From Pontederia crassipes (Eukaryota > Streptophyta > Magnoliopsida > Commelinales > Pontederiaceae), in contig CM060193.1 of NCBI GenBank assembly GCA_030549335.1, positions 57,565,146-57,629,145 on the forward strand: a stretch of 64,000 nt of DNA. Direction: 5' to 3'. Under the pieces are notes generated by a model that saw only the letters and a program-made list of their open reading frames with translations, did not search any database and had not been told where the DNA came from. Below, one piece after another: positions 1 through 64,000 of this stretch. A program made the translations under genes and the position numbers. The first letter of the stretch is position 1. Each line of letters starts with the position of its first letter.

Positions 1-1148
1 TGAATACCAAGTCTTACTTGATAAATAATTATCGAATATACGAAATGAATCAACACTTATTGAAATAGAAAAGTCATAAATTTGACTTCATTATTTTTGT
101 ATCTTTGAACATTTTAAAATTTTCAAATACGAAGCAACATTTACATTATTAACTTTTGTATATTTGACAATGTCTCTACGTAATCATATTCATAATATGA
201 TTATTATTGACATGATATTATAATAAAAGTTTACTATCATAAATTAGTGTCAATATTTTATAATATTATCTAATATTTTCCCACTAGCCTTTATAATTCT
301 TCTCAAACAATCAATAACATCACATGATATTAATAATAATGTCATTGTTCTTTCAAGATGAACTCATATTTAATTTGAAAGAATAATATGTTCTAAACAT
401 ATGTTATTGACTTGCTATTTTTTCTTTAAGGATAAGTGGTGATGACTTTATCATTTCATGTAGAGTCATACGTATATAGGTAAAAACTATATCTTTTATC
501 AAATTTAAATAAATTATTAATGCAACATTTTGCATAAGCTTATTACAAATCTAATACTCAAAATAGTATGATAAGAGTCAACTAATTTGTCGATAACACA
601 ATTTTGAACACATAATTTAATATTCAAATATTAATTATGCACATACAATTGTTTTTATGAAGATCGTCTTCATTAATTATATCTCTTTTGTAATTGAAAA
701 TCAATAATTTTCATTTTGACATTCGAACTTTCACAAAATCATTATTTTTTACATAAAGCTTTGAATCATTTTTCATAAAATGATGTTATTCTATTTTCAA
801 CATATTGTGAATGTAAGAAGGCTTATACTAAAATATTTTGAATATGAAAAATATAACCATTATATAATTCTTTTCAAAATAATTTAATAATTCAATCAAA
901 TGAATTATGTTATTATAGATGAACTTTATCTAAAAATATGATAAAAATAAGATTTTGCACTACAACTTTTCTAAATGCATAATCATAATATCAAAGTAAG
1001 ATCAACAATCTTATTTGAATCATATATAAAACCTTTTGTCCTTATTCTCAAAATCCATTTGAGCATGTATAGTGTTATATGATCACATCAAAATAGATTT
1101 TGAGAATCAAATTTTTTATATCTTTTATCAACACCAAATGTATTGATT
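1..1148. other. AT-rich intergenic sequence
   Basis: About 1.15 kb of very AT-rich DNA without a supported gene. No open frame here resembles a known protein and no clear terminal repeats are visible. It may be old transposon remains, but I see nothing that proves it. Confidence 0.5.
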
Positions 1149-1290
1149 CTAGGAGTGTCATCCGACCCTGTTTGGGGCGAGGGACACTCACCCCGCCCTG
1201 AATCCCCGATCCGGAGGGTATTTTATCCCCCCCTCCCCTCCATCCCCGCGGAGCCCCAAACCCCCGTAGGGACTCGATTCCACCCAATTT
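1149..1290. repeat. GC-rich block like the end of a hAT-type MITE
   Basis: A sharply bounded block rich in runs of C and G (CCCCGCC, GGGGCG) inside AT-rich DNA. The edge reads GTCATCC, as does the edge of the similar block at 9,480-9,650. Many plant genomes carry short hAT-type elements that begin TAGGGATGNCAA and then run into GGGGCGGG-like sequence. The family assignment is from memory and no target-site duplication was identified. Confidence 0.35.
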
Positions 1291-1499
1291 TTTAAATGGA
1301 AATAGTGAAAAAATAAAATATATTTAATATTTATTTTATATATAATTAAATTTAACAAAAATAATTTACACTTCCGCAGAATGTTAAAAAAAGTAAAAAA
1401 TAATAGGCAATCTACCTCTTTTGAATTTCAAGCCGTAAATACATATGAAAAATAATAGCAAATAAAAAATAAAAAATAGCAAGGTGATCCTCTGTGCCC

Positions 1500-2148
1500 C
1501 TTCTGCTGACCTCTCTGACGTCGAGCTCGTCATACTCGAGGCATCTTCGCATTGTCCTTCCCCCTGACCTCCGCGCCCTTTCCTAGGCTCGTTCGACCAT
1601 CCCTCATCCGATCGTCGTCGAGAGCATGGAGCCGGCGCAAGCATCGATGTGACGCATAAAGGTGGATTTTTGGCCGTCACGCGTCCGTCAGTGTCCGTCG
1701 TTGGGAGTGGATCCTCAGAGGGCTGCCAACATCGCCCTCCTAGGTTCGTCTGACCATCCGTCATCCGACCGTTGTTGGGACCGTCGTGCACTTGCGGAGC
1801 GTGGAGCGCTTGCGAGCTTCGCTTGTGCGAAGCTCCAACCATGGCTCGTCCAGCCGTAGTCGGGAGCATGGAGCCAGCGCGAGCATCGCCCTCTTCCAGT
1901 GACGTGACACACAGAGGTGGATCTTCGACCGTCGTTGGACGAGCTCCATCTTCATGATGGAAGGGATCAACCGTCGGCTAGGCTCGTCCGGCCATCCCTC
2001 ATCCGATCGTCGTTGGGAGCGTGGAGGGCCTGTGGAGCTCCTCCTATGTTCGAAGGCTGTCGGCGCGAGCATCGCTTGTGCGGAGCTCCAGCCGTCACTC
2101 GTCCGACCGTCGTTAGGATCATGGAGCCGGCGCGAGCATCACTCTCTT
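1500..2148. repeat. Degenerate GC-rich tandem repeats
   Basis: The phrases CATCCGAYCGTCGTTGGGAG, GGAGCCGGCGCGAGCATC and GGTGGATCTTCGRCCG recur several times in varied order. A further copy of this sequence lies at 7,108-7,240, on the other side of the LTR retrotransposon. The retroelement therefore inserted into, and split, this repeat block. Open frames on both strands here have no recognisable domain and are probably non-coding. Confidence 0.5.
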
Positions 2149-3301
2149 GTCATGGCCGTGACAAAAAGATTCAGCATAGAAAAATTGGCTAAGTTACTGT
2201 CACGGCCGTGACAGTTTCTGTCATGGCCGTGACAAACAAATTCCAGCAGAAATTTGGCTAAGTAATTTTTAGCCTTGACAGCCTTCTATCACGGTCGTGC
2301 CGGAGCCTTTCACGGCCATGACGGCGGTTTGTTAGGTCATTTTCAAACCGTTTTTATCCACTTTTTGGATATATTTTCAGTTTCTTTCCTTGTGGGACGA
2401 GAAAACCTATAAAAGGAGGCAAAAGTGGGCCTGAAAAAGCATCCCTGGAGCATTATTCTGAAGTCTACAAAGAGGAGAAGATCGATGACAATAGCAAAGC
2501 TCTGCCAAAAACTCGAGAGATGACGCGCTTAGCCTACGCTAGAGTTTTTATTTTCTTTTCCCTACATTTTTATTCCAGATTTGATGTTGATTTTCTCAGA
2601 TTTATTCCTTTGTTAGAGTCATCTTAGCTGAACCCTATTTATGTATTGGATTCTTCTTGATATTAATTTAGTTTGAATCTTTAATAGCATTGCAATTTCA
2701 TGTTTAATGCTTTCCTTTGATTCCATGATTTATGATTTGATTGTTATCTGAGAAGAAGTGATTATTTTCATAATAGTTTTTAGAATTGATCTTATTTATT
2801 GCATGTCACAATTAGGGAAATCGAAATAGACTTAATTTGTGTAGTTATTAAGGTGACTTGAGAAAGCCCTTAATATTAATTCCAGTTGAATGCATCTTTT
2901 GATTAATTAGATAAGTTAAAAATCGAAAGGATTGATTTATTCTAATTATTTCTTAAGATAGTAGTTAAAGCCTGAAATATTGGTTAACTGATTTTGGGAA
3001 TTCACTTTGTTATTGATTCAACTAATTTTAAGTTAAGAAAATTCATTACATTATAGTGGGGATAATTAGGTTTCTAATCATCAAATTATTATTTCTCCAG
3101 GTGATCATTTCCTTTATTTTTATTATTTTCTTTGTATTCACATCTGAAAATCAACTATTTTCTTAATTTCTCAGTTAACAATGTTAAAATAAAATCTAAA
3201 TTATTAACCATCCTCGTGGGAACGATAACTCTACTCATTCACTTTATTACTTGAGCGACTAGTGCACTTGCTAGCGTTTGCTATCAATTCTACACGCATC
3301 A
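2149..3301 (+). repeat. 5' LTR, truncated at its 5' end
   Basis: Aligns with 5,952-7,107 almost base for base by eye. It starts inside the LTR, missing the TGATGCACG start and about 215 bp. It keeps the TATA box and the downstream transcribed part and ends CGCATCA directly before the primer-binding site. Confidence 0.85.
2408..2414 (+). promoter_or_regulatory. TATA box of the 5' LTR
   Basis: TATAAAA within CCTATAAAAGGAG. The same motif is at 6,213-6,219 in the other LTR. It is the likely core promoter of the retroelement. Confidence 0.6.
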
Positions 3302-3307
3302 AGTTTT

Positions 3308-3325
3308 TGGCGCCGTTGCCGAGGA
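3308..3325 (+). other. Primer-binding site, tRNA-Asp type
   Basis: TGGCGCCGTTGCCGAGGA lies six bases after the LTR end. It has one difference from the remembered consensus TGGCGCCGTTGCCGGGGA used by many plant gypsy elements. Confidence 0.8.
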
Positions 3326-3474
3326 CGGTGTTTAGTAACTTTTATTTTTATTTTACTTGTTATTTGAGAACTTTTATTTTTCTGTTAAATTCCACGTAGA
3401 TACTTTTTAATTCACATACTTTCATATATCTTTATCTTGTGTGAATAGGAAATATCTTCAAGAGACAATTTAAA

Positions 3475-4293
3475 ATGACAACAAAGTCAAAGACTATGGG
3501 AGACTACTATTTTGAAGAACAAAGAAAGATACTTGAGGATCATGAAGCACAAATTTCACAAATTGCAAATAGCAGTATCCCACTCATTCCCGTGGTACAA
3601 GGAAATTCTTCAATTGAAGAGAAGATGTTAAAGTTCATCACAATGGTTGAAGAAAAATTTCAACTTTAAGAAAGAGCTCTTATGAAGTTGTTGGGACAAG
3701 TAGAGCAATTGGAGGCTAGGATCCAAATGAAAAATGATACTCCTCCATCCACTCAATTAGAGTCAAATTCCAACATCGAGGAAAAGCTGTGCCAATTGAT
3801 TGGAGTTATAGAGAAAAGATTTATTCTACAAGATCAACTCATTAGCAATCTACAATCACAATTGGCACAGTTGAAGGATCAACAACCAGTTAATTCTCCT
3901 TCTCCTCCTCAGTTCTCGAATTTTAATGTTAAGTTTGATATCATGCAGGCAAAATTTCAAGAATTAGAGAAGAAAGTGGATTTGGCTTCTCAGATTGTTT
4001 ATGTCTCGGGGGATAATATTTTGGATAAATCTGTACCTATTATATGCCCATGTCACTTGCAGTATTTTAATCCAGGAAGAAGACGACTGAGGAAGAATTA
4101 TTATCAGAAGATATGGACTACTCAATGGAGGGTCAAGGAGACGAGTGAATATATTATGGAAGATGGACAAGTGCGAAGAAGAAATCCACCTTCGAAAACT
4201 CCAACAACCATCCCAATGGTACCTCCAAATCATTCATTGATAGAAGGGAACACATCATCATCACATCAGACATCACAAAATTTGATGCATTGA
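3475..4293 (+). pseudogene. Broken coiled-coil ORF inside the LTR retrotransposon (gag-like position)
   Basis: Two collinear open stretches in one frame, 3,475-3,669 (64 residues) and 3,682-4,293 (203 residues), are separated by a TAA at 3,667-3,669. They sit 150 bp after the primer site, where gag would be. The predicted protein is rich in Q, E and K and carries an internal repeat (SSIEEKMLKFITMVEEKF compared with SNIEEKLCQLIGVIEKRF). I cannot see a capsid domain or zinc knuckle, so homology to gag is unproven. It could also be a lineage-specific protein kept by non-autonomous elements. Confidence 0.5.
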
Positions 4294-4825
4294 AAGCCCA
4301 AGGATCCAACTCCACAAAAAGATGCAGGTAATTCTTATAAAGTGGAGGGACAATACTTTGAATATTACATCAGAGGTAAGATGAAAAAATGTCACTTCAA
4401 ATCTCTTCCAGACACTTGAGGTAACCAAAGGGTAAAAGTCAAGCTAAAGACTATAACTTAGAACTATACTCTTCAACTTATTCCTCTTAGTTTTTAGTTT
4501 AGCATTAGTATTGAATTCTTTAATTTAGATTAGTTAATATTAAAAATTGTTTAGATTGAGATTGCTTCAGGAGGACATGGTCACGACTGTGCCTACATCT
4601 CTCACGGTCGAATCTATCTTATTGAGCGCCAAGGCTGTGACGTTATGAAAATGCAGAAGTCTAAATCATGCCGGAAGAAGCATGTGAGCAGCCCTTTGAA
4701 GCAACGTGACCGACCTAGAAATCATCAGGTTGTCTCTACTCCTTTTACATTTTACCACATTCATTATTATTATTTCGTAGTTTTCATGTGCACGTGCCTA
4801 ACACTAGGGCAGTGTCAGGTTCAAG

Positions 4826-4838
4826 CTTGGGGGAGGGA
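4826..4838 (+). other. Internal purine tract like the 3' polypurine tract
   Basis: AAGCTTGGGGGAG repeats the core AAGCTTGGGGG found just before the 3' LTR at 5,720-5,731. It could be a second plus-strand priming site. That role is inferred only from sequence identity. Confidence 0.4.
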
Positions 4839-5735
4839 CTTAGTCTTGTTTCATTTGCATGGCATGTCTATTTTGAATATTTGGAGTCTATCATCTTATT
4901 TTATTTGGCATGCATCTAATTATGAAAATTTTAAAAATTTTTGTGCCATCTCATTTTTCCTTGTTTATTATTTTATTGTTTTTAAGCTTACTTTCAGAAC
5001 ACCGCTTAATCTATGAAATTCAATCATTATTTCTTTTTATCGGGTATCATTAGAGTATTGGAATTTGGATTGAGTTTGTTGCTAAGTAGAAGGATTAGCT
5101 TTTAAATGATGAATTTCTCTATTATTTACTATGATGTTAGTCTTGATTATAATTGCATCTCTATTGAAAGTATTAAGTCTTTTTGGAGTTTATAATTATG
5201 CTAATTAATTTTAATGTTAAAGTGAAAATGAAAAGAGGGCTAGTTGAGCTCCAACAGTTAAGTGAAAAGTATAAAGTATCCTCTGGAACCTTGGTGTGTT
5301 CGGGTAATTAGATCTGTAGGGAATTTTGGCCTGGCGACCTAAGGGCATCTGCTCTGGGATCCGTCGATTGAAAGCCCGTTACATGGACCACTTTGTGCAA
5401 TATGGAGGATTACTAAATTCTTAAGTGAAAAGAAGAAAAAAAAAGAGTATTAATGCTGAAATGTGAAATGATAATAGTATGAAAATAAGCTCCTTAAAGA
5501 CTTGTGGTTCAATATTGATACTCTTATGAGATTGACTAATATTATTTGTAGATATGCAGGAAAGACATGTTTAAATGCTAAGAATTCTGCAAGGCTGTGT
5601 ATTGGTTGAGAATAGATACTTTAGTGATGGTCGTGTAAAAGAACAGTGGGAGAAAAGTATTGGTTTTGTGATGGAGCCCTGTGCCTTATCTGAAATTTAC
5701 TTGAGGACAAGCAAAAAATTAAGCTTGGGGGTATT

Positions 5736-7107
5736 TGATGCACGAAAAATCATGCATTAGTTTAGGTTATTTGACTAAGATTTTAGAATGTTTTTATGTT
5801 TAGAAAAGAAGAGTTTTGATTTATTTTCATATAATTTCATTTATATTTGATTTCTACCTAAATTTGAAAATTATTCATGACAGGTTATGAGAAAACGTGG
5901 AAAAAAAGTCTAAAACAGCTCAGAAGACTATCACGGTCGTGACAGTTCTTACCATGGCCGTGACAAAGAGATTCAGCACTAAAAAATTAGCTAAGTTAAT
6001 GTCACGGCCGTGACAGTTTCTGTTGTCATGGCCGTGACAGACAATTTTTAGCAGAAATTTGGCTAAGTATTTTTCAGCCTTTACAGCGTTCTGTCATGGC
6101 CGTGTCGGAGCCTTTCACGGTCGTGACGGCGGTCTGTTAGGCCGTTTTAAAGTCGTTTTTATCCACTTTTTGAATATATTTTCGATTTATTTCCTTGGGA
6201 GATGAGAAAACCTATAAAAGGAGACAGAAGATGACTTGAAAAAGGATCCTTGGAGCATTATTCTGAAGTCTACAAAGAGGAGAAGATCGAGGACAATAGC
6301 GAAGCTCTGCCAGAAACTCGAGAGAGGATGCGCTTAGCCTACGCTAGAGTTTTTGTTTTCTTTTCCCTACATTTTTATTCCAGATTTGATGTTGATTTTC
6401 TCAGATTTATTCCTTTGTTAGGGTCATCTTAGCTGAACCCTATTTATGTATTGAATTCTTCTTGATATTAATTTAGTTTGAATCTTTAATAGCATTGCAA
6501 TTTCATGTTTAATGCTTTCCTTTGATTCCATGATTTATGATTTGATTGCTATCTGAGAAGAAGTGATTATTTTCATAATAGTTTCTAGGATTGATCTTAT
6601 TTATTGCATGTCACAATTAGGGAAATCGAAATAGATTTAATTTGTGTAGTTATTAAGGTGACTTGAGAAAGCCCTTAATATTAATTTCAGTTGAATGCAT
6701 CTTTTGATTAATTAGATAAGTTAAAAATTGAAAGGATTGATTTATTCTAATTATTTCTTAAGATAGTAGTTAAAGCCTGAAATATTGATTAACTAATTTT
6801 AGGAATTCACTTTGTTATTGATTCAACTAATTCTAAGTTAAGAAAATTCATTACATTATAGTGGGGATAATTAGGTGCTCTAATCATCAAATCATTATTT
6901 CTCCATGTGATCATTTCTTTTATTTTTATTATTTTCTTTGTATTCACATATGAAAATCAACTATTTTCTTAATTTCTCAATTAACAAGGTTAAAATAAAA
7001 TCTAAGTTATTAACCATCCTCGTGAGAACGATAACTCTACTCATTCACTTTATTACTTGAGCGACTAGTGCACTTGCTAGGGTTTGCTATCAATTCTACA
7101 TGCATTA
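5736..7107 (+). repeat. 3' LTR, complete
   Basis: Starts TGATGCACG after the purine tract and ends ATGCATTA. Its TATA box is at 6,213-6,219. It contains an array of near-palindromic GTCACGGCCGTGAC units at its 5' half, as does the 5' LTR. Confidence 0.85.
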
Positions 7108-7358
7108 GGATCACTCTCTTCCAGCGATGCGATGCACATAGGTGGATCTTCGGCCGATTTGTGTCCGGGCGTCATTGGATGAGCTCCGTCTTCATGGTGG
7201 AAGGGATCAGCCATCGGCTTCATGGTGAAAGGGATCCGTCAGACTACCATCAGGGGAAGAGATGGGATCCAAGTTGAAGAAAAAAGGGAAAGGGAGCAGC
7301 CGACATGGACGAAGAAAGAGAATAAGGTAGGAGCTTAGGCTTTTTGTTATATATATAC

Positions 7359-7390
<32 letters not shown>
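7108..7390. other. Flanking GC repeat and AT microsatellite
   Basis: Directly after the LTR the sequence returns to the repeat seen at 1,860-1,980 (CTCTTCCAG, GGTGGATCTTCGGCCG, GGAAGGGATCA). An AT dinucleotide microsatellite at about 7,352-7,390 then leads into the next element. Confidence 0.5.
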
Positions 7391-7394
<4 letters not shown>

Positions 7395-8217
7395 AATATT
7401 AATGTGACACCACACAAATTGGGTGCACTATGCAACCGTGCAACCTGGGCCATCAGATCCACTTAGGTGCACATCAATGGACACGATTTGCCCATCAGGT
7501 GCTGCATCTCCTGCATCCTCTCATGGCGCCCTTGGCGCCATCCCCATCGTCCATTCCACTGGCCGCCGTGTCGAGTAGAAGAGAAGCACTCCGCCCGACC
7601 GAACAACACCCCATCACGGCCTCCCGATGACTCCTTTCTCCTCTGCTTCCTTCTCATCTTCCTCTTCCTCTCAGTCTACTTTTCCCGCCAACATCTCCTC
7701 CCTCGTCTTCCCCAGCTCCCATTCTACCCCTGTCCACCACCACCATTCCAATCCTCCCCGTTGTCCTCCTCCCCCTCCTCGTTGCCGCAACCCTCTTCCC
7801 CGTCCTCCGCCGTTGCTTCTCTCGCCTTTTCGACAAGGTTGATGCCAGCTCAGACTCCCACCGTCTCGTCCCGCGAAAGCCACCAACTCCAATGCCAACG
7901 CCCCTGGACTTCCTCTACGTCGGCATTTTCGCTAACTCCCACCTCGTCGACAGTGGGAGAGAAGACTGGCCGAGTGCAGATTCCGCATCTGGCCATGGAT
8001 GGCAGTACCAGAAGCTGAGGTCGCTGGAGTTCCGACGGCTCCCACCATTGTCCCTCCAGCCGCCATGTAGAGGAAGAACGACACCTCACCGTGAGTAGAA
8101 GAGCAGTAGATCGCGTGTGGGGGAAAAGTTGAGGGATCATCATTGATGCACAATCGGACAGGCCCTGGTCGCATAGTGCACCCATTTTTTGTGGTGTCAC
8201 ATTAATATTGCTCTCTC
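7391..8217. mobile_element. Inverted-repeat element with GC-rich cargo (Pack-MULE-like)
   Basis: The left end, GAGAAATATTAATGTGACAC, followed by a GGGTGCACTATGC motif, is matched in reverse complement at the right end (GCATAGTGCACCC, then GTGTCACATTAATATTGCTC at about 8,171-8,217). Each inverted repeat is about 50 bp. Both ends abut AT runs, so TATATATAT can be read as a 9-bp target duplication but proves little. The interior is GC-rich and carries a hydrophobic open stretch (about 7,640-7,845) that reads like a membrane segment in one frame. MULE membership is inferred from terminal GAGA and the possible 9-bp duplication; no transposase is present. Confidence 0.5.
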
Positions 8218-8230
8218 TATATATATATCT

Positions 8231-9411
8231 TTGTGGTAGCACCCTGCGTCCTACAACTTCATACCTTCCGATCTGTGATCGACGGCTCTGATGTAATCAC
8301 GTCGGTTCGGAGAGGGGTTGGAGCGGTTCAGCGTGCAGGGCTTGGAGGGGAATGGTTCAACATGCATTGGATGGGGATTAGGGGTTCAGTGCATTGGAGG
8401 GATCGACCGTTCCAGCATCTTCCGGCGTCAGCATTTCAGTGTGCGCGCGTGACCGCCGTTCCAATGTCTTTCGCGCTGACGTGCACAACTTTCGGCATCT
8501 CCTGCGCTGTCGTCCCACCTCTCTCGCGGCCTTGCCGCCATTCCTCCTCCCTCGCTGCCGTTCCTTCCTCACTGATCGAATGCAAACGGAGCTCCATCGC
8601 AGAGAGCATCGTCGCCCAAATGTCGATCTCCCCTTGCTGAGCTCCATCACAGAGATCGTCGTCTCCAAACACCATCGTCGCTCATTGTCATCATCGCCTA
8701 GCGCCATCATTATCATCGCCGGCGTAGAGAGGGGAGGGAGGAAACAAATGCCTGGCGTTGTCGTTTTCCTTGGTGATTATCAGATCAGCGATCATCAGAT
8801 TGTTTGACGTTGCCATCTTCTTCTTCTTCTACGCGCCAGTGATTGGGAAAAAGGGGGGCGGTGGCCGCCCTATGTGAGCTCGCCGAGAGGGGTCGCCCCC
8901 CTCCTTTTTCGCAATCGCCGGAGCACAAAGATTGAGAAAGAAGACGCCCTTGCGCCGGATCTTGTCGATGGAAGCACGCCCACCGGAGGAGAGGGAGAGA
9001 GTGAAGAGTAGCTCCGGATCTCATCGAGGAAGCCTTGCACCGGATCTCTACGCCAATGACGACATCCTCTCTGCTCTCCCCTCTTTATGTCGACGAAAAA
9101 GGTGGCGCGACAAGAATAAAGGGGGGCGTCGACCCCCCTCCGCGAGCTCATCGCCGACGAGCTCACGGAGGGGGGCCGATGCCCCCGTCGTCACAGAAGA
9201 TGCAACAACGGAGGTCTGACGATGAGGGAAAGAGATGGACAGACGAGCAACTGCGCATGCTGGAGAACCAGCGAATCGGATGAACCTTGCAAACCCTGAA
9301 TCGAATCAGAACCGTGCCTGAACCGCCTCCTGAACTGGCGCAACTCCATCTAGTCCATCCATCTTAAATTGGACGGCTATGAAGGCATGGGCGCGGGGTG
9401 CTACCACAAAA
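8231..9411. mobile_element. Second inverted-repeat element with GC-rich cargo
   Basis: The left end, CTTTGTGGTAGCACCCTGCG, is matched in reverse at the right end (CGCGGGGTGCTACCACAAAAG). Similarity continues inward through CTTCATA for about 45 bp. The interior is GC-rich and open in several frames on both strands, with no domain I recognise. It directly follows the element at 7,391-8,217. The short segment at 9,411-9,436, read in reverse (GAGGAATATTAGGGTGCTAC), resembles the outer end at 7,391, so the two elements may form one nested structure. Confidence 0.5.
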
Positions 9412-9436
9412 GTGTGGTAGCACCCTAATATTCCTC

Positions 9437-9467
<31 letters not shown>

Positions 9468-9479
9468 CATTCATATACT

Positions 9480-9650
9480 GTTAAGGCGCGAGGATTCGGG
9501 ACCTGCGGGCGGGGGAAATGCCCCAACCTCGATCGGGGGCAATTTGCCCCCCATCCCCGCCCTCGCGAAGAAAAAATCCCCGAGTTCAGGGCCCGATCAA
9601 GAATTTCCCGCAGGGCCCCACAGGGGGCGAAAAATATTGTCATCCCTATC
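9480..9650 (-). repeat. GC-rich MITE, hAT-like end
   Basis: Read on the minus strand this starts TAGGGATGACAATATTTTTC and continues through GGGGAT/GGGGGC-rich sequence. That resembles a common plant hAT-type miniature element. The opposite end is not resolved. Confidence 0.4.
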
Positions 9651-9837
9651 TCTAAGTGCGACGGACTCGTCGGCACTCACTAGGTGGCGATATGGCATTA
9701 GCGTCATGAATTGAGCAGAGGATGCATGTGGAAGAGTCATGAATTGAACCGATTTTGAATCGCACAATTTGCTATAGTGAACGACATCTCTTTTAATCTA
9801 TCATAAATCCAATGTCGGGAGCATCATTCTATCCCAG

Positions 9838-10797
9838 CTAGGGCTGAGCACGGTCCAGGTCGACCCGGACCGCACCGACTCAGAAAATCGGGTAAATAAT
9901 CTGGTCCGAATTAGATCTGGACTGGGCCCGGGTCTCATGGGTGAAAAACTCGTCGGATTTCGGGTCATGACCGGATTCGTAGTGCAGATACCCGACCCGG
10001 ACCCGATCCGAATAATTATTTACTATATAAACCCCATCTCCCACTCTCTCATTTCATTTCAACATATTTCTTTCTCTCTCCCATCTCTCTCTCTCGCCCT
10101 CTCCTTCTCTCTCACGACGGCGGCGGCACCAGCGACTCCGACGACCCTCTCGACTCCGGCTGCCCTCCCCTTCTCCTGACTCCCTCTCTCTACTCCGGGC
10201 GCCAGGTGCCGACCGATCGTCAGACGTCGGATCTGACCACTGGCAGGTCGAACCGACGCCCGGCGGCCGGATTGGCTCGCCAGACGTCGGATTTGGCCAC
10301 TAGTGCTTGATTCGGCCGCCAAGCGTCGGATCTGGCCATTGGTGCCCGATCCGCCGCCAGGTGCCGGATCAGGTCACTGGTGGTTGATCCAGCCGCCAAG
10401 CGTCGAATTTGGCCACTGGTACCCGAACCGACTATCAGGTGCCGAATCTAGTCACCGGTGGCTGATCCAACCACTAGGCGTCGGATCTGACCACTAGTGC
10501 TTGATTTGGCCGCCAGGCGTCGAATCAGGTCATTGGTAGCCGATCGGCCGCCAGGCGACCGGATCGGCTCGCCTGGTGGTCGATCCGGTCTCTAGGCGGC
10601 CGGATCGGCTCGCCCGATGACCGATCCGATCGTCAGGCGTCGGATCGTGGTCTCCAATCGCGCGAGCCGATAATTCATTTCTCGACCGCAAATCTGGTCA
10701 CATTCTCGGAAGTACCGGGTCAAAATTTTTTTGACCCGGCATAATTCGGGTTGAGACCGAGTCCGTTTAGACCCGGATCCGGACCCGGCCAGCACGT
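9838..10797 (+). mobile_element. hAT-like non-autonomous element carrying promoter-like and minisatellite sequence
   Basis: Starts TAGGGCTGAGCACGGTCC, a hAT-type end, and is full of CCCGACCCGGACC motifs. Near the right end GGACCCGGCCAGCACG gives an imperfect inverted counterpart. Inside are a TATA-like box (ACTATATAAACC, about 10,021-10,032), a CT-rich leader-like stretch, and a 39-bp minisatellite. No transposase coding is visible. The exact ends and target duplication are uncertain. Confidence 0.45.
10200..10650. repeat. 39-bp GC-rich minisatellite
   Basis: About ten degenerate copies of a unit of roughly 39 bp, built around CCGCCAGGCGTCGGATC, then a GGCCACTGGT motif and GATC. It lies inside the hAT-like element and ends about 375 bp upstream of the SDR start codon. 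Confidence 0.75.
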
Positions 10798-11024
10798 TAA
10801 ATCTTTTTATCTATGTTAAAAAAAGTACAATTTTATTTCATTCTTTTTTGTAATTTTATATTTAAAGAAATAAAAAATGAATTGGGTGATTCAATTTGAC
10901 CCTACTTAAATTGGCCGATTTGAGTTTTAATTTTTTCCCCCAATATGTAATCCAAGTTTATCGGACACCCTCGTAGCCAATTTGAAGCTTCTCGTACTCA
11001 AACGGTGCGTTACACCCCGAGGCA

Positions 11025-14000
11025 ATGATGCTGCTGCTGCTCGCCGCCGTCTTGAGCTTCGTCGCCGTTGTAGCCTTCGCGGTCAAATTCGCCACTGCCG
11101 ACGGTTACTACCTCCCATCCATAAAGCGTCAAAGTTCTAATTTCTTAAATATTGCAGTTCATATGTCTCACGTAATCGGACGACTTTACTCTCAGGGGAT
11201 TTCACCTTGATCTCGAGGGGTCCGGCGAAGCGCAAAGAAGTGGAGAGAAAAGTATGACTCTCGTGATCATCATCTTTAGTTTTTCTTCTTCTTTTTTTTG
11301 TTGGTGTGTGTTCTATTTTGGTAGTCTTCTGGACTTTTTTCGAATAAATTATCTTAGAATGGGTGCTTGTGTTGCTTAGGTTGTCTGGATTACGGGGGCA
11401 AGCCGCGGAATCGGTGAGTAATTTGTTTCTATTATTGACTTTTGCTTTCTTATTTAAGTTCTGGTTATGAGCAAGGCGGCCTGTTGGAACAAGATTAGAA
11501 ATCTTTTTTTGTGTCAAATTACTGAATACGAAATAACATTTTGCATCGAATTTGGTAGTGAAAATATTTATAAGCCAATATCATGATAATTTAGTTCCTG
11601 CATGTTGTATTCATATATGAAATTCATGATAGAATCAGTATCCAGGTTTTTCGTATGAAAAGTAACAATTTTTATATCGTCTAAAGGCGACTTCAACTTT
11701 AGGAATTGATAATGCAAGAAGCACAGGTTCAACGTTTGCCAACGATCAAAATGTTAGGTGCATGAACACATCGCTTTTATGGATTTATTAGATGGAAGGT
11801 AGTTATTTATTCAGTCTGATTTTGCCACAAGAATGAATGAAAAAACCACTCTGGTGGGGATCCTATTATTTGTAATGTCTGGATTTTTGCCTCATGGATA
11901 TTGCTTATTGTAGTCATCATTCAAGTTATTTCTTGACTTCTTAAACTTTAATGCATTCAAATCATTCTTTGACTATGAATTTGGTATGAGCATATTCTTA
12001 CTAATTTGTATTTTCAGAATTCTTCAGATTTATGTTCTTGAAGTGGTGAGATAGTTAGATTATACTTGGATAGGTGCAGACGATTGAAATGCTTCCTTCA
12101 CTTCTCATTTTTAGTTTTTTTATCCGTTTTAGATGGATGGAAGGATCAATGGAACATCAGGTTTGGTGAATCTGAGGAAGTCGATGCAAGTAGTTAAACT
12201 CATTTTTTTTCTTGGTTTCCTTTAACTTGACTATGTTGTTGGCTAAGTGCAAATGGTCTATGATGGTTTCTGGAGGTTTCTGCTTCTTGTCACCTGCTTG
12301 GTGTTATTACATGATTTTAAGTTGAACAATTGCTGGAATGTGGCAATTGAGTTTGGAAAGTATACATAGTTATCCCCATTTCATTTTCAGGAGAGGTTCT
12401 TGCTAAGCAATTTGTTGACTTAGGAGCAAAGGTTATACTTTCTGCACGAAACAAGTCGGAACTTGAGCGGGTGAGATCTGATATCCTAAGTAAGTGTTTA
12501 TGTTCTTTGGAATGAGTCTAAAGTCATACTCTTTTGTCAATTTTTCTTCAACTTGATGCCTTTTTGCTCTTCTTGCTATTAGCTACACTTCCAAATGCTT
12601 ATGTTGAAGTGTTGCCTATGGATTTGGCTTCCGGTGAGGAGTCTCTTCAAGAAGCCGTTCAAATTGCAGAATCATTATTTTCTAATGCTGGTGTAGATTA
12701 TATGGTTCATAATGCAGCGTTTGAACGCCTTGTAAGACATTGTATTCTTCAAACATGCTTTTATAAAATATCTTGATGTATTTCAAACTTTGATGAACAT
12801 TATATATGGTACACATTTAAGAACTTGATACAATAAGTTTTCTTGCTATTTTCTCCATCCGACTCATGTGTTTGACTTCAGAAAAGAAAAGCTTTGGAGG
12901 AAACTGAGGAAAGCCTTCAGGTAATGTAATATTTGTGTTCACTTCTCAAAATTGAATTTGAACGGTCATTCATCATTTTTTATTAACTAGGCTACTATGA
13001 ACACAAATGTCATGGGGCCAATAACTCTTACCCGTCTTCTGGCACATTGTATGATAAAAAGAGGGAAAGGCCATTTTATTGTGGTACGTTGATCATGTTA
13101 ATTTGTGCTCTTTTCTTTGGCCTTGAGGTAGCACTTAATCACTTGCTATAATCTGCATGTAGATGAGTAGTGCTGCTGGGAAAGTACCAGCACCAGGTCA
13201 GGCTATGTACACTGTTTCCAAACATGCTCTAAATGGATACTTCCATACATTGCGTTCAGAGGTACCCCTGATATATAATTATCTGGTTAACATTGTCTTG
13301 GATCCCATGTATATTTCCCTTTATGACAATTCAAAGGAAGTATTGTTATGCAGCTTATCTTATTAATATCATCACCTGCCTTAAGCTATCTTTCTTTTGT
13401 TTCATCTGAATGTTTATGCTAAAATTCCAAGTCTCAAGTAGCATGATGTACTTATGTTGAATTTGATGCGCCGATCAATTTTCCTAAAAGCTTAAGCCGT
13501 TAAGAAGAGCAACATCATTGATTTTATATTCTTAACACTCTTCCTCACATGTGGGCTACAGACAACTTTTGGTCTAGCCCAAGCTCAACACGTGAATAAT
13601 TAAGGGAGGAAATTACTTATTAATAAGAGCTTATCGAGGTTTGAACTCAGGACCTTCGGCTTTGATACCATGTTAAATTTGATGTGCCGACCAATTTTCC
13701 TAAAAGCATAAGCCGTTAGGAAGAGCAACATCACTGATTTTATATTCTTAACAACTTATGATTCTTTTCTTTACTTTTATATCCTTTAATGGGCTCTTCT
13801 ACCTCTAAGTTGAATCATTTTGATTGTTTTATGTATATGTATACATGCATGATCAAAGCTTCGAGAGAAAGGCATTCAAATAACTGTCATCTGTCCTGGG
13901 CCAATCAACACATCAAGAGTTCGTGGAACGGCTTCATCTGAACAAAATAGTTCTTCAAAGGTTAGTTCAAGCAAGGACCCCATGATTCTTCTTTGTGTTC

Positions 14001-15068
14001 CGATTGAAGATTAATCCTAGGGCGGCTTAATAGAACTCCAATTTCAACTACTACTTTACTTCTGTGACACAAGAAGATTATACTTTAACACAGTTTTCTG
14101 TAATCACATTTTTTTCATGCCCCAAATTGTTTGCATGATCTACAGTTGAACGCTGAGATTATTTTCATTGGAATAGCTATCTCGGAAAACACATTCAATT
14201 AGATTTTGCAGACTGGATCATTTTGTTGTTATGACATCTTATTTTGGTGAGCAAAAGGTACAGGCGAATATGAGAAAAATGTTTTAAGGATTAGTTGCAG
14301 AAAATTTACATCATATTCCGTCTTTCCCTTAGTCATATTTTTTTGTGACCTGTACAAACGCTTGAAGCTTTGTACAAGTTACTAATAATTCTGTAACAAT
14401 CCTTTTCTAATTACTATGTATGTTGGACAGACTCGTCTTTCTTCAAAAAGATGTGCTGAGCTAACGATCATTGCAGCTACCCATGGGCTAAAGGAGGCCT
14501 GGATATCGTATCAGGTATTTTCTTTTCTATTGAATTCTTGTGGGGATTAACTTTAAGATAGATGAAAATATAGGTAAATTTGTATTGCTATATTGATGAA
14601 CTCGCATCTATTTAGATTATTATTTGCTATCTGTTTAAATAAATGAGATATAACACAATTAAAAGAAAGTTTACTCCTTCCTTTGACTGTACTCAATTCG
14701 ATAAATCTTTATGAAAGGTTACATTTTTTATGGCAGTTTCTTGAAGTAACTGTTCCTTGTTTTGCAGCCAGTGTTGTTGGTTATGTACTTGGTGCAATAC
14801 ATGCCGACAGTTGGATATTGGCTCATGGACAAGGTTTCTTCTTCTACACTTGATAAACTCCTTGACCAACTGTTTTCTATTATTGCTACATGCATGTAAC
14901 CATTGTTTCATCACTGCTGTTTGGTTGTGATCCCAATTCATGATCTGATTCCTCTTTGGATTTTGTGGTTTGTTGATTGCATAGATTGGCGCAGACCGGC
15001 TGAATGCTGCGGAAAAGAAGAGGGACATTTATGGTTGGAATTTGTTATTTGGTCAGAAATCAACATGA
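11025..15068 (+). CDS. Short-chain dehydrogenase/reductase, DHRS7-like (327 aa)
   Basis: An NAD(P)-dependent oxidoreductase of the SDR family, probably membrane-anchored; substrate unknown. Twelve exons: 11025-11103, 11196-11251, 11380-11413, 12391-12489, 12583-12731, 12882-12920, 12991-13083, 13163-13261, 13859-13960, 14431-14514, 14768-14833, 14985-15068. All junctions are GT-AG and the phases close to 984 nt. Residues 1-24 form a hydrophobic N-terminal anchor. The cofactor motif TGASRGIG is at 50-57 and the NAA motif follows VDYMVH. The catalytic triad is Ser186, Tyr199 and Lys203 in YTVSK, and a CPGPI motif follows. Length and layout match plant SDRs related to animal DHRS7. From memory the Arabidopsis counterpart is At3g03330, next to the ASCH gene At3g03320, so the neighbour at 16,900-23,601 supports conserved order. 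A TRIM sits in intron 8. Confidence 0.93.
13455..13753 (-). mobile_element. Complete TRIM (miniature LTR retrotransposon)
   Basis: 299 bp on the minus strand within SDR intron 8. Two 83-bp terminal repeats (13,455-13,537 and 13,671-13,753) begin TGTTAAGAAT and end TTAACA when read on the minus strand. Next to the right-hand repeat is TGGTATCAAAGC, which resembles the initiator-Met tRNA primer site. A purine tract, GAGGAAGAG, precedes the left-hand repeat. The flanks carry a perfect 5-bp target duplication, ACTTA (13,450-13,454 and 13,754-13,758). The interior of about 133 bp codes for nothing. Confidence 0.9.
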
Positions 15069-16899
15069 CCATCTGTTTCCAAGATTTCCAGCAGAGTGAG
15101 GAGTCTCATTTCCCAGCATCATGTGTCGTGTTATCACAAAATCTCATAGCTGTCTGGAACCATTTGAGGCCCGAGAAGGGATCCTGAATTCTTTCAACAA
15201 AAATTATGTTGCTACACCTTTTTTCAATAGTGCATTAAAATTTTCAAATCATTGTCTATTACTAGAACTTCTGCACCGTTTTATTTTTCATTTATCTACG
15301 TATCCTTTTTTAGACACATGAGACAACTAACATCTGATTACTTGTATAGTGCAACTTTCCTTTATCCAAATCCTACCATCTAGATTGTTTCTCTTGTAAT
15401 TTTTATGAGACCTATAATAAGTTTATTTCATGTGCACTACACAACCTCGTTAGTCGTATTTCTATCTCAACCTTTTATTATTTTTTTATTTTTATTTATA
15501 TTCAGTCTCCGATATCTAAGAAACGAAGCGATGCCGACGACTCAACTCGCGTAGCGCTAACGATTATGCGCACTGTTCAACTTTAAGTTGAACGTCGCTT
15601 ACCACTCCAATTCAATTCTTAATTGGTCTCAACCTTTTTATTTGACCATATCCAGTTATATTGACTTAATCAATTATTTTTTGCCTTTATTAGCATTCGA
15701 AAAGAAGAAGGAAACAATTAACAGTATTAAAAAAAATGTGATATTTTAAATGAACTGAACGGACAAATTCATTAAACTAGGACAAAACGTAAAAATTAAC
15801 AATTTATTTAAAATAATTAACATAAAAATAGAATTTACACTCATTCTTATATAAAAAATTACCTGATATTTATTTATAATAGCTAATTGATTTATAATAT
15901 TTCTTCGAATAGTAGTATTTTCCAAAGTATTATTTAATTATAAAAAATGTTGATTATTTTAAAATAAAAATTTAGTTATACTGATAAGTAAAATTGAAGA
16001 TATTAAATTAAAATAAAAATAATACCGGATATTCAGAATTAAATAATAAATCTATTCTATAGGTTAGTGAAAAATGATTTATATCTAAATTTTATTTTCA
16101 AAGAAATATTTATCAAACAGTTTAACTAAAATAATGACTTGTGTCTTACTTTAAACTCTTTACTAGTAATTCATTTGTTATTTTTTCTAAATATAAAATA
16201 AATCACTAAAAAATAAAAACAGTGTTAAAATTAATTCATGTGTTATTTATTGTACGTAAATCAATGTCTACCCATTTTTATTATTTTTTTCGAAAACAGG
16301 AAATAAATAGTTTCGCATCGGACGTATTTTCAGAGTTTCGGCGAACGGAATCAACAAACTTATTTTAAGCAACACAAATAGAGCCTTAAAAACACTTGAA
16401 CGATTTCATCAAAATTGACCAAGATGTTCAAGATCTTACATTAGATCAGAGAGGGATTAAAGATCGTAAAATCGAACGGAGGATCTAAGATTCCATCTAT
16501 TAATAAAATAAGTAAATTTTAAAATAATAAATATTTTCCTTGATAAATTTATTGCATTGTAATATTAAATTATTTTTTTATCGATTCTTAAGTCAAATTA
16601 CATCGAAATATATTAAAAATAAAGAAAATAAATTAAACTTCATCTAAATTAATTAATATTATTAATATAAATATATTTTGAAACAAATATTTAAATGTTT
16701 CTATTAATCATATTAATATGAGATCATGAGGATCGTAAAATTGTGTGAAATCGTATTAAGAAAGATCGTGATCAGTTAGGAATAGTAAAATAGTAAGATT
16801 TTAACATCTATATCGAGATCTTGAGAACATGAAATTGACATGACATAACGTTTTCTCCCATAACAAAACACAATTCAATTAATTCTACTACAATCACAA
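15069..16899. other. Intergenic region between convergent genes
   Basis: Holds the 3' ends of the SDR gene (+) and ASCH gene (-). The part from 15,700 is AT-rich. A small GC island at 15,510-15,600 contains a perfect inverted repeat (GTTCAACTTTAAGTTGAAC). I see no gene. Confidence 0.5.
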
Positions 16900-19800
16900 T
16901 TAATGCTTCCACCCCTTGGAAAAGCCTTCCTCTGTGTATGGCTCCAAAAATCCAATGAACCGAAAGGAATTGCAGATGCACGAGGAAGAAAAAAATAGTT
17001 ATCTCAAAGACAGACCAAAAGTTATCCAATAAACTGAAAGGAATTGTAGATGCATAAAATGTGAAAAAAAATCCCTGCTACACCATCTTACCTTCAAGCC
17101 ATCTTTAGACCACCGAGCTCCATAGCCTTCGGGAACTCTTATCTCAAAGACAGACTTACACGGTTCAACCAAGTGGATATTCATCCAAGAACAATTGGTT
17201 AACAAGTGATTGATAAACTTCAGTGCCAACACATTCTTGTTGGAGTCTGACGGAGCATTGAAAATAGTTTTTAGAAGTCAATAGGAAGAGAGATGCAACA
17301 TCTAGAACACTAGTGAAAAATACTGCATTGTGGTGTTATAAATCCATAGAATCATACCACTTCCACGACAATCGCCCCACCATCCGTCGCTACACCTGTT
17401 AACATGTTTCGCCAATGCCCTTGCAGCATCAGTTAAAGAACAACCTTTGACCTCCCAGACAAATAATGAATGATAGCACAATCAATTAATATAGCTTTGC
17501 AAATAAAATGAATGACATTATAATGTTTATGGCATCCTACACAATGAATCTGACAAGTAGCTATATATATGTATATATAATATCTCTCTATATATATATA
17601 CACACATATACATAAGAATTGACAACTTGAACTTAAAGCGCCAATTATTGCAGCCATCTTCGCACCATGAATATCTAACCTTGAAAAGTTGAAACTCATT
17701 TCCAGAAATACTCCTAATATAACAAAACAAACCCGTCTCTTGTTAACACCATCTCGAAACTTGTAATTCCAAAGTTATCTGTCCTTCCCAACTTTTATTC
17801 AGATTTCACATTACACAATAATAAACCAAGTTATGAAATCACTATGAAGCAAGACCAACAACAACAAAGCCTTATCCCACTAGGTGGGGTCGGCTACATG
17901 GATCATACGACGCCATTCCGTTCATTCGTTGATCCATGTTCATGAGATTCGACAGGGTTTTACGCTTGCTGTCGGGGCCTAACACAACCCTCCTCCTTTA
18001 TTCGGGCTTGGGACCGGCTATAAAACATAGGCGGCTATAAAACTATGAAGCAACACCGACACAACTAAATTGCATAAGGATTGCAACAAGTGCATCATAT
18101 CCTCTTTATATAAGTGAGGCAAGAATAATTACAATAAACTATGACTAATTAATAGTTCATTACGATATAAATAAAAAATACTAAAAACAGAAGATGGAAG
18201 ACTATCCGAAGTGTGAGAAATCCCTTTACAGAAGCTAAAGAACTTTATCTACTACATAAATTACTGGTTTGACACAAGGGAATATGTATAAAAAGGTTAT
18301 TGCAGTAGTACAAAACTTTAGTGATTGCCCTTTAATGTGGTAAATGATCCATTATATAAGATACAACGAACTTTCAACCATATAGGATATTTAAAAAGGT
18401 ATGACAAAACTTTTTACAACAACAACAACAAAACCTTATCCCACTAGGTGGGGTCGGCTACATGGATCATACGACGCCATTCCGCTCTATTCGTTGATCT
18501 ATGTTCATGAGATTCGACAGGGTTTTACGCTGGCTGTCGGGGCCTAACACAACCCTCCTCCTTTATCCGGGCTTGGGACCGGCTATAAAACATAGGCGGA
18601 GTTATGACAAAACTTTTCACAATATAGAATATTTAATTTATGGCTGGGAGTACATGTGAAATTTCTGAAATTGTATACATTAACAAGTATATTCATCAAA
18701 CATTGAGTCATGTGGGAAAAGATTAACTGAATATGTTGACCATTACTGAAATTACAATGGGAACAATTTAATTAAGTCTCAATTTATTACAACTTTTGAG
18801 GCAAGAAATGCCTCAAGCTTATGTTATTAACATATAAACTAACCATCGCGGACAAGGACTAAAGTACTCACAGTTGGCCGTGTTGGTTTCATAGATGAAG
18901 ATATGAGAAATGTTCTTGGTGGTGGTAGCTCATTTGCAATTGTTCCGGTTGTGTGAGCCATACCAAGAAGACTACCAATGCCTTCATAATGTAGACCCTG
19001 AGAAAAATGTCAAAATCATGTACCAAAAGGAATATCAAATCAATTTGAACCTCAAGTTTTATTTCTCCAAAGCTCCAGGAGATGATCCAACAGAAGTAGC
19101 ATTTGTTTTAGAAGTAGGGTTCTCAATCTATATCGATAATATAAGGATAAGACGGTATATAAACTCCGCCTATGTTTTATAGCCGGTCCCAAGTCCGAAT
19201 AAAGGAGGAGGGTTGTGTTAGGCCCCGACAGCCAGCGTAAAACTCTGTCGAATTTCATGAACATGGATCAATGAATATATTGTGTTTGTCGTTGAAACGA
19301 TATTGCTAAGGATTTTGGGGAAGATCGTAAGGCTACCTTCTTTTTAATTTTCTGATTTGGGCCTAGTCCCTATTATTAATCAATAAAAGTTTGCATGATT
19401 TGACACTCAATTTAAAATTGTTGTATGACTCAAATGTCTAAGGATAATTGTCACTCACGGCTAAAGTATTTCAACCATTAAGGAAAAGTTCATGTTCTTA
19501 AAAATCTCTCCATTTAGGAAAACCATAACATGACCAGATAATTAGGGAATAACTGCATTAAAACTAGAAACACATCCATCCTAAATTTAAACCTTCAGAA
19601 TAGAGAGGCCAAACACTGACCGGTTAATTCATCAGCAGAAGATGTTTATGTTAGTTTTGCAGGTAATATTATAAGTCTGAGATGACTCGATATGCATATT
19701 CCTTTTTCACTCATATCTGGTCAAATTCCAACCAGGTATCATGGTCCTTTAGCAGCTAAATGCTAGGTTATAGGTGAAAGTAGAGAATAGTTGTAAGCTT

Positions 19801-22800
19801 CCTACCTCAATTGCGAATTACCAGGATAGAGCTAGTTCACATAAACAGATGCAATCATTATAAAGAAATGTTACTTACTGAGAGTAAGTCAGCCAAGGTG
19901 TCATATGGTTGAGAAGCTAGCTTGGAAACGAAGATAGCTAGGACTCCATTAGATATTTCTTTCTCCACTGTATAAAATTTGCGATAGATTTGAACTCCTG
20001 ATATATGAAATCCATTATTAGGACAATTTCTGAAAAGAACTATTAGGATTAATGAACTGACGACCATGGAAATATGGAAAATGATCATGGAGAAAATTTG
20101 CAAAGATCAATTCAACTTATATCATTGAGTACTGTGGTAAACTCCTGGAATGGATGAGTGGAAGCAGAAATCTTGCTCTCGTAAGAAAATTTATGAAAAA
20201 TTTACATATTTAATGCAGGAATCTGATCATTGCATTCATTTCAAAAGAAGAGTTTTTTTCTTTTCCTTTTTAGGGAACAAAAGATGAATTAATAAGTTGG
20301 ATGATCAATAACTATGGAAAACATTACATTCCTAACAAAAGTAAAACAACAAAAAAACATGCTTTTGCAGTCTAGTCACAAAATATCTATATATAATCTT
20401 AACACATTTTGGAAAGGAACAACATAATTATATATGATATCGTTACTGTCATATAAAGATAATTTTTAGCTCATATGTTAAAATAGTGCTCACAAACTAG
20501 TATAAGACCACAGAGATGGGCACATAAGATCAAATTTTACTTGTTTTAGATGATTTGGGAGGTAAAAAATAATTTCACGTGTTATAGAGTACAAATGCAA
20601 AAAATTTTGAGCTCCGTGTGTTTAAGCTTTTAGGGAAATGACTAATAATGAATAATTTGTTATGGTATCAGAGTTGGACTTAAAACATCTAATATATCAA
20701 CTTACCACATGATTTCAGAAAGTAATTCATTAAATTCTTTTATATCAAAAGAATTAAACTTTCAGTCACATAAGTTGATATTTAGGTCAATTCAAGATGT
20801 TGATCATGCATGCAAGGTACCATCATTCAAAAGCATGATATAATATAGAACCAAAGATTAAACACAAAAACAGAAAAAATTACCCTCTTCTATTGTCTCA
20901 ACACCAGGAAGGACATTTGCAAGGGTCTCCATTTGTAGCATTTCAGAAAATGTACTGTAATGGGCAATATTCTGCAGAACATCATCATGAGGCAGATTGT
21001 TGGTTTCAATTAAGATATTTGAAGGATAAACAGAGTGCATGCTGTAATGGGCTTTTTGCAAAAGAATTGTATCATCTACCTGAACCTTGAGCAAGAGGAC
21101 TTTGTTGAAGAGAATCAAAGAACCTGGGGAAATTCTGATTAAGAAACACCATACTATGTTAAACTGCTCTTATCAAGAAATGATGACAGAAATTTCTGTA
21201 ATAGAAAGAAGAATGTGTGAAAACATCTTCTCTAAGTTTCTATAGAGTGAAAGTTAAAGAAAAAGAAAACAAGCTTGATTCTCAATGAGAAACCAAATTC
21301 TAGCCACAAAACAGTAATACTGTATTTCATCAATAGGTGAGTTCTGCACCAGTGTCTAAACATATCAAATTGTCATCGGTCAGTACAACTTGATGTTAAA
21401 GCCTGGAAGCAAGAGAAACAAAGCTATATTCTGTTTCTAAAATTACAGTTATTTTACATTTAACATTAAAATCCAAAAGGAAAAAGATAAATTGCATGGC
21501 ACAGACATGGATCTTAAAATTTCATAGACAGGACACAAGAGATTAGCTGAAAAAGCAGCAGGCAACTTCACATCAGCACAATGTCTAAATGCAATATTAT
21601 CATGTTAGCATTCACATCGTCCTAAAGTTTATTTTAGGTTGAAAAGGTCTTCAGTCATTAATAGAGCACTGATGGAAACTTATTGAAATGTTGATCTGTG
21701 GGTAGGCAAAGTGAAAATAGCCATAGAACAGGAAGGATGACTGACTCTAAAATAGAAAAGCTGAAGTTTCGACATACAAGTACTCACTATCATGCAGCCT
21801 AATCCAGAAGACTCCAAATGTATAAGATCTAAGGAAGGTAATAAATTGATATGCACCACCTTGCAAGTGCTACTTCAACTTGTAGACCATAAAATTGTGC
21901 TCCAAAGTTCAAACAATAATATAGAAACATAAAAATGAACATCCGCTCTGTAGTAATAGGTAAGGAGACATAACACTCAAATATTAAGATACTTATGCAG
22001 TGTAGTCTGTGAACTTGTTAGGTCTTATCTGTGTATCTGTCGATTCTAAACCATATTGGCCTTGATGTTATATAATTGCTTCTTCCTCAAGTGTGTACAA
22101 CAAGGGCTAAGAACAGTTTCAAGACACTGGAGTCAAGAGTCAACACATCACACAAACAAGCTTGTCTTATCATTTTACCTATTATAATCACCAACAGCAC
22201 ACCTTCCTTCGACTGTCTTCATGCCAGCTGAAGAAATATTCCAATTAGCTTTAGAACAAAGTATTGATTTTCATCAGGATACATGAAGAAATGTCCTATA
22301 TCCAAATAACAGGGAAACAAGTGAAAGAAAGGCAATGCCAATATCCTATATTATTGGAATTAAAGGTATATATATTTCAGAATAGTGGCATCATTTTTTG
22401 TTGGATAGTGACATCATTACAAAAAGATATATAAAAATACAAGAAAGTCAGTGAGGACTATTTTCTTCAAGGAGCCAGCCAACATTCTATTAATATTTTT
22501 TTGAGGAATCAAATAAAATTTTGCAGTGAAATACTTCCAGAGATTCTAAAACCAAATAAAAAACAGGAATCATCAAGAAATTGACGGTAACTAGAATTGA
22601 GATTTCACCCTAATTTTATGTTTTGAATTGTACAAAGAAAGGAAGAGAAAGAAATAAGCAATCATTTCTCTGTTGTCGAACTTTCAAATTATGTTTCTGT
22701 TGAAAAAAAGTCCTAAACTTTGACAACTCAATTGATTTCAGATGGAGATGCATTTTATGGTTTGGTTTGGATTTTAAGAGTGGACAATCGTTCTTACAAT

Positions 22801-23601
22801 GTGAAAAGTTCAAGGTAGATGAAAGTAGAAATGACTCCTCTTCTGTTCATCGTAAAATTCATAAAGATCCAACTGGAAAAGAAGATATAAGGAGTAACCT
22901 TTCAACTGCGAAAAGAAAGGTTCCTGAACATGGAGTTCAAATTCCACAGCTCGAAGCATCTGCCAAGACAAAAATGCAAACCGGATTAGTAAAGATTGAA
23001 TAGAAAGGAAGAGAAGAGGCCTTTGGTTGCACTATCTATTATCTATTCATTCTCACCTTCAACAGCTCCGTTCCCTTGTCGGAGATCAATCGGTTCCATT
23101 CGCTTTTTTTGGACTCCAAAAACTCGTAGTCTACTGGAACAGAAACCATGGAGTTCGCCGGCCCCTCGAAACGCCCTGACTCGATGCATCGTTCCAATGC
23201 TCGCGCTAAACGCTTGTACAGAGGATACGCCGGCACTCCTTGGTCAAAATTTTCATCTTCAAAGAATTTACAGAATATCATCGAGAGTCCGAGAGAGAGA
23301 GAGGGAGAGATAGAGAGAGAGATGGCAGGAGCTTGAGATGCAGTGGAAAAGATATACCGGCGTGGCGTATCGGATGTGCTGCGGCAGCGGCGTCGGGGTC
23401 TGTCGGTTCGTCTTCGAGGAGGCAGGAGCAGTAATCGCGAGAGAGGGCGAGGTGAGGGCCGTCGGGGAGGAGGGACGCGGAGAGGACGAAGCGTAAGGCC
23501 TCGCCCAGGAAGTCGGAAAGCCGAAACGGCGAGGTCTTCGGCGACGACGGCTCGTGAGGATCGACGACGGAGGAGGACAAACTCGGCTGGTCGGCTTCCA
23601 T
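16900..23601 (-). CDS. ASCH-domain protein (RNA-binding/coactivator type), last exon disrupted
   Basis: ASCH is a PUA-like fold, thought to bind RNA. Exons from the start: 23601-23358, 23238-23057, 22959-22899, 22227-22179, 21134-21080, 20971-20884, 19997-19879, 18997-18872, 17451-17358, 17246-17092. These are all GT-AG, in phase, and give 391 codons. The ASCH core spans about residues 145-255 and includes AGMKTVEGR (163-171). The ancestral last exon, 16959-16900, still encodes a typical C-terminus ending SKGWKH, but its acceptor reads GG instead of AG. A duplicated acceptor at 17,034-17,035 (CAG) gives only FIG and then TAA (17,022-17,024), so the product would be 394 residues rather than 410. 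Three SINEs lie in the introns. From memory, the Arabidopsis counterpart At3g03320 is adjacent to the SDR gene's counterpart. The core is probably functional; the state of the last 16 or so residues is open. Confidence 0.87.
16950..17054 (-). repeat. Local tandem duplication at the ASCH last-exon acceptor
   Basis: The 31-bp segment at 16,950-16,980 recurs at 17,024-17,054 with four differences, a spacing of 74 bp. The DNA between the copies contains TTATCTCAAAGACAGAC, which is also found in the preceding exon at 17,149-17,165. The insert is therefore a patchwork of nearby exon and intron pieces. Confidence 0.85.
17853..18041 (-). mobile_element. SINE copy 1 (Au-like), minus strand
   Basis: The plus strand reads (AAC)n, AAAGCCTTATCCCACTAGG ... 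GGGACCGGCTATAAAACAT. On the minus strand the element therefore ends in TTG repeats, as Au-type plant SINEs do. Target duplication ACTATGAAGCAA is at 17,841-17,852 and 18,042-18,053. It lies in an ASCH gene intron. Confidence 0.85.
18415..18602 (-). mobile_element. SINE copy 2 (Au-like), minus strand
   Basis: Same family as the copy at 17,853. Target duplication TATGACAAAACTTTT is at 18,400-18,414 and 18,603-18,617. It is in the same ASCH intron, about 370 bp from copy 1. Confidence 0.88.
19161..19275 (+). mobile_element. SINE copy 3, 3'-truncated, plus strand
   Basis: Begins AACTCCGCCTATGTTTTATA and runs to about CATGGATCAATGAAT, where the family sequence stops. It lacks the LINE-derived 3' end and the TTG tail, and no target duplication was found. 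It is the only copy in this orientation, opposite to the ASCH gene that contains it. Confidence 0.75.
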
Positions 23602-24045
23602 CTCTATAATAAAAAAATGGAGTCTTTTCTTTACATTTAACAGTCGCAGCTTTTGGTAAAGCTCTCGGAGTAAATTATTTAATTCATGAACAAATTTGGA
23701 AACAGACAATTACATTGAGCTCAAGGAACTGTAAAAATTTCAACAATTTATTTCATTTCTCGTGTAACGAATAAATCAAAGTAACTTTTTTTCTTATACA
23801 ACACAACATTTTGTGGCTTGAATTCTTCAAACCAGTATGAAAGGGAAAAAAGGTAGAACTTATGCAAAAGGCTGGACGATCTCCTTCGGATCTCCGTCTC
23901 AAACCCATCTTGCTTCAAATCCGCGCAGAAGAAATCAAAATCACTTCTTTTTTTTGTTTTTTTTTTCTGTTTCTGTATGTTGTATATTTTGAATTCTCCG
24001 ACTCCAATTTGTTCTTCTCCAGACAGAAAGTTGACTACTAGACTG

Positions 24046-26979
24046 CTATGGTTGCAATATTACTTGGCTTTGTTTGGAATTCTCTTTGGCTGTGACAAAT
24101 TGCAAGGAATTTGGAGATGCAGGTTGTGGTTTCACAGTTCCAATCTCAGAAGAATGGCGTTTGTGTTCGCATTGAGCTTCCAGGATGCGCATCAGAACAA
24201 GGGCCGCCATGGTCGAGGAAAGAGCTGCCAGGCTCGCCCATGTCATGCGAGCATACTTCTTCAATGGCTTGCATTCTTTCAGGAGGATCTCAGAGAATGC
24301 GTCATCAACCAGCCCGCAATCTGCAAGGCTCTCCATGGCAGGGAAGGCATCAACAATGTCCTGGATGGAGCTTGTGTACACCTGCACTTGAGAGAAGGCA
24401 CTTGCTGATATGCAAGTTCCACCATCTTTATCTGTGCAGGTATACCTCTCCAACATCTAAGAACAGCCATGGAGTGATATTGTGTTAGCTTAGGAAATAT
24501 GTTGAAAGATTTGTCTTTGTCGGAGTTTTGTTTGAGAACGATTCTAGAGAAAATGCACCTGAGGAATATCTCCTATCTCAATTGTATTGGAAGAGCAGTT
24601 CGCTGGCTGATAATAGTATTTTGGGGGCCCTGAAAATGGATTGCAAACATAGTGTAGTCCTGGAAAGGAGAGGGACTTCGCCATCGATATGTTTGCATTC
24701 ACCTGAATATCATGAACATGTAGATTTTAAATCTGGTTGTGTCTGTCACATTGTACTAGTTACAAGCTTCAATATTAAGATTAAGTTGAAACAGTGAACA
24801 ATTATTTTCACTTGAAATCCATGAGCAGATGCTAGATTTTAGGCATTGAAATTTCTGAATGTACCTGGTTAACTAGGTCATGAATTCCTTCTTGTACATC
24901 ATGCAAAGCCATGTTTGCTGATCTCTGATTGCTGCACGGCAGGATCGAACTTAAGGTACTATTTCCGGGGTTTAGGCGATATTCATCAAGAGCTGTGCAG
25001 GTATCACCAGAAAATCTGAAATCTGTGAGGAGTGAGTAAATGGTGAAAACTGCAATTAAGGTAATGTCTTAGATAACATGTCTTACTTGTCAAGGAAAAA
25101 GTATAATCTGAAGTATGCCCAGAACAAGAATGTGAATATCCAGCAAAATGTGATAAATCTGTCCAGATAGAGTCGTCGATTACAAGAAGGCAAGAACTAA
25201 CCAAAATATATTGGAACTGATGTGATTCACAAGTAGACATGTTTTTCTGATTCATTCAAAACCAAGAATTCAACAAACTAAGGTGGTCCCTTTTGCAATC
25301 AAAGTTCTGTAGCGTGTTCTCATATAAGCACTTCGAAATGAGTATCATAAGAACATGGCCAGTTTAGAGATTACTTACAGATTAGAAGTCTTAAAGAGCC
25401 CAAGAAACTTTGATGCTGCAACATCAAAAAGGAAGAGGACAAAACATCACATATAAGCAGAAAACTAATTTGGTTCAAGAAATTTACTTGTTAGTGCATC
25501 TTTACTAAAGATTGGCTTGCTTACCCTGCAATGCAAGAACAACAGTGAGATTTAGCACAATGGTGATTATTGTGACAGCTTTCCTGCGGAAAAGGAAACA
25601 TAACTAGTGTTTGTTAGGCAACTTGCATCGGGAGACTTGATTGCCATCGTTAGTGCTTAGTTCTTACAGAATCTTGATGCCCTTGTTGACCAATCTTACG
25701 TTCTTCTCAGCCTCTGTACGTATGCTATCAGCTTCGACATTCAATTTCTGTGATGTGGTATTCAGCTGCTCAAAGCCTTGAAAGCTGCCATAGACCTCTG
25801 AAATGTTCTGTATAGCCACCACCGCCTTTGTCACTTCATATATCGTATCAGATGCCCTTTGTGCTGTTTCTGAAATGATCCCCTTGATTGCTTGAGCTCT
25901 TGAATGGAAATTGGAGCTACCACCAAGTACTACACCAGATGCAACGCTGCAATGGCAATACAGTACATTAGCGGATTACTTACACGAATGTCATATACTG
26001 GTGTTCGGCTTCCAGCAAAGTTGACAGCAAGAAGCAGACTCACATCACTAGGATTGTCAAGAGTATTCCAACTAGAACTGGCCATGAGCGATATCTGCGG
26101 GAGCAAGGAAGCAACTTGTCCTCTCTTGAGTCCTTGGCCAAACAAGTTCTTGTCATGATAAGCACGCTTGCGAAGATAACACCAAGAACAAGCCATACTG
26201 CACCAATTACATATCCATATCTACCCGTGTATATTGTCGACTGCAAGAAAATAGCATTTCGGCTATGAATTTACTATGCAAAATCCGAATGTATTTGCAC
26301 TAAAGTGTATAAGTTCGGCATCTGTTTTTACAACCTTCATTTGAATTTTCATCACAGTGTTGTGTATTTGTGTTCTTACGATATATGCATATACATAAGA
26401 GAGAGAGAGAGAGCATACACTCCAATAATGTTTGTTTGTAATGTTGTAGCCGCCTTTGTACTTTCTGAAGCGATCCAAAGGATCGATTCTTGCTGTTCTA
26501 GCTGTCAGAGCACTTGTGGATTCTGAAATGTTCAGCACTTCTAGCAACTTCCTTCCTACAAGGAAAAGAGGCTCAAAGTAAGAACAAACATATTTGACCA
26601 GAATCTCCCCTAATGCAAAATGCTCACAATTGATCGACATATGGCTTTGTGCAGAGTAAAAGCTGATGATTCTTTTGGTTTGGAGGCCAAGTGTTCTGGT
26701 TGTAGCACTAAACTAACAGTTAACAAAGGTGCAACCTTCATGGTGCATTGCTGCACGGTTCTCTATTATGTTATCCTCTTTTGTAATTCGAGACAGTTAG
26801 TGACAGACTGACAGTGTGTGTGTGAGAGAGAGAGAGAGATCCTTTATCTCACCTGTGCTAATCCGTGATAGTGCTGTCTCCGTGTCCGGAGTGCAGGGTT
26901 GGACATGAGCTTGTCGTCCTTGTGGACAGCTTAACGCAAGGACAAAGTAACACAGGAGCACCACGGCCCTCTCTCTCAT
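24046..26979 (-). CDS. Plant multi-pass plasma-membrane-type protein (537 aa), TM protein of At2g12400 type
   Basis: Function unknown; resembles a plant-specific family of about 540-residue membrane proteins (Arabidopsis At2g12400/At2g25270, from memory). Ten exons: 26979-26853, 26555-26419, 26240-26044, 25946-25668, 25583-25525, 25415-25379, 25158-25087, 25015-24865, 24702-24559, 24456-24046. All are GT-AG and in phase (1,614 nt). Residues 1-25 are a signal peptide. Hydrophobic segments lie at about 99-117, 141-162, 249-266, 280-300 and 474-494. A conserved motif, DPLDRFRKYKGGYNITN, precedes the first of these. Many cysteines and NXS/T sites between the fourth and fifth segments suggest an exposed loop. 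Just upstream, ATGTTCATGGAAACATGA is a five-codon open frame that overlaps the start codon and could lower translation. Confidence 0.9.
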
Positions 26980-28173
26980 GTTTCCATGAACATTAACTGC
27001 AGGAGAAAGGAAGAAAGAAAAATAACTCTTTGTTGTCAGATTAATACGATTAGCTGCAACAACGTGTCCCTTAGCGAAAAAGCTTATGATATATTACTCG
27101 AGAAGAACACGTACGAAGGAACAATGGAGAGAGAAAAATATTGTTCATAACATGAAGACAACGTACACCGTGCTTCAAGTCATGGAACATGTAATTCAAA
27201 CAAACTTCCAACCCATCAACCGGCATGATCCAACGACTTGTCTGAAACAATTTCTCCAAAACCAAAAAAAAAACAGAGAATTGTTTCCTAATTCTTAATA
27301 TCACAAGAATGAAAAGAAGAAATTTATTTCATGTCCCCACAGGTTCTGCATATACAAAAACAACTCTTTTTTTCTAATTTCTCACCATATGATCAACTTT
27401 TTTCCCGGCAAATTCATAATATATGATCAAATGAATTTATAGACATGATACATACTGAGGTTGGCATGTTCTACTAACAAGCACGTTCTTTTACACCTTG
27501 GATTATGTACAAGACGAGTAAACCCCACAAAGCACGTAACGCTGTTTCTTGTGGGTTCCCTTTAAATTGTTGCATCGTACTTAACACTCAAGTGCGTTAT
27601 ATTTGCATGCAAGATCATAATTAATAGATATGCTTAATAAGGCCATGCATGCACAATTCCAAGAATAAGTAAAACCATATGATTTTCTAGTACATGATCC
27701 TGATCAAACTTACAGTGCCCAGTCCGGCAACTCCAAATAATAGAGGCAAGAAGAGGAAGGATGATACTGAAAGACTTACAAGAATCTTTTTTTTTTTTTG
27801 GAGTCTTTCAAGAACACTGCAGGAAGAGCACTGAGGCCACTAAGTCCTAGTCTTCATCGTGGCTATTACTTCTCTCATGAAATTCTCTGGTAATTGACCA
27901 CTGATGAAGTCTCGTCATATGGGTGACTTCTCTCAGGAACAGCACTGAGACCACTGAAGCTATAAATATGAAATTGACCTTGACCTCATGCAGTCTTCAT
28001 CCACAAGCACACCTGCACTTCTCCAACCTCATCAGCAGCTACATATACTTCTTGTCATAGGTTGCACAAGGCCTGAGACCCTCATGCTTCCCATGGGGAA
28101 AAAGAGTTGGAAATTACGAGAGAAATCTTGAGAAGAATACATGCCCAACTGAGAAGGCTTGTGCATATATAGA

Positions 28174-28211
<38 letters not shown>

Positions 28212-30231
28212 AGAGACGGAATAGTAGTAGTGCTTATGCTAGACATCATAAATGCTCTATGCTTTCCTTGTGGAATGGGGCATGGTACTGCAACTACACC
28301 ATCACCATATCAAACTCTCATCTCAACAAAAGACGCAGAAAAGAAGGGGGAAAAAATAAAGTAAGTGTGACACGAGTTGAAAAAGTCCAAAAAGAAGAGA
28401 GATTTGAATACATGCAGGGTTCCTTTTGATCAGATGCTCCTGATCCAACAATTCCTTGCTCCATGGAAATATCTGAATTTTTTTCATGCAGCAGCAAAGT
28501 TGCACTCATTCCTTTCTTGATCACAAGAAAAGCCAATTCGTTGCCACTTTGGGGACTTGTGGGAGTGGAGTAGTTAACAAATTTTGTCTTTTTAATCATA
28601 TGGTATTAGCTTCCATAATCTTTAGTTGCAAAATGAACCTAATATGTCAAGAGGAAATAAAAATTAAATAGTGTAAAAGGTTATTTTGTCAAATTTTGAC
28701 TTTGGAGCATCGTTCTAACTAATCTGGCATCATTTCAATTATCATGATTAAAAAAATTTTAATAAAAGTTTTTGACATCCAAAAGAGAAATCTTAAATGG
28801 TTAGCCAAATTGTCAATAAAAGTAGGCCTTAGAGTTGGGCATTTATTTATTTTTCTCATGACCCAATTACATGGGACCCACGAGAAGTGATGGCATGTTA
28901 GGCTGTGAGCAAGATGTGAGTCATGTTGTTTGATCAAAGATTTGTACTTTGACTTCTTCAAGAAGAAGTAAACAATGCAAAACATTTGCACGGAGACATG
29001 GTGGAAAAAAAGGAGTATATATAGATACACAAAATAATGCAAAAAGGATACAAAGATGAAGCTTGTTGGAGCCGAAAGAAGGTGACTCTTGTGGCACACT
29101 TCTCTCACCAAAAGCATGTCATGATGCATATCTTGTTTTAAGCTTGAGTTCCCTGCATGCAACAACCCAACTCTCAAATATAAAAATTCTATCTTATTTT
29201 ATTTTTTCCTCCCTGATATCAAATTATTTCCCATAAAGTTCAAGTTCTGAAAGAAAATAACAGTTAGAATTTCCTCCCTAGACATACAATTATGACACCA
29301 ATAGGTGAGGCAAACTAATACTAATTAAATTAAGGTTGTTTAGAAAGGGGTAATGATCCCTGAAACTTGTTTACATCACAATGCTAAGTATCTGCTTTTC
29401 TCCTGTTCTTGCTTTCTTTATCTAAATCTCGCTTTTGAGATTTTGGTCAGTGTTTAAGTCGGCAGATGATGATATATTTTGCTTTAACGAAACAAAGATT
29501 GTGAATTATTTGCCCACATAAAGTGATAAAGATTAATCTTTACAAAAGATACTTTCTTTTGGGATTCAAATATACGAAAGATTGAAGTTGCTTAGGGTTT
29601 CAATGTCGTAATCACATTTTTCTTGTGCTTTGCTTTAGGAAAGAATTCCGTAGTGCCTAATTTTATGTGAAACTAACTTGAGTTAAGATTGACTTGCTCG
29701 TATAAATAATTCAAAATAGCTAAAAATATTAATAACTTTTTTTTGGGTAAATAAAATTATTAATAACTTTGATTTCGATTAATTTCTAATTGTTACAGCA
29801 TCATAAAAGTCAGTTTCTTTTTATGGCAGACTTCTGCAGCATGAGATAAATTGGAGATCGCACACAAAAAAAAAATTATAGAAAGCAAACCAAGGGAAAT
29901 GATCAACTTTTCTCTCCAAAGTGAGAGAAATCAACAAAGGGAAAAAAATAATGAAACTAGTCATTGTATAGAAGAAAGATGCCTACTGTCATATATGATA
30001 CAACAAAGAACTGTTATGTATCCCGCTAGAACTATGATTTACAGAATCCTTGATACTGCACAGGGCTTATTATTACTATGATTGACTGCTGAACGAACGA
30101 AAAATAGCTAAAGAATTTCATTAGAAAGTAAGAATCATGAAGATTTTACTCCACTGATCATAAGCACATGCCAGATCAAGCTGAATTTTGTCTTCCATCT
30201 AGAGGCATGTGCTGGCACTGGATATGGTTTG
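26980..30231. other. Intergenic region upstream of the membrane-protein gene
   Basis: Contains the presumed promoter of the 26,979 gene, a TG/AG microsatellite (about 28,173-28,210), and a short imperfect direct repeat (GCACTGAGGCCACTAAG at 27,828-27,844, GCACTGAGACCACTGAAG at 27,943-27,960). I see no further gene; short open frames here look random. Confidence 0.5.
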
Positions 30232-33200
30232 TCATGTTTGCATAGGCATCGATATCCTAGGGAGAATAGAATTGGCAAGTTCTTCATTTATCTTCACCGG
30301 AAGTGGTGGCATCTGCTTCATTATTTCAGGCATGTCGCTCAAACTGCACGAATACAAGTATTGATCAGATATTAGACTTGTTAACAAGGAAGCTTATTGC
30401 GACCATTATAAAAGATGTAATTGATTTCAGTATTTTTTTCTTCATAATAAATGGCATCAAATACATGTCAAGCTATGAAGAAAAGGCATTCCACGAAATG
30501 TTGTTGAAGCGGTTGAATAAAGACTAGGAAACAAAGCACAAAGGCTGGAACTAATCCAAAGGGATAAAATTTCATACTTCCATACTAGCAAATTATTATA
30601 CTCCCAAGTCCCAACAGAAGATTAGCAAAAATTACATAGGCAGCTTGTTCCACATAATACCTACCCTACTTGCATAGATCAGACAATATGCGGGAGCTTG
30701 GGCAAAAGTTTCTGATGTTACAAGTTAGAAAAGATTAAAAAGAAAGCTAAATGACATACTCTTTCAAGATGGAGAGTATGTTATCCCTTGTGTCACAAAA
30801 GAGTTTGATATTATCTTGGATCTGCAGAAAAAAAAAAAAACAAGTTAGGATAACTATCTCCGAAAACTGAGTTGCATGCTGTAAATACCTTTTTTTTTTT
30901 TTGAGAAAAGAGAGAGAGAAATGTTGTAAATACTATGTTGCTCACTTTACATGTAGGAACTCAAGAAGTAGCCAATGTACTTGCATTGTGAATAACAAAA
31001 AAATTAAACTCTAGAGAAGATTTAGATGAGGTTAATCATGGATTTTTCATTAAGAAATTTGGTACGTCCAAGTTACTTGAAATTGGCTGGTATTCAGTTT
31101 ATACTTATAATTCTTTGTCAAAAAAATGATAAATTGTACTTTAAGATACCTTTAAGTTGGCCAGATTTGATGATATCTTAGATAAGGCGTCTGAATTACT
31201 CTCTAGCATCTGTCCTGTCCGACCACCAATTGCTGCCAAGACACCAGAAACAAAGGTTAAACAGATAGTAAAAGTTACCCACACTACAATTTCAACTAAA
31301 CTATCAATTAACAACTTAATGGAATAAAAAATGGGACTACATGATTAGCATGACAAGTGGTCGAGTTCATTATAATATCACAACAATGCAATATAATACT
31401 CCAATGGATGAGTTTATGTCCATCTTGTTTTCAACAACATGCTTCATCCCTTCAGTATTTGATTACTTTTGGAGTCACAACAGTGCTGAATAATCAGTTG
31501 CGACTACAGTTGGAAGCCCAAAATATCTTATGTATGTAAAGTTAAAACTCTCCAAAAGGCAGCAAGATAAAGCAAGTATATTTTCAAGTTGCCAAGCTAA
31601 TTAGTAGTGTATTCAAGCAAAGTGTATACTGCAGAGAGAAGAAGAAAAATAATTAGGTTGGGCATTGGCAGAGCGTGGAGACCTCTGATTCTGCTGCACG
31701 GACGTTTGCTGCCAGGCTCCACAGCCTGAGGCTCTTTCTTCAAGACCGATGGAGACTGATCCGTGAGGCTCGGGTGGCACGAAGGACTGAGGCCTTAGAG
31801 ACGATCGCCCACCTTGATCGGGAGGAGGATGCTCGCCATCTCACGGAGGACGAGGTGGCTCAGCGCAGGCAGGCGCAGTCGGCCATACAGTTGAAGGATA
31901 GATTGGTGGAGATTCAGTGGAGGCAGCGCTCCCGGCAGACCTGGCTTCATGAGGGAGATGCCAATACTCGGTTCTTCCACCTTTATGCGAGCTCGCGGCG
32001 GCGGGCAAACAGGATCGATCAGCTCGAGGTGATGGGACAGAGGATTACGGGCCACCATCGCATCGGGACCGCTTGCCTCCTTTCATCGGGACTTCTCCAG
32101 ACGGCGGCCCCCACCGGCTTGGAGTTGGTCTCCTAGGGATGTTACTTGTCTCACTCATGATCAGTCTTCCATGTTAGTGCAGGTCATTACTGGGATGCGC
32201 TCCACGACCTCAACAGGGAGGGGTCCCCCGGTCCAGACGGCTTCCCCGTTTTCTTCTACAGGGAATTCTGGCCAGTGGCGAGGGAGGACGTTATGGCAGT
32301 GCTCCAAGAGTTCTCCAGCGGGAACCGGGGCTTCGAGCGCCTGAACTGGTTCCTACTTTTCATGCTGCCGAAGCGCACTCCAGCGGACAGAGTGGAGGAT
32401 TTTCGGCCGATAGCCTTTCCAACGCCACATATCTCCTGGTGGCTCGGGTACTGGCTAACCGGCTTCGGGAGGTGCTCCCTTATCTCATCCACCCTACCTA
32501 GTCGGCCTTCATCCACGACAGATCCATCACCGACAGTTACTCCATGACCTCGGAGATTCTTGCCCAGTGGAAGCGCAACAGTCGTCGGGCCTTTCTTTGG
32601 AAATTCGATTTTTCCAAAGCTTATGATTCTCTTTCATGGTCATTCCTTTGGTATTCTTTACAGGTGCGAAGTTTCCCTGCGACCTGGATTGCCTAGATGA
32701 AGCGGTGTGTCACCACTGCTTCCTTTTCGGTCCCGGTCAATGGGGCGATGGCTGGGGGGCTGGGTGCAACCTCAGCGTGGTGTCCGACAGGGTTGTCCCC
32801 TTGCACCCATGCTTTTCACGCTGGCGGTTGACGGTCTCGCCAGGTGTACTCAGGAGGCATGTCAGGCTGGCCTTTTCAGTGGTTTTGCCGGAGGCTGGTG
32901 CCTCTACTTCAGTATGCAGACGATACTGTCTTCTTTATCGAGGGATCAGCGGCTGAGGCCAGACGGGTAGCTATTCTGGTGGAGCTTTTCGGCATCACTT
33001 CGGGCCTTCTGATCAACCATGCTAAATCATCCTTCATTCCTTTTGGCATGGTGACGGAGGAGGCTTTGCACTGTGCGGCGGAGTTGCGCACTCCTGTTGG
33101 GGCCCTACCCATCACTTATTTGGGACTCCCGCTATCTGACCGTCATATCGGCTCTCGAAGGTGGACTCCTGTCATTGAGCGGCTGGAGCACCGCCTCGAG

Positions 33201-36200
33201 GGCTGGAGCTCATGGCTTCTATCTAGCGGCGGTCGTCTTATTCTGCTTCGATCAGTACTTTCATCCCTCCATATCTATTTCATGTCGGTGCTCCAGATGC
33301 CTGCGCAGGTATTATCACGGATTGATGCTTTGAGGTGCAAGTTCTTTTGGCAGGGTTGTAGCACTCCCCGTCGGGCTCACCTCGTGGCCTGGAGGTGCAT
33401 TTGTAGGCCCACGTCCCAAGGCGGATTGGGAGTGCGAGATCTCCGATGCACCAACTGGGCACTCCTTGCTCGGTGGGTGGGTCGGATTATGGGCCCCGAT
33501 GACAGCTTATGGAGGGAGGTTTTTTTCACTTGCTACGGACGTGACCTCTCATGGGACTCTAGGCCCACCATCCCACGAGGCGCGTCTTCTCTCTGGAGGG
33601 GGGTGGCGGCTATATTTCCACGTGTTCGACCTTTCATGGCCCCCTCGCTCGGTTCTAGGGAGATATTCTCATTTTGGCATCATGACTGGCTCCCATGAGG
33701 CCCGCTCGCTGATTCTTTCCCCAGGCTACTGGCTCTAGCAACACATCCTGATGCATCTGTGGCTGAGTACTGGTCGGAGATGGGCGGCCCGGGGACCGGC
33801 TCCTGGACTCCCCTTTTCAGGACTCCCCTCTCCGATCAGCGTGTCTCTGATTTACTGGCACTTCACCAGCGGATTGCCCCTTTCCGCCCGCACCCGACCC
33901 GGACGGATGGATGGGTTTGGGTGGCGGACTCCTTCTCCACGCGCAGCCTCTATCTTCGTTTTCTTCCGGCCCCCACCGACTCAGAGGACTTCAGAGCTGA
34001 TTGCCGACTCATTTGGCGGTCCCGTTCGCCGCTGAAAGTCAAGATTTTTGCTTGGCTTTTGCGGCGTGAGCGGATTCTCTCCAGAGTTTATAGGGCGCGA
34101 TGGGCTCCGCATGCTGATACTTCATGTGTTCTATGTGGAGAGACAGAGGAGGACGTTACGCACCTTTTCTTCGGCTGTCGGGTGTCCCGGGAGATGTGGT
34201 CTCAGATGACCATTAATGGCGAGGCTCCCTTGACGGCGGCAGGTTTCTAGCAGGACGCGAGGAGGCTTTGCAGACAGAGTTTGGATTGGAGACGTCCTGT
34301 GGCGACTTTTCTAGCCGGTGCCTGGGCCATCCGGCTCCAGCGCAACCGTGTCATTTTTTGTGGGGAGAGTGTTCAGGTGGATAGTATTGTACATTATATG
34401 TCTTATCTTCTTTGGGAGTGGGGTTTTGGCTAACACCTTTTTGGCTTCTTTTCTTGCTCTCCACTGGAGAGTACTCTTGTGTATATGATGATCTCTTTTG
34501 ATGATATATATATACCTGGATGACAACCTAAGTGGTGGTCATCCTTTCCCTTCTAAAAAAAAAATTGTAACTTGATCGTTCTGATGGAAAGATCACCAGG
34601 AATTTTATAATGCTTGAGCAGTTAGGACATGTTTGAAGAACACTCAAAATAATCATGTAATAAGAAAATAATTGGTAAGTCAATGCAAGATAAACGAGAG
34701 AGGGAATTCCATTTTTAACAAGAAGCCACAGCACCACAAGGTAAACAAATATAAAGAAATACTCAAAATGGAAGAGCATAGCACCTTTATATGATATATC
34801 ATCATCATCTACAGGAGGTGTTGGCAAAGCATAGGGAGGAACATTAGGTCGAGGCCCCAGTTGGGCAGATGGTTTTGATGAAGGGTCTGTAACCCTCTCC
34901 TGTGCACACAATTATCAGTTTTATATCAGGGCTTCAGTAGCAGAGTTATGAAAGAGAGAAACCATATAACTAGTGTCAGTCACTTGTATGAATGGCACAA
35001 CTGCTTTGGCAAATGCAAAGAGAAATGATAGCAATACCTCATTTTAAATCAGAAAGAATAAATTTGAGGAAGCATTCAAAAAATATGGTAAAAAAGAAGA
35101 GAACTTCTGAACTGCTAAATGTTATGTATTTTCTGGGAGTAGCTTTCATCCGAATGTTGCACTAACTGAAGGATACACACATTAATGATATCCAAGCACC
35201 ATTATTTAAAATCAGTCGGTATTTGAGCTTGAATAGGATCCACCATTTGAAATTTTGTAAATCAATCAGGCACACTCGCTTCCTCCACCCCCTCTCCTCC
35301 CTCCCCTCTCAATTCTTCTATGTAATTAATGATATAACAATCCAATACACTGAAGTCTTGTTGGATAAGATGTGCCATAGTTCAGTTATCTAGCGGATGA
35401 ATGTGAGCAATTTGTACATGGTTAAACAAGGTTACTGCACATCCAAGAATGCAACAATGGAATTTTATAATTCAATGTTAGTCTACTTTCAGCACACCTT
35501 TGCCAATACTTTTAATCCTACATGAAAATATCAAATGCAGGTACAAGCTGGAGGAGTTGATCTGCATGGGTTGCAGGTGCCAAGTGTATAGATGTTTAAC
35601 ACAAACCCGCTGAAGCCGCACATCTTTTCTTTGAGTGCAGCGTGATTCAGGAGGTTTGGAGATGGATACATCTCCCAAGCATCTCACTTTCAGCACCCAA
35701 GATGTTCTGGCAGTCTCTTAGAGGCCTTGGTGATAGGGGCAGTCAGAGCTGGAGGACGCTGCAAGCCACTTTTTGGCAGTCACTTGGGCTATTTGGATAT
35801 GGCATAACCGAGTTATTTTTTGTGGAGAAAGATGTCATGTTAAGAACAGTATTCACCATGTTTCTTTTCTCATCTGGAAGTGGGGTTTTGGGTAGCTCAT
35901 CCAACCATCTTTTTCTTTTGTTGTTTTTTTATCCTTTTCCATAGAGCATACACTTGTACAGTTTAATTCCCATAGTAATATACACTGGGATGGCACAACA
36001 ATTTGGTAGTCATCCTTTTGCCTCTCAAAAAAAAATAATCATTATTATTTGTATAATCTCCAAATTCAGCAAGGAGAGCTAAAGCTCCTGTGTCTAATAT
36101 AAAAAGGCCACTGATATTTGCATTATGCATTCCTGTTATGTTGTAGACTTGTGACTTCTCATTTGAGCAAAGTACTGAAGTTGTTAACACAACTGTTACG

Positions 36201-39200
36201 AAAAGAGGGAGAGAGAGATCGCACGAACACAGACGAACACAGAGATTTACGAGATTCGCCCTAAATCAGGTTACGTCCTCGAGCGGCGACTCTTTGTTAT
36301 GGAATAATGATGACTACAAGGATACCAAATAACCCAGCCATCATGGAGTTTATATAGGCACTCTCTTTTACAGATGATAGAAATTATAGACCGACTGGGA
36401 CTTTGAATTAATCCCCTAAAATAAGACACTTATCTCGTGATAAGAAAATAAATCAATTCCGAATCACATACAGAATACTCCTAAAAATTTTCAAGGCATC
36501 ATTTAGGGTTATAACTAGGTTCAGATTCAAGGCAACATGTAGCGAGACCCCCATTGGGGAAATCTGCTGAAGCGCCTGACCAAGAAGGGGGATTATGTAG
36601 AGTTACAACTGGGTTCAAATTCAAGCATTATCAACAACAATAAATACCGAAACAACAAAATTTCCATATGTAGTCTGTTATTTTCATGTTAGGTCCCTTG
36701 CAATGTATAATAATCACAAGAATTATATAGCTCAATGTAAATTTGAATTTCTGAATCGATCTGTGAACATGTGCTTGTTTCATACTATCAGAAAGAAACT
36801 GAAAGATGGAAGATTCTATCCCATGAAAATTGTGATATGCAGTAATAATGTAGAATCAACCTGAATATAAGCCATTACGACTGAAATCAGAGCTGTAACA
36901 AATAAAAAGTAAGCACAGAAATTTTCCGAAAACGACAATGCTTGAAGCCATGTTGGCCCATATGATAGATTTTCATGGGAAAACTGGTTGGTCAGCGTTG
37001 ACTCCAAATTAAAAAAAAAAATCCGTACCAGAACTTTTAGTTGGTCCTTTGTCCTAGATCAGGTTATTACAGATCCTTCTGGGTTCCAAATTCATTCTGA
37101 ACAGGTTCATGTGTAATAATCAAATACAGAAAATCATTCATTTTTATCAACCTCGTCATGGCAGTAGAACAAACACAGATGATAAGTTTATTCATCAGCC
37201 TCAAAGCAAAACAAGTAAAAAATATGTCAAGATCATACAGTGGCTTCAAGGAATGACAAGAACGACTTTCAAAAGCCTCGCTCAAAGCTTAAAGATAACT
37301 GACTAAAGTGACTTTAATTGTTCAGCAAACATAAAAGCATGTGCATGCATCACCCTTCAAAAGAAAGAAGAGAATAAAAGCATGCATCAAAGTTTTAGAG
37401 AGTACTAGCTCTTGCATCACATTTCTAGAAACTAACCTTTTTATCTTTACTTTTCTTTGACAAGTTGCTCTCATCTTTCCTTCTCTTGCCACTTTCCTTT
37501 TTCTGCAAGGAAATTTGAAACTTTCTAATCAGAACTTTCAAAACCATTCAGTGAACCAGTGAATGTATCTCATATGTAAACTTCCAGAAAAGATTATTTA
37601 GGTCTGCACATGACCTAAATGATCCAACCAAGGTTGGGGATTTAGTTTTCGGTGTTTTGCCAGGAAATTGTGCCTTGATAATGCAGGAAGGCAAGATAAA
37701 ACACAACTGATATATGCCTACAAACAACTGTTGTGGCAATAATTTCAGAATTCCTTTTGTGAATCCCTTCAAAAAGAATTCCTTTTGTGAAAGAACAATT
37801 TTCATAATTCTTTCTGCAGTCAGAATATATATTTCAAATATATAAAGATCTTATAATATGTATATATATGTAGCGAATCACAAGACCACAAGTCATCCAA
37901 ATTAATTATATTGCAAGATTGTCAAGATTGCTTTCCAAAGGTAGGATCTGAAGGCCTTCCGAAGATCATAGGAACAGATCGATCTTACAGTATAAATAAA
38001 AAAATATAATTTCAAATTGTGCCTTGATAATGTAGGAAGGCTAATATAAAATACTGCTGCTGTATGCTTACACGCAACTGTTGTGGCAATATTTTTCAGA
38101 ATTCCTTTTGTGAAAGAACAAGTTTCATAATTCTTTCTGCAGTGAGAATATATACAACAACAACAACAACAAAGCCTTATTCCACTAGGTGGGGTCGGCT
38201 ACATGGATCATATGACGCCATATATTCGTTGATCCATGTTCATAAGATTCGACAGGATTTTATGCTGGCTGTCGGGGCCTAACACAACCCTCCTCCTTTA
38301 TCCGGGCTTGGAATCGGAATTTCCTTGCAAACATAGATTTTATGCAGTCAGAATATATATTTCAAATATATCAAGATCTTATAATATATTATATATAGTG
38401 AATCACAAGACCACAAGTCATACAAATTATTATTATATGCAAGATTGTCAAGATCACATTTCAAAGATAGGATCGGAAGGCCTTCTGAAGATCATAGGAA
38501 TAGATCGATCTTAAGTAAAAAAAATATTGTTTCGAACTAAATTTATTTATTCACAACGTTCTTAGATATTAGTTACCTCACAGTTTGCTTCTTGGCCATA
38601 AGTTTTATTAATAAATAAATTTTATTCCATAAGAAATCACAAATTAATTTTCAATTAAAGATTATCAATATAGTATTTCATGTATATGGAGCCCTCTTTT
38701 ATCATTTTTCCTGCAGCATCTTTCATCTCCTTACCAACACTTCTCTTTCTTCTTTTCTCCATCCAAAGTGTTCTGTCCTAGTTCTGCAAAGTGTCATCTT
38801 CATCTCACAACCATGATGCTATGCTGCAAGGATGCTGGCAGCAACAACTACTACAACGAGGAGCTGCTCACTCACACCAATATTCCCAACTGGCATATTT
38901 CAAACCTCCTCTTGCTTTTGCTCACTCTGAGCTGTTGATGGCACACAATCCTAGCGATCTTGATGGAGTTTGAAGATTCCTTGGGGACTACAAAGCTTAA
39001 GTAGTTTGGATCGTCCAATCCTAGTGATCTATTCTTGATCAATTGGCAATCCTTCAATTTTGATCCACAAGGTGGACTCAAGATAGTTAGATGCATTTAG
39101 GGTGGTAAGATCATACAATCTTACAACCTAGAAGGGGATAGCTATCCTAACAACCTCTGTCAATTGGCAAAAAAATATATAAGAAACTGTATGTGATAAA

Positions 39201-41024
39201 CAAGGATACAATTTCTCTCACTAATCCTGCAGGAAAGATTTTGCATGAAATACAAATTTCTCAGTATGACATCTACTCTAACATATTTTTTACATATCAT
39301 ACTGCTAGGAAATGCAAAAAATCTCTTGATGTAAATGTTAGACCCAGCTTTGCAAATCTCCAGTTATTGCAAGAGAAAATCTACATGTTTTTGTTTCACT
39401 GCAACAGTTGTCACCACTCACCACTAAAGAACATAATGATTTGGCTCAACAGAAAGAAAGCACATGAATACAAGAATGACCATCAGAATGTGACCACATC
39501 AGATGTACATCGACACACCATAACTTGTAAATTTAGGTAGTCAAAGAAAATGAGAGAAAGCAACAACCTGGCAGTAAAATGAACATAAATAAAATATATG
39601 GGTATCTATGCAAGATGACCATGAGCATATCATTTCGATTTTGATTCCCCATACTTGTGTAGATTTTTATCCACTTAACATGAATATATCTAGGACAAAT
39701 GACCAGTTATATGGAAAATAAACATTGATGAGAACATTCAAGACTGTTGAAAGCCATTTGTGTTGACTAAAACCTATAAGTTGCATAATGACATATGGGG
39801 CTAGAAATAAATGCCAATATCATCGGCAAAAAGGACATCATGGAGTATTTCGGCATGTACCCAAATTAGAGGGATGCCATTATTATTAACTATATAAATA
39901 GCAAAAACTAGATTTCTAGATAGACTACAATCATCCATCAACAATTAGAACAACTGTGCTTCTGCATCCATATCAGTTGCCGTTGGAGAAGCAAGAAGGC
40001 TACAAGCATCAGACTTACAGTCATATATCTGCATCGCAGAGCCACATCACGGACTGTCTTGTTCTGCAACTGGATGGCTATCTTTGTGTAGCGCACTAGA
40101 GTTGTATCAGATGCAAACCTGGAAGTTTAGGGAATAGATTGCTTACTATTGAAATTTTTCTTCCTTTGACCCCCATAGGAAAAAAGGTAAGAAAGAAAAA
40201 GATCCAAATTGATGTAGCATAGTAAGGTATTTGGTGACTGATGAACTTGCATTTGATTTTCTCCTCCAAGAAGTTGGTACCAAACAATCACATCCCAAGT
40301 TCCACACTATCCTATTACAAGCACCACGTAGAAAACTCCACATAACCAAACCATCCATCTCTGACATGAATGCTTTGCAGAATGCATTCGGACATGTTCA
40401 AAAGCCAGTATACCATGTTTACAAATAAAAATTAGACTTTTGCAACCCACAGAAGTTTATATTACTTAAAGTTTTGCAAGGATCCCAAAAAATTGGTTTG
40501 CAGTACAATTATGAATGGTTCGATATACATCTAGGCATTGAAAACCTAACTCCAGTTATTCGGCGCCCCCAACAATCATGTGACGAAAATATAGGTTTCA
40601 CAGAGCTGGAAATGAGATCCTTAGATTATGAACAAACCAAAGCTTCAATTAATAGTTTCCAAAGATTAAAACATCTATTCCTATAAATCACTACTTCGGA
40701 AAACACATAATAAATGTAAGAATCTTTCTCTCTATTGTTTCTCTTTGGAGGAAGAGCCTAAGAAAACTGAAGAAACCGAGAGACTAACTTGGCGAGCTCT
40801 TCTTCCAAGATGGCCTGCTCCTCAGCCGACCACTCCAACGACAGGCCGGGGTTATGCTTAAGCGCCTGCGCCGTACCCGAAGCCCCCGTCGATACCGCTG
40901 CCACCGCCGCACCCCCTGCGGTCCCGTTGGCAGGGTTCCCACCCGAGGCGCCACCACCTTCACCGCCACCTTGCGAGGGCCCTACATGAGACCCGTCCGC
41001 GTTCGCGTTGACGCTCGCTCCCAT
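30232..41024 (-). CDS. SANT/Myb-like protein with DUF3755 (257 aa)
   Basis: Probable nuclear protein. Plant relatives such as At3g07565 (from memory) are annotated as homeodomain-like/DUF3755 proteins. Seven exons: 41024-40789, 40118-40019, 37502-37437, 34899-34785, 31232-31150, 30821-30760, 30343-30232. All are GT-AG and phases close to 774 nt. Residues 1-57 are a low-complexity G/A-rich leader. Residues 58-112 form a SANT-like domain (SLEWSAEEQAILEEELA, then ALRCRYM), followed by a basic stretch (KKESGKRRKDE). Residues 175-255 are the DUF3755 region ending in MPPLPVKINEELANSILPR. The start is the first ATG in the frame. The locus is long because introns 2-4 (about 2.5, 2.5 and 3.6 kb) hold a SINE, two LINE fragments and a solo-LTR candidate. 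Confidence 0.9.
31665..34564 (+). mobile_element. L1-type LINE, 5'-truncated and inactive
   Basis: Lies antisense in intron 4 of the SANT/DUF3755 gene. Coding fragments in more than one frame include a pre-RT region (31,675-32,136), RT motif A FDFSKAYDS (about 32,605-32,630), motif B QRGVRQGCPLAP (about 32,775-32,815), motif C YADD (about 32,913-32,924 in the 284-residue open frame 32,844-33,698), and a zf-RVT region with CVLCG (34,010-34,200). The endonuclease and ORF1 are missing. Frameshifts and stops break the reading frame. The element ends with an A run at 34,555-34,564. Its GC content is far above the surrounding intron. Confidence 0.9.
35600..36035 (+). mobile_element. 3' fragment of a related L1-type LINE
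   Basis: Encodes AEAAHLFFECSVIQEVW, the zf-RVT C-terminal region, comparable to DVTHLFFGCRVSREMW in the LINE at 31,665. Its 3' end (GGTAGTCATCCTTTTGCC then an A run) matches the other element's end (GGTGGTCATCCTTTCCC then an A run). Both therefore belong to one family. It lies in intron 3 of the same host gene. Confidence 0.8.
36182..36636 (-). mobile_element. Candidate solo LTR
   Basis: On the minus strand this reads TGTTGATAATGC ... GTTGTGTTAACA, i.e. TG...CA ends about 455 bp apart, with a TATA box CCTATATAAACTCC near its middle (36,343-36,357). The GAGATTTACGAGATTCGCC portion resembles a motif seen in many plant LTRs. I could not find a matching 5-bp target duplication, so the borders are uncertain. 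Confidence 0.45.
37665..38526. repeat. Tandem duplication with a SINE in one copy
   Basis: The segment at 37,665-38,002 is repeated at 38,014-38,526. Shared landmarks are AAATTGTGCCTTGATAATG, TTCATAATTCTTTCTGCAGT, AATCACAAGACCACAAGTCA and GATCGATCTTA. The second copy carries a SINE at 38,155-38,342. It lies within intron 2 of the SANT/DUF3755 gene. Confidence 0.88.
38155..38342 (-). mobile_element. SINE copy 4, minus strand
   Basis: Inserted into the second copy of the tandem duplication. The target duplication is TGCAGTGAGAATATATA at 38,138-38,154 and TGCAGTCAGAATATATA at 38,343-38,359. The first copy of the duplication has the same site unoccupied at 37,814-37,830. The 5' end of this SINE has diverged from its relatives. 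Confidence 0.88.
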
Positions 41025-41529
41025 CAACCGCCGCAAACAACAACCAGGGAGGGAATCCACTCAAAGGGGCCTCAAATCGTCAGAATCCTGCGACACCCCT
41101 CGTCAATTCAAATGCTCTTCCCACCATAGAAAGACGAAGGAACCCGGCGACCTCTTACACGCCTGAAAGCTGCAGAGTTAGTGCGGGGAAAAATTGAATC
41201 TTGGGGGGAAATTGGAGAGTCAGTGGAGAATTTTGGAGGATAAAAATCGTTTTTTTAGGAGGATTGTGTTGCTTGTGGCCCTTTTTGGAAATTTTGCAGC
41301 TCTTTGAAAAATGAAAAATAAATGGGAAGGTAAAATGATTGTTTGTTATGAAGATCCCGCCTACCTTCATTATTGTTTTTATATAGTATTAAAAAATTTC
41401 TTATTTTTCTTGTAAATTGCAGGAATTTATTTAGATGAATTGAGTAGAAAATGTTGTATTTTTTGTGCTCGCACATTGACTTAAAAAGAAATAAGATATT
41501 AAAAAAAAGATTAATGTCATTCGTAATTT
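41025..41529. other. Upstream region of the SANT/DUF3755 gene
   Basis: Presumed 5' untranslated and promoter DNA of the gene starting at 41,024: GC-rich to about 41,165, then AT-rich. No other gene is visible. Confidence 0.4.
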
Positions 41530-41675
41530 GAACCATCACTGAATTAATGATTCACTTACAATAGTATTGTTGAAACTTGCTTGAATATCAATAATTCCTT
41601 TTGATATTCTACGCCCAGTTTTACGTGAAGCAATATATGTCCCAATCTTGAGTGAAAAAAATATTGCGACTTTTA
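41530..41675 (-). pseudogene. rps11: Plastid-derived rps11 fragment (NUPT)
   Basis: Minus-strand translation gives [15 protein letters not shown] followed by SKGIIDIQASFNNTIVS. This corresponds to the N-terminal part of plastid ribosomal protein S11. The frame breaks on both sides. It is an old, decayed nuclear copy of chloroplast DNA. Confidence 0.7.
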
Positions 41676-41929
41676 TTTTTTTCAATAAAATTATCACGTA
41701 ATAAATCAACAAAATACTTCAGATGTGTCAATTGGACAAATACGCCCGTAATGACTGGGTGAATATCTCGTATCCGAAAACTAGCAATTCGTCTAGATAG
41801 CAAATATCTAGAGTTACTTATTTTATACTATACAATCGCAAGGATCATGATTTCTGGCTTGTACTTCTTGGCAACTATTTGACATTGGGTGTATTGGGAT
41901 CTAGAAATTTTCTATGATAAACGTACAGG

Positions 41930-42065
41930 AAAACCCTAAGGCAATGAAAAAAGTTATTGAATTAACTAAACAAACTGATACAAAAAGAATTCAAATGCAA
42001 ATAGCAGGTCGTATCAACGAAAAAGAAATTGCACTTGTCGATGGATAAGAGAAGGTAAGGTTCCA
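41930..42065 (+). pseudogene. rps3: Plastid-derived rps3 fragment (NUPT)
   Basis: Plus-strand translation [20 protein letters not shown] followed by [12 protein letters not shown] matches the late part of plastid ribosomal protein S3 (AMKKAIELT ... IAGRIxGKEIARVEW). It ends in a frameshift and stop. It is opposite in strand to the rps11 fragment 260 bp away, although both genes share a strand in plastomes. The DNA between (41,680-41,930) may also be organellar, but I could not place it. Confidence 0.75.
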
Positions 42066-42860
42066 TAATCTCTAATAATAGAACTCTAAAGGGACATTAA
42101 TCTCGTAAAAAATTATCATATTTATGACTGTTTAATATTTTCGATGGCAATAATGAATTATGAGATATATAGACACGATGATGACCAAGTACACTTTTTT
42201 TTCCTCAACTTGATTCGCCAAGTTTTATTTTGTAATTGACAATCATATTTTGCAATGAGAAAAAATATTTTGAAATTTTATCTTTTTAAAAAAAAAAAAG
42301 CAAAAAAAAGGTCTCAACACAAAATCTGTTTCATCCCCATCTACAAGTACAAGTGAGTGTCCCCTTAGGACGCAATGTTGAAGTGGGTGATGGGTCTCAA
42401 TTGTGCACATTTATTAAGCATAATTTAATTTCATTTAAGATAAGCACCTGAATTTTTTATTTCTGAAATTATTATATTTTATTATTTTTTTCCTTGTTAG
42501 CTTTTTTTTTATATTGTAGATTTGTAGTAATGTTTAATTCATTCTGAGGACCACGGCGTTAAGTCATCTGTCACGGCAACTAAGAAAATTTGAAGAGTTT
42601 CCCCACGGCAAGTTAAGAGCGACGTCTTTTTCTTTACTGGCTTAATTATGATTTGATTTCATTAGTTCATTGAATTCAAATTATAAAAAAAATTTATATC
42701 ACTATTAAAAGAGTATCAGATCTGTAAACTCCACTCCGAAATAAAAATTAGAAATAAAAGAAATATAAATATCAAATCCTGAGCACTCTTTTTTTATTAG
42801 TTTGCAAACCAAGTTCCACTTAGTCTTGATTTATGTACAGTGCTTATTCATTTTTTTTAA

Positions 42861-43369
42861 TTATTTTTATAAACCTCCCATAAACTATCATAATTTTTTG
42901 CATCTAATTTTAAATTACAAATTTATTTTTTTATCCCTAAACTATCACGATTTTTTACTTTAGTTTTTTCGTCTATTTTGTTATGTTTTCCGTTACTTTT
43001 ATCTTTTTTTTATTTATGAAAAGTTTAAATTAATCATCTCTCTAGAAAAACATGATATAACAAATAAAGAAATTATTAGAAGGATTAAATTGGTAAACAA
43101 AAAAGTTATCATTTATAAAAAAGTGTAGACTACCCTCCTCAAATTTTTTTCTTTTTTCTTTTTTATATTTATTATTTGATGTGTTATTAAGGGAGGGTAA
43201 TTTAATCTTTTCATCAAGGAAAAAAAATCAAAAATAAACGAAAAATATAATAAAAGTAGACAGTATGACTAAAGTGAAAAATGATGATAATTTAGGGATA
43301 CAAAAAAATTTGTAATTTAGGATTAGTTACAGAAAACTGTGATAGTTTAAAAGAGGTTTATGAAAATAA
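42861..43369. mobile_element. Foldback MITE, about 510 bp
   Basis: The left arm, TTATTTTTATAAACCTCCCA ... ATCCCTAAACTATCA ... ACTTTAGT, is matched in reverse complement by the right arm (ACTAAAGT ... TTTAGGGAT ... GAGGTTTATGAAAATAA). The arms of roughly 110 bp have diverged. No coding sequence is present. The target duplication is not resolved in this AT-rich setting. Confidence 0.75.
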
Positions 43370-45214
43370 CCCTTTTTTGTATAAATTTATACTCGAAACT
43401 CGAATACTGAGTATACATACGTCCCATTAAAATAATATTATTAACATTTTATTTTACTAGATAAAAGTAAAAATATTCACAACCCATAGCCAACGATATT
43501 GTCGTAGTAAGTAGTTCCCTAAGGCCTCTTTTGAATTGAGAATTGTAATTTGAATAAGAGATCAATTCTGGATTACTTGCCCAACCGTTTTATTTTTTAG
43601 CAATTCCACTGCAGTGATAGCAAGAACAAGATTTTTTCTGAATTCCTAGGATCATTTGTTCCCTCGGCAGGATTATCTGATGGATTAAAACAAAGATGTT
43701 TGACTATAACATTTGCTGATTTAGTCATGGAAGGGGGGGACTTGGGAATCATTGGCAGAGCAAGCGGACGAGTTTGATTACAACGTCGTTTGTTGCTGTG
43801 TGGAAATGTCAGTGGCATGATTCAGACAACCAAAATATACTCTTTCTTCTCTGAACAGGCTCCACTGAGCATTAACGATCATTGCCAAATCAAAGTGATG
43901 CCATCACTGCTCTTTGGCCCCCCTCCCCACAGTGGATACATCACATGAACACGTTTGGCAGATGACAACAAAACAAGGCCATACCTTCTTGGCTCGCTCT
44001 GGAGTTTAACCACAAAGGACTAGAGACCTGAATCAACTTAAATATGAGGACTGATGGTGCAAAGAGAGGACTGGTTTTGCGGATACAAAACCTTAATGAG
44101 ATGTGAGCCAAATCTCTGCTCCAGGGCACAGCACTCATGGGAATCTTGTCTCCACCAGAATCCTTTTTTTTTTCCTTCATGTAACAGTTTCAGTTGGGAG
44201 TGGAGGCATTTCTGCACTCAGTACATTAATATGAGGATTGAATTCTTTGAATAATACAGGGATTAGCATTCGTCATTAAACAAAAGACTTATATATATGT
44301 ATATATATATAAAGAGAGAGTGTTTAAGTACTGTGTAAGGACAAATAATAATTACAAACTTGTAATCAATCTGTTAGATCAACTAAATAATAATATTTAT
44401 AAGTATAGAAAATACAAAATGAGAAGAAGTCATTAAGTCATTTTACACCTAAAAAAGAACTAATATATATTATAAAATGTTAATAATTTTTCTCCCACAT
44501 CATCTTTTTAGTCAAACTCTCTCTTACAATATTTATCTTCTTTGAGGGTCCATTATTATTAAACAACTATATTTATCTTCTTTGAGGGTCCATAGTTATT
44601 AAACAACTGATTCAAAAAGGTGACAGGAACAATTTTAACACAAAGAGATAATCAAGTGCATAATTTAATTTTAAAATAGATGAAATGTGTTATTAATGTT
44701 TATTAACTTAATTTTAGTGCACATTTATGTGTTTACGAAAATATATAGTAACAACGGCATATTCAAATTTGGAACAAATAAATCTATAGGACCTTAAATG
44801 ATACACAAAAGAATAAAACTAAATTTCATACATATGCCCTGTACAATGCACCTTAGATATAGAAAAGTAACCTAATCAAATAAATTTTTATGTTATGAAA
44901 AATTATAGACTATGTTTGGATTTTTTTATATTTTGGAATGATAATATTAAAAAAATAAAAAGTATAAAGGATATTTATTTTGTAATAATAGAAATGGTTT
45001 ATAATTTAAACTTATACATAATACAAATAGTTTTGTATCATTTTGGCATTCATCTATTAATATTTATCTGATTCAATTTTATTATTAAAAACTTATACCT
45101 CACTTACATTTATATTATTCTTTGGATCTAATAAAGCATAATTTTTCTAATCTTATTTAATTATTATATATAAGACCGAAATATTAGTTTTTTTTACATT
45201 GATTAATCTGCAAT
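43370..45214. other. Intergenic sequence with no recognised gene
   Basis: The 43,590-44,250 part is less AT-rich and has open frames on both strands (for example 43,597-43,818 minus), none with a domain I know. A 40-bp unit containing TATTTATCTTCTTTGAGGGT is tandemly doubled at about 44,530-44,605. The rest is AT-rich. Confidence 0.45.
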
Positions 45215-45851
45215 AGTCATTACAAGAAAAAAGTCAATTTCTGACGGTTCGTTTCCTACGGGCATAAATCCATCCGAATTACCGATGGATCGGAATATCC
45301 GTTGTAATTATCGTTGGATAACTTTTCAACGGTTCTAGCCATCTCAACTTAAGAAGATTTAAAATTCGTCGAAACTTTCTGTCGCAAGTATCGATGCTCG
45401 TAACCGTCGAAGATAGTAAAACTAGGTGATCAGTTTCCATGTTATTTTTTTGACGGTTCGGACCGTCGAAAATATCGACGGTTCCCCTAACCGTCGAAAT
45501 TTTAAATGGTCATAGCCGTCGAAATATGTTAGTGTTAATAGGTTATCTATATTTTTACTTTCGACGGTTCTGGCCATTGAAAGTTGCGACGGTTTGAGGA
45601 ACCATCGAAACTTTCAGCGGTCAGAACTGTTGGAATTTGAACTCATAGACAATTATAATTTAAATGTTTTTGACGGTTTTGACTGTCGAAAAAGAAGATT
45701 TATAATTTATATATTTCTATTTCAGTCGATAAATAATATTATATTTTGCGACGTTAGAAACCGTCGAACCGTCGAAAGTTTCGACGGTTCATTCAGCATT
45801 TTGGGCCGTCTGAATTCGAATTAATGTTTTATATTATTTATCTACATTTCG

Positions 45852-46310
45852 ATGGTTCTGACCGTCAGAAATGCACTATATAAATATTCGACCCCTCTGT
45901 CACTATTTCGATTTCCCTCCCTCGATCCCGATCACTTTCTTCTCAATCTCCGGTGGCGACCTCCGACGTCCCGGCATCCGCGCTCCGCCGCCACCTGTGC
46001 TCGCGACCTGGCCGTCGCCGCCTGCGTGCGTACGTGCACTTGTGACCCACCATCGCCTGAGCGATCGAGCCGCCGTGCACCGCTCGCGACCCGCCGCCGC
46101 CTCTACAACCTCCCCTCTCCGGCACAAGTACGCACCCAGGCCCCATCCTCCGGCCTCTCTCCTAGCCTACGCGCCTTCGTTCCTGCCCGGTGGCCAGATC
46201 CGGCCGCGCGCGGCGGCGAGATCCTGCCGCGACGGCCAAATTCGGCCGCCGCGCGTGACGGCCAGATAGGGCAGTCAGATCTGAGAATTGTTTCATTATT
46301 CCTGAATTAA
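45852..46310 (+). other. Promoter-like and GC-rich leader region inside the CACTA element
   Basis: A TATA-like sequence (ACTATATAAATATTC) is followed by a pyrimidine-rich stretch and about 350 bp of very GC-rich DNA. Several long overlapping open frames on both strands are explained by GC content alone. It may be the element's own promoter and 5' exon, or captured host sequence. No domain is visible. Confidence 0.45.
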
Positions 46311-47055
46311 TTATGTGTTGATCAGTTGTGCTAAGAAAATTATGTGTACGACTTCGTGATGGATGTTAATGTAATGTTTTTTCCCTGATGAATGTTAATG
46401 TATTTTCATTTTTTCGTACAGGACTTTGTTTTCTTGCGAGAAGAGCTTTGTGAGGTTTCTCCTTTCGACAACTTTAAAAGCGTAAGAATGCAAAATTTGA
46501 GTGTATCATAAATTTGGAGATTATATTTTTTGTTGTCTTATGTTTAATTTAAATGCAAGTTATTGGAATTATTTTATTGTCTCTATTACTCCAAACGACG
46601 TAAGTTATTTATTTTTAAGTCATTACTATTTTATATGTGTTGATAATGAAATATGTATTCTATTTATTGTAGTACTTATTAAATACGTAATGTTTTTTAT
46701 TTCTTATTTTATATTTCATTCATTAGTTGTAATTTGTTATTTTATAGTGCAAATATGATTACAAATAATTAGTATTTATGATGTTTGTGATTAGTTCTAA
46801 TTAGCATTTATGATTAGTTCATATTAGTGTTTATGATGTTCCTGATTAGTTCTAATATATTACTGTTTATGATGTTTCTTCGATATTTTATTTAAAGTTT
46901 AATATGTGAACCTTCGTAGTGATTGTCAAATTTTGCTTTTTTTTACACCTAAATCCTTATTCTTCGTTTATGTCTCATTATTAGTATTCTAATATGCCTC
47001 TTATTATAAAATTTTGGATATTTAATTAGTATAACTTGCAAATAATGTAAAAATT

Positions 47056-47376
47056 ATGTCATATCTAAATGATCGTCGATGGATGTACAATAAAAATAAT
47101 CCTAGTCGTTAGGTTTGACACAATAATTCATAGATGACGTTGATTATTACATTAGTGTGGCTTGTCAATCTTTACAATTTCAACGGGAGTGAACAATTAG
47201 GTGTCCTTGTTTGAAATGTCTTAGCATGAAGTTACAAACGTTAGATACAATTAAGATTCACTTATATAGAAGGAGTTTCAAATCAAATTATTGGCAATGG
47301 GATGATTTAGGTGAAGGAGCACCTTCAACAAGCGTACCAAGTGGACATTTGATAATTTAGGTGAAGGAGCACCTTC
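47056..47376 (+). pseudogene. Transposase-associated domain remnant of a CACTA transposon
   Basis: Begins MSYLNDRRWMYN; after a frame change it continues FIDDVDYYISVACQS ... QRE, a TGA stop, then TIRCPCLKC ... IKIHLYRRSF ... YWQWDDLGEG. This is the pattern of the plant transposase-associated domain (start with RxWMY, a CPCxxC zinc motif, then HLxxxGF and W). A nearby direct duplication repeats TTAGGTGAAGGAGCACCTTC at about 47,307 and 47,358. It is non-functional. Confidence 0.75.
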
Positions 47377-47990
47377 AACAAGCTTCTTTGTGTTGTGTTG
47401 GACATTATGTGTTTGGATTTGTGTTGGACATGACGTTGCATTTGTGTTGGACATTTGATTATTGTAATTTGGACATTTGATGTATTATGTGTTTGGACAT
47501 TTAATTTTTGTCAATTTTTTTTAATTTTTCCGACGGTTAAAATCGTCGATAATTATCAATAAACATTTAATTTTCCGATGATTATCGACGATTCTAACCG
47601 TCCGTCCAAACTTATAGACGATCATATCCGTCGATAAGCATCGACGATTTTAACTGTTGAAAATTAACGACGATTTGAGTCGCCGAAACTCAACAATTTT
47701 ATTGACGGCTCAAATCATCGATTTAAATTTTCGATGATTTGAACCGTCGATAGTATCGACAATTCAAACCGTCGATACATATTGACTGCTCAAACCATCT
47801 GAAATCTTCATCAGTGATGGCCGTGCCCGCCAGTTGGACCATCGAAGATTTTGACGGTTCTGAGATAACCGTCGCAAATCATTTGCGACGCGTGGTTTTC
47901 GCACGGACACTATCCGTCGAAAAATGTCATTTCCGACGGTTCTCGGTTGCTATTTTCTTGTAGTGAGTGTCATACCTTGAGTTAAGAAAT

Positions 47991-48390
47991 GGAAAAAATG
48001 TTGGTCCTCCTTAGTGAAACTGCCTTGATCGGTCCTCCCTAATAATGCGACCATCGGATGCATTTTGGACGGCAGATCGTGTGAAGCGGGGTTCGTCCTC
48101 TCTTTGCTGGAAAAAAAAAATCGGAAGAGGTATGCTATCGTAGAAGAAAAACCCTCTCTCGTGGAAAACCATCCCCGATCTGCCTTTGTGTGTTGCGTCT
48201 TCTCTGCATGCCGCTGCCGCCGCGCATAGAGAAGCTGCTGCCCCAAATACCTCAGTTCGCCTGATTTTTTTCCAGCAAAAAAAGGATGAATCGTGGTTCA
48301 TACGATCTTCCATCCAAAACGCATCCGATGGTTGCATTATTAGGGAGGATGGTCGGGACAATTTCACTAGGGAGGACCAACATTTTTTCC
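47991..48390. mobile_element. Foldback element, 400 bp
   Basis: The left arm (GGAAAAAATGTTGGTCCTCC ... CCATCGGATGC ... TTTGCTGG) is matched in reverse by the right arm (CCAGCAAAAAA ... GCATCCGATGG ... GGAGGACCAACATTTTTTCC). Arms are about 120 bp with several mismatches. The centre is a short GC-rich stretch. It starts only 25 bp after the CACTA element. No clear target duplication was found. Confidence 0.8.
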
Positions 48391-51300
48391 GAAAGAAACT
48401 CATTAAGAATTTAATGATTCAGGATAAAAAGAAGACTCGAATTTAGAGAACTGATAACATAATGCTTATTATGAATAAGTTAAGTAAAGGTGATCAGTTC
48501 TTATTTGCTTTCATCGTTTTCTATAGTTTTAGTCTTTCTATTTTAAAATTAACAATATGATTTGTTAGTTATGATATTTTGTTTGGTAAATAAAAATATG
48601 TTGTAGAAATTGTTTTAGTTCGTAGAATTTGTACATCATTAGGAAATTCATAAAAAATAATGATTAGTTGATTGATTAGTTGATTGTATTCTCTTATTCA
48701 CCCTTTTTTTATGTATTTATCTCAATAACATATATATAATTTTTAAGAGTATTTTAATACTATAAAGTGTATCACTTACATTACAAATAATAGATTTTCA
48801 GGATTCAAATTTATATATCTAATTAATTTTTGTAACCTCTTTTTAGTTTCATGTGCCTTTTTCATGTTTAAATTAAATTAAATAACTTTATGATTACATA
48901 AATATTTTTTTATGTTATCTAATTAAGATATGATGTAAATTAATATTTTATGTGATACTTCTTAATACTTATTTTTTATTAAAAATAAATGTAATAACAC
49001 GTTGTAGTGATACATGAATATAACATGTGACCTTTTCTCATTGCATATTGCATTCTTTTTAATCTAAATTCCTATTTCTGATTTTAATTATAGTGATATA
49101 TATTAATTATGAAATAAAATTATTTTATATATTACTATTAGATTATATAAGATAATTTTAAATTCCTTATTTGAATGGAATGGATGACTTAATTGGATAT
49201 AGTTACTTACAACTTCAACCTCTCTTTACAAACATTAATGAAATTATAATTACAATCTGGTTGTTATATAATTGTAATTTTAGCATTAATCTATTAGCAT
49301 TTCCCTCTTCTTCTAAAATACCATCTTGATCAAATTCACTATTTAAATGAAAAATAAATTAATAGATAATTAATTTATTACTCTAATGAGATAAATTAGT
49401 ATTTTACTCTCATTATACGTTGAATAAATTACATATATATTTTTCTTTAACACAGAACTAAAAATAAACTAATTTTAAGAAATAATGACATAAGATTATT
49501 ATTTATTTGAATCACTTATGAAAAAAATATTCTTATTTTTATTTAATTATTCTATATAAGGCTGTGATATTATTTTTTATATTGGTTAATCCATTGTTGG
49601 CGTGATTCCCTTGATTAAGAAACACATAAAAAAATTTCCTTACACATTAATACATACAATAAAGAAGGCTTTAATTTAGAAAATTGAAAAAAAAAAGGAA
49701 AGATACTATAATTAATTTGTGAATAATAAAGCACTATCCTATTCTTTGGGAATATGAACAAATGTTCTATAATATGCCGTATTACACGTATATTCATGCA
49801 AAAAAATTTATGTTTTAACGACTTTGTCAAACTAACAATTTACATTATACATTTAACATAATAAAATTTCAATTTATAAAACACATGTCGTTAATATTTA
49901 GATTTTTATCAATTTAGATATATTTTTATATATGTGTTATAAAAAAAAAATTCGTTTTCCCGGTCCAGATTCATCTAGTTATGTTACATAATTTGTGAAA
50001 ATATTGTTTATTTTTTTTAACAATGCTTAAATGATATTTTATAAAATCATAACTACTCAATTATTCGGCTGAAGTTTTAAATTATTTTTTTACCAATGTA
50101 TCATTATTATAGTTGATTATAATTATTAATCTTATGCTTATAATTAAATTTAACTCAAAATAATGAGAGGTCTGTGTGGAAAATGTATGTACTATTCTAA
50201 TTTAATCAAAGATATCAAAAGAATCATTTAATATTATTAACTAAATAAAGAATGACTACATAATTTAACCAACCTATTCTTTTGAAAAAAAATCAGTTAA
50301 TATATTCATTGGATAAATGTTCTCTATAGATTTTTTAAAAAATTATTAATAAATAAATAAACAACTGTCTTAAACTTTTTCTTTTAAAAATATGCCATTT
50401 CACATGAGACAATATAAAAATAGATATTTTATATTTGATGATTATTATTATCCTTAAATAAAATAAAAACTTATAAAATAAAAATGAAATTGATTATAAT
50501 TTTTTTTGAGATATCATGCACTAATGTATTATTGTAAAATTAAAATTATTATATAATATTAATTAATATCATATAAAATTATATCGTATTATATAATTTA
50601 TAATATCTTATGGACATTTCTCAAAATTAATCATTTAATAATTTTTTTAATTACTAATGAACTATCTAATCAATTTATTATAAATAAATATCTTAATTAA
50701 TTATAAACATGGTTAGAGGACATAACACACAATCCAATCGCGAAATGTCAGTCTCTCCTTTCACACTACTCTCTTTTTAATATAGTATATAGACACTACT
50801 CTCTTTTTAATAGCATCATCTGTACATAGCGTTGTAATTAAATAGTAGCACAATCACAAACATAAAATTTTATAGTTATTGCATTTTAATGCACCTTCCG
50901 GATATTATATTTTCCCAACTTATTTTTTGAATCTTTAATGTGTATCAGGTATCAAGTCTTCTTAGCAATTCTTCTAAAAAAAAAAGTCTTCTTAGCAATC
51001 CTTTCTTCGTTAGTGTCATATAATCATTAGATTAGATTTCGTATCATTCATTAGCTAGCATTTTCTAAATTGAATCAGAAATTTTGCTTTTACATGTTAT
51101 CTTTATTGCCCATAATGTTTCCAATTACTAACTAGTCCCACTTTGATTAGTTAAATTGAAACAAACTTATGAAAGGGTTATGGAAAATTCCCATGCAAAT
51201 CAAATTGGATTTGATGGACACAGAGTTGAGGGTTCCCATATATGAGTAGTACCTCCCCAACTCATTTTTCATTGCAACAGATTAAGAATAACATCTATAG

Positions 51301-51780
51301 GACATATTAGTCATCCACAAAAGAGAGGTAGATGTGGCTTTCCCCGCTACATGCCTGGACGGCACTCATTTAAGAAGAATCAATGAATAACTCATCAGAC
51401 TAATCCTATAATCCAAAAGGACAAAACACTATGACGGAATTGATGAAATGCTACATAATACAGCTACAGAAGGAAAAAGGGAAAGAGATCGCAACTCGCT
51501 ACCAGAAGAAACACATGCAAACTATAAATTGACTGAAATAAAGAAACCCAGGTTGCCGCTTTCGTACATTGGGAACAGCGAAAGGCTGACATGCAAAAAG
51601 ATTCATTCATAAACTGAATTTCTGATGAACAGACAGACAAATGTATCCAAATATTAATAACTGTACCAAGATGGTTAATGCCTCAGCAGAAGTTCTTGAG
51701 GATTACAAGGATTACTGTATACAGCTCAAGAGCACGAGGGATCAATTTACCTGGCTATAGGAGAACATTGGAGAAATCCA
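48391..51780. other. AT-rich intergenic sequence
   Basis: About 3.4 kb, mostly strongly AT-rich, with no supported gene. The part after about 51,450 is probably 3' flank or untranslated region of the RRM/RS gene. A short repeat AGTCTTCTTAGCAAT occurs twice at about 50,957-51,000. Confidence 0.5.
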
Positions 51781-51796
51781 GATGAGTGTTGCTATA

Positions 51797-51935
51797 TCCT
51801 CCTAAAAATCAACCTAAACATCCTCCTAACAAGACACAATGGAATGCATTATAAATTCATCAACTTTTTGGGGCATTTTAATTATGTGAGTGTTAGGAGG
51901 ATTATTAGGAGGATGAGTTAGGAGGATTTAGCATT
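51797..51935. repeat. Small inverted repeat rich in TCCTCCTAA
   Basis: TCCTCCTAA motifs at 51,797-51,830 face TTAGGAGGAT motifs at 51,893-51,930, forming an imperfect foldback of about 140 bp. It lies just downstream of the RRM/RS stop codon, so it may be within the 3' untranslated region. Confidence 0.5.
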
Positions 51936-52001
51936 TTTGAATCCAGATATCACCCATGCAACAACATGCTCAAGAGGAAAGCAGCAACAAACACTTAATC
52001 A

Positions 52002-54026
52002 CTAATCATCTTTTATTACTTCACCCCAACCACTACTGCCCCTAACATACTTATCCACAATACAAAATTCTTTGTTTTGGTGGAGTCGTCTGGCATAGTT
52101 CTCAATGGAAATTGGACCCTTCTTCAACCGTCTATAGTATATTATTTCCCATGGCCACAAGCGAGAAGCACCAAAGTGATCTTCTACACTTAAAGCTGTT
52201 TGTCCTTCAGAAGTTCCTAGTCCATAATGTTGCAGAGCAGAGAATATTTCTTCGCATGTGATATTTGTGGCACCATGTGTCTCGGAAATTGCGGGAACCT
52301 GCTTTTCTGACTTCAAGAGGTGCCTTTCAAGCTGCTCTCTATTCGGTTGATGATTCACAAAAGCAGTAGAATTATCCTGATGAGGTGGAACACTTTCCTT
52401 ACTATCAATGTTTTTATTATGATCAATACTAAATCGGGAATCTCTAGAACTACCACCAATGTGACCAAGCTGTCCCACACCCTTCCCATTGTCCACTTCC
52501 CGCAATGTCCGTGGATCTTCATCTTCTACATTTAAACATGCGCTGTTAGTTTTCTTGTTCTCCAACTCATGGCTTTTCTTCTCCATATTGTTCCTTGGAG
52601 AACTGGTCATGCATGTCTCAGTTTGTTTGTTCTCTGGAGAACAGGGCTTCAGTTCCAGTGAAACAGACAGGGAAAAAGATTTTGAACTGGACCTAGATGG
52701 AGATATAGATCTTGACCTTGATCTGGAGTTCATGGATTTTGAGTGAGGTGATTTGGGAACAGACTTTGAACTGGAAGCAGCTGAGTGAGACCTAGAAGAT
52801 CCACACCTCAAGCGTGAAGAACTTGAAGACGAGATAGTTCCCCGAGACTTCGAATGTGAAACTGAATTGCTTCTAGGTGATTGAGAAGAACGTGATGATG
52901 AACTAGATCTACTAACATGACCCCTTCTTATGGATCTTTTTGAGGGTTTATGTTCCATTTTATATCTTTTCTTGGACTGAGAATCTCCTCTGAGCATTGG
53001 TCGGTTCTCCTTGCTTTCTGGTAAACCCCCCTTTGATCTGGGCAATCTCTCAAACCTTCCAGAATGAGATTCCTTTCTATCACGTTTATGGTGCATTGAG
53101 ATCACTGGATTTAAATTGGCATCAGGTGGTGCCCCTGGACTGTATCTCAGCTTCTCTAACCTTCCTCTTTCCCTGATATCCAATTCTTCTTTTCTGACAT
53201 TAATCTTGCTAAACTTATATCTATGAACAATTGCTTGAGGGCAATTACGCACTATATGACCCATTTGTCCACAGTTATAACAGGTTGGTTGGGGCTTTGA
53301 CATTTCAAAGTTCCTTTCAGTATCATAGTCAGAGTCATTCCTCCATCTTTTCTCCCGAGTTCTCCCTCTTTCCCTCGAACCATATGAGTTATCCATGTTG
53401 ACATTTTCGTTGTCATCCTTGTAACCATGGTAAGGTTCATAGCGATCAAAATCATTTCCATTCTCTTTCCCATGGCTGTTCAATGAGTCAGACACAGGCT
53501 GACCCCACCGATCAGTATCCAAATGATTGACATCACTTGTAACGTTACCATTCACCACTCCTTGTGAAGTTGCATCTTTATCACCTTCAATATCAACAAT
53601 ATCTTCAGTTGATTGAACTGCATCTTTATCAAGTACATCATCCAAATGATGCTTCTCATGATTGTTTGGTGATGCATGAGCAGAAATAGCATTAGGTTCA
53701 GTTTGGCCTTGGGAGTCCCTGATTCCAACACCATTGTTCCCTTCCCCTGAGATTCTTCGATGAAATGGTTCATAAGCCCTGGAAATCCTTGCTGGTATAT
53801 GAAAATGCCGAGGTTGTCTATTTGACCACGTAAGCGAAATTGGTTTTCCACATATAAAAGTCCCCTTCAAATTCCGAAGAGCTCTCTCTGCGTCTGCCCT
53901 TGCTTCATATACTGCAAAGCCATATCCATCTTTGAGTTGTATCCTACATGGTCCAAACCTCTGGAAAACCCGCAGAAGATCCTCTGATCTAACATGAGGG
54001 GAAAGATGACCGACATACAAAGACAT
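52002..54026 (-). CDS. RRM + CCHC zinc knuckle + RS-domain protein (674 aa), SR-like splicing factor
   Basis: Probable nuclear RNA-binding splicing factor. Residues 1-75 form an RRM (RNP2 LYVGHL at 3-8; RNP1 around GYGFAVYE at 34-41). A CCHC knuckle, CYNCGQMGHIVRNC, is at about 249-262. Residues about 355-470 are rich in RS/SR and S repeats. The last 80 residues are a separate, well-structured segment (EEIFSALQHYGLG ... LWPWEIIYYRRLKKGPIS ... SSGWGEV), which I recall from uncharacterised plant homologues. The start is the ATG at 54,024-54,026; the bases just before it read TTGCAG, a splice acceptor, so the whole CDS is one exon behind a 5'-UTR intron. A GC-rich non-coding first exon probably ends at 56,225 (TTAG before GTGATT). 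That intron, 54,027-56,224, contains a SINE. The RRM is shorter than usual because of a tight beta2-beta3 loop, as in plant RSZ proteins. Confidence 0.88.
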   Translation of the reverse strand: MSLYVGHLSPHVRSEDLLRVFQRFGPCRIQLKDGYGFAVYEARADAERALRNLKGTFICGKPISLTWSNRQPRHFHIPARISRAYEPFHRRISGEGNNGVGIRDSQGQTEPNAISAHASPNNHEKHHLDDVLDKDAVQSTEDIVDIEGDKDATSQGVVNGNVTSDVNHLDTDRWGQPVSDSLNSHGKENGNDFDRYEPYHGYKDDNENVNMDNSYGSRERGRTREKRWRNDSDYDTERNFEMSKPQPTCYNCGQMGHIVRNCPQAIVHRYKFSKINVRKEELDIRERGRLEKLRYSPGAPPDANLNPVISMHHKRDRKESHSGRFERLPRSKGGLPESKENRPMLRGDSQSKKRYKMEHKPSKRSIRRGHVSRSSSSSRSSQSPRSNSVSHSKSRGTISSSSSSRLRCGSSRSHSAASSSKSVPKSPHSKSMNSRSRSRSISPSRSSSKSFSLSVSLELKPCSPENKQTETCMTSSPRNNMEKKSHELENKKTNSACLNVEDEDPRTLREVDNGKGVGQLGHIGGSSRDSRFSIDHNKNIDSKESVPPHQDNSTAFVNHQPNREQLERHLLKSEKQVPAISETHGATNITCEEIFSALQHYGLGTSEGQTALSVEDHFGASRLWPWEIIYYRRLKKGPISIENYARRLHQNKEFCIVDKYVRGSSGWGEVIKDD

Positions 54027-55331
54027 CTGCAATCAATTCATACATGGTTGAAAACTATTTTTCAAGAAAGACCTGGATGAAATATATATACATAACATAA
54101 GGCAACCGTAGACTCACTTGAACAAATATCTTCTGGTCTGAGGTATTCAACTCTAGCAGTTAATTGTGATAGCATATGAACACTTATGAAAAGAAAGTGA
54201 CATAGTGCTCGATGCCTTAATGTTCTATCAAGAATAACAGTTTGATCTAAGATTTAACTCATTTGTGCAGTTATGCACTATGCATAGAACACATGCAGTG
54301 TTGCAACACTCTGGGCTACAGATGAAACATGAAGCGTGCATACATCAAAAGCGACAAAATATTATATATGTGTTTTAGTTCATATAAACCATCACATGAA
54401 GTATTTCATCTGTTGTTTAAAGCTATGCCATGAGTAAATTAAGCTCTCTAGTTTTTTAGATAACATAAAAATGTCATATCTAGTAGATGACACTTTTTGT
54501 TAAGGAGTAATATTTAGTCAAGGATATCTCCTCAAAAAGAAAAAAGGAATAGTATTTAGTCAAGGAAAATCATTGGGACTTGAATTGGTTACTACCATTC
54601 CTTGAACATGTAATAAACACCGGTTAAACATGAAAAAATTATCACCTTCATGTAGCCTGACAGAGTGAAGAGAAGAAACAACAGATACAATCAATTACCA
54701 GCCAAGTAAAAGAAAATGCATTAAAATATTTATTGCAACTCCAGAGACCTGTGCTGCCCAATATTTCTCCAACCTTCAGGGCGGACTACCAATTTATTGG
54801 TTCCACATATGCACCTATCTCATAATTATCTATTGCATTGGATGATGATGCAACAATGTATTGCTTTTCTATTAACTTTTTTCTGCAGAGCCAGATGTAA
54901 TTATTATGTTAATAATTTGCATAAAGGGATTCTATCATTTTGAAAAAAAAATGTGATACTTAATAATAGAAATTTCAAGCAAAGAGGATTACAATATCAA
55001 TTAATCCAATAATGTAGTGCCTAATGTAGTAGAAACAACTCTGAACTGAATAATCTTGTGGGGTAAAGTTAATTCCATTTACTCATAACTATTGTCTAAG
55101 GATGTGAATAGTAATTGGTGAAATTCCAACTTAATAACAGAACCTGGCTTTCTCCAAAAAAGAAAAAAGAAAAAAAAAGAACCCGACAACTTCTAAACAT
55201 AAAGGAAAGCTGGACAATGTAACATCCACATAGCATTTAAATTATCACCAGAAATATGCAATTACGCATTGTCTATAAACATGGATCCCTTCCATCATCC
55301 AGGCCTTTTATATTCATGTGTAGAATAAAAC

Positions 55332-55502
55332 AACAACAACAAAGCCTTATCCCACTAGGTGGGGTCGGCTACATGGATCATACGAGATTCGTTGATCCAT
55401 GTTCATGAGATTCGACAGAGTTTTACGCTGACTATCGGGGCCTAACACAACCCTCCTCTTTTATCCGGGCTTGGGACCGGTTATAAAACATAGGCGGAGT
55501 TG
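55332..55502 (-). mobile_element. SINE copy 5, minus strand
   Basis: Target duplication TGTGTAGAATAAAAC is at 55,317-55,331 and 55,503-55,517. It has a short internal deletion after GGATCATACGA compared with the other copies. It lies in the presumed 5'-UTR intron of the RRM/RS gene. Confidence 0.88.
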
Positions 55503-56224
55503 TGTGTAGAATAAAACATTACGATCAAACTTTACAAAGCAACATATTCTTCCTTCCTGTAAATCCATACCCCGTTCATTATATTCACTGTCTATGCAGT
55601 AGGCAGAAGCTAAACCACAAGCAAGCAGATACAATAAGGTATCTCCTCGAAATAAGATAAGCTGCACTCTCCCATAACCTAGATTAGCAACATGTGATAT
55701 CCTACTGTAATAGATAAATCCATCTTCATCCCAAGATTTTGCAGCTTTAACCAAACATGTTGATCTACATCCAAGCATCAACCAAAGTTTTAAAAAAAGT
55801 AACCAACCGCAAGGATGTCTTGTTTCTTCTGATCAGAAATCTTGTTTGTGCACGTTCTACATTCGGACTTCCCATCACCAGCAAAAAAGAAAAAGAAATG
55901 AAGTCAACAAACTGAACCCTAGAGAGTCACGTAAACCCACTTCACGATCCTACCACAATCACGGTAGTATTGCTCGGGCCGCCCTAACAATACACCAGTC
56001 ACCGAAACGGACGCCAAAACCCGCTAAAACCTTAGCACACATTTGCAATCCACAAAGAAACCCTAGTGGGTGGCGTTCGAAACAATGGTAATCCAGCTCG
56101 GAAACAAGAATTCCTCATCCAAGACACAATTAGGAAAACAGGAGAATAAATCCAAAATCGAACAACACCACTAGGCAAAAGGATTATTACATTGTGAATA
56201 GAGAAGAATCAGAGGAGAAATCAC

Positions 56225-56400
56225 CTAACATAAGGAACGAGGACGCAACCCCTCGAGAAATATACCTCAATACGTCGGAAGCAAAACGAACGGAATCGAA
56301 CGAGGTCGCCGTCGCCCGCCCTCGCCGGAGACGTAGAAGCGAACGGCGAGGGAAAGATGCCTTCGGCCTTGTTCTTGAGTCCAACTCCGTTGCCACACCA
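56225..56400 (-). promoter_or_regulatory. Probable non-coding first exon and promoter area of the RRM/RS gene
   Basis: A GC-rich island on the minus strand, upstream of the gene, with a good donor (TTAG then GTGATTTC) at 56,225. The coding exon starts right after an acceptor, so a leader exon must exist upstream, and this is the best candidate. The 5' boundary is a guess. Confidence 0.5.
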
Positions 56401-56579
56401 CAACCCACGTGCCGCCCTGCTCAATGACGAGATCCAGGCCGTTGCTTCGCCACGAACGGCTAATGCAGCTGCTACTCGTGTTCCAATAAGATTCGACTTG
56501 GTGATCACGATGTATGGGCCTAATTTTCCATATGGGCCTAATTTTCCGCATGGCCCAGTTTCGAGTGTCAAGTGACCCT

Positions 56580-58351
56580 GCATGGAAATGGAAGTTATTA
56601 GTGAGAGTTGAAATTTCGAATTCTACTTTACATTATTGTGTAAAAAAATATTTTCTTTTAGCTCATGTCAAATTAATATATTAATTTTTTTAAAATTAGT
56701 CGTGACAGATAAAATTGATTGGAAAATTTTGAAACATTCAAACGATTTATCAAATAAAACAAAGAGAAAAAGGTACAAACAAGTTAATTAGATATTTAAT
56801 ATCCAAACTTATATGGATTAAACATAATTAGTAGTAGTTATTTTTAAAAAAAATTATATTATCTCAATGGTAATATTTATTTATTTGAAATTTTGCATCC
56901 AAATACGTGATGGACATAAGACAATAGTAAAATAATAACTGGTTTCACAAAATAATTCTTAGCATATTTAAATTTAAAGTACTGTTATGAAAAATGTGAA
57001 AATGCTTAAAATTTAAAAACTTTCATAAAATATTTAAGTTTGACCATGATGAAGGATAAACTATTTGTAAAAAAATTCTTGTAAATCTTCATACAAAGTA
57101 GTTAAATTTTTTTTATTTTCAAATAATCATAATATACAAAAATACTATCAAAGTATTCAACTTTCTTTTTCAAAGTTTTATTTTCAACGATATATACATC
57201 TTTTTTTCCTTTTCCAAATTTTTAAAATAATTTTCATATCATTAAATCCTTTATTTTTTTCCCTTTTAGATGATATTTTTGGATGAAAGAAGAGAACTTC
57301 TGATGCATTTAATATTCATATTATCATTCTCGTCATGAGAATTGAATAATAAGAGTATTACATCATCTCCATTTTTTATCATTAAGCGTAATTCAAGAAT
57401 TATTTTTATCTACTCTAGTCATCTTATAAGTGATTCTTCCTTTTTTTAGCAAATTATTTTCTTCATTTGTTTCCCGTTCATACTTAGATACTAAAATTTA
57501 TCAAATATCATATAAATTATAATATTTAAAAGTAGAATTTATGCTCCCTTCCCAATCTCAAAATCGTTATAGATCTACTAACACATTCTTCCTTTGTTAG
57601 GTAAAGAACACACCTCCTCTTTAAAACTTTTCAATCATCTTTTTCTACTTTTAAAAGGTAGGTACATCTGTTATCACAACGAGCTTATCATCGTCATAAT
57701 TAATACAACTCAAACTCTCTCTCTCTCTCTCAAGCTCACACCTAAAAGTAAAGAGGAATATCCAAAACTGATGGTAATATAGTTAAATGTTAAATGGAAA
57801 AATATAATGTACAAAACTATTTTATTTAAATTAAATTTTCACTGTATTTCAAAAACATAAATCAAATCACATTTGCAACATAAAACTTTGTAGATTTGCA
57901 TTATCCATCCTACAAAGGAGGGAGTTTAATGCATCATACAGAGGACAAAAGGCCTCGAGATGAAGTGCGTCTTTTGTTGCTCACTGGTAGCCAGTTTGTA
58001 TGGTTTGCGTGAATGTGTACATCATCCATGAGCAGACGCCCCACACTGGTTTGCAACCATGGAGGACTTCCTCAGTCTGAGTACGTTCACTGTGGTCCGC
58101 GCCTGTGCCAGATGACGCTGGAGGAACACTCCACACTGCTGAAGGCCAGTTCCGATGGGCTACACTTCATCAAGGACAATCTCACCCTGTCGGCGCACGA
58201 ATGGCCTTCTCGGACCTCAGCAAGTGCTGTATCACCTGATAGGAGTTAAACTACCCGTCGTGTTCTTCACACGCCAGACTCAGTTGAGCTGCTCCACATG
58301 TCAATAGTTGCCAGCCGGTCTCCTCTACAGCAATCGCCTGAAGAAAGAGAA
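56580..58351. other. Intergenic sequence; island at 57,950-58,330 unexplained
   Basis: 56,600-57,900 is AT-rich with no gene. 57,950-58,330 is less AT-rich, with an open frame at 58,013-58,249 (+) and open stretches on the minus strand. The base composition suggests former coding DNA, but I recognise no protein. It could be a host-gene fragment or a transposon remnant. Confidence 0.4.
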
Positions 58352-58738
58352 AACAACAACAAAGTCTTATCCCACTATGTGAGATCGGCTACATGGATCA
58401 TATGACGTCATTCCGCTTTATTAGTAATCAAACATTTCGATATATTATTCATCAATAGATCTTGCTCTATTAGTTCGTCAAGTGTTCGTCTTAGCCTCCC
58501 TCTCCCTCTTTTAATCGGACTTTAGATTATTTGATCTACTCTTCTTACTGACGCATCTAATGGTCTTCTCTGAATATGACCACACCATCTCAAACGATTC
58601 TCTACCATTTTCTCACTAATAGAAGCCACTTCGACTCGTTCACGTATATGATCATTCTTAATCTTATCTAATCTTGTATGACCACACATCCATCTCAAGA
58701 GAAAACTTTGGATAAACTCGCATCCACCGGACATTGCA
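58352..58738 (-). mobile_element. 3' end of an RTE-type LINE (reverse-transcriptase C-terminus)
   Basis: Minus-strand translation includes KMVENRLRWCGHIQRRPLD, then VRRVDQ, GRGRLRRTLDE and WRHMIHVADLT before stops, followed by a TTG-type tail. This is the familiar C-terminal end of plant RTE-clade LINE proteins. It is 5'-truncated and has an internal stop. The last stretch of about 60 bp is shared with the SINEs of this window, marking it as the likely LINE partner family. Confidence 0.85.
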
Positions 58739-59308
58739 TTTTTTTATAGAAGATCATTAAAACTTCAGATACGCTGAATTTCAGGTTCATAAGAGCAGCT
58801 GATCATGTTGGATTTTTCTGACTCGGATCCCTGATTCAGAAATTGGAAGTCATGTCGAACAGTTATTAACTTGGAACTGAGAAATGATATCTTCTCATGA
58901 TATAAAGAGATTACTTCTTACTGGAGCCCGGACTAGCAATCACCAGAATCAAAGAGTTGCAATTTCCACTGGCATTGACACAAAATCAGATTCATGTTAA
59001 AATATTTGATGAAAATGCACTGTTTAAGAGGATGCTGACTTTTGAAATAAAAAGGAATTATCATACGAAAGCCAAATGGAAATACATTTGAATATTTACA
59101 AGATCAGAACATTCAAAAGGACTTATGAACATTCATAGGGCTAAATTAAGTTTATCATTTTAGCTTCCATTGTCATAATACCATCAGAAGATTAATCATA
59201 CAGTCTGAATCCACCTCTTGCAAATATCTTAAATTTGATTTCTTGAAGACCACCAGGTGAGAACAAGTGTACACTAAGACACTACCTGATTGTAAGTCTT
59301 ACCTAACA

Positions 59309-59522
59309 ACAACAACAACAAACAACAACAACAAAGCCTTATCCCACTAGGTGGGGTCGGCTACATGGATCATACGACGCCATTCCACTCTATTAGTAAC
59401 AATATATTCGTTGATCCATATTCATAAGATTCGACAGGATTTTACGCTGGCTGTCGGGGCCTAACACAACCCTCCTCCTTTATCCGGGCTTGGGACCGGC
59501 TATAAAACATAGGCGGAGTTAA
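59309..59522 (-). mobile_element. SINE copy 6, minus strand
   Basis: Full-length copy with a long AAC tail. Target duplication AAGTCTTACCTAACA is at 59,294-59,308 and 59,523-59,537. It has an extra TCTATTAGTAACAATATATTC compared with the shorter copies; the same CTATTAGT/TTATTAGTAA phrase also occurs at this position in the LINE at 58,415. Confidence 0.9.
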
Positions 59523-59767
59523 AAGTCTTACCTAACAAAAGATAAATAAAAGTTTATGTTTGTTCACAAAAAAAATAATACTGATCGTTTGTCTGTGAAA
59601 GTTTTATGTTGCATAAACTAAAGGGTGCCTCTATTTCCACTCCAAAAGCACTAATGCCTCCTTTCGGACATTTTTACCCCTATCTAATAAAATGGAATGG
59701 CAATAGAGGCACCCAAACTAAAAAACAAATAGAAAACATCCAAGTCATTTCTTATGCCAGGTTTAGC

Positions 59768-60047
59768 AACAACAACAACAACAACAAAGCCTTATCCCAC
59801 TAGGTAGGGTCGGCTACATGGATCATACGACGCCATTCGTTGATCCATGTTCATGAGATTCGACAGGATTTTACGCTGGCTGTCGGGGCCTAACACAACC
59901 CTCCTCCTTTATCCGGGCTTGGGACCGGCTATAAAACATAGGCGGCTATAAAATGGATAATAAGAGAAATAAATTTGTCACATACAGACGTACCTCCTTC
60001 CATGCAGATTCTGATAACCGAAGATATATTGTTAGAATTACACATCC
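59768..60047 (-). mobile_element. SINE copy 7 with about 100 bp of extra 5' sequence
   Basis: The SINE proper is 59,768-59,945. An 18-bp direct repeat, CTTATGCCAGGTTTAGCA, lies at 59,750-59,767 and again at 60,048-60,065, i.e. 102 bp beyond the SINE 5' end. The inserted unit therefore seems to include extra DNA (59,946-60,047) that is not part of the other copies. Confidence 0.8.
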
Positions 60048-60065
60048 TTATGCCAGGTTTAGCAT

Positions 60066-61062
60066 TTAATAGAAATTTCAGGACATTGATTTAGTTGTCA
60101 ACTTGTCATCAAATGTTTACTGCTAACATCAACCCCTCAAAAAAAGTCAAAATTCATTCAATAGTTCAAAGCATAGCCACAGATTATAGAACCAATGGCA
60201 TTAGCCATTAAGGTACACGGCCATTATTTATAACTACAATCCACCTTATATGTTGACAAAACCACAAAGTCAGCAGTGTAATTTTCTGTCAAAAATTATA
60301 GGCATAGATATTATCTCAAAGCCTGTGCAGACCTGTGTATTTTGTGTCCATCATGTTCCTAGTATGGAATAAATAGATCTTACATTAAAGCACATTTTTT
60401 TAGTGAACCTACATGGAAGAGCTTGGCAACACTATGTACATATACATATGCTCTTTATACAGCATTCTCCGATAATATAATATGGATTTCCTAAAATGTA
60501 TTAGAATGGCCTTTCAGATGAAGTAGTTCTAACAAACACTTGAGGATCTTGCTTAAAGAAAACAGTAATCCAGAGGGAATCCACAGAAGTTCTTAACAAA
60601 GAAAAAGTATACGTCCAAAATTGACATTTGCTTCACAGTTATCTTATTTGAGTCTCTCAGCGTCGTCCACTCCACAAAGACATAATCTTTCACTGTTCCT
60701 CCAAGGCTCCAATTTGTCAATTTATGCTCTGACATAATTGATTATTTTGTTGTATTGTTTCTATTCTATTGAAACTTGTGAATTTTTTAAGTTTATTATT
60801 ATGGAGAATTCTTCAATCTTTAAGAACTAGTTCTACTGATAGAAGCTCAAGAATGGACAATACTCATCAGGACAGGACATGTTTCATGCTTTCTTTGAGA
60901 TCAAATAACTAGAAATGTTTCTGTTTCAAGAATGAACCTGAATAACTCAATTATATGGTAAAATTCAATGAAAACAATACAAAATTTGCCATGGCGCACC
61001 TTTGTCTCCTCATCAGTTGAAATTCCAGATTTAGCCATAAGCCTATGAATGTTAATCCCTAT
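60066..61062. other. Region downstream of the PPR gene
   Basis: Probably includes 3' untranslated sequence of the PPR gene. A 60-residue minus-strand open frame at 60,553-60,735 (includes GGTVKDYVFVEWTTLRDS) looks protein-like but matches nothing I know and is short. No gene is called. Confidence 0.4.
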
Positions 61063-62724
61063 TCACCAGTTATCCCTGCAATTGCAACGACCATCCTGAA
61101 ACCTATGATACCTATTGGCATCCCTCACCACAATCTCCCTCTTAATTACTCTATTGACACACTTAAAAAATTCATGACAGTCAGCACAGATCCTCAAATT
61201 CTTCACAATCCTCATTGTCTTCCCTTCTGGCACAGAACCACTCACCATGCCAAAAGCCAGTGCCAACCTCTCACTGTGGCACCAAAGCCCGGCATCATCT
61301 TCTTGGTGGCCTAACTCTTTGACTTCCTCTGTCAGCTCCCTCAGCTTGGCGTATATCTCAACTATCTTTTCATGCTTCCTGTCCCCTGAGATAAATGCAT
61401 GCACCTCTCCCCTCACTTCAATCCAACTCCTCCCACCTTCCTTCTTCACACCCCGGTCTCTCATCTCTGTCCACATCCCTGCTCTGTCCTTCATTTTCCC
61501 TGCTGAAGAGTATACATTTGCCAGCATAACATATGCCGAATCATCATTTGGGTTGATCTCTAAGAGCCGTCGGCCAACAGACACAGCCATTTCAACTGCA
61601 CGATGCACTACACAACCAGAAAGCAGGGTCCGCCAAACAGCAGCATCAGGTTCAAAGGGCATAGACAATGCTGCGTGCTCTGCATCCTCCAAGCGCCCTG
61701 TGCGGGCCATTGCACCTATCAAGCATGTATAATGTTCCACACCGGGTGCCACCCCAAAACGTGAGCACATAAGTTCAATCCAACTTTTTGCTTCATCCAC
61801 CAACCCAGCATTACTACAAGCAGTGAGCAGTCCCAAGAACGAATACTCGTCGGGCCGCATGCCCTTCCTCACCATCTCATCGAAGATCTCAAATGCTTCT
61901 TTAGAATCGCCCTGTTGCGCGTACACTGACAGCATTGCATTCCACGCAACAAGATTAGCATCCTCGACCAATCCGTTGAATACCATCCTCGCATCAGACA
62001 CGATACCAGCTTTCCCATAAGCATCCACCAGTGCAGTCCCAACAATAATATTACAATCCAATCCGGTTGCAATGGCATGCGCATGGATCACTTGGGACTG
62101 CTCCAGCGCCGCCAGCTGCGATGCTGCACGTAGCGCCCCGGAGATGCTGTACATGGTGGAGGACACGCTGTCGAAGTGCATGGAAGCAAAAACTGAGAGT
62201 GCGTCACTGGGGCGACGGTTCTGGGCGAGGCCGACTACAGCGGCGGCGTAGCAGACTTCGTCCCTGCTGGGGATATCATCGAGCGCGTGGAGGGCGTCCG
62301 CGGGGCGGGCCGCCTTGGAGTAAAAATGGACAAGGGCAGAGCCGGCGAAGGGAAGGCGTACAAGGGCGAGCTTAAGGGCCAGAGCGTGGATCTGGATTCC
62401 GGCAGAGAAGAGGCGCGGGCTGGAGGATGACAGTGATTTCAGGAGCGCGGAGACGGTGGCCTGGGAAGGGCGAGGGGAAGAGGGGTGGCAGAGCATGGTC
62501 GCGAGAACGCGGACGGCGGCAGGGGGATCGGCGGAGTGAGCAGAGACGAGGGCCGTCCATGAAACGGCGGAGGGCGGGAAAGGGAGGCGGCGGAAGAGGC
62601 GAAGGGCGGCGGCAGGCGGGTAGAGGGAGACGAGGCGGTTGTAGAGGGCGCGGTCGAGGGAGGCCACCTTGATCAGCCATGCGTGGACAGCTGAAGGGTC
62701 CTCCGCCGGCCTTGTCGTCACCAT
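61063..62724 (-). CDS. Pentatricopeptide repeat protein, PLS class with E and DYW domains (553 aa)
   Basis: An organellar RNA-editing factor by family: PPR motifs bind a specific RNA and the DYW domain is a cytidine deaminase. It is intronless, as is common for PPR genes. The ATG at 62,722-62,724 is in a strong context (GCCGCCATGG). PPR repeats fill about residues 30-400 (for example VAWNAMLSVYAQQGDSKEAF, then RPDEYSFLGLLTACS). The E region follows, then a DYW domain with HSE at 483-485, CADC at 513-516 and CNC at 547-549. It ends DNW rather than DYW. The part just before HSE is shorter than usual (ELGHQEDDAGLWC), and a typical PG box is not evident. Total length is also short for a DYW protein. 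The coding region has a steep GC gradient, highest at the 5' end, as in monocot genes. The target site is unknown. Confidence 0.92.
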   Translation of the reverse strand: MVTTRPAEDPSAVHAWLIKVASLDRALYNRLVSLYPPAAALRLFRRLPFPPSAVSWTALVSAHSADPPAAVRVLATMLCHPSSPRPSQATVSALLKSLSSSSPRLFSAGIQIHALALKLALVRLPFAGSALVHFYSKAARPADALHALDDIPSRDEVCYAAAVVGLAQNRRPSDALSVFASMHFDSVSSTMYSISGALRAASQLAALEQSQVIHAHAIATGLDCNIIVGTALVDAYGKAGIVSDARMVFNGLVEDANLVAWNAMLSVYAQQGDSKEAFEIFDEMVRKGMRPDEYSFLGLLTACSNAGLVDEAKSWIELMCSRFGVAPGVEHYTCLIGAMARTGRLEDAEHAALSMPFEPDAAVWRTLLSGCVVHRAVEMAVSVGRRLLEINPNDDSAYVMLANVYSSAGKMKDRAGMWTEMRDRGVKKEGGRSWIEVRGEVHAFISGDRKHEKIVEIYAKLRELTEEVKELGHQEDDAGLWCHSERLALAFGMVSGSVPEGKTMRIVKNLRICADCHEFFKCVNRVIKREIVVRDANRYHRFQDGRCNCRDNW

Positions 62725-62805
62725 GGCGGCCGCATAGGAGAAGGCCGGCAAGGCGCGGGTGGGTTATTTCCAAAGTTTTCGTGGAATGGCAAATAATATA
62801 ATATA

Positions 62806-62810
<5 letters not shown>

Positions 62811-62847
<37 letters not shown>

Positions 62848-62857
62848 TATTATTATT
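62811..62857. repeat. ATT trinucleotide microsatellite
   Basis: About 15 ATT units with one interruption, about 85 bp upstream of the PPR start codon. It may lie in the 5' leader or promoter. Confidence 0.9.
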
Positions 62858-64000
62858 AAATTTGAAATATTGTAGTATAATTTTTAGAGGAAAACGTATA
62901 TACAGGACATTTGGGGTAAAATGGGTGTAGAGCACTCGTATTATTTATTAGGTTAATGAAATAAATATACAATAATATAAAGTATATGTTAAATAATAAA
63001 TGTGATTAAAATTAATATCATTGAATTATTTGACGATGATGAAATTATTTTAACAAATATGATTTAGTTAACCGTTAAAATTTATTTAACCTTATATGAT
63101 ACTATTTTATTATCAAGTTATGTTAATAAATATATATTATTTCATGTAAGAAATATATGATTAATTTAATTATAAATTCTAATTATTAAATTAATTAAAT
63201 AATAAGAATATACAAGATGTAGAATGGGTACTCTACATATTCATTAACCTCTAATTTTTATATGGGTACTATATTTATGCTACCACTTTTAAAAATTAGC
63301 ATCATCAAATGTCTAGATCTATCAATTAAATATGTTTTTAATTATCATCTATCATGAATCTAATGACGAATGAATGTATGATAATGCTAATCTTAAAAGG
63401 GATAGTACAATCTTTTTTTCCATTTTATATTGTGATAAATTATTAATTACTAACAAATTTATGATAGATGGTAGATTCATTAAAATATTTTCTTAAAATA
63501 AAAAAGTACCATAATTTTAGTTCTTAACCGAACCATGATTTTGGGTTCAAAATTTCAAAATTATATATTATTAGTCTATTTTAAAAAAGATATTATTTTG
63601 AACATACAAAATATAAAGCCTAAAATGTTTATACAGCTCATAATGGAACGAATTCATCTTGGTTGTTGATATCATCAAATGAAAATCTAACCGTTAATTC
63701 TCGATTACATCACAATATAAAATCTCTATTATTTTAAAAAATTAAAATAAAGAAGAGTAGAAACTCCTCGACACAGTTAGTCGATACATATAAAGGTTTT
63801 ACCATGTTGATTATATGTTAAATGGTCCGACCGCATGGTTAAGGACTCTTGCGGATGTAAGTAGTCTCTAAATGATTGATTAAAACTTTTTACATGAGCC
63901 TCATGCGCTTTTTCTTAGGCATGAAAATAATTCGGGTCGGATCGAGTTTTCTGTATAAAAAAGATAGCAATAATTTTTTGAGTCAATTTTTAAAATAAAA
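62858..64000. other. AT-rich sequence upstream of the PPR gene
   Basis: Over 1.1 kb of AT-rich DNA with no supported gene, running to the window edge. The last 60 bases contain TTCGGGTCGGATCGAGTTTT, which recalls the edge of hAT-like elements, but the rest is outside the window. Confidence 0.45.

Follow-up and report, generated by a model that had tools for sequence, protein, structure and literature searches.

The window, as the whole stretch of DNA analysed here is called, is 64,000 nucleotides long and comes from Pontederia crassipes. It holds a PPR-DYW gene (61063-62763, minus strand), a sequence for an SR-rich protein with an RRM and a zinc-knuckle (52002-54032, minus strand) and what is left of another LINE, with matches to RVT_1 and zf-RVT (31657-34250, plus strand). 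A piece of an RTE-type LINE is also present, and a leader of about 110 nt, here called the head, is found in seven short, SINE-like copies, six of which also have a tail of about 60-76 nt (Table 1). TSDs flank six of the seven head-bearing copies as well as the LINE piece.

Table 1. Features of the window that consist of parts of the RTE-type LINE. Junctions are given as left|right LINE nucleotide.
Feature	Positions	Strand	Remarks
Insertion of an RTE-type LINE, truncated at its 5' end; the C-terminal coding part and the 3' tail remain	58355..58696	-	Flanked by TSD GTTTTCTCTT
Bipartite copy B: LINE nt 1-121 and 3090-3165, then TTG repeats	59310..59522	-	TSD TTGTTAGGTAAGACTT
Twister-P1 match, head of copy B	59466..59525	-	62.8 bits against a family cut-off of 67.2
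Bipartite copy A with 5' extension of about 100 nt (59946-60046)	59769..60046	-	One TSD, TGCTAAACCTGGCATAAG, encloses both; junction 111|3104
Twister-P1 match, altered head of copy A	59895..59954	-	46.0 bits
Bipartite copy	17853..18041	-	Junction 115|3099; TSD
Bipartite copy	18415..18602	-	Junction 112|3095; TSD
Head copy, tail gone save for a TTG-like remnant	19163..19294	+	No clear TSD
Bipartite copy, 5' end diverged	38155..38342	-	Junction 117|3106; TSD with 1 mismatch
Bipartite copy	55333..55502	-	Junction 115|3111; TSD TGTTTTATTCTACACA

The LINE piece corresponds to nt 2819-3165 of the full-length element at 94% identity, and a Pfam search of it found no family above its cut-off. An earlier, sequence-only reading of this DNA had placed a LINE at 58,352-58,738; the element is real, and the insert proper is the shorter, approximate interval of Table 1, bounded by its TSD. 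A paralogous segment on contig C12, which matches in four blocks (93-94% and 84-92% identity), is without the LINE, copy A and copy B. There, the flanks overlap by 10 bp at the site of the LINE and by 18 bp at that of copy A, one TSD each, and the empty site of copy B is less clean than these two. Since a TSD flanks the window LINE and its paralogous site is empty, it is a single insertion, and a chimera with a SINE inserted at its end, which would have undone the earlier reading, is excluded.

The central claim of that reading, that the SINE copies share their 3' end, last codons included, with a local RTE-type LINE, holds: the last 54-76 nt are common to the window LINE and the six tailed copies at 88-91% identity. 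The tail motifs lie where they had been placed, with six window matches to GAATGGCGTCGTATGATCC (at most 3 mismatches; 0.02 expected) and seven to ATGTAGCCGACCCCACCTAG (0.00 expected), one in each set being the LINE piece itself. The window LINE does not read EWRHM as stated; in frame it is E-stop-RHMIHVADLT-stop-WDKTLLL, with TGA in place of TGG. The SINE copies that had been reported are there, although five of the seven with a head fall outside the interval that had been described.

The parent LINE was sought in the window's own assembly (1.13 Gb, 43 contigs). Among 20 loci with LINE similarity taken from it, three (L017, L026 and L027) are full-length elements of 3,164-3,166 bp, in which the start AACTCCGCC abuts the TSD; at the 3' end the tail is followed by TTG repeats, and GCTTTGTTGTTGTT there by the TSD. 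A fourth full-length LINE, L072, came from the head sample described below and likewise matches nt 1-3165. Full-length RTE-type LINEs with the 3' end of the short copies, as the earlier reading would lead one to look for, are present in the genome in these four loci. Pieces of the LINE ORF match RVT_1 (E 3.7e-28 and 1.3e-34), and the start codons are situated within the head. As is usual for LINEs of the RTE clade, endonuclease and reverse transcriptase (RT) are found in one ORF (the Exo_endo_phos match being weak and below the family cut-off), the tail is a short repeat and the TSD is variable. The parent LINE is called RTE-type because of this architecture and because plant RTEs have a (TTG)n tail (PMC3747384).

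Both tail forms are found genome-wide: at LINE nt 3109 the TGG form has 3,730 exact 35-mers and the TGA form, which leads to a shorter ORF, has 1,651. Exact 35-mers number 8,658 for the leader core, 15,267 for the tail and 997 for the LINE just past the junction, the ratio of these counts being rough because the three sequences decay at differing rates; the reversed sequence of the leader core had no exact match. At three loci (L005, L008 and L009; G000:C6:4524298-4530957) a piece of the LINE tail is part of a tandem array whose repeat unit measures about 3,151 bp. No copy of the motifs was found in viral and prokaryotic sequence collections, and a string search of the literature gave no match for the leader. 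A peanut marker primer (PMC6368304) has 15 bases of the tail, which may thus occur in a legume.

The heads of the short copies map to LINE nt 1 to about 120 and their tails to about 3090-3165. The 5' part of the SINE, which had been taken for a Pol III-derived body, is the first 115 nt or so of the same LINE. With the true 5' and true 3' ends of the LINE and the middle missing, the short copies fall under the definition of bipartite non-autonomous RTEs. The head also gives a candidate match to a self-cleaving RNA. The Rfam covariance model twister-P1, which has a gathering score of 67.2 bits, gives E-values of 1e-13 for copy B and 6.9e-9 for copy A, the bit scores of both copies being below that score. 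In the LINEs there are eight matches in seven loci (53.8-67.7 bits, E 1.2e-13 to 1.3e-9), and the gathering score is reached by one LINE locus, L031 (67.7 bits), and by no window head. The twister core motif is intact in the heads, while stem P1 is absent; its 5' strand would be unconserved flanking DNA. Twister cleaves at a U-A step of which the U is not conserved, and P1 is dispensable (PMC5408937).

The position of this match is what ties it to the ends of the elements. The A of the U-A cleavage step is nt 1 of the element, and the predicted cleavage position (the U-A step before AAC) coincides with nt 1 of both LINEs and SINEs as defined by their TSDs; L017, L026 and L027 all begin at this position. 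Of 78 bipartite copies in a genomic sample, 76 were tested and 45 had a TSD of at least 9 bp; in 33 of these 45 the TSD ends at LINE nt 1, with an offset of 0 to 2 allowed for the AA that opens the element. The base preceding nt 1 varies among the 45 (T17 A16 G9 C3). From match and position we infer that the twister would set the 5' end of the LINE RNA and of the short copies. A 2020 review (PMC7761336) announced, as "in preparation", that RTE retrotransposons have truncated, active twisters at their 5' end, so twister in RTEs is not first seen here.

How the heads and tails came to be joined can be read from the junctions. The sample was drawn from the first 100 places of the twister-core 35-mer, of which 90, all on contig C1, could be retrieved, and loci were counted by genomic position, so that identical sequences stay separate. 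Of these 90 head loci, 78 are bipartite, seven continue into the LINE and five are otherwise built: two have an inverted head beside a LINE tail, one is joined to LINE nt 1973, one keeps a TTG remnant only and one ends at nt 107. Intermediate deletions are rare (1 of 90). The 78 bipartite copies have 52 different junctions, 38 of them found once; with the six window copies there are 53 in 84. The commonest, 111|3104, is seen in 10 of the 78 and lies within 4-5 nt of microhomology. Diverse as they are, the junctions are focused: the left edge is at LINE nt 109-121 in 69 of the 78 and the right edge at nt 3086-3112 in 70. Microhomology at the junctions averages 1.44 nt, compared to 0.79 nt expected (p 0.0002, n=68). 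One short copy, L034, stops at LINE nt 3144 or so, without TTG repeats and with the TSD abutting; its reverse transcription apparently started inside the tail.

The focus of the junctions can be compared with a predicted RNA duplex. For leader nt 98-117, the best partner in the whole LINE is a set of windows starting at about nt 3105-3112 and reaching nt 3127 or so, at -19.6 kcal/mol compared to -13.1 to -13.7 for the next best elsewhere, and this was seen in all three LINEs tested. By reading, the predicted helix joins nt 100-113 to nt 3112-3126 in 14 bp with one bulge; the 14-bp bulged hairpin also appears when copies A and B are folded in silico, and the helix ends where the junctions lie. 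Its perfect 10-nt core was equalled in 26-30 of 2000 shuffles and in none of 90 internal windows, and a duplex test of whole leader against whole tail gave no significance (z -1.3, 0.07, 0.03). In view of these two results, the case for the helix rests on its rank and on the junctions starting where it ends.

Taken together, the short repeats are probably bipartite, non-autonomous, internally deleted derivatives of one RTE-type LINE, made for the most part directly from LINE RNA. The earlier suggestion of a SINE that borrows the RT of the LINE had the link to the LINE right and understated it, since the LINE itself seems to have given rise to most copies by deletion. In the proposed mechanism, a LINE transcript would arise by read-through or from a promoter of its own, and the 5' twister, if active, would trim it just before nt 1. 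The LINE reverse transcriptase would then start at the TTG-ended tail, copy about 55-80 nt and, in many insertions, leave the template near nt 3086-3112, re-enter the leader near nt 109-121 and end at nt 1. The predicted helix could keep the landing site beside the polymerase. The product would be an insertion of about 180 bp with both true LINE ends and a junction of its own, and a minority of short copies would be copied from short copies rather than from LINE RNA. We favour a tail-to-leader jump guided by the helix, whether within a single RNA or between two. The full proposal, that thousands of SINE-like copies of about 180 bp are made de novo, mostly without SINE master genes, with the RNA ends held by the leader-tail helix and each copy a fresh RT jump to a ribozyme-made leader, we put at about an even chance.

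The two-RNA form of this jump is a serious possibility, if not the one to bet on. A separate leader RNA of about 120 nt, with a ribozyme-made 5' end and a 3' end near nt 120, would pair with the tail in trans, and the RT would jump to its 3' end. This would account for the 76 copies, out of 78, in which the left edge lies no further than nt 121. It would also suit three LINEs with inverted heads (L014, L035 and L059), in which the inverted piece starts at nt 117-120 or so and is joined to the LINE near nt 1-5; by eye, the target has no visible complementarity to the RNA beyond. In both of two copies checked, a second partial head stands directly before nt 1 (nt 1-26 in L036, about nt 4-17 in L048), as would be expected if the RT had jumped from the end of an RNA that stops at nt 1. 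Against two RNAs stand the copies that extend to nt 134, 137 and 180, and the leader RNA itself would be a hypothetical molecule with no known source.

Unlikely, though not without some points in its favour, is a usual SINE family, in which a few short masters, born of an old deletion, are amplified, with a hypervariable loop in the middle that each round of reverse transcription shortens. Among 21 pairs with identical heads the junction differs in 19 and is shared in two, which rules out strict descent of all short copies from one short master. For pairs with at most one head mismatch, it is shared in 6 of 91. The sharing expected by permutation is 2.0-2.3%, so close pairs share somewhat above chance (p 0.06 for identical heads, 0.045 for at most one mismatch), and one junction-sharing pair also has a common tail substitution. 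Copies with heads identical to that of full-length L017 differ among themselves in junction, the 53 junctions in 84 copies are hard to square with few masters, and copies with junctions 180|3102, 137|3088, 118|3057 and 134|1973 retain a longer part of the LINE than a short master could plausibly have had. On the other side, the head variants usual in short copies are a minority among LINE 5' ends (154 vs 1,114 exact 35-mers), which calls for either older LINEs or lineages of short copies; C at head nt 95 is found in 47 of the 78 short copies.

One lineage of short copies is that of copy A. Its form is found at five loci, where extension, head and junction are common over 265 nt (97-100%) while the flanks differ, so short copies can serve as templates. 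The extension occurs without the head at three further loci (82-90% identity), always beginning at the same point, and has no Rfam match up to E 5; it is a repeat in its own right. In the head of copy A the first nucleotides, and with them the ribozyme score, are altered. A bipartite copy gained some 100 nt of sequence upstream of its head, and the resulting form then moved by itself. Such a 5' addition is the route proposed for the origin of chimeric SINEs from bipartite RTEs in animals (PMC7245038). Since close relatives mostly, and not completely, differ in junction, both processes occur: most short copies look like separate births from LINE RNA, and a minority look copied from short copies.

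Least tenable, and very improbable, is a Pol III-derived SINE of Au type that gained the LINE tail, which would explain the shared 3' end and the TTG tail and runs into a head that is the LINE's own 5' end, a best A/B-box score of 11 out of 18 points that 260 of 300 shuffles equalled, a tRNA search of the window that found none and an Rfam search of window positions 57600-60600 that matched twister with no tRNA, 5S or 7SL match up to E 5. With no internal boxes above chance and no head of these three kinds, a tRNA-type or classical Pol III identity was rejected. The Au SINE is a plant repeat similar in size to the short copies. The Au-type label proposed earlier does not fit either, for plant RTE LINEs and the tobacco TS SINE end in TTG, like the window copies, whereas Au-like SINEs end in poly(T) (PMC3747384), and no LINE leader was found reported for Au in the literature examined.

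Several known systems resemble parts of this one. Bipartite derivatives are called common for RTE and can acquire 5' heads from non-coding RNAs (PMC7245038), a gain that the extension of copy A resembles. The non-autonomous families described there, such as those within hagfish SINEs, likewise have RTE 5' and 3' ends with the internal part missing; what differs from them is the plant host, a head with a candidate match to twister, a junction that varies between most copies and the predicted leader-tail helix. In the MINE chimeras of Magnaporthe, 28 different sites in 33 chimeras with TSDs were put down to RT template switching (PMC2104539), and the individual junctions here can be attributed to the same process. 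The 5' part of MINE is a host RNA (WEIRD), however, its LINE lengths range from 230 to 5461 nt and there is no microhomology, while here both parts are LINE (the extension of copy A being the exception), both edges fall within narrow ranges and there is more microhomology than expected. The tobacco TS SINE and its RTE partner (PMC3747384) are likewise from a plant, with an RTE 3' tail of about 100 nt and TTG repeats, but the TS head is tRNA-related with A and B boxes, unlike the heads here. The twister announcement (PMC7761336) also has a truncated twister at the RTE 5' end and proposes 5' processing; its accessible part does not describe short copies and their 5' ends. Bipartite RTEs are therefore already in print and twister in RTEs is announced. 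Among the open-licence PMC papers searched, we found none with junction diversity copy by copy, a leader-tail helix or short copies whose 5' end is set by a ribozyme.

As a rule, SINE families are traced back to master genes. The short copies of P. crassipes are not a Pol III SINE of Au type that borrowed its tail; they are bipartite RTE copies whose 5' end a ribozyme would set, and most of them seem to arise straight from the LINE. Their abundance (8,658 leader 35-mers compared to 997 past the junction, a rough ratio) appears to be largely generated by the LINE itself. If this is true, such a "SINE" would reflect, in its copy number, its age and its phylogeny, the activity of the LINE and RT jumping, not SINE lineages, and a "SINE family" could be a by-product stream of its LINE instead of a lineage. 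The leader-tail helix would then be a testable physical cause of bipartite RTE derivatives, and twister would be given a clear natural role, that of setting the 5' end of LINE RNA.
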